Of a stretch of 64,000 nucleotides of DNA, positions 1-64,000 are shown one piece after another. The stretch covers positions 806,001 to 870,000 of the forward strand of contig NZ_CP088252.1 of the NCBI RefSeq assembly GCF_021117385.1, given 5' to 3'. The stretch is from Frateuria soli (GTDB lineage: Bacteria; Pseudomonadota; Gammaproteobacteria; Xanthomonadales; Rhodanobacteraceae). The position numbers were made by a program, and so were the translations under genes. The stretch's first letter is position 1. Each line of letters begins with the position of its first letter. Below the pieces are notes generated by a model. It did not search any database. It saw only the letters and a list, made by a program, of their open reading frames with translations, and was not told where the DNA came from.

Positions 1-553
1 CCAGCCGCTTCAATGCCGGCCACTCGGTCGCCGGGCGCGGCATGTTGCGCGACCAGCGCATCAGCATGGTCAGCAGCAGATCCGCGCCGGAGAAGCGCTC
101 GCCAAGCAGGTACGGGCCGTGTGCGGCCAGATGCGCATCGAGCAGGTCCCACACGCCTTCGATCCGGCGCTTCAGGGCAGCGCGCACGGCGGGCGTTTCA
201 TCCAGTTCCTGCGGGTAGAACCAGAAGCGGTAGGCGGACATCAGCGTATTGCTGAGGTAGACGATCCACTGGTACCACGCCGCCCGCTCCGGCGTACCCG
301 GTGGCGGCGCCAGCGGCGACTCGGGGTGGCGCTCGGCCAGCAGCATCAGCAGCGCGGCCGACTCGCTCAGCGGCTTGCCGTCGACTACCAGCGTGGGCAC
401 CACGCCGCGCGGGTTGAGCCTGAGATAGTCCGGCCCGCGCTGCGCCCCGGCGTCCAGGTCGACCAGCCTGAGTTCGTGCGGCGCGCCCGTTTCGAGCAGC
501 GCCAGGTGCACCACCATGCTGGCGGTGCCCGGGGCGTAGTAGAGGGTGTACAC
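1..553 (-). CDS. Glutathione S-transferase-like protein (3' end cut by the window edge)
   Basis: The minus-strand frame opens with VYTLYYAPGTASMVVHLALL, a thioredoxin-fold start typical of glutathione transferases. A segment reading NPRGVVPTLVVDGKPLSESA follows; its cis-proline VPTL and the SES element bind the glutathione backbone in this family. A helical C-terminal domain runs to the window edge, so the last residues are missing. The GTG at 553 was chosen because GGAGAG lies just upstream and the preceding in-frame codons soon reach a stop. The substrate cannot be told from sequence. Cytosolic detoxification or thiol transfer is the usual family role. Confidence 0.85.
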   Translation of the reverse strand, partial: MYTLYYAPGTASMVVHLALLETGAPHELRLVDLDAGAQRGPDYLRLNPRGVVPTLVVDGKPLSESAALLMLLAERHPESPLAPPPGTPERAAWYQWIVYLSNTLMSAYRFWFYPQELDETPAVRAALKRRIEGVWDLLDAHLAAHGPYLLGERFSGADLLLTMLMRWSRNMPRPATEWPALKRL

Positions 554-583
554 GATGCTCTCCAGGCTGTCGGTAAGGGCGGC

Positions 584-811
584 TCAGTCGTGCCGGCCGC
601 GGTTCCTGCGCTTGCGTGCAGTGACACGGGCTGCAGCCAGCGAGGTACCCAGGCCGGCACCCACTGCGATGCCGATACCGATACCTAGCGCAAGGTTGCC
701 CAGTGCAAGGCCAATGGCCACGCCGATGGCCATGCCGGAGCCCATCCCGATGCTGGTTCCGGTGGCCATGGCGCGGCGGTCCTGGTCGGGCGCGGTCTTC
801 TGCTCGCTCAT
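584..811 (-). CDS. Small glycine-zipper membrane protein (75 aa)
   Basis: The 75-residue frame has a polar start (MSEQKTAPDQDRR), about 45 residues with dense GxxxG and AxxxG spacing (GMGSGMAIGVAIGLALG, then GIGIGIAVGAGLG), and a basic tail rich in Arg and Lys. Spaced small residues of this kind pack membrane helices tightly, so one or two transmembrane hairpins are likely. A strong ribosome site, GGAGGGAAG, sits before the ATG. No family function is recognised. It lies between ybbP and a GST-like gene, all on the minus strand. Confidence 0.65.
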   Translation of the reverse strand: MSEQKTAPDQDRRAMATGTSIGMGSGMAIGVAIGLALGNLALGIGIGIAVGAGLGTSLAAARVTARKRRNRGRHD

Positions 812-849
812 GTGCTTCCCTCCGTTGGGATCACCAGTCTGGATTCCAT

Positions 850-3330
850 TCACTGCTCCCGCAACAGCCGCATCGGCGAAGTGCGCGCGACCCGCCGGGT
901 GCCCGCCAGGCCCAGCAGCATGATCACCACGGCGGCGGCCAGAGCGGCGCCGAGCAACGGCCACAGCGGCGGCACGAATTCGTCCAGCCGGAACACCGCG
1001 CGCCCCAGCCACCAGCCGGCGCCGGCCGCGCCGATCGCGGCAGTGAGCCCGGCGATCAGGCCAAGCAGCGCGAACTCACAGGCCGCCGCCAGCCGGAGCT
1101 GGCCACGGCGCGCACCCAGCGTGCGCAGCAGCGCGGCCTCGTGCCGGCGCTCGGCCGCACTGGTGGCCAGTGCCGCGGCCAGCACCAGAGCGCCGGCGAG
1201 CAGGCTGAATCCGAGCACCCAGCGCACCGCGCCGCCGACCTGGTCGACGATCTCGCGCACGCGGTCCAGCAGCGCATCCACGTCGACCAGGCTGAGGTTG
1301 CTGAAGTCGCGCGACAGCCTGGCCAGCGCCTGGGCGTGCCCGCGCGGCAGGTAGAAGCTGGCCAGCCAGGTATGCGGCAGGTCGCTCGCGTGGGCCGGGT
1401 CCAGCAGCAGGAAGAAGTTCACCCGGAACGAGCTCCAGTCGACCTGGCGCACGCTGCCGACGGTCGCCTCCAGCGTGCCTTCGCCGACGTCGAAGCGCAT
1501 GCGGTCACCGATCTTCAGTGCGAACATGTCGCGCCACATCGTGTCCACCGAGACTTCCGCGCGCGGCGGGCTGGCGCCCGCCCAGCGGCCGGCAATGACC
1601 TGGTTGGACGGCGGCAACGTGCCGGTCCAGGACAGGCGCAGCTGGCGGTCGACCCACTCCTTGGCGCGCGGGTCGGCGAAGTGCAGCTTGTCCACCGGCG
1701 TGCCGTTGATCGCACTCAGCTTGCCCACCGCCAGCGGCAGCATGTTGATTTTCTGTGCGCGCAGTTCTTCCAGGCGCCGGGTGAAATCGGCACGCTGGTC
1801 GTCCTGCAGGTTGAGCACGAACCAGTTGGGCGTGTCCGGCGGCAGCTCGCGGCGCCAGCCTTCCAGCAACGCCGGGGCGACCACGGCAAGCAGCAGCAGC
1901 GCGACCAGGCCGAGACTGAGCGCCGTCGCCTGCACCGTACTCAGGCCGCGCCGCCGCGCCAGCGCGGCCAGGCCCAGCCGCAGCGCCGGATGGGCGCCCG
2001 GAGCGATGCGCCGCGCGAACCACAGCAGCACCAGCGCAAGGAGGGCCGCAAGCAGGGCCACGCCGAGCAGGCTGACGGCCAGGATGCCGGCCAGCTTCGC
2101 CGAGTCGCTCTGGCTCCAGATCAGCGCAAGTGCGACCAGTGCGGGCACCAGGTAGAGCGCATCCACCCGACGCACGCGCCGCTCCATGCTGGCGCGGAAT
2201 ACGGCCACCGGTGGCACCTCCGCCAGCCGCGCCAGCGGCGGCAGTGCGAAACCGGCCAGCACGGCCAAGCCCATCGCCGCCGCGCCCAGCGCCGGCAGCA
2301 GCGGCACGGTGGTGGGTACGTGCACGAACGTGGCGCCAGCCAGTCGCCAGGCACCTTCGGCCAGCCCCCACGACACCAGCACGCCAAGCAGGGCCGCCGG
2401 CAGTGCGAGTGCGCCCAGGGTTGCCAGCAGCAGGGCGAGCACGCGCGATCGGGCGGTTCCCAGCGCGCGCAGCAGCGCGATCTCCGGCGTCTTGCGCCGC
2501 GCGTAGCGCTGTGCGGCCAGGGCGATCGCCACGCCGGCCAGCAGCGCCGAAAGCATGGCGGTCAGGCGCAGGAATGCGCCGGCGCGGTCGAAGGCGTTGC
2601 GCATGCGTTCCTGGGTCTGTTCCGGCGTCACCAGGTCCGCGCCCTGGGGCAGGCTGCGGCGCCTGACCCAGTCCAGCCATTGGCCGACGGCCGCCGGGGT
2701 TCCGGCGACGAGCAGGCGATGGCGCGCGCGGCTGCCCACGCCGAGCAGGCCGGCGCGCTGCGCGTCGGCCAGGTTCATCAGCGCGCGCGGCGCCATCGCC
2801 ACCAGCTCGCCGCCATCGGGCTGGCTCACCAGTTCGGCCGCGATGGTCAGCTCGGAGCCGCCGATCTGCACCCGGTCGCCCACCCCCAGGCCGAGGGCGA
2901 CCAGCGCGCGGTGGTCCAGGTACACCGTACCGACGGCCGGACCGTGACCCGCGGAGGAGCTTCCATGCGCGGCCAGTTCCAGCGTGCCGCGCAGCGGCCA
3001 GGCGCCATCGACGGCGTCCACGTCAAGCAACTGGCCGCGCTCGCCGGCGAAGGCCACGCTGGGGAAGCCGGCGCTGCGGGTCAGCGCCAGTCCGCGCTGG
3101 CGGGCTTCATCGGCATAGGCTGGCGGCAATGCCTGCGGCGCCGACAGGCCGGCGTCGCCGCCGATGAGCTCCGCGGCGCTGGCGAGCAGCCCGCGCTCGA
3201 CGCGGCTGGCGAGCGTGGCCACCACGCCCAGTGCCACGACTGCCAGCAGCAAGGAGGCGGCCAGCGTGCGCAGTTCGGGGAGGTGCCATTCCCGGCGCAG
3301 GGTGCGCAGGGCAAGCCGCAGCAGCTTCAT
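850..3330 (-). CDS. ybbP: ABC transporter permease, YbbP/FtsX type
   Basis: The 826-residue integral membrane protein starts MKLLRLALRTLRREWHLPEL, with a first transmembrane segment at about residues 22-44. It has two repeated FtsX-like blocks, each a helix bundle containing an ALLRTLGARR- or LLRALGTARS-type coupling motif that contacts the ATPase. A large extracytoplasmic domain lies after helix 1. This is the type VII (MacB/FtsX-like) architecture, which works by mechanotransmission rather than by a classical channel. The ATPase ybbA is immediately upstream on the same strand, giving the ybbA-ybbP order known from E. coli. The substrate is unknown; a role with hydrophobic compounds and the adjacent TesA esterase is plausible. 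Confidence 0.9.
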   Translation of the reverse strand: MKLLRLALRTLRREWHLPELRTLAASLLLAVVALGVVATLASRVERGLLASAAELIGGDAGLSAPQALPPAYADEARQRGLALTRSAGFPSVAFAGERGQLLDVDAVDGAWPLRGTLELAAHGSSSAGHGPAVGTVYLDHRALVALGLGVGDRVQIGGSELTIAAELVSQPDGGELVAMAPRALMNLADAQRAGLLGVGSRARHRLLVAGTPAAVGQWLDWVRRRSLPQGADLVTPEQTQERMRNAFDRAGAFLRLTAMLSALLAGVAIALAAQRYARRKTPEIALLRALGTARSRVLALLLATLGALALPAALLGVLVSWGLAEGAWRLAGATFVHVPTTVPLLPALGAAAMGLAVLAGFALPPLARLAEVPPVAVFRASMERRVRRVDALYLVPALVALALIWSQSDSAKLAGILAVSLLGVALLAALLALVLLWFARRIAPGAHPALRLGLAALARRRGLSTVQATALSLGLVALLLLAVVAPALLEGWRRELPPDTPNWFVLNLQDDQRADFTRRLEELRAQKINMLPLAVGKLSAINGTPVDKLHFADPRAKEWVDRQLRLSWTGTLPPSNQVIAGRWAGASPPRAEVSVDTMWRDMFALKIGDRMRFDVGEGTLEATVGSVRQVDWSSFRVNFFLLLDPAHASDLPHTWLASFYLPRGHAQALARLSRDFSNLSLVDVDALLDRVREIVDQVGGAVRWVLGFSLLAGALVLAAALATSAAERRHEAALLRTLGARRGQLRLAAACEFALLGLIAGLTAAIGAAGAGWWLGRAVFRLDEFVPPLWPLLGAALAAAVVIMLLGLAGTRRVARTSPMRLLREQ

Positions 3331-3358
3331 GTGGCGCTTCCCGATAGGCCGGCCTGTG

Positions 3359-3379
3359 CGCGACCCGTCGCGGGTCGCG
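3359..3379. repeat. Short perfect inverted repeat between ybbA and ybbP
   Basis: CGCGACCCG and CGGGTCGCG form a 9-bp stem around a TCG loop in the 94-bp gap between ybbA and ybbP. The text just before it (TGTGCGCGACC) matches half of the REP hairpin seen elsewhere here. It may be a worn REP or an mRNA-stabilising hairpin. It has no T-tract, so a terminator is unlikely. Confidence 0.5.
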
Positions 3380-3424
3380 TATGGTGATTACGCATCGAGC
3401 ACGCTCCCGCGACCTGGCGGCCGC

Positions 3425-4120
3425 TCATTGCGCGGCCGCCGGCGCGGTGACGCGGCCCTCGGTCAGTTCCACGCCCCGGCTGCAGCGCGCGGCCAGTTGC
3501 GCGTCGTGCGTGACCAGCACGAGCGTGGTGCGATGGTCGCGGTTGAGTGCGAACAACAGGTCGGCGACGTGCCGCCCGGTGCGTTGGTCGAGATTGCCGG
3601 TGGGTTCGTCGGCGAACAGTACGCGCGGACGGTGCACGAACGCCCGAGCGATCGCCACGCGCTGCTGCTCTCCGCCGGACAGCTGCGCGGGATAGTGCCG
3701 CCGGCGCGCGTGCAGGCCCACCGCATCGAGCGCCTCGTGCGCCCGCTCGCGTGCATCGTCGCGGCCTTCCAGCTCCAGTGGCAGCATCACGTTCTCCTCC
3801 GCGGTGAGAGCCGGAAGCAAGTGGAAGGACTGGAACACGAAGCCGACCAGACGCCGGCGCAGGTCCGCGCGCGCCTCCTCGTCCATCGCCTGCAGCGCAT
3901 GGCCGTCCAGGTGGATGGTGCCGGCGCTGGGCAAGTCCAGCCCGGCCAGCAGGCCGAGCAGGGTGGTCTTGCCAGAGCCGGACGCGCCGACGATGGCGAA
4001 GCTCTCGCCAGCGTGTACCGAAAGGCTCACGTTGGCCAGGATGTCCAGCCTGCCCTCGGGTCCGCGCACCGTCTTGCTAACATCGCGGGCCTCCAGAAGC
4101 GGTCGGGAAGATTCACTCAT
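3425..4120 (-). CDS. ybbA: ABC transporter ATP-binding protein, YbbA/LolD type
   Basis: The 231-residue nucleotide-binding subunit has Walker A GASGSGKTT, signature LSGGEQQRV, Walker B LFADEPTGNLD and a switch His in LVTHD, in the order of the MacB/LolD subgroup. It should pair with the YbbP-type permease encoded next on the same strand. The chosen ATG (4118-4120) starts MSESSRPLLEARDVSK, where family homology begins. A longer in-frame extension runs into tesA on the other strand and is rejected. The start codon shares the tetranucleotide CATG with that of tesA. Confidence 0.92.
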   Translation of the reverse strand: MSESSRPLLEARDVSKTVRGPEGRLDILANVSLSVHAGESFAIVGASGSGKTTLLGLLAGLDLPSAGTIHLDGHALQAMDEEARADLRRRLVGFVFQSFHLLPALTAEENVMLPLELEGRDDARERAHEALDAVGLHARRRHYPAQLSGGEQQRVAIARAFVHRPRVLFADEPTGNLDQRTGRHVADLLFALNRDHRTTLVLVTHDAQLAARCSRGVELTEGRVTAPAAAQ

Positions 4121-4736
4121 GCGTCGAGTCCTTGCGTTGCTTGCCATGCTGTGGATGGGATGGAGCGGCACCGCACTGGCGGCCGCGCCGAAAACAGTGC
4201 TCGTGCTGGGCGATTCGCTGTCGGCCGCGCACAACATCGCCGCCGACCAGGGCTGGGTGCATCTGCTGGAAGTACGCCTGGGCAAGATGGAGCCGCCCTG
4301 GCGCGTGGTCAATGCCAGCATCAGCGGCGAAACCACGCTGAGCGGACGCAATCATCTGCCGAAGCTGCTGGAGGCGTACCAGCCGGACGTGCTGGTGCTG
4401 GAACTGGGCGCCAACGATGGCCTTCGCGGCCTGCCGCTGGATGCGGTGGAACGCAACCTCGCCGCGATGATCGACATGGCACGGCAGGCGCATGCCAGGG
4501 TGCTGCTGATCGGTATCGAACTGCCGGTGAACTACGGTCCACGCTACCGCGACGCCTTGCGGGGCGTATACGCCGATCTCGCGCGTCGCAAACGCACGGC
4601 CCTGGTGCCCTTCCTGCTGGAAAAAGTGGCGCTTGACCCCGCGCTGATGCAGGCCGATGGGCTGCATCCCACGGCCGCCGGGGAGCCGGCCGTATTTGCC
4701 ACCGTGTGGGCTCAACTGGCACCGTTGCTGCACTGA
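4119..4736 (+). CDS. tesA: Periplasmic SGNH acyl-CoA thioesterase / lysophospholipase L1
   Basis: The 205-residue protein has a signal peptide (MRRVLALLAMLWMGWSGTALA). All four SGNH blocks are visible: nucleophile Ser33 in GDSLS, Gly70 in SISGETT, Asn99 in LGANDG, and Asp180 with His183 in DGLHP. Family members hydrolyse thioesters and lysophospholipids in the periplasm. The gene is divergent from ybbA, the order known in E. coli, and I recall reports that TesA works physically with YbbAP there. GGGAAG upstream of the ATG can serve as ribosome site, although it lies inside the ybbA coding sequence. Confidence 0.93.
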   Translation: MRRVLALLAMLWMGWSGTALAAAPKTVLVLGDSLSAAHNIAADQGWVHLLEVRLGKMEPPWRVVNASISGETTLSGRNHLPKLLEAYQPDVLVLELGANDGLRGLPLDAVERNLAAMIDMARQAHARVLLIGIELPVNYGPRYRDALRGVYADLARRKRTALVPFLLEKVALDPALMQADGLHPTAAGEPAVFATVWAQLAPLLH

Positions 4737-4834
4737 CCGGGCCTCGGCTTGCCAACGGCCCCGGGCACCGGAACGCCTTCTGAATCACGCCTTAAAAAAT
4801 TCACGTTGCTGTCACCCGTCGGATCGTTAGCTCT

Positions 4835-4848
4835 TCACATTTGTGAAA
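4835..4848. promoter_or_regulatory. Inverted repeat upstream of the response regulator
   Basis: TTCACATTTGTGAA has perfect 6-bp arms around a TT centre and lies 18 bases before the regulator start codon at 4867. The arm order is opposite to a CRP/Clp site (TGTGA then TCACA), so it is not called as one. It could be an autoregulatory operator or a leader hairpin. Confidence 0.35.
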
Positions 4849-4866
4849 ACCACCAACGGAGGGACC

Positions 4867-5592
4867 ATGAGCCTGCGCGACGAACAGTCCGGCTTGATAC
4901 TGCTGGTCGAGGACAACCGGCAAATTGCTGAAATGGTTGGGGAATTCCTGGAGCGACGTGGCTACTCGGTGGACTATGCCGCCGATGGCGTCAGCGGTCT
5001 GCATCTGGCCGTGTCCAACAGCTACGACGTCATCGTGCTGGACCTGATGCTGCCGGGCATGGATGGCCTGGACGTGTGCCGCAAGCTGCGCAAGGACGCC
5101 AAGAAGTCCACTCCCGTGCTCATGCTCACTGCGCGCGACACGCTTGAGGACAAGCTGATCGGCCTCGAGGCCGGGGCGGACGACTATCTGGTCAAGCCTT
5201 TCGAGGTGCGCGAGCTGGAAGCGCGCCTGCGCGCGCTGATCCGTCGCGACCGCCGCCAGGTGTCCTCCGAAGTGCTTACCGTCGGCGACATGACGCTCGA
5301 CACCGCCACCCTGCGCCTGACCCGAGGCGGGCAGGAGCTGACCGTTTCGCCGATCGGCCTGAAGCTGCTCGCGATCCTGATGCGCGAATCGCCCCGCGTG
5401 GTCAGTCGTCGCGACATCGAGCGGGAGATCTGGGGCGACACGCTGCCCGACTCCGACACCCTGCGCTCGCACCTGTACAACCTGCGCCGGGTGATCGACA
5501 AGCCGTTCGACCGGCCGCTGCTGCACACGATCCATTCGGCCGGCTATCGCCTGGCCGATCTGGAAACGGAAGTGGCCACGGCCACCGCCTGA
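4867..5592 (+). CDS. OmpR/PhoB-family response regulator
   Basis: The 241-residue protein has an N-terminal receiver domain with acidic cluster ED near residue 15, phospho-acceptor Asp59 in DVIVLDLMLPGMDG, Thr in MLTARD and Lys in DDYLVKPFE. A winged-helix DNA-binding domain follows (PRVVSRRDIEREIWGD, then LRSHLYNLRRVIDKPF and HTIHSAGYRL). The ATG at 4867 is preceded by GGAGGG; an in-frame GTG upstream is less likely. The partner kinase begins nine bases downstream, so the two should be co-transcribed. The regulon is unknown. Confidence 0.9.
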   Translation: MSLRDEQSGLILLVEDNRQIAEMVGEFLERRGYSVDYAADGVSGLHLAVSNSYDVIVLDLMLPGMDGLDVCRKLRKDAKKSTPVLMLTARDTLEDKLIGLEAGADDYLVKPFEVRELEARLRALIRRDRRQVSSEVLTVGDMTLDTATLRLTRGGQELTVSPIGLKLLAILMRESPRVVSRRDIEREIWGDTLPDSDTLRSHLYNLRRVIDKPFDRPLLHTIHSAGYRLADLETEVATATA

Positions 5593-5601
5593 TCGAGCGG
5601 G

Positions 5602-6594
5602 GTGGACATCGCAACAACAGGTATGGACAGGGGATTGCCACGGAAACAGGGCGGGGGACGGAGGCAGGCCGGTGCATTCCACCGCCGGCTTGCGCTCATC
5701 TTCGGCCTGCATCTGGTCGGCGTGGTCATCTGCGTCATGCTGGGCCTGTACGAGGTCGCGCCGCTGGCGGCGGTGGTGGTGCTGCTCGCCGTCATCAGCG
5801 CCCTGGCGTGGCTGGCGGCACGGCGCGAGTGGCGGCCGGTCGACCGGCTTGCGCGCGTGATCGACGCCTGGGACGAGGAACCCAACGTGGACGCGCTGGC
5901 CCCCACGCGCCTGTCCGACCAGGCCGATGCCGACGTGGTGACGCTCGCGCGCGGGCTGCACGGTTTTGCCACGCGCATCGCTGGCTACAACCAGCGCGAG
6001 CGCAACTTCACCCGTGACGCCAGCCACGAGCTGCGCAGCCCGCTCACGGTGATCAAGATGTCCGCCGACATGCTTTCGGACGAGTCCGAGCTCAGCAAGT
6101 TCGGCGTGCGTTCGGTCAAGCGCATCCAGCGCGCCACGCGCGAGATGGAGGCGCTGATCGAGGCGTTGCTGATCCTGGCGCGGGAGGGGGACGTAGGCGC
6201 GGGCGAGGAGGAGTTCGTCGTCAACGACGTGCTGCACAAGGGCATGGACGACCTGCGCCAGATGCTCGAGGGCCGCGCGGTCGACCTCAGGATCGAGGAA
6301 CCGGCGCGTTTCGCGCTACGCGCCTCGCCGCGCGTGTTCATGGTGCTGTGCTGGCAACTGATCCGCAACGCCAGCCAGCAGGCCGACCACGGCACGATCG
6401 TGATCACCGTGCTGCCCGGCGCGGTGGCGGTCTCCAACCGGGTGGACGAGGCGCCGGCCATCGACCGTCACGGTTTCGAGCTGGCGATCGCCCAGCGCAT
6501 CAGCGAGCGCTTCCACTGGCCGCTCGAACTGCAGACCCGCGACGGCTGCGAGCACATCGCCAGCATCCGCTTTCCGGAAACGCTGCCGGCCTGA
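5602..6594 (+). CDS. Sensor histidine kinase with a degenerate ATP-binding domain
   Basis: About 330 residues. Two transmembrane helices (about residues 30-50 and 55-73) are joined by a very short loop, so there is no real periplasmic sensor domain. A linker and the H-box follow with phospho-acceptor His142 in RDASHELRSPLTV. The N-box is recognisable (LCWQLIRNASQQA, Asn256). The expected DxGxG box is replaced by SNRVDEAP, and GLGL-type glycines are replaced by HGFELAIAQ. ATP binding may be weak or altered, so it might act mainly as a phosphatase. The GTG start at 5602 is taken; the ATG at 5623 is an alternative. Confidence 0.85.
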   Translation: MDIATTGMDRGLPRKQGGGRRQAGAFHRRLALIFGLHLVGVVICVMLGLYEVAPLAAVVVLLAVISALAWLAARREWRPVDRLARVIDAWDEEPNVDALAPTRLSDQADADVVTLARGLHGFATRIAGYNQRERNFTRDASHELRSPLTVIKMSADMLSDESELSKFGVRSVKRIQRATREMEALIEALLILAREGDVGAGEEEFVVNDVLHKGMDDLRQMLEGRAVDLRIEEPARFALRASPRVFMVLCWQLIRNASQQADHGTIVITVLPGAVAVSNRVDEAPAIDRHGFELAIAQRISERFHWPLELQTRDGCEHIASIRFPETLPA

Positions 6595-6607
6595 GCGGAC
6601 AGACAGT

Positions 6608-6699
6608 TAGGAGCGCACCTGTGCGCGACCAGAAAGCGCTCCATGCGAAGCGTCCTGGGCGCGGCCCGGATGGCGCTCGCGCCCAAGGGCTCTCCTGCA
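6608..6699. repeat. Worn REP pair
   Basis: TAGGAGCGCACCTGTGCGC followed by GACC matches the REP hairpin found intact elsewhere in the window. A weakly matching inverted partner (CTCGCGCCCAAGGGCTCTCC) lies about 65 bases away. It fills the gap between the convergent kinase and CoA-transferase genes. Confidence 0.55.
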
Positions 6700-6709
6700 G
6701 GGCGTGTGC

Positions 6710-8068
6710 TCAGCCGTTCAGCGAGGGCGACACCTTGAAGTCGCAGCCCGTCTTGGCCTTGACCTCGTCGAGCGTCACGCCTTCGTTGAGCTCGACCAGG
6801 GTCAGGCCCTTGCCCTTCTCGACCTCGAACACGGCCAGGTCGGTGATGATCAGGTCCACCACTTCCTTGCCGGTCAGCGGCAGGTCGCATTGGCGCTTGA
6901 TCTTGGGTGAACCGTCCTTGGCGGTGTGCTCCATCAGCACCACCACGCGCTTGACGCCGCTGACCAGATCCATCGCGCCGCCCGGCCCCTTGACCATCTT
7001 GCCCGGCACCATCCAGTTGGCCAGGTCGCCGGTGGCCGAGACTTCCAGCCCGCCCAGGATCGACAGGTCGATATGCCCGCCGCGGATCATCGCGAACGAA
7101 TCGGCACTGGAGAAGAAGGCCGAGCCGGGCAGGGTGGTGATGGTCTGCTTGCCGGCGTTGATCAGGTCCGGATCGACGTTGTCCTCGGTCGGGAACGGGC
7201 CGATGCCGAGCAGGCCGTTTTCCGATTGCAGGATCACGTCCATGCCCTCGGGGATGTAGTTGGCCACCAGCGTCGGGATGCCGATGCCGAGGTTCACGTA
7301 GAAGCCGTCGCGCAGCTCCTTGGCCGCACGCCGGGCCATCGCCGAGCGGGTCGGGTTTTCCTTGCCGGTATTGGCGCCGGCGACGGTGCGGAACTCGATG
7401 CGCTTCTCGTACTTCGCGCCCTGCACGATGCGGTCGACGTAGATGCCCGGCACGTGGATGTTGTTCGGATCGAGCTCGCCCACCTCGACCAGGTGCTCGA
7501 CCTCGGCCACGCAGACCTTGCCGCAGGTGGCGATCATCGGATTGAAGTTGCGCGCCGTCTCGCGGAACACCAGGTTGCCCAGGCGATCGCCCTTCCACGC
7601 CTTGACGATGGAAACGTCGGCGTGGATCGCCTCCTCCAGCACGTACTCCTTGCCGTCGAAGAGCTTGGTTTCCTTGCCCTCGGCGAGCTTGGTGCCGAAC
7701 GCGGTGCGCGTGTAGAAGCCCGGGATGCCGGCGCCGCCGGCGCGCAGCTTCTCGGCCAGGGTGCCCTGCGGGGTCAGGTGCAGTTCCAGCTCGCCGGAGA
7801 GCACCTGGCGCTCGAACTCCTTGTTCTCGCCCACGTAGGAGGCGTACACGCGCTTGACCTGGTGGGTCTTCAGCAGCGGACCCATGCCGAAATCGTCCAC
7901 GCCGGCATTGTTGCCGACGATGGTCAGCCCCTTGGTACCGGCCTCCAGCAGCGCGCCGATCAGGTTCTCGGGGATGCCGCACAGGCCGAAACCGCCGGCG
8001 GCGATCGTCATGTCGTCGAACAGCAGGCCATCGAGAGCCGCCTTCGCGCTTGCGTACACCTTGTCCAT
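6710..8068 (-). CDS. Succinyl-CoA:3-ketoacid CoA-transferase, A and B subunits fused
   Basis: The 452-residue protein combines both halves of a 3-oxoacid CoA-transferase. The A half carries the glycine-rich [13 protein letters not shown] and ends near [10 protein letters not shown]. The B half starts near [13 protein letters not shown], contains NLGIGIPTL and the catalytic Glu in [10 protein letters not shown], and ends with the GKGL and LDEVKAKTG elements. The enzyme moves CoA from succinyl-CoA to acetoacetate, a step in ketone-body and poly-hydroxyalkanoate turnover. Many bacteria encode separate scoA and scoB; here one chain covers both, as in the mitochondrial enzyme. No operon partner is on this strand; the upstream gap is shared with a divergent repressor gene. 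Confidence 0.92.
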
Positions 8069-8287
8069 AGCAATGCCTTCCGGATGGAGAGTCAGCTGCC
8101 AAGGATACGATGGAACGCAGGTACCCCGCGTCGTACCAAGGTCGCAAGCCCCGCCGGATCACCTCCTTCGGCGTGTCCATCGCCTTCGCCCGCGACAGCG
8201 GTGTGCGTCCGCACATCCTCGCGGTGGCGACAGCGCAGGACAGCGGGCCCAGTGGCACTCGTTCCGCACGAAGGCCTTGACTCACGC

Positions 8288-8325
8288 GTTTACGAGCGTA
8301 AACATATATTCGATTACACGCGTAA
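8288..8325. promoter_or_regulatory. Two candidate operators for the BlaI-type repressor
   Basis: TTACGAGCGTAA (8290-8301) and TTACACGCGTAA (8314-8325) share the form TTAC-N4-GTAA. Their centres are 24 bp apart, a little over two helical turns. The first extends to GTTTACG..CGTAAAC. They end 13 bases before the repressor start codon. Dyad operators of this size and placement fit BlaI/MecI dimers that repress their own operon. A possible -35 (TTGACT, 8277-8282) precedes them, but no matching -10 is convincing. Confidence 0.6.
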
Positions 8326-8338
8326 ATGGAGTCGTCCC

Positions 8339-8707
8339 ATGGCCATCAGCGAAGCCGAAGCCATTGTCATGGAAGTGCTCTGGCAGCAGGCGCCAAGAAG
8401 TGCCGAAGAGATCCTCGCCGAAGTCGGCCCCCGCCAGGGCTGGCAGGAAGGCACCGTCAAGTCGTTGCTCAACCGTCTGCTGAAGAAGTCGGCGGTCAAG
8501 GCCGAGCGGGAGGGACGCCGCTATCTCTATACGCCGCTGCTCAGCCGCGAGAAGTACGTCTCCCAGGAGAGCAAGGGGTTGCTCGACCGCCTGTTCGGTG
8601 GCCGTGTCGCTCCGCTGGTTGCGCACTTCTCCGAGCAGCGCAAGCTCACCCGCAAGGACGTGGCGGAGCTGCGCCGGCTGCTGGAGGAGCTGGACGATGA
8701 ACGCTGA
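8339..8707 (+). CDS. BlaI/MecI-family transcriptional repressor
   Basis: The 122-residue protein starts MAISEAEAIVMEVLWQQ, the standard beginning of the Penicillinase_R winged helix. The recognition segment EGTVKSLLNRLLKKSAVKAE and wing GRRYLYTPLLSREKY follow. The C-terminal part (VAPLVAHFSEQRKLTRKDVAELRRLLEELDDE) is the dimerisation helix bundle. Repressors of this family are cleaved or released when the membrane peptidase encoded next to them is activated. The coding region overlaps the peptidase gene by 11 bases, so translation is probably coupled. Two matching dyads lie just upstream. Confidence 0.92.
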   Translation: MAISEAEAIVMEVLWQQAPRSAEEILAEVGPRQGWQEGTVKSLLNRLLKKSAVKAEREGRRYLYTPLLSREKYVSQESKGLLDRLFGGRVAPLVAHFSEQRKLTRKDVAELRRLLEELDDER

Positions 8708-10226
8708 GACGGACTGGTCCACTTGCGGCTGGCTGCTGCTCGTCGCATGTACCGTGGCGCTGGCCTGCGTGGCGCTGCTGCGGCGGCCTTGCCGGCGGTG
8801 GTTCGGTGCCGAGAGCGCCTTCCTGCTGTGGGGGCTGCCGCCGCTGGCGATGCTGGGCAGCCAGCTCCCGCACGCACCGGTCGCCAGCAGCGGGGCATGG
8901 GCGGACACCGCGTGGGTAGCGGTGTCGGGTTCCGCTGCATGGTCCGGCGTGCGCACGGTGAGCGTCGACTGGGCCGGTGCGCTGACCTGGATCTGGGTGT
9001 CGGGCCTGGTTGCGGGCCTGATGCGCGCCGCCCTGGCACAAGCCCGCTACTGCCACCGGCTGCGGGGTGCCGTGCCGCTCGCCGGCGTCTCGTTGCCCTG
9101 GCCCGTGTTGCGGGCAACGACGGTGGATGCCGGTCCCGCGCTCGTCGGCGCCTGGCGGCCGCGCATCGTGGTACCGGCCGATTTCGAAACGCGTTATGCT
9201 GGAACCGAGCAGTCGCTGGTCCTCGCGCATGAGGCCATGCATGCCCGCCGTCGCGACGGCTGGTGCAACCTGCTCGCGCAGTTGCTCGCTTCGGTGCTCT
9301 GGTTCCATCCGTTGGCCTGGTGGGCACTTGCCGCCCTTCGCCAGGACCAGGAGCTGGCCTGCGACGCCGCCGTGCTGCGCGAGCGCGGTTGTCGGCGCAG
9401 CTATGCCCAAGCCATGTTGAAAACGCCGGGCGCGGCGCGCGCGTTGCCGTTCGGTTGCAGTTGGTCGTCCCGCCATCCACTCACGGAGCGAATTGCCATG
9501 CTGAAGATGCCGACCCCCGGTTCCGCCCGCCGCCGTATGGGCTTCATCGCCACTGCCGCCATTGCCGTCGTGTTCACCGGCGCGGTCTACGCCACCAGCG
9601 CTCCGATGAACACGACGGCGACGCCGCGCAAAGACTCGGACGTGGGCCAGTACCAGCTCGACATCCAGCTCATCCTGTCCGGCGACGGGACCGGGGCCGG
9701 CCATGCGCGATCGCTCGATCTTGCGGTGTGCGGAGCGCCCGGCGAAACCTCCACCGTAACAACCCGGGGAATCGAACTGGACGCCATCACCCGCACCGTG
9801 GGCGACCGGCGCGTGAGCGTCGACCTGGCGGTGCGCGACCAGGCAGGCACGCGGCCGGCGAAGAGCCGCCTGCAAGGGGCGCTGGATGAGCCGCTGCGAG
9901 CATCCGGCACGATTCCCGGCCGCGACGTGCAGTACACCCTGCGGGTGACGCCACGGCTGGGCTGCCCGGCGAGTGCCACGGCCGCGGCCGTGGGCGAGCG
10001 CGCCATCACCATGAAGGTCAGGGGCACCGCCGCGCGCGAGGTGGCCGAGGCGATCGCCGCGCAGGCGGGCCTTGTGCTGGTCAATCCCGAGGTGTTCGAC
10101 GAGCGCGCCATCGCGCTCGACTTCCAGGAGGTTCCCGCCGCTGCCGCACTGCAGATGGTCGCGCGGACCGATGGCGTCCGGGCTGTTTTCGATGGAGCCC
10201 GCGCGCGTTTCGAGCCGCTTCCGTAG
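8697..10226 (+). CDS. M56-family (BlaR1-like) membrane metallopeptidase with an STN-like C-terminus
   Basis: The 509-residue protein has helices near residues 12-28, 41-54 and 92-112. The zinc site HEAMH is at 178-182 with a likely third ligand Glu219 in QDQELACD. A fourth helix spans about 282-299. The tail of about 210 residues should be periplasmic. Its end (AAREVAEAIAAQAGLVLV to the C-terminus) resembles the secretin/TonB short N-terminal domain, not the penicillin-binding sensor of BlaR1. By family analogy it senses an envelope signal and inactivates the adjacent repressor. The regulated targets beyond this operon are unknown, and no beta-lactamase gene lies nearby. Confidence 0.85.
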   Translation: MNAETDWSTCGWLLLVACTVALACVALLRRPCRRWFGAESAFLLWGLPPLAMLGSQLPHAPVASSGAWADTAWVAVSGSAAWSGVRTVSVDWAGALTWIWVSGLVAGLMRAALAQARYCHRLRGAVPLAGVSLPWPVLRATTVDAGPALVGAWRPRIVVPADFETRYAGTEQSLVLAHEAMHARRRDGWCNLLAQLLASVLWFHPLAWWALAALRQDQELACDAAVLRERGCRRSYAQAMLKTPGAARALPFGCSWSSRHPLTERIAMLKMPTPGSARRRMGFIATAAIAVVFTGAVYATSAPMNTTATPRKDSDVGQYQLDIQLILSGDGTGAGHARSLDLAVCGAPGETSTVTTRGIELDAITRTVGDRRVSVDLAVRDQAGTRPAKSRLQGALDEPLRASGTIPGRDVQYTLRVTPRLGCPASATAAAVGERAITMKVRGTAAREVAEAIAAQAGLVLVNPEVFDERAIALDFQEVPAAAALQMVARTDGVRAVFDGARARFEPLP

Positions 10227-10342
10227 CTGTCCCGCGCTGTCGTCATGGCTCGACGGCAGCGCGCGGAGGCCCTGCGGCCGCGCTTGCTTGGGACGACGGG
10301 ACGGCTCGATATACTCCGTGGCCGTTGCCGGGAGACATCCAA

Positions 10343-11377
10343 GTGAAGCCGCTGCGCGTGTTCGCCGCCCTGACCGCACTGGGGATCGCCGCCATGAGCC
10401 ACGCCACCACCACGCCCGTCCTGGTCATCCACGGTGGGGCGGGTGTCATGCGACGCGACCTGAACCCTGCACGGGAAAACGAGGCTCGTGCGGCGCTCGC
10501 CCGCGCGCTCCTCAGCGGCTATGCCCAGCTCAAGGCGGGCAAACCGGCGCTGGACGGCGTGACCGCGGCGCTGAGCGTGCTGGAGGACGATCCCAATTTC
10601 AACGCGGGCAAGGGCGCGGTATTCACCCACGACGGCCGCAACGAGCTGGATGCCGCGATCATGGACGGCAACACCCTGCGCGCGGGCGCCATCGCCGGCG
10701 TGCACCGGGTGAAGAACCCGATCCTGCTGGCGCGCGCGGTGCTGGAGAAGTCCCAGCACGTGATGCTGGTGGGCGACGGCGCCGAGGCATTTGCGCGGGA
10801 AGTGGGCGTGCCGCTGGTCGATCCATCGTACTTCCGTACCGAACAGCGCTGGCAGCAACTGCAGAAGGCGCTCAAGGAAGACCGCGACGGGGTACCGCAT
10901 TCGGATGTAGAGACGGCCAGGCATTTCGGTACCGTCGGCGCCGTGGCGCTGGATGCGCAGGGCCATCTCGCGGCGGGAACGTCGACTGGTGGCATGACCG
11001 ACAAACGCTGGGGCCGGGTAGGCGACTCCCCGATCATCGGGGCGGGCACCTATGCCAACGCGGACTGCGCGGTATCCGGCACGGGCTGGGGCGAGTTCTA
11101 CATCCGTGCCGTGGCGGCGCATGCGATCTGCATGCGCGTGTCGCTGATGCACGTGCCGCTGGAACGCGCTGCCGCCGAGGTGATCAACCAGGAGATCCCG
11201 GCGATGGGCGGCAACGGCGGCGCCATCGCGCTGGACGCGAAAGGCCACATCGCCTTGCCATTCAATACCGACGGCATGTATCGAGGCTGGATCGGCGGCG
11301 ATGGCGTGCCGCACGTGGCGATCTACGACGACGACCCGGATACCCCGCCGTCCGCCTCCGACAGTTCCGGCGGTTAG
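10343..11377 (+). CDS. iaaA: Isoaspartyl peptidase / plant-type L-asparaginase, exported
   Basis: The 344-residue Ntn-hydrolase begins with a signal peptide (MKPLRVFAALTALGIAAMSHA), then PVLVIHGGAGV. The autoprocessing site is HFGTVGAVALD with the nucleophile at Thr197, followed by STGGMTDKRWGRVGDSPIIG, which binds the substrate carboxylates. Self-cleavage before Thr197 would give alpha and beta subunits. The enzyme removes beta-aspartyl residues from isoaspartyl dipeptides and hydrolyses asparagine. The GTG at 10343 is preferred because GGGAGA precedes it and it starts the signal peptide exactly. A TTG at 10325 would add six residues. Confidence 0.92.
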   Translation: MKPLRVFAALTALGIAAMSHATTTPVLVIHGGAGVMRRDLNPARENEARAALARALLSGYAQLKAGKPALDGVTAALSVLEDDPNFNAGKGAVFTHDGRNELDAAIMDGNTLRAGAIAGVHRVKNPILLARAVLEKSQHVMLVGDGAEAFAREVGVPLVDPSYFRTEQRWQQLQKALKEDRDGVPHSDVETARHFGTVGAVALDAQGHLAAGTSTGGMTDKRWGRVGDSPIIGAGTYANADCAVSGTGWGEFYIRAVAAHAICMRVSLMHVPLERAAAEVINQEIPAMGGNGGAIALDAKGHIALPFNTDGMYRGWIGGDGVPHVAIYDDDPDTPPSASDSSGG

Positions 11378-11589
11378 GATCTTTCCGCAGCGACCTGCCG
11401 CTACGGCGCCCTGCGGCAGGCTTCGCAGCGGTACCGGCCGTGGTGCCGGGGCACCCGCCAGCTCTGCCGTGACGGAGGGGTAGAGAGCCCGATCGTTGCC
11501 TCCGAGTGGCTACAATGGCTCCGAGCATGGCGGCCTGCCCTGGCGGCCGCCCATGCCGGTCGCACCATCCACTCGCCCCTGGAGCACCG

Positions 11590-12078
11590 ATGTCCATTTC
11601 GCTGATCGCCGCACTGGATGAGAACTTCGCCATCGGCCGCAAGGGGCAACTGCCCTGGCACCTGCCGGACGACCTGCGCTGGTTCAAGCAGCTGACGCTC
11701 GGCAAGTACGTGCTGATGGGCTACAACACCGCGGTGGCGATCGGCCGGGCCTTGCCGGACAGGCACAACCTGGTGCTCTCGCGGCGACACGAGGCGCCGT
11801 TCCCGGGTCAGGTCGTCGTGCGCTCGCTGGAGGAGGCACAGGCCCGCGCCGGCGGCACCGGGCTGATGGTGATCGGCGGCGGCGAAGTCTATGCGGCGGC
11901 GCTGCCGCTGGCGCGGCGGATGTACCTGACCTGGGTGGGTGCCGCCGTCGAGGGCGCCGACACCTTCTTTCCGGGCATCCATCTGCGCGACTGGACCGAG
12001 GTCGCGCGCACCCACCACAAGGCCGACGCGGAGCACCAATACAGCTTCGACATGGTCGAGTACGTGCGCGAATCCTGA
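11590..12078 (+). CDS. folA: Dihydrofolate reductase
   Basis: The 162-residue protein has the DHFR core: SLIAALDENFAIGRKGQLPW (substrate loop), HLPDDLRWFKQLT with the catalytic acid in the DD pair, VLMGYNTAVAIG in the NADPH site, and VIGGGEVYAAAL binding the cofactor pyrophosphate. It reduces dihydrofolate to tetrahydrofolate in the cytoplasm. The ATG at 11590 follows GGAGCACC. A TACAAT hexamer at 11512-11517 may be a -10 element, but no good -35 is placed. The common motif MGRxT is MGYNT here, a small variation. Confidence 0.95.
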   Translation: MSISLIAALDENFAIGRKGQLPWHLPDDLRWFKQLTLGKYVLMGYNTAVAIGRALPDRHNLVLSRRHEAPFPGQVVVRSLEEAQARAGGTGLMVIGGGEVYAAALPLARRMYLTWVGAAVEGADTFFPGIHLRDWTEVARTHHKADAEHQYSFDMVEYVRES

Positions 12079-12098
12079 TTCCCTTGGTTGCCTCTGTC

Positions 12099-12488
12099 AT
12101 GCACGTGGTGGCCGGCGTGCTGATCGATCCGGCCGGTCGCGTGTTGCTCGCGCAACGGCCACCGGGCAAGCACCTGGCCGGAATGTGGGAGTTTCCCGGC
12201 GGCAAGCTGGACCTGGGCGAGTCTCCCCTCCACGGGCTGCTGCGCGAACTGCGCGAGGAGCTGGACATCGCGGTCGACCTGGCCAGTGCCGCGCCGCTGG
12301 TCCAGGTGCCCTGGAACTACGGCGAGCGTGCCTTGCTGCTGGACGCCTGGCGGTTGATCGCGTGGCAGGGAACACCGCGGTCGGTGGAAGGGCAGGCCTT
12401 GCGCTGGATACTGCCCCGCAATGTGGATCCGGAAACGCTGGCGCCCGCCGATCGTGTGATCCTCCGCTCCGTGCAGGGCACGGCCTGA
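12099..12488 (+). CDS. mutT: Nudix hydrolase, MutT-like (8-oxo-dGTP diphosphatase)
   Basis: The 129-residue protein contains the Nudix box GGKLDLGESPLHGLLRELRE followed by EL, with the metal-binding Glu cluster REXXEE intact. It starts HVVAGVLIDPAGRVLLAQRP, as MutT does. The expected role is sanitising oxidised guanine nucleotides. It faces coaE and pilD, close to the usual mutT-coaE-pilD neighbourhood of gammaproteobacteria. The ATG at 12099 has no clear ribosome site; a TTG at 12084 would add five residues. Confidence 0.85.
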   Translation: MHVVAGVLIDPAGRVLLAQRPPGKHLAGMWEFPGGKLDLGESPLHGLLRELREELDIAVDLASAAPLVQVPWNYGERALLLDAWRLIAWQGTPRSVEGQALRWILPRNVDPETLAPADRVILRSVQGTA

Positions 12489-12497
12489 TCCAGGCAT

Positions 12498-12607
12498 GAG
12501 CGCACCTTGCGTGCGACCGCCATACAACCGCGTCACGATTTTCCCGGCGCCATGCCCGACCGACTCTCCGGGACGCCGGTTGCAATCGCGCGCAGGCGCG
12601 CTCCTAC
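12498..12607. repeat. Worn REP pair between mutT and coaE
   Basis: GAGCGCACCTTGCGTGCGACC (12498-12518) and its inverted partner ending in GCGCGCTCCTAC (12589-12607) bracket the gap between the convergent genes. The second element overlaps the 3' end of coaE: the TAG of its GTAG head is the coaE stop codon. Confidence 0.6.
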
Positions 12608-13221
12608 AAGGTCGAGGCGAGCGCGAGGTAGCGCCGGTGCAACGCCTCCACGTGCGCATCCAGCGCCGCTTCGCTGCTGCTGTTGTCGATGATGTCGTCG
12701 GCCAGCGCCAGGCGCTCGGCGCGGCTGGCCTGCTGGGCCAGCATGCGCTCGGCCAGGGCGCGGTCGATGCCGTCGCGGGAAATCAGCCGCTCCAGTTGCA
12801 CGGACTCGGGTACGTCCACCAGCAGAATGCGGTCGAGCCAGCAGTAGTGGGCAATGTTCTCGGCCAGCAGCGGAATGGCCAGCAGGCAGTAGGGCGCGGT
12901 CTCGGCCAAGGCCCGGTCGCGCAGCCACGTGCGTACGCGCGGATGGATGATGTTCTCCAGCTGGCGCTTGGCCGTCGCATCCGCGAAGACGCGCCGGCGC
13001 ATGGCGGCGCGGTCCACGCGGCCCCGGTCGTCCAGCACCCCGGTCCCGAAAGTCTCGACGATCGCAGCCAGCCCTTCGCTGCCTGGTTCGACCACCACCC
13101 GTGCCGCCACGTCCGCATCGTGCACCGGCACGCCCAACGCCTCGAAGCGACGGGCCACCGCGGTCTTGCCGGCAGCGATGCCGCCGGTCAGTCCCACCAC
13201 GTAGGCACGCCGCGCGCTCAT
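12604..13221 (-). CDS. coaE: Dephospho-CoA kinase
   Basis: The 205-residue P-loop kinase has Walker A GLTGGIAAGKTAVARRF, the CoA-binding HDADVAARVVVEPGS, and the LID region with RDGIDRALAERMLAQQ. It phosphorylates the 3'-hydroxyl of dephospho-CoA in the last step of CoA synthesis. The start codon overlaps the pilD stop by four bases (ATGA), so it is translationally coupled to pilD, a pairing seen in many gammaproteobacteria. The last codons run into a REP element that supplies the TAG stop. Confidence 0.96.
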   Translation of the reverse strand: MSARRAYVVGLTGGIAAGKTAVARRFEALGVPVHDADVAARVVVEPGSEGLAAIVETFGTGVLDDRGRVDRAAMRRRVFADATAKRQLENIIHPRVRTWLRDRALAETAPYCLLAIPLLAENIAHYCWLDRILLVDVPESVQLERLISRDGIDRALAERMLAQQASRAERLALADDIIDNSSSEAALDAHVEALHRRYLALASTL

Positions 13222-14075
13222 CGCAATCCGGTCAGGTGCAGGTAACCCTGCAGCAGCGGCTCGCCAGCCACGAACCAGATCCAGCCGGCCATGGCAATGA
13301 ACGGTCCGAATGGCATGGGCATCTCGCGGCCATGCCTGCGCAGGGCGATCAGGAGGCCACCGACGACCGCGCCAACCAGCGAGGAGAGCAGCACGATCGG
13401 CAGCAACGCACCCGGGCCCATCCACGCGCCCAAGGCCGCCAGCAGCTTGAAGTCGCCGTAGCCCATGCCTTCCTTGCCGGTCAGCAGCTTGAACAGCCAG
13501 TACACGCTCCACAGGCTCACATACCCCAGCGCCGCGCCCAGGATCGCCGGTGCCGGCAACACGAACATCGGCAGCAGCGAAAGCAGCAGGCCGAGCCACA
13601 GCAACGGCAAGGTGAGCTGGTCGGGCAGCAGCTGGGTGCGGAAGTCGATGCCGGCCAGCGCGATCAGCGTCCAAGTGAGCACCAGCCCCGCCAGCGCCGT
13701 CCAGCCCGGCCCGAATTTCCACACCACCAGCACGCTCAGCACGCCACTGAGCAACTCCACCAGCGGGTACTGGGCGGAGATCGGCTCGCGGCAATAGCGG
13801 CATCGCCCGCGCAGCAGCAGCCAGCCGAACAGCGGGATGTTGTCTCCCGCCGACAGTGGATGCTTGCAGTGCGGGCAGTGCGAAGCCTCGCGCACGATGC
13901 CCGGCGGCAGCGGCTCCCCGGGCACGTCCAGCGCCAGCTCTTCGCTTGCCTCGCGCCGCCACTGTGCCTCGAGCCGTGCGGGAAGGCGCAGGATCACCAC
14001 GTTGAGGAAGCTGCCCACCAGCAGGCCGAGTATTCCGGCGAAGGCAAGCCAGAGCCAAAGTGGAAGTTCGAGCAT
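13218..14075 (-). CDS. pilD: Prepilin peptidase / N-methyltransferase
   Basis: The 285-residue polytopic inner-membrane aspartic protease has a cytoplasmic loop with two CxxC pairs (CPHCKHPLSAGDNIP and CRYCREPIS) that bind zinc. The catalytic aspartates lie in GIDFRTQLLPDQLT and in GMGYGDFKLLAALGAW, the conserved GxGDFKL motif. It removes the leader from type IV prepilins and methylates the new N-terminal Phe. It would process both pilins encoded at 30-31 kb as well as type II secretion pseudopilins. It is followed by coaE with a 4-base overlap and separated from pilC by a terminator-like hairpin. Confidence 0.96.
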   Translation of the reverse strand: MLELPLWLWLAFAGILGLLVGSFLNVVILRLPARLEAQWRREASEELALDVPGEPLPPGIVREASHCPHCKHPLSAGDNIPLFGWLLLRGRCRYCREPISAQYPLVELLSGVLSVLVVWKFGPGWTALAGLVLTWTLIALAGIDFRTQLLPDQLTLPLLWLGLLLSLLPMFVLPAPAILGAALGYVSLWSVYWLFKLLTGKEGMGYGDFKLLAALGAWMGPGALLPIVLLSSLVGAVVGGLLIALRRHGREMPMPFGPFIAMAGWIWFVAGEPLLQGYLHLTGLR

Positions 14076-14146
14076 GCGAATCCAAGTCCCATGTCCGTGG
14101 CGGCGCGCGCAGTGAGCGATGCGCGCGGTCGCCTCGCGGCAAGAAT

Positions 14147-14181
14147 AAAAAAAGCCCCCCTCCCGGCGGGAGAGGGGCTTG
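14147..14181 (-). terminator. Rho-independent terminator after pilC
   Basis: On the minus strand, AAGCCCCTCTCCCG pairs with CGGGAGGGGGGCTT and is followed by a run of T. It lies 12 bases past the pilC stop. The hairpin sequence also resembles the CCCTCTCC/GGAGAGGG intergenic repeat seen near 41 kb. Confidence 0.8.
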
Positions 14182-14192
14182 GTATTCGAAGG

Positions 14193-15458
14193 TTACACCG
14201 TGCCGGCCAGCTTGAAGATCGGCAGGTACAGCGAGACCACCATGCCGCCGACCAGCACGCCGAGGATCACCATGATGATCGGTTCCAGCAGGGTCGACAG
14301 GGTATCAACGGCGGTGTTCACCTCTTCCTCGTAGAACTCGGCCACCTTGAACAGCATGTTGTCCAGCGCACCCGATTCCTCGCCGATGGCCGTCATCTGA
14401 ACCACCATGTTCGGGAACAGGCCGGTCTGGCGCATCGACAGCTGCAACTGGTGGCCGACCGCGATGTCGTCGCGCATCCTCCGCACCGCGTCGCCATAGA
14501 CGATGCTGCCAGTGGCCCCGGCCACCGCGTCCAGTGCTTCCACCAGCGGCACGCCCGCCCGGAAGGTGACGCCGAGCGTACGCGCGAAGCGGGCGATGGC
14601 CGACTGGCGCATGATGTTGCCCATCACCGGCAGCTTGAGCAGCACGCGGTCCAGGAAATGCGCGAACTTCACCGAGCGCTTCTTGGCCATCACGATGGCC
14701 ACGATGCCGCCGACGATGATGCCGATCACCACCCACCAGTAGTGCTGCATGAATTGCGATGCGGAGATGACGATCTGGGTCGGCGCAGGCAGCTCGGCGC
14801 CCGCGTCGCGGAAGGTCTGCTCGAACACCGGCACCACGAACAGCAGCAGGATCATGCTCACCAGCAGTGCCACCGCCATCACCATCACGGGGTAGAACAG
14901 GGCCTTCTTGATCTTGCTCTTGATGTTCTCCATCCGCTCCTTGTAGGTGGCCACGGTGTCCAGCACCGTGTCCAGCACACCGGCCGATTCGCCGGCGCGC
15001 ACCAGGTTGCGGTAAAGCTCGTCGAACTGGACGGGGTACTTGCCCAGCGCCTCGTGCAGCGAGGCACCCCCCTCGATGCCCTGCTTGACGTCGGTGAGCA
15101 TGTTCTTGAAGCGGACGTTCTTCTGGCCGCCGGCGATGATCTCGAAGGACTGCACCATAGGCACGCCCGAAGCCATCATGGTGGCGATCTGGCGGCTGAA
15201 GATTGCCACGTCGCGCGGCTTGACCGAGCTTCCGCTCGAGCCGAACAGCGGCTTGGCCTTCTCTCGCACCGTCTGCGGGTTCATCCCCTGGCGGCGCAGC
15301 TCGGCCTTGACCAGCGAGGCGTTCTTCGCCGGCATTTCGCCCTTCATGCGCTTGCCGCGCTTGTCCAGCGCGACCCAGTCGTACATGGTCAACCTGCTGA
15401 CCTCGGCGCGCTGGGCGCCCAGGTTCGCGTTCTTCGCGAGTGCGTTAGCCGTAGCCAT
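14193..15458 (-). CDS. pilC: Type IV pilus inner-membrane platform protein
   Basis: The 421-residue protein has two T2SF (GspF) domains. The first is RDVAIFSRQIATMMASGVPM and what follows; the second is SAIARFARTLGVTFRAGVPL. Three hydrophobic segments are visible near residues 180-235 and at the end (IIMVILGVLVGGMVVSLYLP). It is the membrane platform that couples the PilB and PilT ATPases to pilin insertion and extraction. The N-terminus (MATANALAKNANLG) is followed by the TMYDWVALDKRGKRMKGE start typical of the family. pilB lies 249 bases upstream on the same strand. Confidence 0.96.
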   Translation of the reverse strand: MATANALAKNANLGAQRAEVSRLTMYDWVALDKRGKRMKGEMPAKNASLVKAELRRQGMNPQTVREKAKPLFGSSGSSVKPRDVAIFSRQIATMMASGVPMVQSFEIIAGGQKNVRFKNMLTDVKQGIEGGASLHEALGKYPVQFDELYRNLVRAGESAGVLDTVLDTVATYKERMENIKSKIKKALFYPVMVMAVALLVSMILLLFVVPVFEQTFRDAGAELPAPTQIVISASQFMQHYWWVVIGIIVGGIVAIVMAKKRSVKFAHFLDRVLLKLPVMGNIMRQSAIARFARTLGVTFRAGVPLVEALDAVAGATGSIVYGDAVRRMRDDIAVGHQLQLSMRQTGLFPNMVVQMTAIGEESGALDNMLFKVAEFYEEEVNTAVDTLSTLLEPIIMVILGVLVGGMVVSLYLPIFKLAGTV

Positions 15459-15620
15459 GCCCGATTCCCCCGATGGTTCGATCCGCGATGGCCGCGCGAG
15501 GCGGCGATCTTCGGTGAAGCTTATGCCAAATATGGCGAGTTATTTCGTGCCGTTCCGCGCAACTTGGCGATTTTCCGGAGGGCTCTCACAGGTGAGCTCG
15601 TACCGTCCTGCCGCTCGTCC

Positions 15621-15644
15621 GTAGGAGCGCACCTGTGCGCGACC
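15621..15644. repeat. Single REP hairpin between pilB and pilC
   Basis: A GTAG head is followed by a GAGCGCAC and GTGCGC hairpin and GACC. No inverted partner is evident nearby. The rest of the 249-bp gap (15459-15707) shows no coding signal. Confidence 0.7.
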
Positions 15645-15707
15645 GCCATGTCCGTTCCTCGTCGCGCCCGGGAAAAACCGATCAGCCTGAAGGCGCCGCG
15701 CAACCGG

Positions 15708-17432
15708 TCAATCCTTGGTCACACGGTCGATCTCGGCCAGGCTGGTCACGCCCGCCTTGACCTTGAGCAGCGCCGATGCGCGCAGATCGTTGACGCCGAT
15801 GCTGCGGGCGACCTCTCCGATCTGCATCGCGTTCCCGCCCTGCAGCACGATCTTCTGGATGTCCTCGGTCATCGGCATGACCTGGTAGAGGCCCACGCGA
15901 CCCTTGTAGCCCTCGTTGCAGTGGTCGCAGCCCACTGCCTCGTAAAGGGTAAGGCCGGCATCAATGTCTTCCTGGCTGAAGCCGGCGGCCAGCAGCACGT
16001 GCGGCGGCAGGTTCTGCGGCTTCTTGCAGTCGTGCAGGCGGCGGGCCAGGCGCTGGGCGATCACCAGCGTCACCGACGAGGTGATGGAGTAGGGCGGGAT
16101 GCCCATGTTCATCAGGCGCGCGATCGTCTGCGGCGCGTCGTTGGTGTGCAGGGTGGAGAGCACCATGTGGCCGGTCTGCGCCGCCTTGATCGCGATCTCG
16201 GCGGTTTCCAGGTCGCGGATTTCGCCGACCATGATCACGTCCGGATCCTGGCGCAGGAACGAGCGCAGCGCTGCGGCGAAGGTCATGCCGCGCTTGACGT
16301 TCTGCTGGACCTGGTTGATGCCCTCGACACGGATTTCGACCGGGTCTTCCACGGTCGAAATATTTCGCTCGGGGGTGTTGAGGATATTGAGCGCGGTATA
16401 CAGCGACACCGTCTTGCCCGAACCGGTCGGACCGGTCACCAGCACCATGCCGTAGGGCTTGTGGATGGCGTCCAGATAGAGCTTCTTCTGGTTCTCCTCG
16501 TAGCCGAGCTTGTCGATGCCCAGCTTGGCCGAGGAGCTGTCCAGGATACGCAGCACGATCTTCTCGCCGAACAGCGTGGGCAGGGTGCTCACGCGGAAGT
16601 CCATCGAGCGGCTCTTGGACAGGTTCAGCTTGATGCGCCCGTCCTGCGGCACGCGGCGCTCGGCGATGTCCAGGCCGGCCATCACCTTCAGGCGCGAGGA
16701 GATGCGGCTGGCCATCTTCATCGGCGGATTGGCCACCGGCCGGAGCATGCCATCCATGCGCAGGCGCACGCGGAAGTTGGTCTCGAACGGCTCGAAGTGG
16801 ATGTCCGAGGCACCGCGGCGGATCGCATCGACCAGGATCTTGTTGACGAACTTCACCACCGGCGCATCGTCGCCGCCGGTGGCGTCATGACCGGTACTGT
16901 CGGCGGCATCCTCGTCACCCGCTTCCAGCGACAGCTCGTCGAACTCGTCGCTGCCCATCTCGGGCATCGTTGCGTTCACCGCGGCGAGGGCCCCGTCGAT
17001 GGCGCGCGACAACTGGCCGCGCTCGACCAGGATCGGCTCGACCATGCAGTTGGAGTGGAACTTGATCTCGTCCAGCGCGTGCGACTGCATCGGGTCGGCG
17101 ATGCCCACGAACAGGCGCTTGCCGCGCTTGAACAGCGGCAATGCCTGGTGCTTGGTCATCAGCGCTTCGCTGATCAGGTTCACCGGCATGGACGAGGATG
17201 CGATCGCGCTCACATCCATCATGGGCATGCCGAATTCGGCCGAGGCCACCTGGGTGAGCCGGGCGCTCTCGACCAGCCCGTGGTCGAGCAGCCAGGCCGC
17301 CAGCGAGGCTTTCTTCTCGGTCGAATCGGCGACCGCCTTGCGGACATCCGCCTCCGGCAGCACGCCCTCGGACACCAGGCGACGCGCCATGCCGGTCAGG
17401 CCCGCGAGCGACGGTTGCAATTGGGATGACAT
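15708..17432 (-). CDS. pilB: Type IV pilus assembly ATPase
   Basis: The 574-residue cytoplasmic hexameric motor powers pilus extension. The N-terminal MshEN-like region (about residues 1-160) is followed by a linker rich in Asp and Glu. The ATPase core has Walker A GPTGSGKT, the Asp box STVEDPVEI, Walker B DPDVIMVGEIRD and the His box HMVLSTLHTNDAP. Two CxxC pairs (DCKKPQ and CDHCNEG region) form the zinc site typical of PilB. N-terminal domains of this kind can bind c-di-GMP in other proteins; whether this one does is not visible. It is separated from pilC by a REP and from the pilins by the glycan cluster. Confidence 0.96.
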   Translation of the reverse strand: MSSQLQPSLAGLTGMARRLVSEGVLPEADVRKAVADSTEKKASLAAWLLDHGLVESARLTQVASAEFGMPMMDVSAIASSSMPVNLISEALMTKHQALPLFKRGKRLFVGIADPMQSHALDEIKFHSNCMVEPILVERGQLSRAIDGALAAVNATMPEMGSDEFDELSLEAGDEDAADSTGHDATGGDDAPVVKFVNKILVDAIRRGASDIHFEPFETNFRVRLRMDGMLRPVANPPMKMASRISSRLKVMAGLDIAERRVPQDGRIKLNLSKSRSMDFRVSTLPTLFGEKIVLRILDSSSAKLGIDKLGYEENQKKLYLDAIHKPYGMVLVTGPTGSGKTVSLYTALNILNTPERNISTVEDPVEIRVEGINQVQQNVKRGMTFAAALRSFLRQDPDVIMVGEIRDLETAEIAIKAAQTGHMVLSTLHTNDAPQTIARLMNMGIPPYSITSSVTLVIAQRLARRLHDCKKPQNLPPHVLLAAGFSQEDIDAGLTLYEAVGCDHCNEGYKGRVGLYQVMPMTEDIQKIVLQGGNAMQIGEVARSIGVNDLRASALLKVKAGVTSLAEIDRVTKD

Positions 17433-17727
17433 GATAGATTCCGGCCTTAAGCCCCCTTATTGACAGGAAATTTACCCCAGAAATGCGGCGCGGTCATCTG
17501 GCGGCGAAGGGGCGCCTACGGCAACTCCAAAAGCCGCCACGCGTGTCACGGAAACGCGGGGGGCCGACCCTTCCGGTTCCTCGACGGCAGGCTCTGCCGG
17601 GGGTGGGTGAGCAGCGGGGCGCGCCATGAAGTGTGCCGCCCGGCACACACGCGGGTCGGGCTTCGGCGGTGATCGCCTTCCCCGTGATGGGCCGCGTTAT
17701 GATCGCCCGATACCCGGGGGAACCGAT

Positions 17728-18582
17728 TTGAAACGCCTGAGCATCATCTTGCCCGCGAAAAACGAAGCGGCGGCGCTTGCCCGTCTGCTGCCGGCGCTGC
17801 GTACCGCGCAGCCGGACGCGGAGATCATCGTGGTCGACGACGGCTCGACGGACGACACGCGGGCCATCTGCGCCGCCAACGCGGTCGACTGCCTTTCCTC
17901 GCCCTACTCGATGGGCAACGGTGCGGCGATCAAGCGCGGCGCACGGGCGGCCCAGGGCGAATGGCTGGTCTTCATGGACGGCGACGGCCAGCACGACCCG
18001 GCCGACATCGACCGCCTGCTGGCCAAACTGCAGGAGGGCTACGACATGGCCATCGGCGCGCGCGACTGGAGCAGCCAGGCCGGCGTGGGCCGGGGGCTGG
18101 CCAATACTCTCTACAACTGGCTGGCCACGCGCATGACCGGCCATCCGGTACTCGACCTCACCTCCGGCTTCCGCGCGGTGCGCGCGGAGAAATTCCGCGA
18201 GTTCCTGTACCTGCTGCCCAACGGCTTTTCCTACCCCACCACCAGCACCATGGCCTTCTTCCGCAGCGCCTACCCGGTCGCCTACGTGCCGATCCAGGCG
18301 GCCCAGCGTGTGGGCAAGAGCCACATCCGGCCACTGCGCGACGGCCTCAGGTTCCTGCTGATCATCTTCAAGATCGCGACGTTGTACTCGCCGCTGAAAC
18401 TGTTCGCGCCGGCGAGCGTGGTGTTTTTTCTGCTGGGGTGCGTGAACTATCTATGGACGTATCTGCACTTCGGGCGACTGACAAATGGCAGCACGCTTTT
18501 GTGGAGTGCGGCGGTGATCGTGTTCCTGATCGGTTTGGTTTCAGAACAGATCACGACGTTGACGTATCGGCAGAATGATTGA
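17728..18582 (+). CDS. Family 2 glycosyltransferase with two membrane helices, GtrB/DPM1-like
   Basis: The 284-residue protein starts KRLSIILPAKNEAAALARLL, with nucleotide-sugar motif VVDDGSTDDT and metal site FMDGDGQHDPADI. Two helices near the C-terminus (LKLFAPASVVFFLLGCVNYL and a second at 255-275) anchor it to the inner membrane, as in enzymes that load a sugar onto polyprenyl phosphate. The TTG at 17728 is chosen because GGGGGA precedes it and homology starts exactly there. It is the first gene of the plus-strand cluster; the next gene overlaps it by 8 bases. Sugar and acceptor are unknown. Confidence 0.85.
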   Translation: MKRLSIILPAKNEAAALARLLPALRTAQPDAEIIVVDDGSTDDTRAICAANAVDCLSSPYSMGNGAAIKRGARAAQGEWLVFMDGDGQHDPADIDRLLAKLQEGYDMAIGARDWSSQAGVGRGLANTLYNWLATRMTGHPVLDLTSGFRAVRAEKFREFLYLLPNGFSYPTTSTMAFFRSAYPVAYVPIQAAQRVGKSHIRPLRDGLRFLLIIFKIATLYSPLKLFAPASVVFFLLGCVNYLWTYLHFGRLTNGSTLLWSAAVIVFLIGLVSEQITTLTYRQND

Positions 18583-19717
18583 CCAACGGCGCAAGCGCAT
18601 CTTGCTGGTGACGCGCAACCTGCCCCCGCTTGTCGGCGGCATGGAGCGGCTCAATTGGCACATGGCCGAAGAACTGGCAAAGGTGGCCGAGGTGCGTGTC
18701 GTGGCGCCGGCCGGCAGCACCGCGCCCGAGAGCGTCGGGTTGCGCGAAGTCCCGTTGCGCCCCCTCGGCCGCTTCTTGTTCGCCGCACAACGCGGTGCAT
18801 TGCGCGAGGCGCGCTCGTGGAAACCTGATGTGGTGCTTGCGGGCAGCGGACTCACTGCGTTGCCGGCGCTGCTTGCCGCACGTGCTGTAGGTGCGAGCGC
18901 GGCTGCCTATGTGCATGGTCTTGATCTCACGGCCGGCCATCCGCTCTATCGAGCGCTGTGGTATCCAGCTTTGCGCCGTATGGATCGTATCGTCGCCAAC
19001 AGCGCTCCGACCGCGGCACTCGCGCAATCCATCGGCATCGTTCCGGAGCGCATCGGTATCGTGCACCCAGGAGTCAGACTGCCTACTACGCTACCAGACG
19101 AACAGGCGATCGGCGCCTTCCGCCGCGAGCACGCGCTCGGCAACCGAACGGTGCTGCTTTCGGTCGGCCGCCTGAGCGAGCGCAAGGGACTGCGAGAATT
19201 TATCGAACGTGCATTGCCGCGTATCGTCGCCGCCGAGCCGGATGTATTGCTGCTAGTGGTCGGCGACGTGCCGAAGAATGCATTGCTTGCGGGCAGCCAG
19301 TCGCCGGAAAGCATTCGTGCGACCGCGCGACACGCAGGCGTGGAAGGCAACGTGCGCCTGCTTGGGTTGCTGAACGAAGCTGATCTTGAACTCGCTTATA
19401 GCTCCGCGGACGTGCACGTCTTCCCGATACGCCAGCTTGCCAACGATCCGGAAGGATTTGGGATGGTCGCCGTCGAAGCTGCTGCACATGGGCTGCCAAC
19501 GGTGGCGTTCGCGGTAGGGGGAGTGGTGGATGCGGTCGAGGATGGCACCAGTGGTTGTCTGGTTATGTCGGGAGACTACGTGGCCTTGGCCGAAGCCGTT
19601 ACCACCACGTTGACACGCCGCGACGATTTGCGGGCGTCGTGTCTCGATTTTGCACGCCGATTTACGTGGCCCGAAATCGGCGCACAGCTCGGTCGGCAAA
19701 TTTGTTCCTGCCAGTGA
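18575..19717 (+). CDS. Family 4 glycosyltransferase
   Basis: The 380-residue GT-B enzyme has the N-terminal acceptor domain start RILLVTRNLPPLVGGMERLN, including the glycine pair seen in GT4 enzymes. The C-terminal nucleotide-sugar domain holds LLSVGRLSERKGLREFIERA and the EX7E-type region DPEGFGMVAVEAAAHGLPTV. It is cytoplasmic or membrane-associated and adds one sugar to a growing lipid-linked chain. It overlaps the preceding glycosyltransferase gene. Base composition drops within this stretch compared with the pil genes. The exact linkage cannot be told. Confidence 0.88.
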   Translation: MIDQRRKRILLVTRNLPPLVGGMERLNWHMAEELAKVAEVRVVAPAGSTAPESVGLREVPLRPLGRFLFAAQRGALREARSWKPDVVLAGSGLTALPALLAARAVGASAAAYVHGLDLTAGHPLYRALWYPALRRMDRIVANSAPTAALAQSIGIVPERIGIVHPGVRLPTTLPDEQAIGAFRREHALGNRTVLLSVGRLSERKGLREFIERALPRIVAAEPDVLLLVVGDVPKNALLAGSQSPESIRATARHAGVEGNVRLLGLLNEADLELAYSSADVHVFPIRQLANDPEGFGMVAVEAAAHGLPTVAFAVGGVVDAVEDGTSGCLVMSGDYVALAEAVTTTLTRRDDLRASCLDFARRFTWPEIGAQLGRQICSCQ

Positions 19718-19889
19718 TCTCGGGTGCAATGAGCGACTTGCTTGGGCTCTCGGTGACCTTCGGCGTTGAAGGCCCATGCACGCTAGGGCGGAAGATCGTC
19801 GCTCGATCGCCGGACTCAACGTGCAACTGGTATCCGCCGTTCGACTCAGTAATGATCGGTCGGTTGCGCCATCGCGGGGAATGGACCGA

Positions 19890-20810
19890 ATGACTGGTAC
19901 TGCATCACTGGCAACGGTCACCGTGACTTATCGTCCGGAACTGGTGATTCTGCGCAAGCAACTCGACCAATTGCCGCGAGACGCATTGCGCATCGTAGTC
20001 GATAATGCGTCGCCCGAGCCCCTGCGTGTCTGTCTACGCACGCTCGTGGCTGAAGAAGGCGCGGTTCTGATCGAGAATGACGCAAACCTCGGTCTTGCCG
20101 CGGCGACTAACATCGGCGTCGCGCATGCCTTGCGTGCGGGCGTCCAGCGCGTGTTATTCCTTGATCAAGACACCGAGCCAGGCGTCACGGGGGTCGCCGA
20201 TCTGTGCGCTGCGCACGACCGGCTCCATACATCGGATCCTCGGCCATCGTGCATTGGGCCGCGGTTGATCGACTTTACGACCGGCCTGGATCACGGCTTC
20301 CATCAGCAGCGCGGCTGGCGTTGGGTCCGTGTGTGGCCTCCTCGCGGCGCTCCTCCAGTGCCTTGCGTGAACCTGAATGGAAGCGGAACCCTTGTTCCAA
20401 GCGCGATCCTGGTCGCGCTGGGGGGGCTGGAGGACGACCTTTTCATCGATCACGTTGATACCGAATGGGCCTTTCGCGTGCTGGCGGCTGGCTTCGGCCT
20501 GTACGGTGCGCCCGACGTCGCCTTCGGGCATCGTATGGGCGAGAAAACCTGGCGATTCTGGTGGTGGGGATGGCGCGTGTGGCCGTATCGTTCGCCATTA
20601 CGCCACCGTTATTTATTTCGGAACGCGGTGCGTCTGATGCATCGCCCCTATGTTCCTAGGGTCTTCAAGACATGGGCGGTAGTGAAGCTGCTGGTGACGT
20701 TCTGTGTGCACGCTCTGTTCGACTCGGCGCGTGCGCAGCAGACCAGAGCGATGTTGCAGGGCGTAGCGGATGGCTGGCGAGCAGAGCGCACGGGAAAATC
20801 AAGTGACTGA
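19890..20810 (+). CDS. Family 2 glycosyltransferase, rhamnosyltransferase-like
   Basis: The 306-residue protein has the GT-A pattern LATVTVTYRPELVILRKQLD, IVVDNASPE, NLGLAAATNIGVAHAL and LFLDQDTEPG, the layout of WbbL/RfbN-type rhamnosyltransferases. Further on are LNGSGTLVPSAILVALGGLE and FIDHVDTEWAFRV, the acceptor-side motif of this group. The ATG at 19890 is taken because GGGGA (19876-19880) lies at a proper distance; the ATG at 19881 is too close to it. The 172-bp gap before it is the widest inside the cluster and may hold a promoter, but none is convincing. Confidence 0.85.
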   Translation: MTGTASLATVTVTYRPELVILRKQLDQLPRDALRIVVDNASPEPLRVCLRTLVAEEGAVLIENDANLGLAAATNIGVAHALRAGVQRVLFLDQDTEPGVTGVADLCAAHDRLHTSDPRPSCIGPRLIDFTTGLDHGFHQQRGWRWVRVWPPRGAPPVPCVNLNGSGTLVPSAILVALGGLEDDLFIDHVDTEWAFRVLAAGFGLYGAPDVAFGHRMGEKTWRFWWWGWRVWPYRSPLRHRYLFRNAVRLMHRPYVPRVFKTWAVVKLLVTFCVHALFDSARAQQTRAMLQGVADGWRAERTGKSSD

Positions 20811-21918
20811 CGAGACTATCTACGTAACACGACCGTTCTTGCCGCCGCTCGATGAGCTGTTGCCTTCGCTAGAGCGCATCTGGTCCACGCGCGAACTCAC
20901 GAACGGGGCAGCATTTCATCGCGAATTTGAGGAGGCGTTGGCGAAATACCTGCGCGTGCCGTACGTGTCACTTTTCACCAACGCGACCGTTGCGCTGGTG
21001 ACGGCACTGCAGTGCCTCCGTATCACCGGCGAGGTGATCACCACTCCGTACTCGTTCGTCGCCACCGGACACTCGTTGCTGTGGAACGGCATCGAGCCGG
21101 TGTTCGCCGACATCGATCCGCACACGCTGACACTCGATCCTGCGCGTGTCGAAGCGGCCATCACGCCCCGCACGACTGCGATCATGCCAGTGCACGTCTA
21201 CGGCCGCCCGGCCGATACCGTTGGCCTGCAGCGGATCGCCGATACTTATGGGCTACGTATTATCTATGATGCGGCCCACGGTTTCGGCGCGAAATACGAC
21301 GGCCGTTCCCTAGCGGATTACGGTGATCTCTCCGTGTTGAGTTTCCACGCTACCAAGGTATTCAACACCTTCGAGGGGGGCGCGATCATCTCGCGTGATG
21401 CGCAGACGAAACAGCGCATTGACTACTTGAAGAATTTTGGTTTCGCCGGCGAGACGACCGTGGTCGCGTCGGGCATCAACGGCAAAATGAGCGAATTTCA
21501 AGCGGCGCTGGGCCTATTGCAGTTGCGGTACATCGATGAGTGCATACGTCGACGCAGCGAAGTTGCAAAGCGTTACGACGTTGCATTTGCCGACGTGGCA
21601 GGCATCAAGGTGCTCGGCGCACTCAATCGCTACGTTCCTAATTTTAGTTACTACCCAATCTTCGTTGGCCGCGATTATCCGATCGAGCGCGACGCACTCT
21701 ACGAGAAGTTAAGCGAAACGGGCATCCACGGCCGCCGTTATTTCTATCCGCTAATCAGCGATTTCCCCATGTATCGTGGCCGTCCTTCCGCGGCGAAGGC
21801 GGGCCTGCCGGTCGCGCATCAGGTCGCCGACTCCGTGATCTGCCTGCCGATCTATCCCGAGCTGTCCGAAGCTGACCAGAGTCGCGTCATCAATTGCGTG
21901 AGGCGTGCGGGCGCATGA
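20803..21918 (+). CDS. PLP-dependent sugar aminotransferase (DegT/DnrJ/EryC1 family)
   Basis: The 371-residue protein has the fold signature FTNATVALVTALQCL, VITTPYSFVATGHSLLWNGI, the Asp of IIYDAAHGFG and the PLP lysine in LSFHATKVFNTFEGGAI. The SFHATK(V/F)FNT version is typical of aminotransferases that make 3-amino-3,6-dideoxy-hexoses (FdtB, QdtB, VioA relatives). It therefore probably makes a nucleotide-activated amino-deoxy sugar for the glycan of this cluster. The GTG at 20803 overlaps the stop of the previous gene and follows GGGAAA. No dTDP-glucose synthesis genes (rmlA, rmlB) are in the window, so precursors must come from elsewhere. Confidence 0.9.
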   Translation: MTDETIYVTRPFLPPLDELLPSLERIWSTRELTNGAAFHREFEEALAKYLRVPYVSLFTNATVALVTALQCLRITGEVITTPYSFVATGHSLLWNGIEPVFADIDPHTLTLDPARVEAAITPRTTAIMPVHVYGRPADTVGLQRIADTYGLRIIYDAAHGFGAKYDGRSLADYGDLSVLSFHATKVFNTFEGGAIISRDAQTKQRIDYLKNFGFAGETTVVASGINGKMSEFQAALGLLQLRYIDECIRRRSEVAKRYDVAFADVAGIKVLGALNRYVPNFSYYPIFVGRDYPIERDALYEKLSETGIHGRRYFYPLISDFPMYRGRPSAAKAGLPVAHQVADSVICLPIYPELSEADQSRVINCVRRAGA

Positions 21919-22487
21919 GCTCGCATCTGACTCGCGACGAACTGCGCGAAGCAGGTTTTTTGCGCTTTGGCGATGACGTGCGGGTTTCGCGCAAGGCATC
22001 CTTTTATGGTGCGGAACGCATCCTCCTGGGCAGCCACGTTCGCATCGACGACTTCTGCGTGCTCAGCGCAGGCGAGGGCGGTATCGAAATTGGAGATCGT
22101 ATCCACATTGCCGTGTATTCCAGTTTGATTGGCTGCGGACGGATCCGGATACACGATTTCGCGAACATCTCGTCGCGCGTGTCGATTTACTCGAGCAATG
22201 ACGATTACTCGGGCGAGACGATGACGAACCCAATGGTGCCGCAGCCCTACACGGCCGTCCGGCATGCCGACGTCTCCATCGGGCGCCATGTGATCATCGG
22301 CAGCGGCAGCGTGGTCCTTCCTGGTGTCGAAATTGGCGAAGGTGTCGCGATCGGCGCGTTGTCGCTCGTGCGCTCTTCCTGTGAGCCGTTCGGTATCTAT
22401 GCAGGCACGCCGGCGAGGCGCATCGGCGAGCGCAGGCGCACTTTGCTCGAACTCGAGCGCAAGTTGGCCGGTGAAGAAGGCACGTGA
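21915..22487 (+). CDS. Left-handed beta-helix (hexapeptide) acyltransferase
   Basis: The 190-residue protein is built of hexapeptide turns (ILLGSHVRIDDFCVLSA, IEIGDRIHIAVYSSLIG, VSIGRHVIIGSGSVVLPG, VEIGEGVAIGALSLV) ending in the GIYAGTPARRIGER cap of the WbbJ/maltose acetyltransferase group. It probably acetylates or otherwise acylates the amino sugar made by the aminotransferase just upstream, with which it overlaps (ATGA). The substrate is inferred only from position. Such proteins act as cytoplasmic trimers. Confidence 0.87.
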   Translation: MSSHLTRDELREAGFLRFGDDVRVSRKASFYGAERILLGSHVRIDDFCVLSAGEGGIEIGDRIHIAVYSSLIGCGRIRIHDFANISSRVSIYSSNDDYSGETMTNPMVPQPYTAVRHADVSIGRHVIIGSGSVVLPGVEIGEGVAIGALSLVRSSCEPFGIYAGTPARRIGERRRTLLELERKLAGEEGT

Positions 22488-23983
22488 TCGGGCGGACGCG
22501 CCTGCGCGACAACCTAGTCGCGAATCTCGCGGGCACGGCAGTAGCCGCGGCGGCGGCCGTGCTCTCGGCGCCACTGATCTATCGCTGGATGGGGCCGGGC
22601 GCGTATGGGCTGGTCGGTGTGTACGTGTTGCTGCAGACGCTGATGCCGCTGTTCGACGCTGGCATCACGGCGGGGCTCGCCCGTGCGGTTGCGTGGCATC
22701 GCGAGCGCTCATTGGGAGAGGTGCGCACGTTGGTGCAGGCGGCAGTCCGCCCGGTGGTCGGGATGGCGGCGCTATTTGCCCTTATCGCGGCGTTCGGCGC
22801 CGGCCCCGCAGCCCAGCACTGGGTGGGCGATTCCGCCATGCCGTTCGAAACCGTGCGCCTCGCGTTCTGGTGGATGGTAGGCGCGCTGGCTATTCGCTTG
22901 GTGGCCGGACTTGGGCGCGCCTCCCTAATGGCGCTTGAATTGCAGCCGCGCGCTAATGCGGTGCAAGCGGCCGCTGCCGTAACGCGTACGTTCGGCGCAT
23001 TGGCATTCGCTATGGTGACGGGCACCGGGGTCGCAGGCTTTTTTTTTCTGCAGGTGCCGATTTCCATCGCGGAGTACGTCGCGTACCACTCAGCGTTGCG
23101 CCGTGTGCTGACGGCCGAACCAATCCCGGTGACGCGTATAGAGCTTTCGCGCCACGTGCGTTTCGCCTTCGGTATCGCTGGGTTATCGGCCATGTGGTTG
23201 CTCACCTCCCAGGTCGACAAGGCGTTGCTTGCCGAAAGCCTTGCGATGCGCGGTTATGGTGCGTATTCGCTCGGGGTGCACGTCGCCTCCGTGACCCTCC
23301 TTGCGGTGGGGGCCATTCATGGCGCGGTGCTGCCGCGCATGACGCGCCATGTCGCGGGACAAGAAGAGGCCAAACTCAGCGCGTTGTACGGCATCGCGAC
23401 GACGTTGACGGTGGCGACGGCTTGCTCGGTCGTCGTCGCGATCGCGATCGGCGCAAGGATGTTGGTGCCATCATTGCAGGTCTCGGTCGACGGTATCGAC
23501 CCTATGAGGATCGCCTGGCTGTACGGCATCGGCAATGCGGGCGCCGCGTTGCTGGCCATAGCCTACCAGCTGCAGAACGCACGAGGGGTAATACGCATGC
23601 ATGCAGCCGGCACGGCGTTGCAGATGCTCGTGCAGGTGCCGCTCGTCGCGTGGTCGGCAACCGGTGGCGATGCAGTCCGCACCGCGGTCACGTTCGCTTG
23701 GGTCAACTGGGCATTTGCGCTCGTTTGGCTGCCGTTCGTACATGCGCGTTTTCTACCTTGCGGACATTGGCGCTGGATGTCGCGCCATCTATTGCCGACG
23801 CTGATTGCGGGTCTTATCGTCGGTGCCGCGGCGATTTACCTCGCTCGTGCGCTGCCGGGTGGTTGGGTGTGGGGCATCCTTGCGCTCGCATTCGGCACGG
23901 GTGTGACCTTCGCTGCAGCCGTTGCGATGGATCCAGATGCTCGGGAAGTGGTGAAGACGTGGGTAGGCGAACATGCAGGTTGA
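22484..23983 (+). CDS. Wzx-like polysaccharide flippase (MOP superfamily)
   Basis: The 499-residue protein is almost wholly hydrophobic, with about 12-14 helices. It starts with an amphipathic segment (RTRLRDNLVANLAG) and YRWMGPGAYGLVGVYVLLQT, the O-antigen/teichoic acid exporter pattern. It should flip an undecaprenyl-linked glycan from the cytoplasmic to the periplasmic face. It begins with GTG overlapping the previous stop (GTGA) and overlaps the next gene by 11 bases. No Wzy polymerase or WaaL ligase is recognisable in the cluster, which matters for the product. Confidence 0.88.
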   Translation: MIGRTRLRDNLVANLAGTAVAAAAAVLSAPLIYRWMGPGAYGLVGVYVLLQTLMPLFDAGITAGLARAVAWHRERSLGEVRTLVQAAVRPVVGMAALFALIAAFGAGPAAQHWVGDSAMPFETVRLAFWWMVGALAIRLVAGLGRASLMALELQPRANAVQAAAAVTRTFGALAFAMVTGTGVAGFFFLQVPISIAEYVAYHSALRRVLTAEPIPVTRIELSRHVRFAFGIAGLSAMWLLTSQVDKALLAESLAMRGYGAYSLGVHVASVTLLAVGAIHGAVLPRMTRHVAGQEEAKLSALYGIATTLTVATACSVVVAIAIGARMLVPSLQVSVDGIDPMRIAWLYGIGNAGAALLAIAYQLQNARGVIRMHAAGTALQMLVQVPLVAWSATGGDAVRTAVTFAWVNWAFALVWLPFVHARFLPCGHWRWMSRHLLPTLIAGLIVGAAAIYLARALPGGWVWGILALAFGTGVTFAAAVAMDPDAREVVKTWVGEHAG

Positions 23984-24911
23984 ATACGCACCCGCCGTCA
24001 GCGTCTGCGTGACGACCTTTCAGCATGCGCCTTTTATTCGCCGGTGCCTCGAATCGGTACTTGCGCAGGATTTCGCTGGGGAAATCGAAGTCCTCGTCGG
24101 CGATGACGGCTCCGCTGACGGCACGCGCGACATCATTATCGATGTAGCGTCACGCGACGCACGCGTAGTGCCGGTGTTCCATTCCAGAAACCTCGGTCCG
24201 ACTGGTAATCTGGAATCGCTGGTCGCGCGCGCGAAGGGCCTAGCAATCGCTCACCTCGACGGTGACGATGAATGGCGGCCAGGCAAGCTGCGCGCGCAGT
24301 GTGTCATATTGGAACGTTCGCCGAGCGTCGTTGCGGTTTATACAAACGCAGAGCTCGTTGCACATGACGATCGCCCGCTTGGAATCTTCAATTCGGGAGT
24401 TCCTTCTAGGATCGATCTCTCTGAGCTGCTTCGCCGGGGCAACTTCCTCAACCACAGTTCGCTCCTCTATCGCGCCGAAGTGCGCGATGCCGTGCTGGGG
24501 ATAGCCCCGCCTTGGATCGATTACCGCCTGCACGTACGCCTCGCCGCCCGCGGCGCGCTTGCTTATGTTGACCAGCTCCTCGTCGTGCACCGCTGGAGGA
24601 CGCCAGGTTCGATGATCAAGACAATGCCGCGTGCCGTGATCGATGGCCAGATCGACGCTTTCCGCGAAGCGCTCGACACGGGCGCGTCTGCTGAAGCCGT
24701 GCGCCGCGCGGCGGGGTGCGTTTGGGGAAAAGCCCTGGTCCAGGCGTTCATCGCGCGCGACTTCACTGATCTGCGTTACTTCACCGACAAAATCGGCGCG
24801 ATGCCGGACCTGCAGGCCGGCTTCCGCTGGCGCATCGCCCAGGCGGCGCTAGCGCCGTGGCGCGCCTTGCGCTCGGTGGTCTCGCGCAAGCGGGGCGTGT
24901 ATTTTCCATGA
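23973..24911 (+). CDS. Family 2 glycosyltransferase
   Basis: The 312-residue GT-A enzyme has VSVCVTTFQHAPFIRRCLES, LVGDDGSADGTRDII, RNLGPTGNLESLVARAKG and the metal-binding AHLDGDDEWRPGKL. The distal part holds NFLNHSSLLYRAEV, the acceptor-side region of GT2 enzymes. It has no membrane helix, so it probably works at the cytoplasmic face on the lipid-linked intermediate. The start overlaps the flippase gene. The sugar is unknown. Confidence 0.87.
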   Translation: MQVEYAPAVSVCVTTFQHAPFIRRCLESVLAQDFAGEIEVLVGDDGSADGTRDIIIDVASRDARVVPVFHSRNLGPTGNLESLVARAKGLAIAHLDGDDEWRPGKLRAQCVILERSPSVVAVYTNAELVAHDDRPLGIFNSGVPSRIDLSELLRRGNFLNHSSLLYRAEVRDAVLGIAPPWIDYRLHVRLAARGALAYVDQLLVVHRWRTPGSMIKTMPRAVIDGQIDAFREALDTGASAEAVRRAAGCVWGKALVQAFIARDFTDLRYFTDKIGAMPDLQAGFRWRIAQAALAPWRALRSVVSRKRGVYFP

Positions 24912-24921
24912 GGAGGACGCG

Positions 24922-25719
24922 ATGAATCGCAGGCTGCTCGGGTGGTGGGCTTCGGCTCGCGCGATGGGCGTTGGCGGCGCGCGAGCGCTTTTGGGCGTTT
25001 GGCACCACTGCGTGGTATGTGGACATCGTGTTCCGGCCTTCCTGCCCTGGCGCGGTGGCTCGGCCGCCGCGCCACCTTTGATGCGTGCGCTGCACATGGT
25101 GGGGAGTGATCTCGACCATTTTGCTTGTCCGCGCTGTGGCGCTAACGATCGCGATCGCCACCTGCGCCTTTACTTCGAACGTTGCGGCATCGCCGAGCGG
25201 CTGAGCGGCGCACGTATTTTGCATTTCGCGCCGGAAGCACCGCTGATGGCATGGATCGCCACGATGCAGCCAGCTTTGCACGTGTTAGCGGATCTGTATC
25301 CGGCGCGCCAGGGGATCCAACGCATCAACCTTGAAGCGATCCCCTTCAAGAATGGGACGTTCGACGTCGTAATCGCGAATCATGTACTGGAGCATGTCGG
25401 TGACCTGGACAGCGCAACAAGCGAAATCGCCCGCGTGCTTGCACCAGGAGGCATCGCGATCCTGCAGACCCCGTGGTGCCGTGGCCTTGCGGCAACACTT
25501 GATGATCCGGGCGTTCAGTCGTCGGATGCTCGGCTCCAGTTATATGGGCAGGAAGACCATGTACGTCTGTTCGGCCGCGATGTATACGCACGCATTGGAA
25601 AGAGCGGACTGAACGCACTGCCGATGTCGCACGCGGCAGTTTTGTCCGGGATTGATCCAGACCTCTACGGTGTCAATCCCGAGGAGGACCTGATGCTGTT
25701 CGCGCGCGCTGCGAATTAG
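24922..25719 (+). CDS. SAM-dependent methyltransferase with an N-terminal zinc ribbon
   Basis: The 265-residue protein has CVVCGHR and CPRCGAND pairs near residues 30 and 70, likely a zinc-binding knuckle. A Rossmann methyltransferase core follows: ARILHFAPEAPLMAWI, VLADLYPARQGIQ (acidic end of strand 2), FDVVIANHVLEHVGD and LAPGGIAILQTPW. Methyltransferases of this Methyltransf_11 type in glycan clusters often cap a sugar chain and so stop its growth, but this is inferred. The ribosome site is GAGGAGG before the ATG at 24922. It is the last gene of the plus-strand cluster. Confidence 0.83.
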   Translation: MNRRLLGWWASARAMGVGGARALLGVWHHCVVCGHRVPAFLPWRGGSAAAPPLMRALHMVGSDLDHFACPRCGANDRDRHLRLYFERCGIAERLSGARILHFAPEAPLMAWIATMQPALHVLADLYPARQGIQRINLEAIPFKNGTFDVVIANHVLEHVGDLDSATSEIARVLAPGGIAILQTPWCRGLAATLDDPGVQSSDARLQLYGQEDHVRLFGRDVYARIGKSGLNALPMSHAAVLSGIDPDLYGVNPEEDLMLFARAAN

Positions 25720-25723
25720 TGAG

Positions 25724-25733
25724 CCCCCCCCCC
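25724..25733. repeat. Run of ten C
   Basis: A homopolymer of ten C lies a few bases after the methyltransferase stop codon, in the 178-bp gap between convergent genes. It is outside any coding region. Confidence 0.8.
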
Positions 25734-25897
25734 TTATCGGGTGCGGCGCGACGTGTCAACTGTGCAGCATGCCTCGGCGATGCATTGCACCTTCTTGGCA
25801 GGCGACCTCCTGCCTATGACGGCTAGCGGCCGGAACTGCCGGGCGTGTTCCTTCAGGAAAATGTGCTATCTAGGTTTGCCGTCAAACATGTTGCCGG

Positions 25898-27877
25898 TCA
25901 AGAGGATGGCAACCTAGAGCGAAGCTCGGCGATACTGCCGTCCAGACGCCCCGCGAAATTGAGGGCCTCGAGCTTCTGGAGCGCTTGTCGCGCCTGCTCA
26001 AACTGCCCACTTGCGAGAAGCATGCGTACGGCGGTGATGCGATAGGCCGGTTCCATGGGCCCAGCGCTGATCGCCTGCTCGATCACCCGCAATGCAAGCG
26101 CGCGGTCATCGAGGATATTCCACGCATAATCGCTGTATGTGGCCAACAGCCGGGGGCTGGGATTCGGATGTGACAGCGCAGCGAGGAAGGCGGCTACCAT
26201 GCGCCCTTTGGGCAAGCGGCAGGCACCTTCGCGTGCGCATTGAGTAAGCGTACCCAACGAACTTTCATCCTGCACGCCGGGCGGGCGGGCTTTCAGCTTG
26301 GCGATAAGGCTGTCCCACCAGGCGTCCTTAAGCGGCAGGCCCATGCGCGCATTCATAAAGATCAGCGCTTGTTCGGGAAGTATCGAGCTGTTCGGCAGCT
26401 GCATTGCCCGCTCCAGCGGCGCGTAAGCCAACCGAGTGAATGGCGAGTCGCGATCATAATGAGAGTAGATGACGTATATGCGGCCCAATTCGTACTGCGC
26501 GCGGGGTGATTCGGGAGCGCGTCCCGCGAGCTCCGCGGCCAAGCGCAACGGATTGCCCCAGGCGTAGGCGGTCAAGGCGGTGCTAGCGATCCAGAACAGC
26601 ATCAGGCCGGTCAGCGCGACATAGCGCGGTAAGGCCATGGGTAAAGGGCGTTGGTGGGTGGCAGCGGAGGATTTGTCCGCATGGCGCGGCGAGGCCAGTG
26701 CTGGAACGACGGCAAGCAGTAGGCCGAGGCTGGCGAAGTAGTTGCGATGCTCGTAGATCAGTTCCAACGGGAGGATGGTTCCGGTTAACAGGTGGCAACC
26801 GAGAAAGAAGGCCAAGCCAAGCGACACCAATGGGCGTCGTTGCCGCAATGCAAAAACGAGCCAGGCCAGCGCAGCTAGCGCGAGAAGGCTAACCAGCGTG
26901 GTCCAAGGGCTTAGGAGGGAGGTCGAGACGTGGAAATCGTCGTGGTAGAAGGAAAGCGCATCAGGTGTTGGCAGCAGGGTCCAGTCGATGTAACCGGCGA
27001 CGATCCGTGCCTCGCTCAACAGGCGCTGGCCAAGCGTGAAATCACGAGTCGAAAAGGCTGCGGGCGAGAGCACATGGGGTACGACTAGCGTCAACCCCGC
27101 GAGCATTGGCAGCAGCAACGTCAAGGTGAAAAGCGCCAGCACGCGTGCGTCTCGGTTCCGCGATGCGGCGGCCCGGTGAAAGCCGAACACGCTCCATTCG
27201 ACCATGAAGGCGTATAGCGGCAGCATCACCGCCGTTTCCTTTGCCAGCAAGCCGAGCGCGGTGGGTGCAATCACGCTGAGCGCACACAGGACTAGGCCGC
27301 CACGGCCGGCGAGCATGCGTTCACGTCCACCGATGTAACCCAGCAGGCCGAGCAGTACAAAGGCGTTGGCCATGCTCTCCATGCGCTGTACCACATAGAG
27401 CACGCCGGTCAGGTTGATTGGCAGCACCATCCACGCAGTGGCAATGAGTACAGCCAACAGGCCATTGCGCTCGTGCTGCCGAACTCCGCTGCTTGCTGCT
27501 TTCGCTTTTGCTGACGCTTCAATGGCATCCAGCAGGCGTCGTGCGAGCAGGAACACCAGCAGTCCGTTTAGCAAGTGGATAAGCAGGTTGGTCAGCTTCA
27601 TCCAGTAAGGGTCGAGGCCTGCGGTGAGGTAGTTGGCAGCGAAGCTCAACGAGGCCAGCGGCCGTTTGAAATCGCTGGCCGGCGACGACAGCGCCGCGCG
27701 CGCAAGGCTGGAGATGCTTGCATCGGACGGTTGGACACCGCGGTTGTCCACGATATTGGGGTAATCATCGAACAGCCAGCCGCCGGAAAGGCCGGGCCAG
27801 TAGACCGCGGTGCAAAGGACGAGTGCGATCACCATCAGCCATGAGCTGTGGCCGCGAAGGCGTGAGAAATGGCTCAT
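25898..27877 (-). CDS. Membrane GT-C-like glycosyltransferase with TPR-like tail, copy 2
   Basis: The 659-residue protein has a first helix followed by SGGWLFDDYPNIVDN, with an Asp-Asp pair after helix 1, the place of the catalytic acid in GT-C enzymes. Further conserved points are LYVVQRMESMAN and ELIYEHRNYFASLGL. About ten helices fill residues 15-440. The C-terminal ~210 residues are soluble, with TPR-like helical pairs (AAELAGRAPESPRAQYELGR, FEQARQALQKLEAL), and should face the periplasm. It is a paralogue of the next gene and overlaps it by four bases. It resembles TMTC- and TfpW-type enzymes that glycosylate proteins; a role on pilin is inferred from location. Confidence 0.7.
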   Translation of the reverse strand: MSHFSRLRGHSSWLMVIALVLCTAVYWPGLSGGWLFDDYPNIVDNRGVQPSDASISSLARAALSSPASDFKRPLASLSFAANYLTAGLDPYWMKLTNLLIHLLNGLLVFLLARRLLDAIEASAKAKAASSGVRQHERNGLLAVLIATAWMVLPINLTGVLYVVQRMESMANAFVLLGLLGYIGGRERMLAGRGGLVLCALSVIAPTALGLLAKETAVMLPLYAFMVEWSVFGFHRAAASRNRDARVLALFTLTLLLPMLAGLTLVVPHVLSPAAFSTRDFTLGQRLLSEARIVAGYIDWTLLPTPDALSFYHDDFHVSTSLLSPWTTLVSLLALAALAWLVFALRQRRPLVSLGLAFFLGCHLLTGTILPLELIYEHRNYFASLGLLLAVVPALASPRHADKSSAATHQRPLPMALPRYVALTGLMLFWIASTALTAYAWGNPLRLAAELAGRAPESPRAQYELGRIYVIYSHYDRDSPFTRLAYAPLERAMQLPNSSILPEQALIFMNARMGLPLKDAWWDSLIAKLKARPPGVQDESSLGTLTQCAREGACRLPKGRMVAAFLAALSHPNPSPRLLATYSDYAWNILDDRALALRVIEQAISAGPMEPAYRITAVRMLLASGQFEQARQALQKLEALNFAGRLDGSIAELRSRLPSS

Positions 27878-29913
27878 CCGGGAGGCGCGTAGCTGTCTTT
27901 GAGGTCTTTTTGTAGTGTATCCCGCAGACGTGCCAATTCCCGCGGCCAGTAGTCCTGACGGGCCAATACATAGGCGTGGAGGCGCGCCATGCTCCAGCCG
28001 GATGCTTTGGGCGGAGGTGGAAGGGACTGGAAATAGGCCAGGTGAGCGAGCCCCTGTGCCGGAAATCCTGCCGAGCCCAGCTCAGCCGCCTGGCTGAGTG
28101 CAAGGCTTTCGCGGGGTTGCTGCCGCAGTCCGGCGTCGAACAACGTCAGCGCCTGCTCGGGCTCTCCTTGCTTGATCGCGAGGCGACCGAGCAGGTAGTC
28201 GATATCCTGCTGACGCCCCGGGTTACCGACCAGTCGCGGGTTCTGCCGGGCGGCTAGCAGCAGACGTTTGATCTCCGCCAAGCCGATGGCCGGGCATTTA
28301 CCGAAGGTAGCCTCGTTGATCGCTCGATCGAACCAGTTGGTGAGCAGGGTGCCGGTGTCACGGGTGGTGGCCAAGGCTTGCTCGGCCGATGTGAGGCTAG
28401 TTGCGTTGAGGTTGCCTGCGGCGCATCGGGCAGCCACCAAGTTCAACGCAAGTTGTACTTGGTCGGGTGCGAGCCGCAGCGCAGGCTCAAGTCGCCGAAT
28501 GGCCAAGCGCGGATGGCCTGCACTCATCTCCGCCTGTGCCGCAAAAGCCTGCGCCCGTGCTGAAGACGGATTCAGGCGGGCCCATAGCAACGCTTGGTCA
28601 TGGGTATTGCCCCAAAGGCTTGCCCGGGACCATGTCATGGTCAGCAGGGTAGCCAGGCAGACGGCTGCCAAGACTAGCTTGGAACGGTGCCAGGACGTGT
28701 GCGCCGACTGCTCGGTGGATTGCCTCGTCATCAGATTGCAGCCGCACAACCATAACGCAAGCGGCCAGAACATCAGCAGTGCAGGCAGGTAGTTTCGATG
28801 CTCGAAGAAGAGTTCCAGGGCGATGGTGCTGGACTCGATCGACTGTCCGACAAAGAAGAACAAGACGGCTGCCGCGACCGCCGGCCAGCGGTTGCGACCT
28901 TTCCACGCAAAGGCGATCAACGCAGCGATGGCCAGGAGCGAAGGCAGCGTGGTCCACGGATGCAGCAAGGAGGTGGACGCCTTGACCTGGTCATTGAACA
29001 GGCCGGCAGTGAAAGGCGTTGGCAGCCAGAGCATGTGCAGGTAGGTGAGAAGCACCCGCGGCTCGGTGAGCAACCGCTGCCCCAGCGTCCATTGGCGCGC
29101 GTCGGAAATGCCGACCGTCAGGCCGTGCCATCCTGCGTGCAACAGATACGCGACGATTGCCAGCGTGGGCAGCCAGCCGAACAGCAGCATGGCGCGCCTG
29201 TAACTGGACGGTGCATTTGCCCGGTGGGCGGCACGGTCGCAAGGGTGCAGAAACGCAAATTCGAGCGTGAGCGCAAGGACCGGCAGGAGGATACCGTTGG
29301 CCTTGCTGAGTACGGCCAGCATCGTGCAGGCGCCCAAGCCCGTGACGATCCAGACCAGTCCCTGCCACAGAGCACGCTCCCTCATTCTCTTTCGGCCGTG
29401 CAACCAGGCCAGTAGTCCGAGGAGTGTGAACGTGGCCGGCAACATGGCCTCGCGCTGCACGATGTAGAGCGTTGTCGAGACGAAGAGCGGGTGCGCCATC
29501 CAGAAACCGGCGCCCAGGACCGCCGCCGCGTCGAGGCGTCTGCGGTCCTGTTCCGGTTGCGCCGTGGCGGCAGCGCCCAATCGGCGCAGCAGCAGAAACA
29601 GCAGAACGCCATTCAACAGGTGAACGAGCAGGTTCGTCCGCTTGAACGGATAGGGGTCTGCCGGCCAGTTGCGCGCATCCAGCAGGAACGAGAGCAGGGC
29701 AATCGGTCGCCCGGTCGGATCGGCGGTACCCGAGGTTACATAGCGGACAAAGGTCTCCCATCGGTTAATGGGACCGGTTTCGCCCAGCGCAGGAAGGTTT
29801 GCGAAATCGTCGAAGAGGAACCCGCCGTGCAGGCCCGGGTGGTAGGCGAGTGCGGTAAGGCATGCCATGCAACACAGCATGAGCCACGTGGCCAGGCGGG
29901 TATTTCGCGTCAT
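27874..29913 (-). CDS. Membrane GT-C-like glycosyltransferase with TPR-like tail, copy 1
   Basis: The 679-residue protein is collinear with its neighbour: HGGFLFDDFANLPAL after helix 1 (Asp-Asp pair), LYIVQREAMLPATF, and ELFFEHRNYLPALL. About ten helices occupy residues 10-410. The C-terminal part contains helical repeats of TPR type (PSSARAQAFAAQAEMSAGHP; RLAIKQGEPEQALTLFDAGL). It starts 31 bases after the terminator-like hairpin that follows the first pilin gene, on the same strand. Read-through from the pilin promoter or a weak promoter could drive it. By family resemblance it would use a polyprenyl-linked sugar in the periplasm; the acceptor is unknown. Confidence 0.7.
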   Translation of the reverse strand: MTRNTRLATWLMLCCMACLTALAYHPGLHGGFLFDDFANLPALGETGPINRWETFVRYVTSGTADPTGRPIALLSFLLDARNWPADPYPFKRTNLLVHLLNGVLLFLLLRRLGAAATAQPEQDRRRLDAAAVLGAGFWMAHPLFVSTTLYIVQREAMLPATFTLLGLLAWLHGRKRMRERALWQGLVWIVTGLGACTMLAVLSKANGILLPVLALTLEFAFLHPCDRAAHRANAPSSYRRAMLLFGWLPTLAIVAYLLHAGWHGLTVGISDARQWTLGQRLLTEPRVLLTYLHMLWLPTPFTAGLFNDQVKASTSLLHPWTTLPSLLAIAALIAFAWKGRNRWPAVAAAVLFFFVGQSIESSTIALELFFEHRNYLPALLMFWPLALWLCGCNLMTRQSTEQSAHTSWHRSKLVLAAVCLATLLTMTWSRASLWGNTHDQALLWARLNPSSARAQAFAAQAEMSAGHPRLAIRRLEPALRLAPDQVQLALNLVAARCAAGNLNATSLTSAEQALATTRDTGTLLTNWFDRAINEATFGKCPAIGLAEIKRLLLAARQNPRLVGNPGRQQDIDYLLGRLAIKQGEPEQALTLFDAGLRQQPRESLALSQAAELGSAGFPAQGLAHLAYFQSLPPPPKASGWSMARLHAYVLARQDYWPRELARLRDTLQKDLKDSYAPPG

Positions 29914-29926
29914 TCTTCAAAGTACC

Positions 29927-29957
29927 AAAAAAGAAGGGCCGCATGGCGGCCCTTCTT
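29927..29957 (-). terminator. Rho-independent terminator after the first pilin gene
   Basis: On the minus strand, AAGAAGGGCCGC and GCGGCCCTTCTT form a 12-bp stem around a CAT loop, followed by a run of T. It lies 23 bases past the pilin stop. Such a hairpin would let the pilin be made in excess over the membrane glycosyltransferase genes downstream. Confidence 0.88.
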
Positions 29958-29979
29958 GATCATACACGGGTCAGGCAAT

Positions 29980-30444
29980 TTACTGACGGCAGGAAGCTGG
30001 CAGGTACTTGTCCTTGACCTTGGTGCCGTCGCCCTTGCAGTGCCATTCCACCGAACCAGCGTGGGTGATGGGAGAGAGGACGAGAGTGCCGTCGGCACCC
30101 TTGATCGCGGTATTCGCCTTCGGACCGTCGTACTGGGCCTCGATCACGCCGTCCGTACCGTCACCATCAGAACCGACGCCGATCTGGCTGACGTACTGGC
30201 CGTTGATGCTCCCGGCGCTGGAGAGACCAGCCGACTCATTGTTGCCAGGCAGACGACCGGTGTTGGTGTAGAACTCGGCCACGGCGGTCTTGGCGCCGTC
30301 GGCGAGCGACATGCCTTCGGAGACCTGCGTGCGGATCACGTAATCCTGGTAGGCCGGGATCGCGATGGCCGCCAGGATGGCGATGATGGCGATCACGATC
30401 ATCAGTTCGATGAGGGTGAAGCCCTTCTGGATGGTCTTCTTCAT
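29980..30444 (-). CDS. pilA: Type IV pilin, PilA-like (154 aa)
   Basis: The short leader MKKTIQKG is followed by the class a type IV pilin start [20 protein letters not shown] with Glu at mature position 5. The rest is a variable head domain ending in a disulfide-bounded loop (Cys in VEWHCKGDG and in LPASCRQ). Cleavage by PilD after Gly8 is expected. The mature protein would be the pilus fibre subunit or one of two. Several Ser and Thr residues in the head could accept glycans, but no site can be fixed. A sigma-54-type promoter lies about 130 bases upstream. Confidence 0.95.
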
Positions 30445-30572
30445 GGTGGTTCCTCGTTTTGCTGGTTAGCTAACCGTTTGATGCCCCCTGAGCCCCGGTC
30501 CCGGATCCCCCTAGGCGGAATCGGACCCCACGTACGCGGTCAGGAACGACCAGGAAGCTCGCGGTGTACGAA

Positions 30573-30587
30573 GCAGTTTGCGTGCCA
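30573..30587 (-). promoter_or_regulatory. Sigma-54 (RpoN) -24/-12 promoter for the first pilin
   Basis: On the minus strand, TGGCACGCAAACTGC has GG and GC exactly ten bases apart and a full TGGCACG -24 box; the -12 box reads CTGC rather than TTGC. It would start transcription near 30561, giving a leader of about 115 bases before the pilin ATG. pilA genes in Pseudomonas and Xanthomonas relatives are RpoN/PilR-dependent. The remaining sequence between the two pilin genes (30445-30772) shows no gene. Confidence 0.75.
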
Positions 30588-30772
30588 CGCCCACTGCTTC
30601 TTTATTGCCGCATAGCTGCAGGCCGGGCGATTGTGCACGTCGTCACGAATGTCTACAACCCGTGTGTTTGCCGTAGCGTCCGGTTGAAGAACCGTGACGC
30701 GGCTGGCATCCGGCGGGCCTGTCTAAAAGCGGCACCTAGTGTCAAAGTTTGTCAAGGATGCGTCTCTGGTCG

Positions 30773-31216
30773 TCAACGGCGGCACGACGCGGGCAGGTAC
30801 TTGCCCGGCAGGGTCGTCCCGGATCCGCTGCAGGTCCAGGCGATGCTGCCGGCATAGGTGATCGGCGACAGGACGAGCTCGGCGCTGTGTATCTGGACGT
30901 TGGCCTTGGGACCTTGGAAGCCCACGTCGATCTTGCCCCCGGTGACATCGACGCTCGAGACATAACTCCCTTTGATCGAGGCGGCGCTCGCCAGGCCCGC
31001 CGACGTGTTGTTAGGCGGAAACCGGCCCGTATTGGAAATGAAATCCCAGACGGCCGCTTTGGGGCCCGTGGACAAACTCAGTCCTTCGGACACCTGGGCA
31101 CGAATCACGTAGTCCTGGTACGCCGGTATCGCGATGGCAGCAAGGATGGCGATGATCGCAATCACGATCATCAACTCGATCAGCGTAAAGCCACTGGTAC
31201 GTCGAAGCGTTCGCAT
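30773..31216 (-). CDS. Type IV pilin, PilA-like (147 aa), second copy
   Basis: The leader MRTLRRTSG is followed by the same [20 protein letters not shown] core, with near identity to the neighbouring pilin through the N-terminal helix. The head domain diverges but keeps the C-terminal disulfide loop ([16 protein letters not shown]). It is a tandem paralogue, and either gene could encode the major subunit. AGGGGA upstream of the ATG is a good ribosome site. The two heads differ enough that they could form mixed pili or be expressed under different conditions. Confidence 0.94.
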
Positions 31217-31245
31217 GGAAGTCCCCTGTTGGTCGTCCGAGCGAG

Positions 31246-31260
31246 GCAGGTTTTATACCA
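31246..31260 (-). promoter_or_regulatory. Possible sigma-54 promoter for the second pilin
   Basis: On the minus strand, TGGTATAAAACCTGC keeps the GG-N10-GC spacing of RpoN promoters, though the -24 box is TGGTATA instead of TGGCACG. It lies 30 bases before the pilin start, giving a leader of about 20 bases. The TATAAA inside it could alternatively be a sigma-70 -10. Confidence 0.5.
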
Positions 31261-31305
31261 ATCAGGCTCTCACGGTGATCAGTCATGGGCGAGTTGTGAT
31301 TGCCG

Positions 31306-32661
31306 TCACGCACGGTCGAGCCCGCTTGCCCGGGCGCGGTATCGCGCCACCGCCCGGCAGGCCAGCCAGGTGACCCAGAGTGCCAGCAGGATCTCCATCG
31401 GTCGAAAAGGGGTCGAATACCGGGGCTCTGCCTGCAGCACCGTATATACGAACGTGACGTAGATCGTGAGCACTCCGACCAACTGCAGGGAAGGCGGGAT
31501 GTCGCTGCGACGGATCAACATGGCTAACCAGCTGACCGCCAGTGTGGCGAACAGGAATGGATTCAGGGCCTTGCAAACCGCCGCGAGTGCCCTGAGCGCA
31601 GCGTTTTCGAGAAAGGGGGAGTGGCGTGTGGGGTAGACATAGATGTCGCCCTGTCCCATCCGGATGTCCCACCCCCAGAAGAGCCAGGGCTTGCTCGCGT
31701 ACCAGGCGGCATAGTGAAGTGGCTTTCGCGCCATGCGGCCCAGGATCGCCTCCAACCCCTGCAACGGTTCCCGTTGCAGCAGGGTCGTTTCGCGGTCGAT
31801 CGCCGCCAGTGCGGCGGCCGCGTTCGGGTCGTGCCGGGAAGCGCCGCGGTAGGCGGCGTGATAGTTGGGCCACGACCCCTGGTCGAGATTGATCAGCGCC
31901 CGTCCGCTCGACGAAGGCGACGGTGGCAACAGCGCCCCCCGCACGTGCCAGGCGCCACAGAACAACACAGGGAAGATGAGCAGCCCCAGTGCCGTGCGTC
32001 GATTGATCCGGCGGCAGGCGAGCAGCCAGCAGACCCCCAAGGGGACCAGGGGGATGAGCACCGCGTTGCTGAGTGCGGCCATGGTCAGGACGGCGGTTCC
32101 ACCGATGGCGTGTGGCACGCTGCCCTTGTCCAGCCCCCAACCGGTCCATGTAAGACCGGCCACCGCGAGGAATCCGACCCAGGACTCGCTCAGGATTAAG
32201 CTGTTGATCGCAACGCTGTGTGGCCACAGCGCCATCAGGAGCCCCGCGGCGGCGAGCCACGGCAGCGGCATCCAGCGCCGTGCCATGAACATGCCCAACG
32301 GCACGGCCAACCCGCTCAGTATGGCCTGGCTCAAAAGTACGGCGGCATACCAGTGGTCCCAGTCGGGCCAGGCTTTCATCCATGCGGCGAGGAACAACGG
32401 ATAGCCCGGATCCCTGAAACTGTCCGGAGGAGGGGGCGTGCCGGTTTCCGGCGCCATCGAAAAGACACGATGGCGCGCGAGGTTGCGTGCGTAGGCGTAA
32501 TACTCCACGCCATCTGCCCGCACGTGTTGCTGATCATCCACCGGCTGGAGCACCTGGGCGTGTACGACGTAGTGCAGACGCACTCCCAGCGAGAGCGCCG
32601 TTATCAGCACGAGCAGGGCGGGCCACGTCCAGTGGCGTACGCGTGTATCGAGCAAGGACAT
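31306..32661 (-). CDS. Polytopic membrane glycosyltransferase (GT39/ArnT-like)
   Basis: The 451-residue protein has about ten helices. After helix 1 comes LGVRLHYVVHAQ and then ADGVEYYAYARNLARHRVFS and FRDPGYPLFLAAW, a pattern found in GT-C enzymes of the PMT/ArnT superfamily (acid in the first periplasmic loop, then a DPGYP element). It should transfer a sugar from a polyprenyl carrier at the periplasmic face. It sits directly upstream of the second pilin on the same strand, with an 89-base gap that holds the pilin promoter. The acceptor is unknown; pilin is the suggestive candidate. Confidence 0.72.
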   Translation of the reverse strand: MSLLDTRVRHWTWPALLVLITALSLGVRLHYVVHAQVLQPVDDQQHVRADGVEYYAYARNLARHRVFSMAPETGTPPPPDSFRDPGYPLFLAAWMKAWPDWDHWYAAVLLSQAILSGLAVPLGMFMARRWMPLPWLAAAGLLMALWPHSVAINSLILSESWVGFLAVAGLTWTGWGLDKGSVPHAIGGTAVLTMAALSNAVLIPLVPLGVCWLLACRRINRRTALGLLIFPVLFCGAWHVRGALLPPSPSSSGRALINLDQGSWPNYHAAYRGASRHDPNAAAALAAIDRETTLLQREPLQGLEAILGRMARKPLHYAAWYASKPWLFWGWDIRMGQGDIYVYPTRHSPFLENAALRALAAVCKALNPFLFATLAVSWLAMLIRRSDIPPSLQLVGVLTIYVTFVYTVLQAEPRYSTPFRPMEILLALWVTWLACRAVARYRARASGLDRA

Positions 32662-32785
32662 GGTGCTTCGCGGGTCTTTTGGCGAGCCGGGGCGCGTGAA
32701 TGGTACCGGCGAAGACACGCATCGGTTGCGTCTCCTCGCGCACCCGCTTAAGTTGCTGGTTACGCCTTCAACCAAGGGAAATCCC

Positions 32786-34897
32786 ATGAAGCCGCTGTTT
32801 GCCGCGCTTGCACTGGGCCTGCTCGCCACACCGGCGCTGGCCGTCGACCTGGAAACCCACGCCCCGCACCCGTTCAACGTGCGCGACCTGGTGATGATGG
32901 ACCGGGTCAGCGACCCGCAGCTCTCGCCCGATGGTCGTTACGCGGCGTTCGGCGTGCGCAGCACGGACTACGCGGCCAACAAGGGCGTCAACGCGATCTA
33001 CGTGCTGGACCTGAAGAAGGGCGGCGAGCCGGTCAAGGTGGTGGACAAGGGCGGTTCGGCGCGCTGGGCGTCCGACGGGCACAGCCTCTACTACGTGGCG
33101 GCGGCCGACGGTATCTCGCAGCTGTGGCGGGTGGATCTGGGCACGGGCGACACGCTGGACCTGGCCGGGCACAAGGCCGCGGTGCAGGTCAGCCGCGGCG
33201 CGCTGGACCTGGGCGGCTACAAGCTTTCGCCCGATGGCAGGAGCGTGCTGCTTTCCTACGAGGTCTATACCGACTGCGCAGACCTTGCCTGTACCAAGGA
33301 GCGCATCGACGGCCGCGAGAAGAACAAGGCCACCGGCACCGTCTACGACAAGCTGTTCGTGCGTCACTGGGACACGTGGGCGAACGGTCGGCGCAACCAG
33401 TTGTTCATCGGCCACTTCGACGACCAGGGCATGCTGCCGGCCGAGCCGACCCTGCTCAGCCGCGGTATCGACGGCGACATCCCGAGCAAGCCGTTCGGCG
33501 ACGAGAGCGAGTTCGCTTTTTCGCCGGACGGCCGCACGGTGTATTTCGACGTGCGCATCGCCGGCACCAGCGAGCCGTGGTCGACCAACTTCGATCTCTA
33601 CCGCGTGCCGGCCGATGGCTCGGTCGCGCCGCAGAACCTGACCGCGACGAACAAGGCGTGGGACGCCTATCCGGTGCCCTCGCCGGACGGCAGGACGCTG
33701 TACTACCTGGCGATGAAGGAGCCCGGCTTCGAGGCGGACCGCTTCGCGATCATGGCGATGGACCTTGAGCGTGGCACCACGCGCGAGGTCGACCCGCAGT
33801 GGGATCGCTCCGCCGGCGCGCTCGCGGTCGCCGACGACGGCAAGACGCTCTACGCCACCGCCGACGACCAGGGTCAGCACCCGCTGTTCGCCATCGATGC
33901 GGCCAGCGGCAAGGTCACCAAGCTGGTGGGCGAGGGTTCGGTGGGCGGCTACTCGCTCCAGAACGGCAAGCTGCTGCTGGCGCGCGACGACCTCAAGCAT
34001 CCGGTCGACCTGTACCTGACCGACGCCAACGGGCGCGGCCTCAAGCAGGTCACCCACTACAACGCCGAGCGGCTCCAGAACGCGAAGATGGGGGACTTCG
34101 AGTTCTTCACCTTCAAGGGCTGGAACGACGAGCCGGTGCAGGGCTACGTGGTCAAGCCCGCGGGTTACAAGCGCGGGCAGAAATACCCCGTTGCCTTCAT
34201 CATCCATGGCGGCCCGCAGGGCGCGATGAGCAACGGCTGGAGCTATCGCTGGAACCCGCAGACCTACGCGGGGCAGGGCTTTGCGGTGGTGACCGTGAAC
34301 TTCCATGGCTCGACCGGCTACGGCCAGGCGTTCACCGATTCGATCTCGGGCGACTGGGGTGGCAAGCCGCTGGAGGACCTCAAGGCCGGCTGGAAGGCCG
34401 CGCTGGACAAGTACAGCTTCCTCGACGGCGACAACGCCTGCGCGCTGGGCGCCAGCTACGGCGGCTACATGGTCTACTGGATGGCGGGCGTGTGGAACCA
34501 GCCATGGAAGTGCTTCGTCGACCACGACGGCGTGTTCGATGCGCGGATGATGTACTACGCCACCGAGGAGCTGTGGTTCGAGGAGAAGGAGAACGGCGGC
34601 ACGCAGTTCGAGCATCCGGAGAACTACGAGCGTTTCAACCCGATCAACCACGTCAAGGACTGGCGCGTGCCGATGCTGGTGGTGCACAGCGGCAACGATT
34701 TCCGCATCCCGATCACCCAGGGCCTGGGCGCCTTCACCGCGCTGCAGCGCCAGGGCATCCCGAGCGAGTTCCTCACCTTCCCGGAAGAAAACCACTGGGT
34801 GCTCAAGCCGCAGAACAGCGTGATGTGGCATGAGACGGTGAATGCCTGGTTGAAGCGGTGGACGTCGGGGGATGGCGGCGATACCGCCAGCCACTGA
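32786..34897 (+). CDS. Exported S9-family prolyl oligopeptidase (dipeptidyl-peptidase-like)
   Basis: The 703-residue protein has signal peptide MKPLFAALALGLLATPALA, then a beta-propeller of WD40-like blades marked by repeated SPDGR turns (QLSPDGRYAAFG, KLSPDGRSVLLS, FSPDGRTVYF, PSPDGRTLYY). The C-terminal alpha/beta hydrolase carries Ser557 in GASYGGYM, Asp638 in SGNDFRIPI and His670 in ENHW. It resembles dipeptidyl-peptidase 5 and other periplasmic S9 enzymes that trim peptides taken up by the cell. It is a single gene with its own terminator, and the divergent glycosyltransferase gene lies 124 bases upstream. Confidence 0.92.
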   Translation: MKPLFAALALGLLATPALAVDLETHAPHPFNVRDLVMMDRVSDPQLSPDGRYAAFGVRSTDYAANKGVNAIYVLDLKKGGEPVKVVDKGGSARWASDGHSLYYVAAADGISQLWRVDLGTGDTLDLAGHKAAVQVSRGALDLGGYKLSPDGRSVLLSYEVYTDCADLACTKERIDGREKNKATGTVYDKLFVRHWDTWANGRRNQLFIGHFDDQGMLPAEPTLLSRGIDGDIPSKPFGDESEFAFSPDGRTVYFDVRIAGTSEPWSTNFDLYRVPADGSVAPQNLTATNKAWDAYPVPSPDGRTLYYLAMKEPGFEADRFAIMAMDLERGTTREVDPQWDRSAGALAVADDGKTLYATADDQGQHPLFAIDAASGKVTKLVGEGSVGGYSLQNGKLLLARDDLKHPVDLYLTDANGRGLKQVTHYNAERLQNAKMGDFEFFTFKGWNDEPVQGYVVKPAGYKRGQKYPVAFIIHGGPQGAMSNGWSYRWNPQTYAGQGFAVVTVNFHGSTGYGQAFTDSISGDWGGKPLEDLKAGWKAALDKYSFLDGDNACALGASYGGYMVYWMAGVWNQPWKCFVDHDGVFDARMMYYATEELWFEEKENGGTQFEHPENYERFNPINHVKDWRVPMLVVHSGNDFRIPITQGLGAFTALQRQGIPSEFLTFPEENHWVLKPQNSVMWHETVNAWLKRWTSGDGGDTASH

Positions 34898-34904
34898 GTT
34901 CTGG

Positions 34905-34932
34905 AAGCGGCGACCAAGGGCCGCCGCTTTTT
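34905..34932 (+). terminator. Terminator after the S9 peptidase gene
   Basis: AAGCGGCG and CGCCGCTT pair around a short loop and are followed by TTTTTT, seven bases past the stop codon. A REP element starts at once after it. Confidence 0.8.
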
Positions 34933-34933
34933 T

Positions 34934-35010
34934 GTAGGAGCGCACCCTGTGCGCGACCGGGCGGAGCGGCGTGCTTGAAGCTTGCGGTCGCGCACAGGGT
35001 GCGCTCCTAC
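34934..35010. repeat. Inverted REP pair (BIME-like), copy A
   Basis: A GTAG head leads into the hairpin GAGCGCACCCTGTGCGCGAC. About 30 bases later the same unit is found inverted, ending in GTGCGCTCCTAC, so the whole 77 bases can form a long hairpin. It borders the 3' end of the transposase remnant, whose stop codon lies in it. Confidence 0.9.
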
Positions 35011-35533
35011 AACCAGATGCAGTTCCAATAGGGGTAATCGCATACATGTGCGACCAGCCCCGCGCGCAGTGGGTTGGCGACGATGTAGCGGGCAGCCGTT
35101 CGCAGGTCTTCGTCACGTCGCAGAGCGCGATCGTGAAATCCTCTAGCCCAGATGCTGGCGCCCCCACATGCGAAACGCAGCCGCTTGGTCGTGAGTGCCT
35201 TCATGCGGTTAACGAGCAACGACAGATTGTCGCGGTCGCCCAGCTCCCCAGCCCGTGCCAGTGGTTCGGCATGAGTACCCAGCAGAGAAGGCGCGCATCG
35301 CCCCAGCAACTCGCATGCGCGATGCAGTTGCTTGCCACCCTGGCGAGGGTGATATCGCTGAACAGCGGCTTGCGTTGCTGCGTCACAGTGGTGAGCAAAT
35401 AAACCTGGCCCGGGCGTGAAACGCGGCCTTTGCGTAGTGCGTTGTGACCGGGCCCTGCATGCATTCGCCAAGCTTGGATGGGTCTATTGACGTGCGTAAG
35501 CGCGCAAGCTCCAGCTTCACTGTAGGAGGGCAC
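35007..35533 (-). pseudogene. REP-associated tyrosine transposase (RAYT), frameshifted
   Basis: Two overlapping frames together give a whole RAYT. The first frame carries RPGQVYLLTTVTQQRKPLFS and the HUH metal motif in LMPNHWHGL. After that, near 35243-35255, the reading shifts by one base to ELGDRDNLSLLVNRMKALTT, then GFHDRALRRDEDLRTAARYI with the catalytic Tyr, VANPLRAGLV and a final DYPYWNCIWL. One missing base explains the break. RAYTs cut and copy REP hairpins. REP pairs flank this gene on both sides, and the 3' REP supplies its TAG stop. It is non-functional unless frameshifting rescues it. Confidence 0.87.
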
Positions 35534-35597
35534 CCTGTGCGCGACCGGGCGTCGACCCCTGAGGCTGTAGCGGGTCGCGCACAGGGTGCGCTTCTAC
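35522..35597. repeat. Inverted REP pair, copy B
   Basis: GTAGGAGGGCACCCTGTGCG begins the first hairpin and GGTGCGCTTCTAC ends the inverted second one. It is the REP pair of duplication copy 1, with two changes from the intact form. Confidence 0.85.
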
Positions 35598-35604
35598 AGA
35601 GGGC

Positions 35605-35724
35605 CTAGAGCCACTTGACGCGCTTCAGCCAGGTATAGATCCCTCCCACCACACCCGCCACCACGTGATGACCAGCGCATACGACCACGGTTGGTCCAGC
35701 TCGAGCATGTAGGTGAAGTTCATG
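35605..35724 (-). pseudogene. Duplicated 3' fragment of corA
   Basis: The stretch matches the last ~120 bases of corA at 35853-35973, from the stop codon back through the final membrane helix to the MNFT codons. Substitutions and a small deletion break the frame, and there is no start. It arose with the tandem duplication. Confidence 0.8.
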
Positions 35725-35769
35725 GACGAGCCTATTGACGTGCGTAAGGGCGCAAGCTCCAGCTTCACT

Positions 35770-35845
35770 GTAGGAGCGCACCCTGTGCGCGACCTGGCGT
35801 CGGCCTTCGGTGCTGTAGCGGGTCGCGCACAGGGTGCGCTCTTAC
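35770..35845. repeat. Inverted REP pair, copy C
   Basis: GTAGGAGCGCACCCTGTGCG begins the first hairpin and GGTGCGCTCTTAC ends the inverted partner. It lies 7 bases after the corA stop codon, in duplication copy 2, and may protect the corA transcript end. Confidence 0.88.
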
Positions 35846-35852
35846 AGTCGGC

Positions 35853-36872
35853 CTAAAGCCACTTGACCCGCTTCAGCCAGGTGTAGATCCCGCCCACCAC
35901 GCCCGCCACCATCACGATCACCAGCGGATACGCCCACGGCTTGTCCAGTTCGGGCATGTGGGTGAAGTTCATGCCGTACCAACTGGTGATCAGGGTCGGT
36001 GCGGCCAGCAGTGCGGCGTAGCCGGCGAGGCGCTTCATGACCTCGTTCTGGCCGAAGGTGACCAGCGAGAGGTTCACGTTGATCGCTGCGGCGAGCATCT
36101 CGCGCATGGCGCTGATCGACTCGTTGACACGGAACACGTGGTCGTAGACGTCGCGGAAGTAGGGCCGCAGGTCGTCCGGGATCAGTTGCGGGTGCATGCG
36201 CACCAGCTGGTTGGTGATGTCCTGCAGCGGCGCGACGGCCAGGCGCAGCGTGGTCAGGTCGCGCTGCATCTCGTACAGATGGCGCACCGTACTGCGCTTG
36301 AAGGTCTCGGCGAAGATGTCGGCCTCGAGCCGGTGCAGTTCCTCGCGGAAGTCGCGGACGATCGGGAGCATGTTGTCCACGATGAAGTCCAGCACGCCAT
36401 AGAGCCCGTAGCTCGGCCCGTTCTGCATCAGCTCGCGCGCCTGCTCGCAGCTGCGGCGCGCCGGTGCGTAGGACAACGAGGCGCCATGGCGGACGGTGAC
36501 CAGGTAGCGTTCGCCGAAGAAGATCTGCGTTTCGCCGAACGCGAGAGTGCCGTCCACCAGTTGCGCGGTCTGCACCACCAGGAACAGCGAGTCGCCATAG
36601 GCCTCCAGCTTGGTGCGCTGGTGCGCCTTGTGCGCATCCTCCACCGCCAGGTCATGCAGGTCGAACTCCTCCTGCAGCTTCAGCAGCAGGGGAGCGTCCG
36701 GTTCGTGCAGTCCGACCCAGACGAAGGTGTCCGGCTCCTGCAACACGTCGCTGATCGCATCGAGCGTGACGTCGCCGATGCGCGAGCCGTCGCGGCGGTA
36801 GGCGATGCAGTTGACCACCATGCCTTGCTGGGTCGAGGGCGACGCGGGTGCGGGCGAGCTGGACGAAGTCAT
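35853..36872 (-). CDS. corA: CorA-family magnesium/cobalt channel
   Basis: The 339-residue protein has an N-terminal cytoplasmic alpha/beta domain (VVNCIAYRRDGSRIGDVTLD), long stalk helices, and two C-terminal transmembrane helices separated by YGMNFTHMPEL, the selectivity-loop signature. The last helix ends in a basic tail (WLKRVKWL). It would form a pentamer admitting Mg2+ or Co2+. The ATG at 36872 was chosen where the domain starts; a longer frame to 36971 adds low-complexity sequence. Its last 120 bases are tandemly duplicated downstream. Confidence 0.92.
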   Translation of the reverse strand: MTSSSSPAPASPSTQQGMVVNCIAYRRDGSRIGDVTLDAISDVLQEPDTFVWVGLHEPDAPLLLKLQEEFDLHDLAVEDAHKAHQRTKLEAYGDSLFLVVQTAQLVDGTLAFGETQIFFGERYLVTVRHGASLSYAPARRSCEQARELMQNGPSYGLYGVLDFIVDNMLPIVRDFREELHRLEADIFAETFKRSTVRHLYEMQRDLTTLRLAVAPLQDITNQLVRMHPQLIPDDLRPYFRDVYDHVFRVNESISAMREMLAAAINVNLSLVTFGQNEVMKRLAGYAALLAAPTLITSWYGMNFTHMPELDKPWAYPLVIVMVAGVVGGIYTWLKRVKWL

Positions 36873-36959
36873 CGCCGCATCATGCGCGGCGGTAGGGCAT
36901 GAGGCAACGGCCTGGTTGCTGCAGCGTCGCGGGCCCGGCCGTGATGGAGGGCCTGGTCC

Positions 36960-36982
36960 GGTCGCGCCCAAGGCGCTTCTAC
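36960..36982. repeat. Half REP
   Basis: GGTCGCGCCCAAGGCGCTTCTACA is the inverted half of a REP with several changes, between corA and the DUF4105 gene. It overlaps the last bases of the latter. Confidence 0.55.
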
Positions 36983-38343
36983 AGTGGGTGGTGCCTGCCT
37001 CGGCGCAGCGCCCAGGCCATCGCCAGCCACACCGGCATCGCGAACAGCAGCCAGGGCTGGTTCTGCTGGACGGTGCCGGGAAGCAGGTGCAGCAGCACGG
37101 CGGCCAGCAGGGCGAACAACTGCAGCAGGAGCACGATATCGGCCAGGCGCGAGGCGGGCAGGCCCCGCCTGGCGCGCCAAGTGGACGGCAACAGGATCAG
37201 TGCGAGCGGGTTGAACAGCAGCAGGTTGGCGTTGGCCCAGGCGGCGTGGTGGGTGGTCAGCAGCCACAGGATGAGCAGGCCGATACCTGCCACTCCGGCG
37301 AACAGCAGGTAGAGCGCGCCGAGCAGGGTGAAGCCGGGGGGCCAGAAGCGGCGCGCGAGCAGCAGAACGACGGCCAGCGCCAGGCCGGCCAGGGCGAGCG
37401 GCAGTCGCAGGTCGGGGGCGGTGGCCGGTGGAGTGTCCAGCCGGTTGGGTGCAACCAGCTCGGTGGTGGTCACCAGTGGACGCGTGCCTTGCGGGCCGGC
37501 GAGGCGCACGCTGGCCACCTGCTGCGAAAGAACGGACGGCAGGAAGCTCTCCTGCCACGCGTTGAGCGGCCGGTCGGCGTATGGGCCGAGTCCGAGGTCC
37601 AGCAGCAGCATCAGCCAAGGCTGGGCGCTCATCAGGCGGACGGTCTGCTCGCGGTAGGTCATGCCGCCCGGACGGGCGGTGAGCTGCGCCTCGATCACGC
37701 CGCCGAGCGCGCGGTCCAGCGCATCCCGCACGCGGGTGGTGCAGTTGTCGACGTAGTAGTCGTAGTCGTAGCGCGCGTTCTCCGGGCGCAGGTTCCAGAG
37801 CAGGAAATCGCGCAGCGCGGAGGCTTGCTCCGGGGTGAAGTCCAGCCGCTGGCGGGTGACCGAACGGCCCGCCCGGACATACCAGTCCACGTCAAGCCTG
37901 GTGGGCGCGGCATCCATCAGGTAGTGCATGCGGCCGCGCGCGAAGTTGAGCAGGAAGCCGCTCTCGTCGAAATCGAACACGCCGTAGTTGAAGTTGTACG
38001 CCTCGCCGCTGACCGTGTCGCGCAACTCGATGGCGTCGTGGCCGAAGCGTTCCCAGTAGGTTTCACCCGGGCCATAGGTGATCAGCGAGACTTCCAGGTT
38101 CGCGCCCGGGGCATTGGCGACGCCGGCGTGGGCCGGCTGGGCGAGGGCAAGCAGCGCGACCAGACAGCAGAGCAGCCAGAGCTTGCCGCCGAAAAAGCGG
38201 GCCCCCTCCCCAACCGGGCTCCTCCCCCTGCGTGCAGGGGAGGGTGCGGGGCGCGGCAAGCCTGGGCTCGTCCCCCTGCGTGCAGGGGGAGGTTGGGAGG
38301 GGGTTGCCTGCGTTGCGTACAGGGAACGGGTCACCTCAGGCAT
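36979..38343 (-). CDS. DUF4105 (Lnb-like) membrane protein with a repeat-derived leader
   Basis: The ~454-residue protein has an unusual leader of about 53 residues made of PPPARRG- and PSPARRGR-type sequence before a normal signal helix (LWLLCCLVALLALAQPAHA). The DUF4105 domain follows: SLITYGPGETYWERFGHDAIE (conserved His), FNYGVFDFDESGF, and YVDNCTTRVRDAL with the probable catalytic Cys. At least four C-terminal helices follow. Bacteroidetes members (Lnb) have been reported as lipoprotein N-acyltransferases. The start ATG at 38343 overlaps the corC stop; the leader holds few other start codons (a TTG is one). Confidence 0.78.
   Translation of the reverse strand: MPEVTRSLYATQATPSQPPPARRGTSPGLPRPAPSPARRGRSPVGEGARFFGGKLWLLCCLVALLALAQPAHAGVANAPGANLEVSLITYGPGETYWERFGHDAIELRDTVSGEAYNFNYGVFDFDESGFLLNFARGRMHYLMDAAPTRLDVDWYVRAGRSVTRQRLDFTPEQASALRDFLLWNLRPENARYDYDYYVDNCTTRVRDALDRALGGVIEAQLTARPGGMTYREQTVRLMSAQPWLMLLLDLGLGPYADRPLNAWQESFLPSVLSQQVASVRLAGPQGTRPLVTTTELVAPNRLDTPPATAPDLRLPLALAGLALAVVLLLARRFWPPGFTLLGALYLLFAGVAGIGLLILWLLTTHHAAWANANLLLFNPLALILLPSTWRARRGLPASRLADIVLLLQLFALLAAVLLHLLPGTVQQNQPWLLFAMPVWLAMAWALRRGRHHPL
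38204..38313. repeat. Two copies of a CCCCTGCGTGCAGGGG repeat inside a coding start
   Basis: TCCCCCTGCGTGCAGGGGAG (near 38222) and a near copy (near 38270) are each palindromic around TGCGTGCA and sit in CCCTCCCC-rich flanks. They occupy the N-terminal leader codons of the DUF4105 gene and are read in frame. The family is distinct from the GTAG-headed REPs. Confidence 0.7.
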
Positions 38344-39193
38344 CGGTTGCCTGCCGGTTCACGCGGAACTGCTGCACGCGCCGGTCGTCGGCCTCGGTGA
38401 CGATGAAAAGGTAGCCCCCGAACACCACTTCCTCGCCCGCCTCGGGCAGGTGGCCGAACTCGGCCGTGGCCATGCCGCCGACGGTGTCGAATTCCTCGTC
38501 GGAGAAGCTCGCGCCGATCTGTTCGTTGAAGTCGGCGATCGGGGTGAGCGCGCTGACCATCCAGCCACCGCCGGGCAATTCGTGCATCAGGCTAGGCTCG
38601 TCTTCGTCGTCGTGTTCGTCGTCGATCTCGCCGACGATCTGTTCGAGCACGTCCTCGATGGTGATCAGCCCCGCGACGCCGCCGTATTCGTCCACCACCA
38701 GCGCCATGTGGTTGCGCGAGCGGCGGAATTCGGCCAGCAGCACGTTCAGTCGCATCGACTCGGGGATCAGCACCGCCGGGCGCAGCAGCAGCGCGAGGTC
38801 GAAGCCCTCGCCGTCGCCGAAGTACTTGAGCAGGTCCTTGGCCAGCAGGATTCCGATGATCTCGTCCTTGTCCTCGCCGTGGACGGGAAAGCGCGAGTGG
38901 CCGGACTCGACCACCTTGGCCAGCACGTCGTGCAGGGAGGCGTCGGCGGGGATCATCACGATCTGGGCGCGCGGGACCATCACGTCGTCGACGCTGAGCT
39001 CGGTCACCTTGAGCGCACCCTCGACCATGGTGAGGGTGTCGTTGGACAGCAGGCCGTTGGCCTGCGCGGCGCGCAACTCCTCGATCAGTTCGTCGCGGTT
39101 GCGCGGTTCGCCGGAAAACAGGTGGCCCAGACGATCCCACCAGGAGCGGTGGGGGGCCGGGCCGTTGGTACTGCCAGGGTCGTCGTTCATCAA
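38336..39193 (-). CDS. corC: CorC/YbeX-type CBS-domain protein
   Basis: The 285-residue protein has no membrane helix. Two CBS motifs are visible (VDDVMVPRAQIVMIPADASL; NHMALVVDEYGGVAGLITIE) followed by a CorC_HlyC transporter-associated domain (GGMATAEFGHLPEAGEEVVF). YbeX relatives affect Mg2+/Co2+ handling and ribosome metabolism. It follows ybeY, phoH and miaB on the minus strand, the E. coli miaB-ybeZYX order. In E. coli the next gene is lnt; here it is the DUF4105 gene. Confidence 0.93.
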   Translation of the reverse strand: MMNDDPGSTNGPAPHRSWWDRLGHLFSGEPRNRDELIEELRAAQANGLLSNDTLTMVEGALKVTELSVDDVMVPRAQIVMIPADASLHDVLAKVVESGHSRFPVHGEDKDEIIGILLAKDLLKYFGDGEGFDLALLLRPAVLIPESMRLNVLLAEFRRSRNHMALVVDEYGGVAGLITIEDVLEQIVGEIDDEHDDEDEPSLMHELPGGGWMVSALTPIADFNEQIGASFSDEEFDTVGGMATAEFGHLPEAGEEVVFGGYLFIVTEADDRRVQQFRVNRQATDA

Positions 39194-39313
39194 CTCAGGG
39201 AGGGGCGCCCAGTGAGGAGGCGGAAAGCCGGAGTCTAGCGGAAAAAACGTGGGGATTCAGGGCACAAGCGGGCGGGTGGCGCTGGCTGGGTCGTCTGGCG
39301 TTGCGGGCTGTCT

Positions 39314-39385
39314 GTAGGAGCGCACCCTGTGCGCGACCCCGGTGCATGTTCGGATGCGGCGGTCGCGCACAGGGTGCGCTCCTAC
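39314..39385. repeat. Inverted REP pair, copy D
   Basis: A GTAG head and GAGCGCACCCTGTGCGCGAC hairpin is followed after about 25 bases by its inverted partner ending in GTGCGCTCCTAC. It lies between ybeY and corC, in the 221-bp gap that interrupts the operon. Confidence 0.9.
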
Positions 39386-39414
39386 AAGGGTGCCTGTGGC
39401 TACCGATACGCTGA

Positions 39415-39912
39415 TTACTGCGGCGCGTACGGATTGGCAATGCCCAATCCGGCCAGGATCCGCGTCTCCAGCGCTTCCATCGCCTCGGCCTCGTCGTCCC
39501 GGATGTGGTCGTAGCCGAGCAGGTGCAGCGTGCCGTGCACGGTCAGGTGGGCCCAGTGGTCGCGCGGCTTCTTGCCCTGTTCGGCCGCCTCGCGGGCGAC
39601 CACCGGCGCGCAGATGGCGAGGTCGCCGATCAGCGGCAGGTCCACGCCGGACGGCAGCTCGGCCGGAAAGGAGAGCACGTTGGTGGCGTAGTCCTTGCCC
39701 CGGTAGTCGCGGTTGAGGGCCTGGCCTTCCTCCGCATCCACGATGCGGATGGCGACCTCGGCGGGCTTGCGCCGCCCGGCGCCATGAAGGGCGGCCGCCA
39801 CCCACTGACGGAAGCTGGCCGGTGCCGGAACCCCTGCGCGCGGGACGGCATAACTCACGGACAGCTGGGCAGCGGGTGGGGCGATGGCCACCGAACGGGA
39901 GCGCCGGGTCAT
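39415..39912 (-). CDS. ybeY: Endoribonuclease YbeY (16S rRNA maturation)
   Basis: The 165-residue protein has the zinc motif [11 protein letters not shown] (His126, His130, His136), preceded by [15 protein letters not shown] and [12 protein letters not shown]. It processes the 16S rRNA 3' end and takes part in ribosome quality control. It starts at 39912 with GGGGTGAG ahead; a GTG at 39921 overlapping the phoH stop is another candidate. It has a longer basic N-terminus than E. coli YbeY. Confidence 0.95.
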
Positions 39913-39917
39913 GGTGC

Positions 39918-40925
39918 TCACCCCGCGCCGCCCTTCTTCGCCGCACCCTGGTCCTCGTTCGCCTGCTCGAACGCCTCGTACGCGCGCACGATCTTGGCCA
40001 CCAGCGGGTGGCGCACGACGTCGCGCGAGGTGAAGAACGTGAAGCTGATCCCGTCGACGCCGCGCAGCACCTCGATCGCGTGCCGCAGGCCCGAGCGGAC
40101 GTGCCGCGGCAGGTCGATCTGGCTGACGTCGCCGGTGATCACCGCGACCGAGCCGAAACCGATGCGGGTGAGGAACATCTTCATCTGCTCGACGGTGGTG
40201 TTCTGCGCTTCGTCGAGGATCACGTACGAGTCGTTGAGCGTGCGCCCGCGCATGTAGGCCAGCGGCGCGATCTCGATCACGTTGCGCTCCATCAGCTTGG
40301 CGACTTTCTCGAAGCCGAGCATCTCGTACAGCGCGTCGTAGAGCGGGCGCAGGTACGGGTCGACCTTCTGGCTGAGGTCGCCCGGCAGGAAGCCGAGCTT
40401 CTCGCCCGCTTCCACCGCCGGGCGCACCAGCAGCAGGCGTTGTACGCGGTTGGCTTCCAGCGCCTCGACCGCGCTGGCCACCGCCAGGTACGTCTTGCCC
40501 GTGCCGGCCGGGCCCACGCCGAAGTTGATGTCGTGGGTGGCGATCGCATGCAGGTAGCGCCCCTGGCTCGGGCCACGCCCCTTGATCACGCCGCGCTTGA
40601 CCTTGATCGTCACGTCCTGCGCGCCTTCGGCGGCCTCCTCGACCATCGCGTCGATGCCCGATTCGGCCAACTGCAGGTTGATCTGGGCGCCGGTGAGGGT
40701 TTCTTGCGCGGTGGTGGCGTAGAGCGCGCGCAATACCTTCTCGGCGGCGCGGGAGGGAGCCTCCTCGCCGATCACCTTGAACAGGTTGCCGCGATGATCG
40801 ATCTCCACGCCCAGGCGCAGTTCGATCTGGCGCAGATGCTCGTCGAACGGGCCGCACAGGTTGGCCAGTCGGGCGTTGTCTTCCGGGTCGAGGGCGAAGT
40901 CGCGTTCGTTGAGGCCGTTGGTCAT
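39918..40925 (-). CDS. ybeZ: PhoH-like ATPase
   Basis: The 335-residue P-loop protein has Walker A GPAGTGKT at 138-145, Walker B region [20 protein letters not shown], and sensor [20 protein letters not shown]. PhoH proteins are linked to RNA metabolism and act with YbeY; the two genes are six bases apart here. An N-terminal KH-like segment (about residues 30-100) precedes the ATPase core. The gap to miaB (40926-41077) contains inverted repeats and no gene. Confidence 0.95.
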
Positions 40926-40950
40926 GGGGTGGGCGAAGAGTCTGGGAGTG

Positions 40951-41072
40951 AGCCTTCTCCCTCCGGGAGAAGGTGCCGACAGGCGGATGAGGGTTCGTCC
41001 GGAGCGTTTCGCTTGCAGCTTGCCGCAAGGGCCGGGCCCTCACCCAAGCCCCTCTCCGGTGGGAGATGGGCT
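40951..41072. repeat. CCCTCTCC/GGAGAGGG-type intergenic repeat pair
   Basis: CCTTCTCCCTCCGGGAGAAG with trailing GCGGATGAGGG, then CCCTCACCCAAGCCCCTCTC with GGTGGGAGATGGGC, face each other. Each forms its own hairpin. Together they resemble the composite intergenic repeats common in Xanthomonas and Burkholderia. They lie between phoH and miaB. Confidence 0.65.
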
Positions 41073-41077
41073 TTGCA

Positions 41078-42424
41078 TCAGGCGAGGGCAGCTTCCTCGG
41101 CCAGGTGCACGCGCCCGCGCAGCGAGTTGGTCATGGCCTCGGTGATCTCGACGTCGACGAACTGGCCGATCAGGCGCGCGTTGCCGGGGAAGTTCACGAA
41201 GCGCATGTTCTCGGTGCGGCCGGTGAGCTCGTGCGGGTTCTTGCGGCTGGGCTTTTCCACCAGCACGCGCTGCACGGTGCCGACCATGGCCTCGTTGATC
41301 GCGCGCGCATGGTCGTTGATCTTCGCCTGCAGCCGCGACAGGCGCGCATGCTTGATCTCCGACGGCGTGTCGTCGGCCAGGTTCGCTGCCGGCGTACCGG
41401 GGCGGGCGGAGAAGATGAAGGAAAAGCTCTGGTCGAAGCCGACGTCTTCGATCAGCTTCATGGTCTTCTCGAAGTCCTCGTCCGTTTCGCCCGGGAATCC
41501 GACGATGAAGTCCGAGCTGATGCAGATGTCCGGTCGCACCGCACGCAGCTTGCGGATCTTCTGCTTGAACTCGAGCGTGGTGTAGCCGCGCTTCATGGCC
41601 GCCAGGATGCGGTCGGAGCCGGCCTGGACCGGCAGGTGCAGGAAGTTGGCGAGCTTGGGCACGCTGGCGTAGGCCTCGATCAGCGAGTCGGAAAACTCCA
41701 GCGGGTGCGAGGTGGTGAAGCGGATGCGCCCGATCGTCTCGATCTGCGCGATGGCGTGGATCAGCACGGCCAGGTCGGCGGTGCCGCCATCGTGCATCGG
41801 ACCCTGGTAGGCGTTCACGTTCTGGCCGAGCAGGGTGACTTCTCGCACGCCCTGTTCGGCCAGCTGCGCCACTTCCACCAGCACGTCGTCGAACGGGCGG
41901 CTGATCTCGGTGCCGCGGGTGTAGGGCACGACGCAGTAGCTGCAGTACTTCGAGCAGCCTTCCATGATCGAGACGAACGCGGTCGGGCCTTCGGCGCGCG
42001 GCTCCGGCAAGCGGTCGAACTTTTCGATCTCGGGGAAGGAGATGTCCACCTGCGGCTTGCCGGTCTCGCGCTTGGCCTCGATGAGCTCCGGCAGGCGGTG
42101 CAGCGTCTGCGGGCCGAAGACCAGGTCGACAAACGGCGCGCGCTTGATGATCGCCTCGCCTTCCTGCGAGGCCACGCAGCCGCCGACTCCGATCAGCACC
42201 GGCTTGTCGCCCTGCTTGAATTCTTTCCAGCGACCGAGCTGGCTGAAGACCTTTTCCTGCGCCTTCTCGCGGATCGAGCAGGTGTTGATCAGGATGACAT
42301 CCGCCTCGGACTCGTCCTGGGTCAGTTCCAGGCCGTGCGAGGCCTTGAGCACGTCGGCCATCTTGGCCGAGTCGTACTCGTTCATCTGGCAGCCGTGGGT
42401 CTTGATGAAAAGTTTGCCGCTCAT
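41078..42424 (-). CDS. miaB: tRNA-2-methylthio-N6-dimethylallyladenosine synthase
   Basis: The 448-residue radical-SAM methylthiotransferase has an N-terminal UPF0004 domain with Cys12, Cys49 and Cys83 for the auxiliary cluster. The radical-SAM cluster CSKYCSYC has Cys157, Cys161 and Cys164. A C-terminal TRAM domain ([18 protein letters not shown]) binds tRNA. It methylthiolates A37 of tRNAs reading UNN codons. It heads the miaB-phoH-ybeY-corC run. The start [19 protein letters not shown] is the family start. Confidence 0.97.
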
Positions 42425-42862
42425 GGGGCTGGTGCACCGTTTGCCTGGGCGCCAGCAGGATGGGGCGCCGAACCGCGCAGTTTACGCGGGTGGGTATCCG
42501 GGTGCCAGTTTCCCGGACGGATCAATCACTTGCAGGTACGGTTGGGGGCGCGGCCGCGCAAAGGGGCGCTCCTGCGGCGATCGGGGTGCCGCAACCCGTT
42601 CGCACGGGGCCGTGGCCAGCAGGGCGAAGTCCGGGTGCCGCGGCGGCGCCGGACCTCCCTCTCGGGGAGAGGCCAGGGGGTAGAGGATGGTTCGGACGGA
42701 GCGTGATGTTTCCAACGATGCCGGCCCGGCCTTCTGGAAGCGAGGCCGTCCCGAAAAGCTTGCCATCGAGCACGGAATGGTATGGGGGCGCTGGCTTCCG
42801 CTCCGCCATGGATGCACACTCCGCGCATGTTTGCCGCCGCACGCCAAGGGGAGAGCGCCGGC
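42425..42862. other. 438-bp gap between divergent miaB and the transglycosylase gene
   Basis: No gene is supported here. The region contains worn repeat pieces: GCGGCCGCGC with AAGGGGCGCTCCTGC near 42552-42577, and CCTCTCGGGGAGAGG near 42656-42671. It must hold the promoters of both flanking genes, but none could be placed with confidence. Confidence 0.6.
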
Positions 42863-43876
42863 ATGGCTTCCGTTGCTTTCCCGGGTCGGTCGATCCTTTG
42901 CAGGGTCGGGCTTGCCTGTGCGCTGCTGGCCGGCCTGCTGTGGCTGCCGAGGGCGCATGCCGGAGCGCTCTACCAGTGCGACGGGCCGAGCGGGGAAACG
43001 GTTTACAGCAGTACCACGACAGGCTACAGCGGGTGCCGCAAGGTGGTGTCGTTCGCCGACGTGCCCCGCCGCTCCGCCCCGCGGGCGAGGAAGAGGCCGG
43101 TCGCCTCGCTGGCGGGCGTGCACGGCTGGGTGCAGACCACTGCCCGGCTGGTGTCGCTTGCCGATGTCGAAGGTTCGGCGAGCACCACCGCCCGGGTCGT
43201 CGACGCCGGGAAGTGGAACTACCGCGAGGGCGTTGCCGATGCCGCCACCCCGGCACCTGCGACCGATCGGGTGCTGCGCGGTGCGGTCTACCGTGTCGAG
43301 AAGGCGGATGGCTCGGTCGAGTACACCAATCTCCCGCCAGGCGGCGGCAAGGGCCGCGCGGTCACCACGCTGTTCACCTACATCGCCACCTGTGCGGCCT
43401 GCAACCTGCACTCGACCGTCGACTGGAGCCGGGTGCGGCTGAACCTCACCGCCTATGCCGATGCGGTACGTGCGGCCAGTGCCCAATCGGGCGTGGACGA
43501 GGCCTTCCTGCGTGCGGTGATCCACGCCGAGAGCGCGTTCAATCCCAATGCCCTTTCGCTGAAGGGTGCGCAGGGCCTGATGCAGCTGATGCCCGGTACC
43601 GCCAGCGACATGGGCGTGCTCGATGCCTTCGATGCGACGCAGAACATCCGCGGCGGTGCCCGCTACCTGGCGCAGTTGCTCAGGACCTTCGATGGCGACG
43701 AGCGGTTGGCCGCGGCGGCCTACAACGCCGGCCCCGGCGCGGTGCTGCGCTACAACGGGATCCCGCCATTCGCCGAGACCCAGGTCTACGTCAAGCGGGT
43801 TGGCGAGTTGCGCCGCCGCTACGGCGCCGCCGTGCGCGGCGCGATGACCGCGATGCGGGCCAGCGGCGCGCCTTGA
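42863..43876 (+). CDS. Exported lytic transglycosylase, SLT family, with DUF4124-like repeats
   Basis: The 337-residue protein has a signal segment (CRVGLACALLAGLLWLPRAHA), then two DUF4124-like pieces: ALYQCDGPSGETVYSS with CRKVVSFADVP, and VYRVEKADGSVEYTNLPP. The SLT domain carries catalytic Glu223 in HAESAFNPNALSLKGAQGLM and ends with AAYNAGPGAV and YVKRV. It cuts peptidoglycan glycan strands to anhydro ends, for turnover or for passage of envelope machines. The start is chosen at 42863 because GGGGAGAG precedes it. The cell-wall partner is unknown. Confidence 0.9.
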   Translation: MASVAFPGRSILCRVGLACALLAGLLWLPRAHAGALYQCDGPSGETVYSSTTTGYSGCRKVVSFADVPRRSAPRARKRPVASLAGVHGWVQTTARLVSLADVEGSASTTARVVDAGKWNYREGVADAATPAPATDRVLRGAVYRVEKADGSVEYTNLPPGGGKGRAVTTLFTYIATCAACNLHSTVDWSRVRLNLTAYADAVRAASAQSGVDEAFLRAVIHAESAFNPNALSLKGAQGLMQLMPGTASDMGVLDAFDATQNIRGGARYLAQLLRTFDGDERLAAAAYNAGPGAVLRYNGIPPFAETQVYVKRVGELRRRYGAAVRGAMTAMRASGAP

Positions 43877-43968
43877 GGCTGGCGCTGCGGCCGGCTCGCC
43901 GCGGCAGCGCGCCGTGTGCGGAACCGGAACGTCTGTGGTGCCTTGGCAACGGACAGGGCCGGGAATCG

Positions 43969-43993
43969 CGGTCGCGCATACGGTGCGCTCCCG
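43969..43993. repeat. Worn half REP
   Basis: GGTCGCGCATACGGTGCGCT followed by CCCGC matches the inverted REP half with several changes. It lies between the convergent transglycosylase and protease genes. Confidence 0.5.
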
Positions 43994-44011
43994 CGGGAGC
44001 TATTCCGGTCG

Positions 44012-45220
44012 TTATCCGTCCAGCGTAGTCCGCGCCTGCAGCGGCGGGCGGCGGGCCAGGGTGACCTCGGTGTGGAAAGGCACGCCGTTGCGCAATCCGG
44101 ATACTTCCACCTTGGTCCCGGGCTTGAGCGCGGCCTCGTGCCGGCGCAGGTCGGCCGGGTCCAGGATGCTGTCGGTGCCGATCTGCAGCAGGATGTCGTG
44201 CGGCTGGATGCCCGCCAGAGCCGCGGGGCCGCCGGGATAGACGTCGGTCACCTGTGCCCCCCGTGCAGCGGCGGGCAGGCCACTGTCGGCCGCCACGGGT
44301 ACGAAGGCGTAGTCGGCGCCAAGCCAGCCACGCACCACGTGCCCGGTGGCGATGATCTGGTCGAGCACGTTTTTCGCGTTGCTCACCGGGATGGCGAAGC
44401 CGATGCCCTCCGCGTTGGCCTGGCGCCCGATCAGCAGCGTGTTGATGCCCACCAGCTCGCCGCTGGCGTTGACCAGCGCGCCACCGGAGTTGCCCAGGTT
44501 GATCGCCGCATCGGTCTGGATGAAGTCTTCGGCGCTGGAGCTGGACAACTGCCGCCCGACCGCGCTGACGATGCCCATGGTCACCGTCTGGTTGAGTCCC
44601 AGCGGGTTGCCGATGGCCAGCACCACGTCACCGGCCCGCAGCGAGTGGCCGTTGGCGATCTTGATCACCGGAAGGTTGCCCGCGTCGATCTTCAGCACGG
44701 CCAGGTCGGTTTCCTCGTCGGCGCCGACCAGGGTGGCCTTGGCAATGCGGCCGTCATAGAGCAGGACCTGGATGTCGTCGGCGTTGGCGATCACGTGGTT
44801 GTTGGTCAGCACGTATCCCTTGTCGCTGACGATCACCCCCGAGCCCAGCACCTGCTGCGGGCGCTTGTAGGCAGGGCCGGTGGGCAGGCCGCCGAAGAGC
44901 CGTTGCAGCACCGGGTCGTCGTACATCTGCACGGCGCGGGCGGTCACCATCTTGTTGGCGTAGATGTTGACCACCGAAGGGGCTGCCTTCGCCACCGCAT
45001 CGGCATAGGACACCGGGCCGCTGCCCAGCGCCGGCGCGGCGGCCTGCGCGACGGCAGGGGCTTCGGCCGTGGCGGCACCCTGGGGGGAATGGCCCAGGCC
45101 AAATCGCGCACGCAGGCGGTCGCCGCTGCCTGGCCAGAACAACCCGACCACGAAGGCGAGCGCCAGTCCCAGGATGACGAAGCGGGTGATAAAGGCGAGC
45201 GCGCCGGCGGCGTTCTTCAT
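44012..45220 (-). CDS. DegS/AlgW-like membrane-anchored serine protease
   Basis: The 402-residue protein has one N-terminal helix (residues 9-29) anchoring it to the inner membrane. The trypsin-like domain has His142 in LTNNHVI, Asp172 in TDLAVLKI and Ser245 in NLGNSGGALV. One PDZ domain follows (GAQVTDVYPGGPAALAGIQP). One helix and one PDZ is the DegS/AlgW layout: such proteases sense misfolded porins and start RseA/MucA cleavage that frees sigma-E. An Ala-rich linker lies before the protease. It is divergent from petABC. DegQ cannot be fully excluded, but it would usually have two PDZ domains. Confidence 0.88.
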   Translation of the reverse strand: MKNAAGALAFITRFVILGLALAFVVGLFWPGSGDRLRARFGLGHSPQGAATAEAPAVAQAAAPALGSGPVSYADAVAKAAPSVVNIYANKMVTARAVQMYDDPVLQRLFGGLPTGPAYKRPQQVLGSGVIVSDKGYVLTNNHVIANADDIQVLLYDGRIAKATLVGADEETDLAVLKIDAGNLPVIKIANGHSLRAGDVVLAIGNPLGLNQTVTMGIVSAVGRQLSSSSAEDFIQTDAAINLGNSGGALVNASGELVGINTLLIGRQANAEGIGFAIPVSNAKNVLDQIIATGHVVRGWLGADYAFVPVAADSGLPAAARGAQVTDVYPGGPAALAGIQPHDILLQIGTDSILDPADLRRHEAALKPGTKVEVSGLRNGVPFHTEVTLARRPPLQARTTLDG

Positions 45221-45288
45221 GGCTTCAATGATTTGCGTGTGCCGGACGTGGAGGCGCGCGGGGAGGTCGTCTCCCCTCGTGCGATTTA

Positions 45289-45317
45289 TTGTACGGGCCA
45301 GGCCCTGACGCTACACT
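45289..45317 (+). promoter_or_regulatory. Candidate sigma-70 promoter of petABC
   Basis: TTGTAC (45289-45294) and TACACT (45312-45317) are separated by exactly 17 bases, about 70 bases before the petA start. Neither box is perfect. It is the best promoter-like pair in the 165-bp divergent gap. Confidence 0.5.
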
Positions 45318-45385
45318 AACGCGATTTTTGCAGGCTCCCAAACGGGGCTCGCATCTCAATGGCATTGCATGTACCGGAGAGCCTG

Positions 45386-45982
45386 ATGGCGAACGAAGTC
45401 GTCGACCATGGCCGCCGCCGCTTCCTGCTTGCGACCACTTCGGTGGTCGGCGGAGCAGGAGTCGTCGCGGCAGCCGTGCCCTTCATCAAGTCCTGGGAGC
45501 CCAGCGCCCGCGCCAAGGCCGCCGGTGCGCCCGTAACCGCCGACATCAGCAAGATCGAGCTCGGGCAGAAGGTCGACTACGCCTGGCGTGGCCTGCCCGT
45601 GTTCGTGGTCCGCCGCACGCAGCAGCAGTTGGCGGTGCTGCCGTCGCTGGCGCCGCGTCTGGTCGATCCGAACTCCGAGGTCGACCAGCAGCCTGGATAC
45701 ATCAACGGCCCCGCCCGCGCGATCAAGCCCGAATGGCTGGTCGTGATCGGCATCTGCACGCACCTTGGCTGCGTGCCGGAGTTTTTCCCCCAGATCAAGC
45801 CCGAACCGTTCGATCCGAACTGGAAGGGCGGTTTCTTCTGCCCCTGCCACAAGTCGCGCTACGACCTGTCCGGCCGAGTGTTCCAGGGCGTGCCCGCGCC
45901 GAAGAACCTGCAGGTGCCGCCTTACCACTTCGTGGATGCCACGCACATCCAGATCGGCGTTGATCCCAAGGAGGCCGGCTGA
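45386..45982 (+). CDS. petA: Ubiquinol-cytochrome c reductase, Rieske iron-sulfur subunit
   Basis: The 198-residue protein has an N-terminal twin-arginine-type segment (HGRRRFLLATTSVV) and one helix. The Rieske 2Fe-2S site is CTHLGC (Cys124, His126) and CPCHKS (Cys152, His155), with Cys129 and Cys154 as the disulfide pair. It takes electrons from quinol and passes them to cytochrome c1. The ATG at 45386 is preferred since GGAGAG precedes it; an ATG at 45359 lacks a ribosome site. The stop overlaps the petB start (TGATG). Confidence 0.96.
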   Translation: MANEVVDHGRRRFLLATTSVVGGAGVVAAAVPFIKSWEPSARAKAAGAPVTADISKIELGQKVDYAWRGLPVFVVRRTQQQLAVLPSLAPRLVDPNSEVDQQPGYINGPARAIKPEWLVVIGICTHLGCVPEFFPQIKPEPFDPNWKGGFFCPCHKSRYDLSGRVFQGVPAPKNLQVPPYHFVDATHIQIGVDPKEAG

Positions 45983-47283
45983 TGGCTAACGTATTCACCC
46001 GCATGGGCGACTGGGTCAACGAGCGCGCCCCGGGCATGATGCCTGCTTACCGCAAGCACATGACCGAGTACTACGCGCCGAAGAACTTCAACCTCTGGTA
46101 CTACTTCGGTTCGCTGGCGCTGCTGGTGCTGGTCAACCAGATCGTCACCGGCATCTTCCTGACCATGAACTACAAGACCAGCGCGGCGGAAGCCTTCGCC
46201 TCGGTCGAGTACATCATGCGCGACGTGGAATGGGGCTGGCTGATCCGCTACATGCACTCCACCGGTGCCTCGCTGTTCTTCGTGGTGGTGTTCCTGCACA
46301 TGTTCCGCGGCCTGATGTACGGCTCGTACAAGAAGCCGCGCGAGCTGGTGTGGCTGCTGGGCATGCTGATCTTCCTGGTGCTGATGGCCGAGGCCTTCAT
46401 GGGCTACGTGCTGCCGTGGGGCAACATGTCGTTCTGGGGCGCCAAGGTGATCATCTCGCTGTTCGGCACGATCCCGGTGATCGGCGGCACGCTGGTGGAG
46501 TGGATCATGGGCGACTACCTGCCCGCCGACGCCACGCTCAACCGCTTCTTCGCGCTGCACGTGATCGCGCTGCCGCTGGTGCTGCTGCTGCTGGTGGTGC
46601 TGCACATCGCCGCGCTGCACGAGGTGGGTTCGAACAACCCCGATGGCGTGGAAATCAAGAAGGGTCCGAAGGGCAACCGCTGGGATGCGCTCAAGCCGGC
46701 GGACGGCATTCCGTTCCACCCGTACTACACGATGAAGGACCTGGTCGGCGTGGGCTTCTTCCTGCTGATCGCCGCGTTCATCATCTTCTTCGCGCCGACG
46801 ATGGGTGGCTGGTTCCTGGAGCACGACAACTTCATCCCGGCGAACAACCTGGCCACGCCCGCGCACATCAAGCCGGTGTGGTACTTCACCCCGTTCTACG
46901 CGATCCTGCGCATGATCCCGTCGTTCCTGGGCCAGGCCTTCTGGGGCGTGCTGGCGATGTTCGGCGCGATCGCCCTGCTGTTTGCGCTGCCGTGGATCGA
47001 CGTGGGCAAGGTCAAGTCGATCCGCTATCGCGGCACCGGCTACAAGATTGGCCTGGGCCTGTTCGTACTGTCGTTCATCCTGCTTGGCGCGGTCGGCGCG
47101 GGCGTCACCGCCGAGGTGATCCCCGAATGGTTCGGCGACGTCGACGTGACCTTCTGGGAGAACCTCTTCGGTCGCTTCTGGACGCTGGTGTACTTCGGCT
47201 ATTTCGTGTTCCTGTGGCTGTACACGCACCTCGGCTGGGAGACGACCAAGCCGGTTCCGGAACGGGTGACCATGCATGACTAA
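45982..47283 (+). CDS. petB: Ubiquinol-cytochrome c reductase, cytochrome b subunit
   Basis: The 433-residue polytopic protein carries two haems b. Haem-ligand histidines lie in IRYMHSTGASLFFVVVFLHM and in FFALHVIALPLVLLLLVVLH. The quinol-oxidation site motif is GGTLVEWIMGDYLPA region plus a PAHIKPVWYF element (PEWY-equivalent, here PVWY). Eight or nine helices are expected. It overlaps petA by one base and petC by eight bases, so the three are one operon. The longer C-terminal part is typical of proteobacterial bc1. Confidence 0.97.
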   Translation: MANVFTRMGDWVNERAPGMMPAYRKHMTEYYAPKNFNLWYYFGSLALLVLVNQIVTGIFLTMNYKTSAAEAFASVEYIMRDVEWGWLIRYMHSTGASLFFVVVFLHMFRGLMYGSYKKPRELVWLLGMLIFLVLMAEAFMGYVLPWGNMSFWGAKVIISLFGTIPVIGGTLVEWIMGDYLPADATLNRFFALHVIALPLVLLLLVVLHIAALHEVGSNNPDGVEIKKGPKGNRWDALKPADGIPFHPYYTMKDLVGVGFFLLIAAFIIFFAPTMGGWFLEHDNFIPANNLATPAHIKPVWYFTPFYAILRMIPSFLGQAFWGVLAMFGAIALLFALPWIDVGKVKSIRYRGTGYKIGLGLFVLSFILLGAVGAGVTAEVIPEWFGDVDVTFWENLFGRFWTLVYFGYFVFLWLYTHLGWETTKPVPERVTMHD

Positions 47284-48028
47284 GTGGCAGCTACCGATGA
47301 AGCACATTCTCCTTTCGATGACGCTCGCCCTGGGCCTGCTCGTGGGCAGCACCCAGGCCATGGCCGAAGAGGGCGGCGCGGCGCTGCCTTCGGCCGGCGT
47401 GAACCTGCGTGACCAGGCATCGCTGCAGCGTGGCGCACGCCTGTTCTTCAACTACTGCGTGGGTTGCCACTCGCTCAAGTACCAGCGTTACTCGCGCATC
47501 GCCGAGGACCTGGGCCTGACCGAGAAAGAGGTGATGGAAAACCTCAACTTCACCGGCGCAAAGTTCGGCGAGCCGGTGATTTCGCACATGCCCGAGGAGC
47601 AGGCCCAGCAGTGGTTCGGCAAGGCCCCGCCGGACCTGTCGCTGGAAGTGCGCGCCAAGACGGCCGACTGGGTGTTCGGCTACCTCAACAGCTTCTACGT
47701 CGACCCGAGCCGTCCGGTGGGCTGGAACAACACCGTGTTCCCGAACGCCTCCATGCCGTTCCCGCTGTGGGAGCTGCAGGGCATCCAGACTGCGGTGAAG
47801 AAGCCCGGCAGCGAAGACGTCGAAAAGCTGGAGCTGTCCCAGCCCGGCCGCATGACGCCCGAGCAGTACAAGCAGGCGGCGCGCGACCTGACCAACTTCC
47901 TGGCCTACGTCTCCGAACCGGCAGCGCTGCAGCGTCATGCCTACGGCATCTGGGTGATCCTGTTCCTGGCGCTGTTCACCCTGCTGGCCTATGCACTTAA
48001 GAAGGAATACTGGAAGGACGTCCACTAA
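47276..48028 (+). CDS. petC: Ubiquinol-cytochrome c reductase, cytochrome c1 subunit
   Basis: The 250-residue protein has a signal peptide ending near TQAMA, then the haem c motif CVGCH (Cys61, Cys64, His65). The Met ligand probably lies in the PNASMPFPLWEL stretch. One C-terminal anchor helix (YGIWVILFLALFTLLAYALK) ends in basic residues. It receives electrons from the Rieske protein and hands them to soluble cytochrome c. An inner ATG at 47297 is possible. sspA follows after 75 bases. Confidence 0.95.
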   Translation: MTKWQLPMKHILLSMTLALGLLVGSTQAMAEEGGAALPSAGVNLRDQASLQRGARLFFNYCVGCHSLKYQRYSRIAEDLGLTEKEVMENLNFTGAKFGEPVISHMPEEQAQQWFGKAPPDLSLEVRAKTADWVFGYLNSFYVDPSRPVGWNNTVFPNASMPFPLWELQGIQTAVKKPGSEDVEKLELSQPGRMTPEQYKQAARDLTNFLAYVSEPAALQRHAYGIWVILFLALFTLLAYALKKEYWKDVH

Positions 48029-48103
48029 GCCGGACGCCTGCCAGCATCGGATGCGGCGGCCGTCATGCGCCGCCGCATCGCTTATACAAGGGGAGAAAAG
48101 CGC

Positions 48104-48727
48104 ATGGTGCAAAGCGCTCGTTCGCGTACCGTACTGACCCTGTACACCACCGCCGACGATATCCAGTGCCATCGCGCGCGACTGGTGCTCGCGGCCAAGG
48201 GCGTCAGCTACGAGCGTGTGCTGGTCGACCCGGCCAAGCCGCCGGAAGACCTGCTCGACCTCAATCCCTACGGCACCACGCCGACCCTGGTCGATCGCGA
48301 CCTGACCCTCTACGACACCGCGGTCGTCTGCGAGTACCTGGACGAGCGCTATCCGCACCCGCCGCTGATGCCGATCGATCCGTTGTCGCGTGCTCGCCTG
48401 CGCCTGGCGACGGTGCGCATCGAGCGCGACTGGTTGCCGGAGGTGGACATCATCCGCGCCGGCGGCCGCCCCGCCGACGCCGCCCGCAAGCGCTTGCGCG
48501 AGCACCTGCTCGCCTCGCTGCCGCTGTTCAAGGCGTCCAAGTTCTTCCTCAACCCCGAAATGAGTCTGGTCGATTGCCTGGTCGCGCCGGTAGTCTGGCG
48601 CCTGCCATGGCTGGGTGTGGACTTGGGCCGCGAGGGCAAGCCGATCGTCGACTACGGCGAGCGGCTGTTTCACAGCCAGGGTTACGCGCGCAGCCTGACC
48701 AACGAAGAGCGGGCGATGCGGCCATGA
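48104..48727 (+). CDS. sspA: Stringent starvation protein A
   Basis: The 207-residue GST-fold protein begins VLTLYTTADDIQCHRARLVL with NPYGTTPTLVDRDLTLYDTA; it lacks the catalytic Cys or Ser of true GSTs. SspA binds RNA polymerase and alters transcription in stationary phase or stress. It lies between petABC and sspB, the order found in many gammaproteobacteria. AGGGGAG precedes the ATG at 48104, which supports that start over an upstream one at 48065. Confidence 0.93.
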   Translation: MVQSARSRTVLTLYTTADDIQCHRARLVLAAKGVSYERVLVDPAKPPEDLLDLNPYGTTPTLVDRDLTLYDTAVVCEYLDERYPHPPLMPIDPLSRARLRLATVRIERDWLPEVDIIRAGGRPADAARKRLREHLLASLPLFKASKFFLNPEMSLVDCLVAPVVWRLPWLGVDLGREGKPIVDYGERLFHSQGYARSLTNEERAMRP

Positions 48728-48740
48728 CCGGCGCCGGCCG

Positions 48741-49175
48741 ATGACCGACCGCTCGCCGCCGATGAGCTCCAATCGCCCGTACCTGCTGCGGGCGATCTAC
48801 GACTGGATCACCGACAACCAGCTGACCCCGTACGTGCTGGTGGACGCCACCGTCGAGGGCGTGCGCGTACCGCCGCAGGTGGTCAAGAACGGCCAGGTAG
48901 TGCTGAACCTCGCCATGCGGGCGGTGGCCAACCTGGAGCTCGGCAACGAGTTCATCGCCTTCCAGGCCCGGTTTTCAGGGGTCAGCCAGGCCATCCGTAT
49001 CCCGGTGCAGGCCGTGCTCGCGCTGTATGCGCAGGAAAACGGCCAGGGGATGATGTTTCCCGCCGAGGACGGGGATGTGCCTCCGCCCGCGCCCGGGCCG
49101 GAAGACCCCGGACCTGGCCCGGCCGATGGTCCACAGAAACCCAGGCGCTCACCCCACCTGAGGGTTGTGAAATAG
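48741..49175 (+). CDS. sspB: ClpXP protease specificity-enhancing factor SspB
   Basis: About 144 residues. The N-terminal domain SSNRPYLLRAIYDWITDNQL binds ssrA tags. A Pro/Gly/Asp-rich linker (PPPAPGPEDPGPGPADGP) leads to the C-terminal peptide SPHLRVVK, the ClpX-docking XB motif. It delivers stalled-ribosome products to ClpXP. The family usually starts with MSSNRPYLLRA, so 48762 may be the real start. It lies 13 bases after sspA and is co-transcribed. Confidence 0.94.
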   Translation: MTDRSPPMSSNRPYLLRAIYDWITDNQLTPYVLVDATVEGVRVPPQVVKNGQVVLNLAMRAVANLELGNEFIAFQARFSGVSQAIRIPVQAVLALYAQENGQGMMFPAEDGDVPPPAPGPEDPGPGPADGPQKPRRSPHLRVVK

Positions 49176-49200
49176 CCTTCGGGCCATGGCGGCAGACCGT

Positions 49201-49218
49201 TCCGCTCGTGCGAGCGGA
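49201..49218. repeat. Hairpin between the convergent sspB and DUF3301 genes
   Basis: TCCGCTCG and CGAGCGGA form a perfect 8-bp stem around TG. There is no T-tract, so it is not called a terminator, though it may mark the transcript ends of both genes. Confidence 0.5.
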
Positions 49219-49259
49219 TGGGGTAAAGACGGATTGCGAGCGGCCCCGCGCCGGAACCG

Positions 49260-49658
49260 CTAGTGTCCGATCCGTGGCCGTCGCGGCCGCAACGGAATGA
49301 CGTTGTCGGACACCCCCGCGCTGCGGGGTTCGGCCGTTTCCGGCAGCGGCAAATCCAGGCTTGGCAGGCTCACCCCCGCAAGATGCCCGCCGCGCATCCA
49401 GAGGCGGCCGTCCCGCCGGTCGTCGCCATGCGCACTGACCTCGAAGGCATAGCCGAGCTCGAGCTGGCGCCTGCCGCCCACCCGTCGCCAGCGCAGGCTG
49501 CGCAAGCCCACCGACTCGTCCAGCAATTGCAGGCCGTGCTGGGTACATTGATGGCGTGCCTCGTCCACGGCCCGCTCGCGGGCGCGGGTGAACTTCAGCC
49601 ACGTGCCGGCCGTGGCAGCGAGCGCCAGCAGGGCAATCAGGTCGGTGACTTGGCTCAT
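49260..49658 (-). CDS. DUF3301 family membrane-anchored protein
   Basis: The 132-residue protein has one N-terminal helix (VTDLIALLALAATAGTWLKF) followed by RARERAVDEARHQCTQHGLQ, then LRSLRWRRVGGRRQLELGYA and the conserved YAFEVSAHGDDRRDGRLWM. This matches the DUF3301 family of small single-helix proteins, of unknown function. It ends with a basic tail (NVIPLRPRRPRIGH). The start at 49658 follows GGAG-like sequence. It is convergent with sspB. Confidence 0.83.
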   Translation of the reverse strand: MSQVTDLIALLALAATAGTWLKFTRARERAVDEARHQCTQHGLQLLDESVGLRSLRWRRVGGRRQLELGYAFEVSAHGDDRRDGRLWMRGGHLAGVSLPSLDLPLPETAEPRSAGVSDNVIPLRPRRPRIGH

Positions 49659-49841
49659 GAGGAGAGTGTGTGGGTGTCGCGGGTCGAGGGCAAGGTACTG
49701 CTGCGCTGATCGCATCCGCGCAGCCCCGCGCGCCACCGATGGCAGGATCGCGCGCCCGCCGGGTCGTGCACAGGGCGGCTCAGACCTACCGCCCAAAGCC
49801 CGTGGTGGCGATGCAACTCCCGCAGGCCGCAGCGAGGGGTT

Positions 49842-50702
49842 TCAGTCTTCCAGGTGCAGCCGCAACGACAGGTCGACCGCCCGCACGTGCTTGGTCAGAG
49901 CGCCGACCGAGATGAAATCGACGCCGGTGCGCGCATAGCTGCCGATGGTCTGCAGATGCACGTTGCCGGAAATTTCCAGCGCAACCCGACCTGCCGCGAT
50001 GCCCACCGCCTCGGTCATCATCTGCGGAGTGAAGTTGTCGAGCATGATCCGGTCCGCTCCCGCGGCGATCGCGCGGCGCAGTTCCTCAAGCGTTTCGACT
50101 TCGATTTCCAGCAGCAGCGAGGGATGCAGGCGGCGCGCCGCAGCCACCGCCGGCTCGATGCCGCCGGCGGCCGCAATGTGGTTCTCCTTCACCAGGATCG
50201 CGTCGAACAGGCCGATCCGGTGGTTGTGGCCACCGCCGCAACGTACCGCATACTTCTGCGCCAGCCTGAGGCCGGGCACGGTCTTGCGCGTGTCCAGCAC
50301 GCGCACGTCGGTGCCGGCGACCGCGGCCACGAAGCCGGCCGTAATGGTGGCGGTGCCGGAGAGCAGCTGCAGGAAGTTGAGTGCCGAGCGCTCGGCGCTG
50401 ACCAGGGCGCGCGCGCGTCCGCGCAGATGGCAGATGACGCTGCCGGCGGCCACGCGCTCGCCATCGCGCACACGCCACTCGATCGCCACCGCGGGATCGA
50501 GCTTGCGGAAGCAGGCGTCGAACCAGGCAATGCCGGCGATCACCGCGTCCTCGCGGCAGGTCAGCGTGGCGCTGGCATGGGCATCGGCCGGAAGCAGGTC
50601 CGCGGTGGCATCGCCGCTGCCGATGTCCTCGGCAAAGGCGCGTTCCACGTCGGCGTCGATCAGGCGGCTGTCAGGCGGGTCGAGCGGGAGTGCGGCGGGC
50701 AT
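49842..50702 (-). CDS. nadC: Nicotinate-nucleotide pyrophosphorylase (carboxylating)
   Basis: The 286-residue protein has the QPRT domain order: AFAEDIGSGDATADLL, LNFLQLLSGTATITAGFV, RVLDTRKTVPGLRLAQKYAV, RCGGGHNHRIGLFDAILVKE and EIEVETLEELRRAI. It forms nicotinate mononucleotide from quinolinate and PRPP in de novo NAD synthesis. The other de novo genes (nadA, nadB) are not in the window. A 13-base G run lies about 20 bases before its start. Confidence 0.96.
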   Translation of the reverse strand: MPAALPLDPPDSRLIDADVERAFAEDIGSGDATADLLPADAHASATLTCREDAVIAGIAWFDACFRKLDPAVAIEWRVRDGERVAAGSVICHLRGRARALVSAERSALNFLQLLSGTATITAGFVAAVAGTDVRVLDTRKTVPGLRLAQKYAVRCGGGHNHRIGLFDAILVKENHIAAAGGIEPAVAAARRLHPSLLLEIEVETLEELRRAIAAGADRIMLDNFTPQMMTEAVGIAAGRVALEISGNVHLQTIGSYARTGVDFISVGALTKHVRAVDLSLRLHLED

Positions 50703-50722
50703 GCAGCATCCATTCGGGAAAA

Positions 50723-50735
50723 GGGGGGGGGGGGG
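50723..50735. repeat. Run of thirteen G upstream of nadC
   Basis: A homopolymer of thirteen G (C on the nadC strand) lies 20-33 bases before the nadC start codon, between nadC and the DUF1631 gene. It falls where a promoter or leader would be. Long homopolymers are prone to slippage. Confidence 0.85.
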
Positions 50736-50836
50736 CGGCGAGCCCCGGGCCCGCCAGCCGACAAGCATAACCGAGCCGGGCAAGACCGTTGCCCCTGGCG
50801 CCCCCACGGAGGAAGCCGGGACCGTGGCCCGCGCGA

Positions 50837-53128
50837 TCAGGCCAGGTCGTCGGTGCCGGCCGCGGCTGCCTGGCTCAGCTTGTCGACGATCGCGCCCATC
50901 GCCCGCTCGAACAGGGGTTCGGAGGGCAGGATGCGGGCGCTGCCGGCGGCCAGCGCCGCGGCCAGTTCCTGCGGGGCATAGTCGCCCACCTTCAGTCCGC
51001 GGCGGTTGACGAACAGGTAGCGCCCGCTCATCGGGCTGATCCACGACAGCTTGGCGCGGGTGACCGCGTCGCCGGTGGGGCAGAACTCCAGCCAGGTGCC
51101 TGGCTTGAGTTGTTCCACCTCGATCAGTTCACCGCTGTCGAGTGCGACCGCGGTTGGCTGGTCCTGGCGCGGTTCCGGCTCGGCCGATTCGGTATCCAGC
51201 AGGGGCTGGATGCTTTCGGGGATCGGCAGCGCCACGTCCTCGGTCGTGCTGTCGGGCGCCATCTCGCCCAGCTGCTGCCGGTAGTAGGCGTGCAGTTGAC
51301 CAAGCAGCCGTTCGATGTCGCTCTCCTGGAAGGCCACGTTGGCCAGCCCGCGTCGCAGCGCCCGTTCGATCCCGGGCAGCATGCGCAGCAGGGTGCGGCG
51401 GTCCTCGGCCGTGTGCACCGGGCGGGCGCTGGCGATGAACTCGTTGACGAAGCGCAGCGCATCGGCGAACGCCGGCGAATCCTCGCCCTGGCGCAGGATG
51501 GTCAGGACCAGGTGGTTGGCCCAGGCACGCGCCAGTACGCCGTGGATGAGCGGTGGCAGCGTCTGGCTGCCGATGCGGTCGAGGATCTCGCGGGCCGCGC
51601 GGCGACGCGCCATCTCCAGCTTCTCGCGGCCACGGGCCGATTCGGCCACGCGCTGCTCGGCCAGTTCCGCGCGCTTGCGGCTCTGTTCCTGGAAAGCCTG
51701 CAATTCGTCGCCCAGGCGCTCGAACAGGCCCATGTCGTCGTCGAAGTCGTGCAACAGTCGTTCGACGATCGACTTGATCTTGTCGTGGAGGCGGTGGTCG
51801 CGGTCGGATTCCTCGGACCAGCCCTTGGCCAGTTCTGCCAGGCTGTCGAGCAGGCGTCGCGCCGGATGGTGGCGATGGGCGAACAGCTTGCGGTCGAGGA
51901 TGGCCGCCTTGAGGTAGGGAATCTGCAGGCGCGCCAGCAGTACCTGCATTTCGGCCGGAAGGGTACTGTCGGCCAGGATGAACTCGAACAGCATGCCGAC
52001 CAGATCGATGGTGTCTTCGTCGATCGCCGACACCTGGCTGGGGCGTTCGCCGCGCAAGGCGCCGATCTGGCCCAGCAGTTGTTCCTTGAGTTGAACCACC
52101 TCGCGACTGAGCGCGGCCGGATCCATCGCCTGCGCACTCGGCAGGGGGCCGGCTGCGAGCTGGCTCTGCAGCACGCTGAGCGCGCCGAGCAACTCGTTGG
52201 CCGTGGGGGTTGCGATCGACGCGCCGGAACGTCCGGTGCCGCCGACCATCCCACCGATGATGCCGACACCTGCCACGCCGCCGGACTGGCTCCGCCGAGC
52301 GCTGAACAGCGAGCGCACGGTATGCAGAAGCTCGCTGGCCAGCTCGGCTTCCGGATCGTTGTCGCCTGAAGCGTCGGTGCCGGCCGATGCGGTGGCTGCC
52401 GCTGCTGCCGCGGCGGCCGGTCCGTCGCCGCGCGCGATCTCGTGGCGCAACTGCGGCAGCACGCCGGCGCGCACCAGCTCGGTGTTGATTTCCTGGTAGA
52501 GCTCTTCCAGCGCCGAGAGCACGTAGCGGTCGAACAACTTGTAGATGATCAGCTTGACGCGCATGTCCGCGGCAAGCTCGCGCATGGCCTGGCGGAATGC
52601 CTGTGCCAGCGCGGCCGGCGCCACCGGATTGGTGCCGTCCTCGATCTTGATGCCGCCGCAGATCACCGAAAGTCGCTGGTTCACCGCGAACAGGTCGCGC
52701 GCCAGGCGCGATTCGTTCTTGGCGGTCATGCTGGTGATGGCGAGCGATTCCTCCAGCTCGTTCTCCGCCACCAGCGACAGCTCCACCGTCCCGGACGGGG
52801 AGCTGGAGGCCGGGGCGGGCGCAGGACGGACGGCAATGCCGGTGAGCTCGCGGCTGACCTGCGTCAGAAAGCTGCGCTCGACCATCGGACGGCGCTTGCG
52901 GACTTCGCGCATGCCGTCGAAGTAGTGCATCTGGGCCGCGTTGTTCTCGGCCTTTTCGGCAAGGTCGAAAAGCGCGTCGTCGACGTGCTCGAACATGTTG
53001 CCCAGCAGGACCTGGAGGCGGCGGCCGGCGATGCTGCGGACGGCACCGAGCAGGTCACCCACGCGCTCGGTCGACTCTTGCCGCTGGCTCAGGCTGACGA
53101 CCTTGTTAGGCTCATTGGCTTCTTTCAT
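50837..53128 (-). CDS. DUF1631 family protein
   Basis: The 763-residue protein starts KEANEPNKVVSLSQRQ and is largely helical, matching the DUF1631 family. It has a central low-complexity hinge rich in Ala and Gly (about residues 255-315). Long helices with coiled-coil character lie around residues 480-560 (RLGDELQAFQEQSRKRAELA). The last ~100 residues (GELIEVEQLKPGTWLEFCPT and LSWISPMSGRYLFVNRRGLK) look like a PilZ-type beta-barrel, though the c-di-GMP RxxxR motif is not obvious. Function is unknown; a cytoplasmic role is likely since no signal peptide is seen. AGGGGTG precedes the ATG. Confidence 0.82.
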   Translation of the reverse strand: MKEANEPNKVVSLSQRQESTERVGDLLGAVRSIAGRRLQVLLGNMFEHVDDALFDLAEKAENNAAQMHYFDGMREVRKRRPMVERSFLTQVSRELTGIAVRPAPAPASSSPSGTVELSLVAENELEESLAITSMTAKNESRLARDLFAVNQRLSVICGGIKIEDGTNPVAPAALAQAFRQAMRELAADMRVKLIIYKLFDRYVLSALEELYQEINTELVRAGVLPQLRHEIARGDGPAAAAAAAATASAGTDASGDNDPEAELASELLHTVRSLFSARRSQSGGVAGVGIIGGMVGGTGRSGASIATPTANELLGALSVLQSQLAAGPLPSAQAMDPAALSREVVQLKEQLLGQIGALRGERPSQVSAIDEDTIDLVGMLFEFILADSTLPAEMQVLLARLQIPYLKAAILDRKLFAHRHHPARRLLDSLAELAKGWSEESDRDHRLHDKIKSIVERLLHDFDDDMGLFERLGDELQAFQEQSRKRAELAEQRVAESARGREKLEMARRRAAREILDRIGSQTLPPLIHGVLARAWANHLVLTILRQGEDSPAFADALRFVNEFIASARPVHTAEDRRTLLRMLPGIERALRRGLANVAFQESDIERLLGQLHAYYRQQLGEMAPDSTTEDVALPIPESIQPLLDTESAEPEPRQDQPTAVALDSGELIEVEQLKPGTWLEFCPTGDAVTRAKLSWISPMSGRYLFVNRRGLKVGDYAPQELAAALAAGSARILPSEPLFERAMGAIVDKLSQAAAAGTDDLA

Positions 53129-53291
53129 CGCCACACCCCTGAAGCATCCCTTGCCGACGAACATGTGGCCGCCTCGGCCACGCAAGATCCGACCTTAAGC
53201 GAGGAAACGTGAACCAGCCATGCATTGGCGTACACATTAGTCCACGCTTTGTATAAAAGCATGGCGGCGGTCACTTTTCCGGAAGGTCGCT

Positions 53292-53564
53292 TCAGGCAGC
53301 CGCAGGAAAGCCGTTCAACTGCACCGTGCCGATCCCTTCCTCGGGGAGCATCACCGGGATGCCGTCGTCGACGCGGTAGATCACCTTGCCGTCGACGGTG
53401 ATGAGGCCCTCGCCCAGCCGCTCGCTTACCCGGGCGCCGGCGACCGTGTCGACTTCGCCGCGTTCGATGGCGGCATTGACCGCCTCCAGCTCGCCGCGCG
53501 CAAGCACGCGGACGGGCGTCTTGCTGACCGGGCAGCACAGGATGTCGAGCAGGCGCTTGTCCAT
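53292..53564 (-). CDS. Trm112/YcaR-like small protein
   Basis: The 90-residue protein begins MDKRLLDILCCPVSKTPVRV and ends with GKVIYRVDDGIPVMLPEEG, the UPF0434/YcaR pattern. The CPVC knuckle of E. coli YcaR is CCPVSK here, so a zinc site formed by two CxxC pairs is not present. It has an extra helical insert in the middle. It lies between the DUF1631 gene and divergent purE. Confidence 0.87.
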   Translation of the reverse strand: MDKRLLDILCCPVSKTPVRVLARGELEAVNAAIERGEVDTVAGARVSERLGEGLITVDGKVIYRVDDGIPVMLPEEGIGTVQLNGFPAAA

Positions 53565-53621
53565 GGTGGTGGGGTGTCGTGCGGAAAGCCCGTACAATAG
53601 CCCTTTTGGGATGGCAGAACC

Positions 53622-54125
53622 ATGACTTCGACCGCCAAGCCGGCCCGTGTGGGCGTGGTGATGGGTTCCCGTTCGGACTGGGAAACCATGGAACACGCCG
53701 CCGCCGTTCTTGACCAACTGGGTGTGCCCCACGAGGTGCGCGTGGTGTCCGCCCACCGCACGCCGGACCTTCTGTTCCGCTATGCCGAGGAGGCGATCGG
53801 CCGCGGCATCCAGGTGATCATCGCCGGCGCCGGCGGCGCCGCCCACCTGCCGGGCATGCTGGCCGCCAAGACGCGGCTGCCGGTGCTGGGCGTGCCGGTG
53901 CAGTCCAAGGCGCTCAACGGCATGGACTCGCTGCTTTCCATCGCGCAGATGCCGGCCGGCATCCCGGTCGGCACGCTGGCGATCGGTCGTGCCGGTGCGG
54001 TGAACGCGGGCCTGCTCGCCGCGTCCGTGCTGGCGCTGCACGAACCGTCCATCGCACAGGCGCTGGACGCCTATCGCACCCGGCAGACGCAAGGCGTGCT
54101 CGACCAGCCGGACCCGCGCGCATGA
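53622..54125 (+). CDS. purE: N5-carboxyaminoimidazole ribonucleotide mutase
   Basis: The 167-residue protein has [20 protein letters not shown], the substrate loop [37 protein letters not shown] and [20 protein letters not shown]. It moves the carboxyl group of N5-CAIR to carbon 4 in purine synthesis. It is a class I PurE, as expected with PurK next to it. It overlaps purK by four bases (ATGA). A TACAAT at 53593-53598 could be a -10, without a clear -35. Confidence 0.97.
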
Positions 54126-55276
54126 GCGAACGTCGCCAACCCGTACTGGGCATCCTGGGCGGGGGCCAGCTGGCGCGCATGCTGGCGCTCGCCGGTGCAC
54201 CGCTAGGCGTCAAGACGCTGGTGGTCGACAGCGTTGCCGACGCCTGTGCCGGGCAGGTCGCGCCGCTGGTGGTCGCGGACTGGAATGACTACGAAGCGCT
54301 GGAGCGCTTCGCCTCCATGGTCGACGTGGTCACCTTCGATTTCGAGAACGTGCCGGCCGAAACCGCGCACTGGCTCGCCGGGCGCGTGGCCGTCTCGCCG
54401 GTGCCCAGCGCGCTGGCGGTCGCGCAGGACCGGCTCGCCGAGAAGACCCTCTTTCGCGAATGCGGGCTGGACACGCCCGCCTTCGTGCCGGTGGATGCCC
54501 GGCAGGATCTGGACCGTGCGATCGCCGAAGTCGGCGCGCCGGCCATCCTCAAGACCCGCCGCCTGGGTTACGACGGCAAGGGCCAGTTCCGCCTGAAGAC
54601 GGCTGCCGACGCCGACGCCGCCTGGGCCGCCCTGGGCGCGCAGGGCGCCGCGCACGGGCTGATCCTGGAAGCATTCGTGCCGTTCGAGCGCGAGCTCTCG
54701 GTGATCGCCGTGCGCAGCCGCGAGGGCGATTTCCGTACCTGGCCCCTCACCCGCAACTGGCATACCGACGGGGTGTTGAGCCTGAGCCTGGCACCGGCCC
54801 CGGACATCGAGGATCTGCAACGCCGCGCCACCGGGCTGGCCCGCACGCTGGCCGAACGGCTGGACTACGTGGGCGTGTTCGCACTGGAGCTGTTCGTCAA
54901 GGACGGCCAGCTGCTGGGCAACGAGATGGCCCCCCGCGTGCACAACTCCGGCCACTGGACCATCGAGGGCGCGCACACCAGCCAGTTCGAGAACCACGTA
55001 CGCGCCGTGCTCGGCATGCCGCTGGGCGATACCGGTGCACGCGGGTTGTCGTGCATGTTCAACTGGATCGGCGAGCTGCCCGACCCGGTGCCGGTGCTCA
55101 CGACGACCGACGCGCACTGGCACGACTACGGCAAGCAGGCGCGCCCGGGGCGCAAGGTGGGACACGCCACGGTGTGCGCACCGGATGCGGCGGCACTCAT
55201 CGAGCGGGTGGGTAGTGTCGCCCGGGCGCTGGGGCGCGAGGGTCAGGCCGGGCCTGTCCTGCAGATGCTCGGCTGA
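54122..55276 (+). CDS. purK: N5-carboxyaminoimidazole ribonucleotide synthase
   Basis: The 384-residue ATP-grasp enzyme starts with [20 protein letters not shown]. It continues with [36 protein letters not shown] (ATP-binding loop), [20 protein letters not shown] and [20 protein letters not shown]. It uses ATP and bicarbonate to carboxylate AIR, feeding PurE. The pair purE-purK is one operon. A bidirectional terminator follows at 55317. Confidence 0.97.
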
Positions 55277-55316
55277 TCCCCCCGTCGGCAGGCTGAAACC
55301 CGGTCGCCAAGGCAAA

Positions 55317-55346
55317 GAAAAAGCGGAGCCGAAGCTCCGCTTTTTC
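55317..55346. terminator. Bidirectional terminator between purK and sodB
   Basis: AAAAGCGGAGC and GCTCCGCTTTT form an 11-bp stem with a CGAA loop and A-tract and T-tract on the two sides, so it can end transcription from both convergent genes. Confidence 0.92.
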
Positions 55347-55366
55347 TGTCTGGACCCGGGCGCCGG

Positions 55367-55945
55367 TCAGGCCATGTTGCCGGCGGCGAATTCCCAGTTC
55401 ACCACGTTCCAGAAGTTTTCCAGATACTTCGGACGGGCGTTGCGGTAGTCGATGTAGTAGGCGTGTTCCCACACGTCGCAGGTGAACAGCGGCTTGTCGC
55501 TGCCGGTGATCGGCGTGCCCGCGTTGGAGGTGTTGACGATGCCCAGCGAGCCGTCAGGGCGCTGCACCATCCAGGTCCAGCCCGAGCCGAAGTTGCCCGC
55601 GCCCATTTTCGCGAACTCCTCCTTGAACTTGTCGACCGAGCCGAACGCCTTGTTGATCGCGTCGGCCAGCTTGCCGGTCGGCTCGCCGCCGCCGTTGGGC
55701 TTCATCGAGTTCCAGTAGAAGGTGTGGTTCCAGGTCTGCGCGGCGTTGTTGAACACGCCGCCGGACGACTTGCGGACGATCTCCTCGAGCGCCATCCCCT
55801 CGAACTCGGTGCCGGCGATCAGCTTGTTGAGGTTGGTCACGTACGCGGCGTGGTGCTTGTCGTGATGGAACTCCAGCGTCTCGGCGGAAATGTGCGGCTC
55901 CAGTGCGTTCTTTTCGTACGGGAGGGGGGGAAGTTCGATCGCCAT
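55367..55945 (-). CDS. sodB: Superoxide dismutase, Fe type
   Basis: The 192-residue cytoplasmic enzyme starts [20 protein letters not shown]. Metal ligands are His27 in [13 protein letters not shown], the His of [14 protein letters not shown], and Asp and His in [14 protein letters not shown]. The [11 protein letters not shown] and AQTWNH context favour iron over manganese. It converts superoxide to peroxide and oxygen. The start is fixed by the family N-terminus. It is divergent from grxD. Confidence 0.95.
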
Positions 55946-56059
55946 GAGGGACTCCTTGGGCTTGTGGCTAAGGGGAAGCCGGGCGGGGCCTGCCGGGCGG
56001 CGGGCCGTGCGCCGACTGATACACTTGTGGTCCTGCACGCATTGTAGAACTCCCGAGCT

Positions 56060-56386
56060 ATGGACGTTAACGAGCGAATCAAGGCAGTGCTCGCCGAGCA
56101 CCCGATGGTTCTTTTCATGAAGGGCACGCCGCAGTTCCCGATGTGCGGGTTTTCCGCCCGCGCCGCGCGGGCGCTGAAGGACTCGGGCGCAAGCTTCCAT
56201 GCCGTCAACGTACAGGCCGATCCGGAGGTGCGCGCCGCGCTGCCGCATTTCGCCAACTGGCCGACGTTCCCGCAGCTGTTCATCCAGGGCGAGCTGATCG
56301 GTGGCTGCGACATCGTCGAGGATCTCAAGTCCTCCGGCGAATTGGCGCGCATGGCCCTCGACGTCAGCGGGGCGGTGCGCGCATGA
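56060..56386 (+). CDS. grxD: Monothiol glutaredoxin (CGFS type)
   Basis: The 108-residue protein has the CGFS site at residues 29-32 in [20 protein letters not shown], and the glutathione-binding [24 protein letters not shown] glutaredoxins carry and deliver 2Fe-2S clusters rather than reduce disulfides. The next gene overlaps the stop (ATGA). Being divergent from sodB it sits in an oxidative-stress neighbourhood, though co-regulation is not shown. Confidence 0.95.
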
Positions 56387-57150
56387 CGCTGCCGACCGTA
56401 CGCCCGCCGCAGGACATCGCGCCCGCGGCCGAGAGCCTGGCCGGCCGCGTGGTGCTGGTGACCGGCGCCTACGGCGGCCTCGGACGCGCGGTGTCGCTGG
56501 CCGCGGCGCGTGCGGGTGCGACCGTGGTGATCACCGGCAAGCGCAAGCGCCAGCTCGAACAGCTCTACGACCTGATCGTTGGCGAGCAATTGCCCGAGCC
56601 GGTCATCCATCCGCTGGACATGGAAGCGGCCACGCCGCGCGACTACGAGGCGCTGGCCGACGGGATCGGGCAGAACCTCGGCCGGCTGGACGGCATCGTG
56701 CACTGCGCCGCCAGTTTCGGTGGTCTCACTCCGATCGGCATGCACAAGCCGGACGAATGGCTGCGCACGATGCACATCAACGTATCCGCACCGTTCGCCC
56801 TGACCCAGGCCTGCCTGTCGCTGCTGGCCAAGTCGCCCGATGCGTCGGTGGTGTTCGTGCTGGACAACCCTGACCTGGTCAACCGCGCGCACTGGGGCGC
56901 CTACGGCGTGTCCAAGGCGGCGCTGGAGCGTTTCGTCGAGATCCTGCACCAGGAGACCGACACCACCGCCATCCGCGTGCACGCGCTGCTGCCGGCGCCC
57001 ATGCGCACGGCGCTGCGGCACCTGGCCTACTTCGGCGAGGATCCGAACACGCAGCCGCTGCCCGATGCCGCGGCCGGGGCCGCGGTGTGGCTGCTCGGTC
57101 CACAGGGTGCGGTCGCGCGCGGCGCGATGCTGGACCTGCGCCAACCCTGA
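56383..57150 (+). CDS. Short-chain dehydrogenase, YciK-like
   Basis: The 255-residue Rossmann protein has the cofactor loop [33 protein letters not shown] after strand 2 (basic residues suggest NADP), [14 protein letters not shown], and the catalytic pair in [18 protein letters not shown]. This matches YciK and related reductases of unknown substrate. It is translationally coupled to grxD. No signal peptide or membrane helix is seen. Confidence 0.88.
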
Positions 57151-57163
57151 TCCCGATGCCCCT

Positions 57164-57232
57164 GTAGGAGCCCGCTTGCGGGCGATGTTTTTGCGCCGCG
57201 GTAGAGGGCATCGCCCGCAAGCGGGCTCCTAC
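57164..57232. repeat. REP pair of a second type
   Basis: A GTAG head and GAGCCCGCTTGCGGGCGATG hairpin is followed after about 25 bases by the inverted unit ending in GCGGGCTCCTAC. The head is the same as in the main REP family but the stem is different (GCCCGC with GCGGGC), so a different transposase specificity is likely. It lies between the YciK-like gene and the marC-like gene. Confidence 0.9.
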
Positions 57233-57265
57233 AATGCTCTCCAGCCTGATAGAAGGAAACGCGCC

Positions 57266-57874
57266 ATGGAAACGCAGATGACCACCCTCTCGGCGGGCAT
57301 CCTGCTGTTCCTGATCATGGATCCGCTCGGCAACGTGCCGTTCTTCCTGAGCCTGCTCAAGCATGTGCCGCCCAAGCGCCGGCGCGTGGTAATGATCCGC
57401 GAGCTGCTGATCGCACTGGGCGTGCTGCTGGGCTTCCTGATCGGTGGCCAGCACATCCTCAAGCTTCTGCAGTTGCGCCAGGAGTCGATCAGCATCGCCG
57501 GCGGCATCGTGCTGTTCCTGATCGGCATCCGCATGGTGTTCCCGCCGCCGGAAGGCGGCATCTTCGGCAAGCCGGGCGAGGGCGAACCCTTCATCGTGCC
57601 GATGGCGATCCCCGGCGTGGCCGGTCCCTCGGCCATGGCAGCGCTGCTGCTGCTGACCAATACCTCGCCTGGCCGCACCGCCGACTGGGCCACCGCGCTG
57701 CTGCTGGCGTGGCTTGCGACATCGGCGATCCTGCTGTCCTCCACCTACCTGTTCCGCTGGTTGGGCGAAAGCGTGCTGACCGCGCTCGAGCGCGTGATGG
57801 GCATGCTGCTGATCGCGCTCTCGGTGCAGATGTTCATGGGTGGCGTGGCGGCATTCCTGCACATGCAGGTGTGA
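57266..57874 (+). CDS. MarC/YhgN-family membrane protein
   Basis: The 202-residue polytopic protein has six helices: ILLFLIMDPLGNVPFFLSLL, ELLIALGVLLGFLIGG, SIAGGIVLFLIGIRMVF and three more, with PLAIPGVAGPSAMA-like VPMAIPGVAGPSAMAALLLL in the middle. MarC proteins were once linked to multiple antibiotic resistance but have no proven transport activity. The start follows AGAAGGAAACGCGCC. It stands alone between a REP pair and the acyltransferase gene. Confidence 0.92.
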   Translation: METQMTTLSAGILLFLIMDPLGNVPFFLSLLKHVPPKRRRVVMIRELLIALGVLLGFLIGGQHILKLLQLRQESISIAGGIVLFLIGIRMVFPPPEGGIFGKPGEGEPFIVPMAIPGVAGPSAMAALLLLTNTSPGRTADWATALLLAWLATSAILLSSTYLFRWLGESVLTALERVMGMLLIALSVQMFMGGVAAFLHMQV

Positions 57875-57985
57875 CGAGCCGCTGGCTGAAACCCGGCCGG
57901 CGGGCGCCGCCGGACGCCTCGAGCGTGGTCCCGCTGCTGTCATACTTGTCCGCCAGCATGGACGGTGAAAATCAGGAGGACGGTC

Positions 57986-59704
57986 ATGCTCAGCGTCGAA
58001 CGTAGCCTCGTTGAACGTATGCCCTGGCTGGCACAGCATCCGCGGCTCCGCCGACCGGTGGCGGGATTGCTTGGGCGCCTGGCGGACGAGGCCGGCTTCA
58101 ACCGCGTGCTCGACGCGGTAAGCCCGGCAGAGGGTTTCGATTTCGTCGAGCGTGCGCTGGAGCAGCTCGGTGCGAGTTACCACGTCAGCCCGCGCGAGCG
58201 CGAGCACATCCCGGTGGACGGGCCCGTACTCGTCGTCGCCAACCACCCGCTGGGCATGGTCGACGCGCTCGGTCTGCTGCACCTGGTCGGCTCGGTGCGC
58301 CCGGACGCACGCATCCTGGGGAACGACTGGCTGGCCGGCATCGAGCCGCTGCGGCGACTGCTGTTGCCGGTGGACGTGTTCGGCAAGGGCGCCGCGTCGA
58401 AGCTCCGCGGCATCTATCGCGCGCTGGAGCGCGGCGAGGCGCTGATCGTGTTTCCCGCCGGCGAGGTCTCGCGCATGGGCCCCGGCGGCGTGCGCGACGG
58501 ACGCTGGTCCGACGGTTTCGCGCGACTGGCCAGGCGCAGCGGCGCGCCGGTGCTGCCGGTGCATGTGGCCGCGCGCAACTCGGCGGTGTTCTACGGCCTG
58601 TCCATGCTGGCCAAGCCGCTCAGCACGGCCATGCTGCCGCGTGAGGCGGTGGCGCCGATCAAGCGCCGGATCGGCTTCAGCGTAGGTGCGCTGGTGAGCG
58701 CCGTAGAGCTGTTCGAGCGCAGCGGTGACTCGCCCGAACGGGCCGCCCGGCTCATGCGCCGGCATGTCTATCGGGTCGGGCGCCGGCGCGGACTGGTCTT
58801 TGGCGGCCAGGTGCCGCTGGCCCATCCGGAACCGGCCGAACGGGTGGCCGCCGAACTGCAGGCGCAAGGCGAGAAGCTGGCAGAACTGGGCGACGGCAAG
58901 CAGGCGTGGCTGTTCAAGGGAGCGGCCGACAGCGCGGTGCTGCGCGAGATCGGTCGCCTGCGCGAGCTCACCTTCCGCAAGGTGGGCGAGGGCACCAACG
59001 CCCGGCGCGACCTGGACGCGTTCGACCCGCACTACGAACACCTGCTGCTGTGGGACCCGGCCGCACTGCGCATCGTCGGTTCCTACCGCTTCGGCCACGG
59101 TGGGCGGCTGATCGCCGAGCGCGGCCTGGGCGGGCTCTATACCGCGAGCCTGTTCAACTACTCGCCGGCGCTGGAATCGCGCCTGGCGCAGGGACTGGAA
59201 CTGGGTCGCAGCTTCATCGCGCCGGCGTACTGGCGCTCGCGCGCCCTGGATCAGCTGTGGCAGGGTATCGGCCTGTACCTGCAGCGCCATCCGGAACTGC
59301 GGTACCTGTTCGGCCCGGTGAGCATGTCGGTCAGCCTGCCGCGCGAGGCGCGCGAGTGGATTGCCGCCGCCCACCAGCACTACTTCGGCACCCCGGGCCT
59401 GGCCTCCGCGCGGCAACCGTTCGTGATCTCACCCGGCGTGATCGGGCTGGTGCGCCAGGCCCTCGAGGGCCTCGGTGCGCAGGAAGGCCTGGGCAAACTC
59501 AAGCACCACCTGGACGCGTTGGGCGTGAGCCTGCCGGTGCTCTACCGCCAGTACGTCGACCTGGTCGAGCCCGAAGGCGTGCAATTCCTGGATTTCGGCG
59601 AGGACCCGGGGTTCTCCGGATGCGTCGACGGTCTGGTGATGCTCGACCTCGCCAACCTCAAGCCTGCCAAGCGGGCGCGCTACCTGGGCAAGGCCGGCGG
59701 CTGA
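57986..59704 (+). CDS. olsF: Bifunctional ornithine lipid acyltransferase, OlsF-like
   Basis: The 572-residue protein has two acyltransferase domains. The N-terminal half (to about residue 270) is PlsC-like: VVANHPLGMVDALGLLHLVG with the NHP motif, and IVFPAGEVSRMG. The C-terminal half is a GNAT-like OlsB-type domain (LRELTFRKVGEGTNARRDLD, DPAALRIVGSYRFGHGGRLI, PAYWRSRALDQLWQGIGLYL). This two-domain order is that of OlsF, which first N-acylates ornithine and then O-acylates the product to make ornithine lipid without phosphate. GGAGGAC before the ATG at 57986 settles the start. Confidence 0.85.
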   Translation: MLSVERSLVERMPWLAQHPRLRRPVAGLLGRLADEAGFNRVLDAVSPAEGFDFVERALEQLGASYHVSPREREHIPVDGPVLVVANHPLGMVDALGLLHLVGSVRPDARILGNDWLAGIEPLRRLLLPVDVFGKGAASKLRGIYRALERGEALIVFPAGEVSRMGPGGVRDGRWSDGFARLARRSGAPVLPVHVAARNSAVFYGLSMLAKPLSTAMLPREAVAPIKRRIGFSVGALVSAVELFERSGDSPERAARLMRRHVYRVGRRRGLVFGGQVPLAHPEPAERVAAELQAQGEKLAELGDGKQAWLFKGAADSAVLREIGRLRELTFRKVGEGTNARRDLDAFDPHYEHLLLWDPAALRIVGSYRFGHGGRLIAERGLGGLYTASLFNYSPALESRLAQGLELGRSFIAPAYWRSRALDQLWQGIGLYLQRHPELRYLFGPVSMSVSLPREAREWIAAAHQHYFGTPGLASARQPFVISPGVIGLVRQALEGLGAQEGLGKLKHHLDALGVSLPVLYRQYVDLVEPEGVQFLDFGEDPGFSGCVDGLVMLDLANLKPAKRARYLGKAGG

Positions 59705-59756
59705 ATCTCCCTCGCGAAAAAAAGGTGATTCGGTCTCGCTCTTGTCATAAACTATC

Positions 59757-59772
59757 GTTAAGTTTGCTTAAC
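59757..59772. promoter_or_regulatory. Inverted repeat upstream of the TonB-dependent receptor
   Basis: GTTAAG and CTTAAC form perfect 6-bp arms around TTTG, about 170 bases before the receptor start codon. The surrounding 40 bases are AT-rich (TTGTCATAAACTATC just before), as in a promoter. It could be the operator of a substrate-responsive repressor. Confidence 0.4.
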
Positions 59773-59940
59773 AATTGGTCGGTAGATGGGGCGGTCCCAT
59801 CGCCGCTGGACGATAGCTGGCGCCAGATAGTTAGGGGAAACACAACACGCGACGCATGCCTGGCCCGAGGCCCGGCATCGGGCGTGCTTTTGTTCCGACA
59901 TCGAATTTTCCGTTGCAAACCAATACAGGTCGATATAACG

Positions 59941-62900
59941 ATGAACAGTCCAATTCGTGCCAAGGCCCTGCCGTTCGCCATCGCCACCCTGCTGGCGGTC
60001 GGTGCGGCGCCTGCGATTGCGCAGAACGTCACCTCCTCGGCGGTTGCCGGACAGGTGGTCGACGCCTCGGGCCAGCCGGTCGCCAACGCCACCGTCACGA
60101 TCGTCCATGAGCCTTCGGGCACCACCAAGGTGGTGACCACCGACGCCTCCGGCCGCTACACCGCGCAGGGCCTGCGCGTGGGTGGTCCGTTCGACATCAC
60201 CGCAACCAAGTCCGGCCTGACCCAGGGCGAGCAGGACAACGTCTACCTGCAGCTGGGCCAGACCTCCGCGGTCAACCTGAAGATGGCCGCCGTCGAGGCG
60301 CAGAACCTCGGCGCCGTGACCGTCACCGCCTCGGCGCTGATGAACACCTTCACGCCCGACAACAAGGGCCTGTCGACCAACGTCTCGCAGCGCGAGCTGG
60401 CGGCCACGCCGCAGGGCAACCGCTCGATCGACGACGTGGCGCGCCTCGATCCTCGCATCACGGTCACCGACATCGGCTCGGGCGCGATCTCCGCGAACGG
60501 CCAGAACACCCGTTACAACAACATCAGCGTGGACGGCGTCTCCCAGGGCGACCCGTTCGGCCTGAACGCCAACGGCATGCCCTACCAGGGTTCGCCGATC
60601 TCGCCGGACACCATCGCGGAGTACAACATCTCCACCGCCAACTTCGACGTCGTCTCCGACAGCGTCGGCGCGGAGATCAACGCCGTCACCAAGTCGGGCA
60701 CCAACGACTTCCACGGTTCGGCCTACTACGCCTACCGCAATGCCTCGCACCTGGTCGGTGACGCGGGTTATCTCGACAAGGACGACCCGAACTACGGTTA
60801 CCACGGCTACGGCGTGGACACGACCAAGGGCCTGACCATCGGCGGTCCCATCATCAAGGACAAGCTGTTCTTCTTCGTTTCGGCCGAGAAGCAGAAGACC
60901 ACCGCCATCGGCTCCTCGTCCAACGTGGCGTATGACCCGAGCCTGGGCGATGGCCCGTCGTCGGCCTCGGCGGTGTCGCCGGGCGACATCGAGCGCATCA
61001 GGGACATTGCCATCAACCAGTACGGCCTCGTTCCGGGTACCGTCGCTGGCGGCAGCACCAATCTGACCGATGACCGCTATCTTGCCAAGCTGGACTGGAA
61101 CATCACCAACAACCATCGTGCCAGCTTCACTTACCAGCGTACGAAGGAGTCGTACCCCAAGGTCAACGGCAACGGCAACACCACGGTCGGCCTGAGCAGC
61201 TACTGGTACACCACCAACAGCCTCACCGAGAACTCGGTGGTCCACCTGTTCGACGACTGGACCGAGAACTTCTCGACCGAGGCCAAGGTCGGCCTGCAGC
61301 AGTTCACCCAGGATGCCGGCGGTCCCGTCGACCAGCCGTCCATCCAGGTGCACGCCGATGGCTTCCGCTCGCCTGCGGTGAACCTCGGCGAAGACCAGTA
61401 TCGCCACTACAACAACATCCAGACCAAGCGCTGGACGGCGTTCCTGGCCGGCACGTATTACGCGGGCGATCACACCATCAAGGGCGGCGTGGCCTTCGAG
61501 CAGGACAAGATCTACAACCTGTTCGGCCGCACCGAGTTCGGCAACTACGTCTTCAACAGCATCGAAGACTTCGCGGCGGGCAATTACGACAGCTACGAGC
61601 TGTACCAGCCGGCGGGCGACCTGTCGGTGAACGACATCGCCGCGCGCTGGACCTATCGCCAGTACAGCCCGTTCCTGCAGGACACCTGGCAGGTCAATGA
61701 CAACCTGTCGCTGCAGTACGGCGTGCGCGTGGACATCCCGTACTCCGATCACAAGCCGCCCTATAACGCGGCGGCCACCGAAGCCTTCGGCTATCCGAAC
61801 AACTACGCGGTGGGCTCGAGCAACCGCGTCGTCGAGCCGCGCCTGTCGTTCAACTACACCTTCGACACCGAACTGATGACCCAGTTGCGCGGTGGCGTGG
61901 GCCTGTTCCAGACCAACCCGCCGACCGTCTGGATGACCAACCCGTACCAGAACAATGGCTTGACCATCGTCGACTACAAGTACGGCTATCGCTCCAACTT
62001 CGGGTGCACTGCCCGGCCTGCCTTCAGCCCGGATCCCTACAATCAGAACGTGGACGTGAATACGGCCGACACCTGCGCCATTGCCGGCCCGGTCGATACC
62101 ATCTCCAAGGACTTCCGCCTGCCGACTGTCTGGAAGGCTACCCTGGCGTTCGATCGTGAGCTGCCGTGGTGGGGCATGGTCGCCTCGGCCGAGTACCAGC
62201 ACATCCAGGTGCGCGACGGCATCCTCTACCAGGCCACCAACCTGGGCACGCCGTCCGGCGTGCTGCCCGATGGTCGCGAGCAGTACTGGACGGTTCCCGG
62301 TGCGGGCCCGTATGCCTTCGGCAACCACCCCAACAATGGCGTCAACCCGGCGTTCTCCACGGCGTCGACGCTGCTGACCAACACGCACAAGGGCAAGTCG
62401 GACAGCCTGACGCTCGCCCTGAAGAAGCCGTTCTCCGACAGCTTCTTCGGCAACGCCAGCTTCACGCTCAGCCATGCGACCGAGGTCAACCCGGGCGGCA
62501 GCTCGCAGGCGTTCTCGAACTACCAGTACACGCCGCGCGTCAACGTCAACACCGACGACGTCGGCACGTCCGCCTACAACATCCCGCGCAGCCTGAAGCT
62601 GTCGCTGACCTGGCAGCACCACTTCTTCGGTGACTACAACACCCAGGTGTCGGCGCTGTATGTCGGCCACGACGGCCTGCCTTACAGCTGGGTCTACAGC
62701 GGCGATGCCAACGGCGACGGGATCAGCTACTACGACCTGGCCTACATCCCCAAGACCAACGACTCGCTGGTGGGCGGCTATGTCGACTACTACGGCAACC
62801 CGGTGAGCGACGCGGTGGTGCAGCAGTTCCAGGACTACATCTCCAGCAACAAGTACCTGGACTCGCATCGCGGCCAGATCGCGGGCCGCAATGGCGATCA

Positions 62901-63228
62901 CCTGCCGTGGACGAACCAGCTCGACATGAGCTTCGTCCAGGAAGTGCCCGGCTTCTTCAAGGGCAACAAGGGTGAGCTGAGGCTGGACGTGTACAACTTC
63001 CTCAACCTGCTGAACAAGGATTGGGGCAACGTGCCGTACGTGCAGTACCAGACCCGCAACCTGGCGGGCTATGCCGGCGTCCAGGATGGCAAGTACGTCT
63101 ACCAGATCGGCGACAAGAACGGCGATTTCGTCGTGCCGACCAAGGTCGGCGTGTATGAGTCCGGCCAGAATCCGACCCGCGTCGTTTCGCGCTGGTCGGC
63201 GATGGTGACGCTGCGCTACACGTTCTAA
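59941..63228 (+). CDS. TonB-dependent receptor, Oar-like, with carboxypeptidase-regulatory N-domain
   Basis: The 1095-residue outer-membrane protein has signal peptide MNSPIRAKALPFAIATLLAV ending near AIAQ. A CarboxypepD_reg-like beta domain follows (about residues 33-108). The plug domain lies near residues 130-240 (RSIDDVARLDPRITVTDIGS, NAVTKSGTNDFHGSAYYAYR). A large beta-barrel ends in SRWSAMVTLRYTF, with the terminal Phe needed for assembly. Oar-like receptors are numerous in Xanthomonadales. The ligand is unknown; a peptide, glycan or metal complex is possible. The only nearby regulator candidate is the dyad upstream. Confidence 0.94.
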   Translation: MNSPIRAKALPFAIATLLAVGAAPAIAQNVTSSAVAGQVVDASGQPVANATVTIVHEPSGTTKVVTTDASGRYTAQGLRVGGPFDITATKSGLTQGEQDNVYLQLGQTSAVNLKMAAVEAQNLGAVTVTASALMNTFTPDNKGLSTNVSQRELAATPQGNRSIDDVARLDPRITVTDIGSGAISANGQNTRYNNISVDGVSQGDPFGLNANGMPYQGSPISPDTIAEYNISTANFDVVSDSVGAEINAVTKSGTNDFHGSAYYAYRNASHLVGDAGYLDKDDPNYGYHGYGVDTTKGLTIGGPIIKDKLFFFVSAEKQKTTAIGSSSNVAYDPSLGDGPSSASAVSPGDIERIRDIAINQYGLVPGTVAGGSTNLTDDRYLAKLDWNITNNHRASFTYQRTKESYPKVNGNGNTTVGLSSYWYTTNSLTENSVVHLFDDWTENFSTEAKVGLQQFTQDAGGPVDQPSIQVHADGFRSPAVNLGEDQYRHYNNIQTKRWTAFLAGTYYAGDHTIKGGVAFEQDKIYNLFGRTEFGNYVFNSIEDFAAGNYDSYELYQPAGDLSVNDIAARWTYRQYSPFLQDTWQVNDNLSLQYGVRVDIPYSDHKPPYNAAATEAFGYPNNYAVGSSNRVVEPRLSFNYTFDTELMTQLRGGVGLFQTNPPTVWMTNPYQNNGLTIVDYKYGYRSNFGCTARPAFSPDPYNQNVDVNTADTCAIAGPVDTISKDFRLPTVWKATLAFDRELPWWGMVASAEYQHIQVRDGILYQATNLGTPSGVLPDGREQYWTVPGAGPYAFGNHPNNGVNPAFSTASTLLTNTHKGKSDSLTLALKKPFSDSFFGNASFTLSHATEVNPGGSSQAFSNYQYTPRVNVNTDDVGTSAYNIPRSLKLSLTWQHHFFGDYNTQVSALYVGHDGLPYSWVYSGDANGDGISYYDLAYIPKTNDSLVGGYVDYYGNPVSDAVVQQFQDYISSNKYLDSHRGQIAGRNGDHLPWTNQLDMSFVQEVPGFFKGNKGELRLDVYNFLNLLNKDWGNVPYVQYQTRNLAGYAGVQDGKYVYQIGDKNGDFVVPTKVGVYESGQNPTRVVSRWSAMVTLRYTF

Positions 63229-63254
63229 AGGGCTTCGGCCAGGAAGGTCCGATC

Positions 63255-63288
63255 ATGCCGGCGCCCGCGAGGGCGCCGGCATTTTCTT
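63255..63288 (+). terminator. Terminator after the TonB-dependent receptor gene
   Basis: ATGCCGGCGCCC and GGGCGCCGGCAT form a 12-bp stem with a GCGA loop, followed by TTTTCTTT, 27 bases after the stop codon. Confidence 0.9.
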
Positions 63289-63461
63289 TGGGTTCGGACG
63301 CCGCTGGCCCCGAAGCCTCGCTATGCGGAAGCCGATCGCCCACTGGGGATTCCCGCGGAGCACTGCCGCGCTTGACCATGTCTGGCGACCGCGGGAAGCT
63401 AGGCGGTCCGCCACGCCACGGCATGATGCCGTGATGCCGTCAGCGGAAGGAGAAGGCAAGA

Positions 63462-64000
63462 ATGAATGACACCCACGCCGGCCGCGCCGGCAGGCCCGCC
63501 ACCGTCAGTGCACGGATTTCGCCGGCGGGCGGACTGGACATCCTCTCGCGCAACGAAGTCGCCCGCCTGCGCGATGCCAGCGGTTCCGGACTGCACGCCC
63601 TGCTGCGCCGCTGCGCGCTGGCCGTGCTTACCTCCGGCAACATCAGCGACGACCCGCGCTCGATGTTCGAGCAGTACCCCGATTTCGACGTGCAGGTGCT
63701 GCAGCAGGATCGCGGCATCAAGATCGAGCTCTCGCACGCGCCCGCGCAGGCGTTCGTCGATGGCCAGATCATCCGCGGCATCAACGAGCTTCTGGTCGCG
63801 GTGGTGCGCGACATCGTCTACGTGGCCACGCAGCTGGAGCAGGGCGGTTTCGATCTGGACGACACCGTCGGCATTACCCACGCGGTGTTCGAGATCCTGC
63901 GCAACGCTCGCATCCTCAAGCCGCACATCGACCCCAACCTGGTCGTCTGCTGGGGCGGTCACTCGATCTCGCGCGACGAGTACGAATACACCAAGTCGGT
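63462..64000 (+). CDS. ppnN: Pyrimidine/purine nucleotide 5'-monophosphate nucleosidase (3' end cut by the window edge)
   Basis: The first 179 residues are present. ISPAGGLDILSRNEVARL, LRRCALAVLTSGNISDDPRS, DFDVQVLQQDRGIKIELSHA, AFVDGQIIRGINELLVAVVR and VVCWGGHSISRDEYEYTKS match PpnN (YgdH) start to finish over this part. PpnN splits nucleoside monophosphates to base and ribose 5-phosphate and is activated by (p)ppGpp. The ATG at 63462 follows GGAAGGAGAAGG. The catalytic Rossmann-like part lies beyond the window. Confidence 0.93.
   Translation, partial: MNDTHAGRAGRPATVSARISPAGGLDILSRNEVARLRDASGSGLHALLRRCALAVLTSGNISDDPRSMFEQYPDFDVQVLQQDRGIKIELSHAPAQAFVDGQIIRGINELLVAVVRDIVYVATQLEQGGFDLDDTVGITHAVFEILRNARILKPHIDPNLVVCWGGHSISRDEYEYTKS

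Follow-up and report, generated by a model that had tools for sequence, protein, structure and literature searches.

Probable pilin-accessory O-glycosyltransferases encoded by a tandem pair of GT-C-like genes with TPR tails in Frateuria soli

Two overlapping genes of Frateuria soli, here designated A and B, probably encode a pair of pilin-accessory protein O-glycosyltransferases that depend on lipid-linked sugars, analogous to TfpO and TfpW of Pseudomonas aeruginosa and similar in architecture to the eukaryotic TMTC enzymes. Both genes are located on the minus strand of the window, a stretch of 64,000 nucleotides (contig NZ_CP088252.1, positions 806,001 to 870,000) in which all positions below are counted. 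As predicted originally, the two reading frames are collinear and overlapping: B (27874..29913, 679 aa) lies upstream of A (25898..27877, 659 aa), and the stop of B shares 4 bases with the start of A (27874..27877, minus strand), so that translational coupling is likely. The 11-helix membrane domain of A occupies residues 1-440 and its TPR tail residues 441-659, while the tail of B comprises residues 435-679. The two proteins are paralogous (36% identity over 392 residues, E=5e-47), with an alignment that covers the membrane part only; the tails have diverged beyond what BLAST can connect. The literature searched contained no description of such a family, and the plasmid collection, the defence-system models and Rfam gave no match.

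The membrane part of both proteins is, at the level of prediction, a GT-C domain. AlphaFold models of A and B were both confident (pTM 0.92) and contained 11 membrane helices. PDB sequence searches for GT-C with single proteins or profiles gave just TPR and chance matches, and the GT-C assignment was therefore examined with hhalign, flippases serving as the control: the membrane part matched PMT proteins at 94% in the B-led alignment and at 75% in the A-led one, compared with 0.1% for the control. Together with the 11-helix models, this match upholds the GT-C fold of the original prediction. In the Pfam scan of A and B the PMT family (PF02366) was unmatched. Foldseek matched the B model to STT3/AglB with a probability of 1.00, and its E-values were weak (0.001-0.03) because two domains compete; for the A model, TPR proteins only were among the matches listed. 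Lysine and arginine are concentrated in the inner loops (18 per 101 residues inside vs 10 per 180 outside in A, and 18/90 vs 11/182 in B), and the predicted topology puts both the TPR tail and the loops of the active site in the periplasm.

The putative active site of A comprises FDD (D37, D38), KRP71-73, QR164-165, KET213-215, HDD311-313 and EHRNY376-380, of which D37, D38, R72, Q164, R165, K213, E376, R378 and Y380 are invariant across 105 family sequences, and their counterparts in B are invariant across 79. The FDD, VQR and EHRNY elements noticed earlier in both proteins are thus real and deeply conserved, VQR being exact in both and followed by MES in A and EAM in B. The TMTC active-site motifs are M1 DD, M2 ..RP, M3 RxD, M4 KE(T/Q), M5 DW and M7 ERxxY (PMC7801869), and all but one of this set have apparent counterparts in A and B. 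At M3, A carries Q-R-M-E and B carries REA; at the phosphate/metal motif M4, KET of A is replaced by KAN in B, which has Ala in the place of Glu; DW of M5 is not literally present in either protein, and A has HDD.

The C-terminal domain of about 220 residues, proposed before as a helical repeat, is helical in both proteins (12-13 successive helices with an AF2 pLDDT of 92-94) and is, as far as prediction goes, of the TPR fold, since profiles matched solved TPR proteins with E=1e-18 in the A-led alignment and 4e-32 in the B-led one. In the Foldseek lists these tails also resembled PilF.

A membrane GT-C domain with 11 helices followed by an extracytoplasmic C-terminal TPR is the architecture of TMTC1-4, the eukaryotic cadherin O-mannosyltransferases (CAZy GT105). 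The elements also come in matching order, namely DD (loop 1), an RP segment, an Arg motif (loop 2), KE-T (loop 3), an acidic loop 4 and ER/EHR-x-Y. Unlike TMTC, A and B are paired in an operon, have pilin neighbours and probably use a bacterial polyprenyl donor. The DUF1736 segment of loop 4 (PF08409) had no match in A or B up to E=1, and none was found in the F. soli genome and 200 genomes of the phylum, where the control matched nowhere either. The resemblance to TMTC suggested originally extends to architecture, GT-C domain and TPR; membership of GT105 is not supported by a PF08409 match. The PMT/ArnT enzymes (PF02366) share with A and B the fold family and the active-site logic, as reflected in the 94% profile-profile match of the B-led alignment; to our knowledge, no TPR tail is present in that family.

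The A/B pair is located past a terminator, downstream of two major type IV pilin genes of the same strand, pil1 (29980..30444, PF00114 E=4.8e-24) and pil2 (30773..31216, PF00114 E=1.1e-21), whose products are the presumed acceptors. This gene context was absent from the original prediction. The intrinsic terminator between pil1 and B (29931..29957, minus strand) consists of a 12-pair stem, AAGAAGGGCCGC/GCGGCCCTTCTT, followed by TTTT; it is kept in 57 of 77 loci, compared with 0 of 385 shuffles, and the terminator between pilin and accessory gene is missing from the loci of one class. In the home group (Rhodanobacteraceae-type), 76/79 loci have a pilin gene directly upstream of the family. Pilin-adjacent loci made up 29 of the 40 sampled from the class and 15 of the 18 from the phylum (Pseudomonadota), or about 44/53 for class and phylum once loci truncated by a contig end are removed; of these 53, whose flanks are complete, about 9 lack a pilin neighbour, and several of those adjoin housekeeping genes. 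A third GT-C-like reading frame, PMT-like by hhalign (98%), is located upstream of pil2 (31306..32736, minus strand) and was found in a minority of related loci. Among conserved Ser/Thr residues of the pilins, each class offered several candidates, with no clear single head-domain site in common.

The same layout of pilin, terminator and accessory gene is described for the P. aeruginosa TfpO and TfpW cassettes (PMC11841053). TfpW, a GT-C arabinosyltransferase of group IV pilin, is likewise encoded directly downstream of the major pilin behind a terminator and is specific for its pilin group, as B appears to be; the text consulted for TfpW mentions neither a TPR tail nor a tandem second enzyme. 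TfpO (PilO) and the PglL O-oligosaccharyltransferases are similar to A and B as accessories of pilin cassettes that transfer glycan onto pilin, but are enzymes of a different type, and a Wzy_C-type domain had no match in A or B; TfpO and TfpW themselves are described there as unrelated (PMC11841053). The A/B locus thus shares with these cassettes a same-strand gene downstream of pilin and the intrinsic terminator, and specificity for the pilin group in the case of B, not A.

This specificity is suggested by covariation. B covaries with the pilin (r=0.81; partial 0.79 after removal of the adjacent S9 peptidase as a species marker; Mantel permutation p=0.001), whereas the value for A is 0.08 (p=0.19). 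Among 100 close genome pairs, 39 had both pilin and B less than 50% identical while A was at least 60% identical, and none combined a changed pilin (<50%) with a kept B (>60%). Part of the covariation of B could result from adjacency and co-transfer; yet A is equally adjacent to B. Judging from these comparisons, B would be the partner swapped along with the pilin type and A the constant one. The original prediction that the tail could hold a protein acceptor such as pilin received support in one respect: gene adjacency and the covariation of B make the case for pilin as the likely acceptor much stronger than that prediction indicated. The tail itself is not singled out as the dock, because the membrane part and the tail of B covary equally with pilin (0.83 and 0.84), and covariation confined to the TPR tail was ruled out. 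A role of the tail as acceptor holder is nevertheless plausible by analogy with FlmG and TMTC: in the flagellin glycosyltransferase FlmG, a TPR domain fused to the glycosyltransferase binds the appendage subunit in two-hybrid assays (PMC7591256), although this enzyme is a cytoplasmic GT-B with an N-terminal TPR and an unrelated catalytic fold, and in TMTC the TPR is proposed to hold the protein acceptor, which is still a proposal (PMC11292533).

Phylogeny places A and B-type genes on separate, supported deep lineages, both present in distantly related genomes, and the tandem is therefore an old pairing. A recent tandem duplication is ruled out by this tree, and the earlier idea of a duplication yielding two specificities finds no support in that form. 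Enzymes of different lineages have refilled the slot beside the pilin.

Between the A/B pair and the pilus assembly genes pilB (15708-17432), pilC (14193-15458) and pilD (13218-14075), all on the minus strand, stands a glycan island (18575..25719, plus strand) that varies between relatives. A 1442-aa plus-strand frame at 13101-17429 is spurious, the actual genes there being the three pil genes. The island encodes a GT4, a rhamnosyltransferase-like GT2, a DegT aminotransferase, a hexapeptide acetyltransferase, a flippase-like polysaccharide exporter (22484-23983), a GT2 and a methyltransferase. The conserved island gene is another GT2 with C-terminal hydrophobic stretches (17626..18582, plus strand), a candidate donor-lipid synthase, which resembles the polyprenyl-phosphate-sugar synthases AglJ (E=2.6e-32), ArnC, PgfS and PpgS, all below the family cut-offs.

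With such an island bordering A, one might suppose that A, or both proteins, are Pgl-like oligosaccharyltransferases moving a preassembled, flippase-exported glycan onto pilin rather than a single sugar from a polyprenyl monophosphate. The glycosyltransferases, aminotransferase, acetyltransferase and exporter of the island would suit such a role, as would the resemblance of the B model to STT3/AglB and the result that polymerase, ligase and initiating phosphoglycosyltransferase had no match in the 8 island genes scanned. We consider this unlikely, however: catalytic subunits of oligosaccharyltransferases have 13 helices (PMC6801728) as against 11 in A and B, whose motifs and layout fit the PMT/TMTC users of monosaccharide phosphates, the conserved island gene is of the polyprenyl-phosphate-sugar synthase kind, and an informal comparison revealed no obvious covariation of A with island content. 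It is quite improbable that A and B modify a surface glycan, such as an O-antigen-like polymer of the adjoining island, in the GtrII or GT136 style, with the pilin neighbours reflecting cassette linkage only. In three-component systems, O antigens are indeed modified by GT-C enzymes that carry extracytoplasmic binding modules (PMC11127046), but the accessory domain here is a TPR, which binds protein rather than carbohydrate, a pilin neighbour is found again in distant genomes (where the pilin flank was compared), and B tracks the pilin type, which A does not. Very improbable is a catalysis-dead role in pilin assembly or quality control, with the TPR tail aiding pilin to the assembly machine: pilin cassettes also encode the non-glycosylating accessories TfpX, TfpY and TfpZ, the tails resemble PilF and the M4 Glu is gone from B, but a scaffold would not require Asp-Asp, Lys and Arg to be invariant over 105 sequences, and TfpY-like proteins, with 3 TM helices, lack any recognised GT domain (PMC11841053).

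For the preferred reading, pilin O-glycosylation by A and B, we infer catalysis, donor, acceptor site, TPR docking and the order of the two enzymes as follows. The GT2 beside pilB would likely make the lipid donor, and A and B would each take a sugar or a short glycan from a polyprenyl-phosphate carrier. The Asp-Asp of loop 1 would activate the hydroxyl of a Ser or Thr, and the carrier phosphate would be held by Lys-213 and Arg-378 (numbered as in A). Transfer of the sugar to the adjacent type IV pilins would precede their assembly, and the TPR tail would be the likely pilin dock. B would be matched to the pilin and exchanged along with its gene, and A would be the constant partner, which may recognise a feature common to all these pilins or add the first sugar.

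More tentatively, these genes may represent a widespread, undescribed bacterial TMTC-like family of O-glycosyltransferases devoted to type IV pilins. In such a family the periplasmic TPR tail would recognise the type of pilin, pilin and enzyme would be exchanged as one cassette, and the enzymes would be a bacterial counterpart, possibly a source, of the eukaryotic TMTC design. Acceptor choice by periplasmic and ER-lumen O-glycosyltransferases is poorly understood, and the natural occurrence of dozens of enzymes matched to their pilins, with partners swapped between pairs, makes TPR docking testable by exchanging tails and pilins. In P. aeruginosa, glycosylated pilin gives protection against phages that target the pilus (PMC11841053), and the A/B family would be a large addition to the enzymes that modify pili.

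Genes A (25898-27877, minus strand, 659 aa) and B (27874-29913, minus strand, 679 aa) overlap by 4 bases, B lying upstream, and both are real genes, in line with the original description of two collinear proteins. Their products are 36% identical across the N-terminal 390 residues (E=5e-47), and a search of the 3.49 Mb genome with A matched A and B only. Confident AlphaFold2 models built from family alignments (pLDDT 93.7 for A and 92.1 for B; pTM 0.92 each) predict 11 membrane helices in either protein, an odd number giving an N-inside/C-outside layout, which is supported by the charge bias of the loops: 18 Lys/Arg per 101 residues inside against 10 per 180 outside in A, and 18 per 90 against 11 per 182 in B. 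The final ~220-245 residues are modelled as 12-13 consecutive helices, and profile matches to solved TPR proteins (1e-18 for the A-led and 4e-32 for the B-led alignment) confirm the proposed C-terminal helical repeats. The GT-C-like character of the membrane part was also upheld: profile-profile comparison scored PMT-type GT-C proteins at 75% with the A-led alignment and at 94% with the B-led one, while the control, polytopic flippases, reached 0.1%. Foldseek matched the B model to TPR proteins and GT-C oligosaccharyltransferases (probability 1.00, E-values weak) and the A model, among the matches listed, to TPR proteins only.

The motifs published for the eukaryotic TMTC O-mannosyltransferases (DD, a ..RP segment, RxD, KE(T/Q), DW and ERxxY; PMC7801869) have counterparts in the same order in A: FDD, FKRP, QRMES, KET, an acidic HDD in loop 4 and EHRNY. 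Residues D37, D38, R72, Q164, R165, K213, E376, R378 and Y380 (A) are invariant across 105 sequences. B retains the set except for the Glu of the KE(T/Q) motif, which reads KAN in 37 of the 39 members of its class, the other two being unrecognised by the pattern. This motif is KET or KES in A members, with few exceptions, and KET, KEN or KQT in enzymes of other classes occupying the second slot, the position on the pilin side of A. In TMTC models this Glu has been put forward as a metal ligand, so metal use or donor may not be the same for A and B.

B is preceded on its own strand by two major type IV pilin genes, pil1 (29980-30444) and pil2 (30773-31216), and a third GT-C-like gene (31306-32736), PMT-like by hhalign (98%) and without a Pfam match, which is present in some related loci only and is possibly a further pilin modifier. 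Sigma-54-like -24/-12 sites were seen by eye before both pilins (30500-31290, minus strand; TGGCACGCAAACTGCT at ~30588 and TTGGTATAAAACCTGCC at ~31262). A strong intrinsic terminator (29957-29931, minus strand) occupies the gap between pil1 and B; a terminator follows the pilin in 57 of 77 loci, this one counted, against 0 of 385 shuffles. It is mostly missing in loci whose second-slot enzyme is of class 6 (L015, L019, L023, L031, L047, L048, L052, L056 and L061). Two overlapping frames (35007-35533, minus strand), neither with a Pfam match, resemble by eye a frameshifted REP-associated transposase (MPNHWHG).

Eighty related loci were retrieved, chiefly from Rhodanobacter, Dyella, Luteibacter and Frateuria, and 79 were usable; a pilin gene lies upstream in 76 and a second enzyme precedes A in 70. 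By pairwise distance, B covaries with the pilin at r=0.81, or 0.79 in a partial correlation that takes the adjacent S9 peptidase as the species marker (p=0.001), whereas A does not (0.08, p=0.19). Of 100 pairs of close genomes, 39 have both pilin and B replaced (<50% identity) with A at least 60% identical, five have the pilin kept with B changed, and none has the pilin changed (<50%) with B kept (>60%). In Frateuria flava (L007), the closest relative seen, identity is 79-85% for the pilins, B and the third GT-C but only 65% for A, which places exchange breakpoints between B and A. Inside the largest class, covariation with the pilin holds for both enzymes but is weaker, so the sharp contrast between A and B reflects class switching. 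Linkage-driven co-transfer can add to the B-pilin covariation, but A lies as close to B as B does to the pilin.

The far side of A carries a plus-strand glycan island (17626-25719), between the pilin-enzyme cassette and pilB, followed by pilB, pilC and pilD. The island gene adjoining pilB resembles polyprenyl-phosphate-sugar synthases (AglJ, 2.6e-32; every match under the family cut-offs), and such a gene is also near pilB in all six related loci with data reaching there. The island resembles an O-antigen-like exchange region within the pilus locus, and its content varies among close relatives, the order being the same in one related locus (L080) and not in L007. The best reading of the predicted activity is that A and B would transfer sugar in the periplasm from polyprenyl phosphate to pilin Ser/Thr, B being the pilin-matched enzyme and A the constant partner. 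Seven loci have A as the lone enzyme behind the pilin, thus A can probably serve pilins unaided. Of the suggestion that a TPR tail could hold an acceptor such as pilin, the TPR repeats were borne out; the tail may serve as a pilin dock by the precedent of FlmG, whose TPR binds flagellin (PMC7591256), and TMTC, where it is the proposed recruiter of cadherins (PMC11292533).

Systems of three components, a polyprenyl-P-sugar synthase, a flippase and a GT-C bearing an extracytoplasmic binding module, are an established design (PMC11127046), the module here being TPR. Glycosyltransferases of pilin cassettes (TfpO, TfpW; PMC11841053) and, in TMTC, the GT-C plus TPR combination are also known; no paper combining them turned up in a literature search that covered few subscription papers and not the one on TfpW.

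Sampling found the family in 88 of 274 genomes from the same class and in 24 of 299 from the phylum. Of the loci fetched, 29 of 40 from the class and 15 of 18 from the phylum have a pilin-type gene directly upstream (the latter counting L227, where the adjacent pilin overlaps in stop-to-stop frames), or ~44 of 53 when loci cut at contig ends are left out. With only three PF00114 genes in the F. soli genome, chance adjacency is roughly estimated at one in a thousand; the third is unlinked (C1:145410-145736, E=3.6e-18). Several family members adjoin housekeeping genes instead, and in two of the fetched loci counted above (L144, L147) a second copy follows a pseudopilin-like gene rather than a major pilin, which suggests other filament subunits as acceptors. 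The tandem had been read as a duplication that could give two specificities, but in the tree A and B belong to distinct deep lineages, both present in distant genomes, so the tandem is an old pairing. Enzymes of different lineages have refilled its pilin-side slot.
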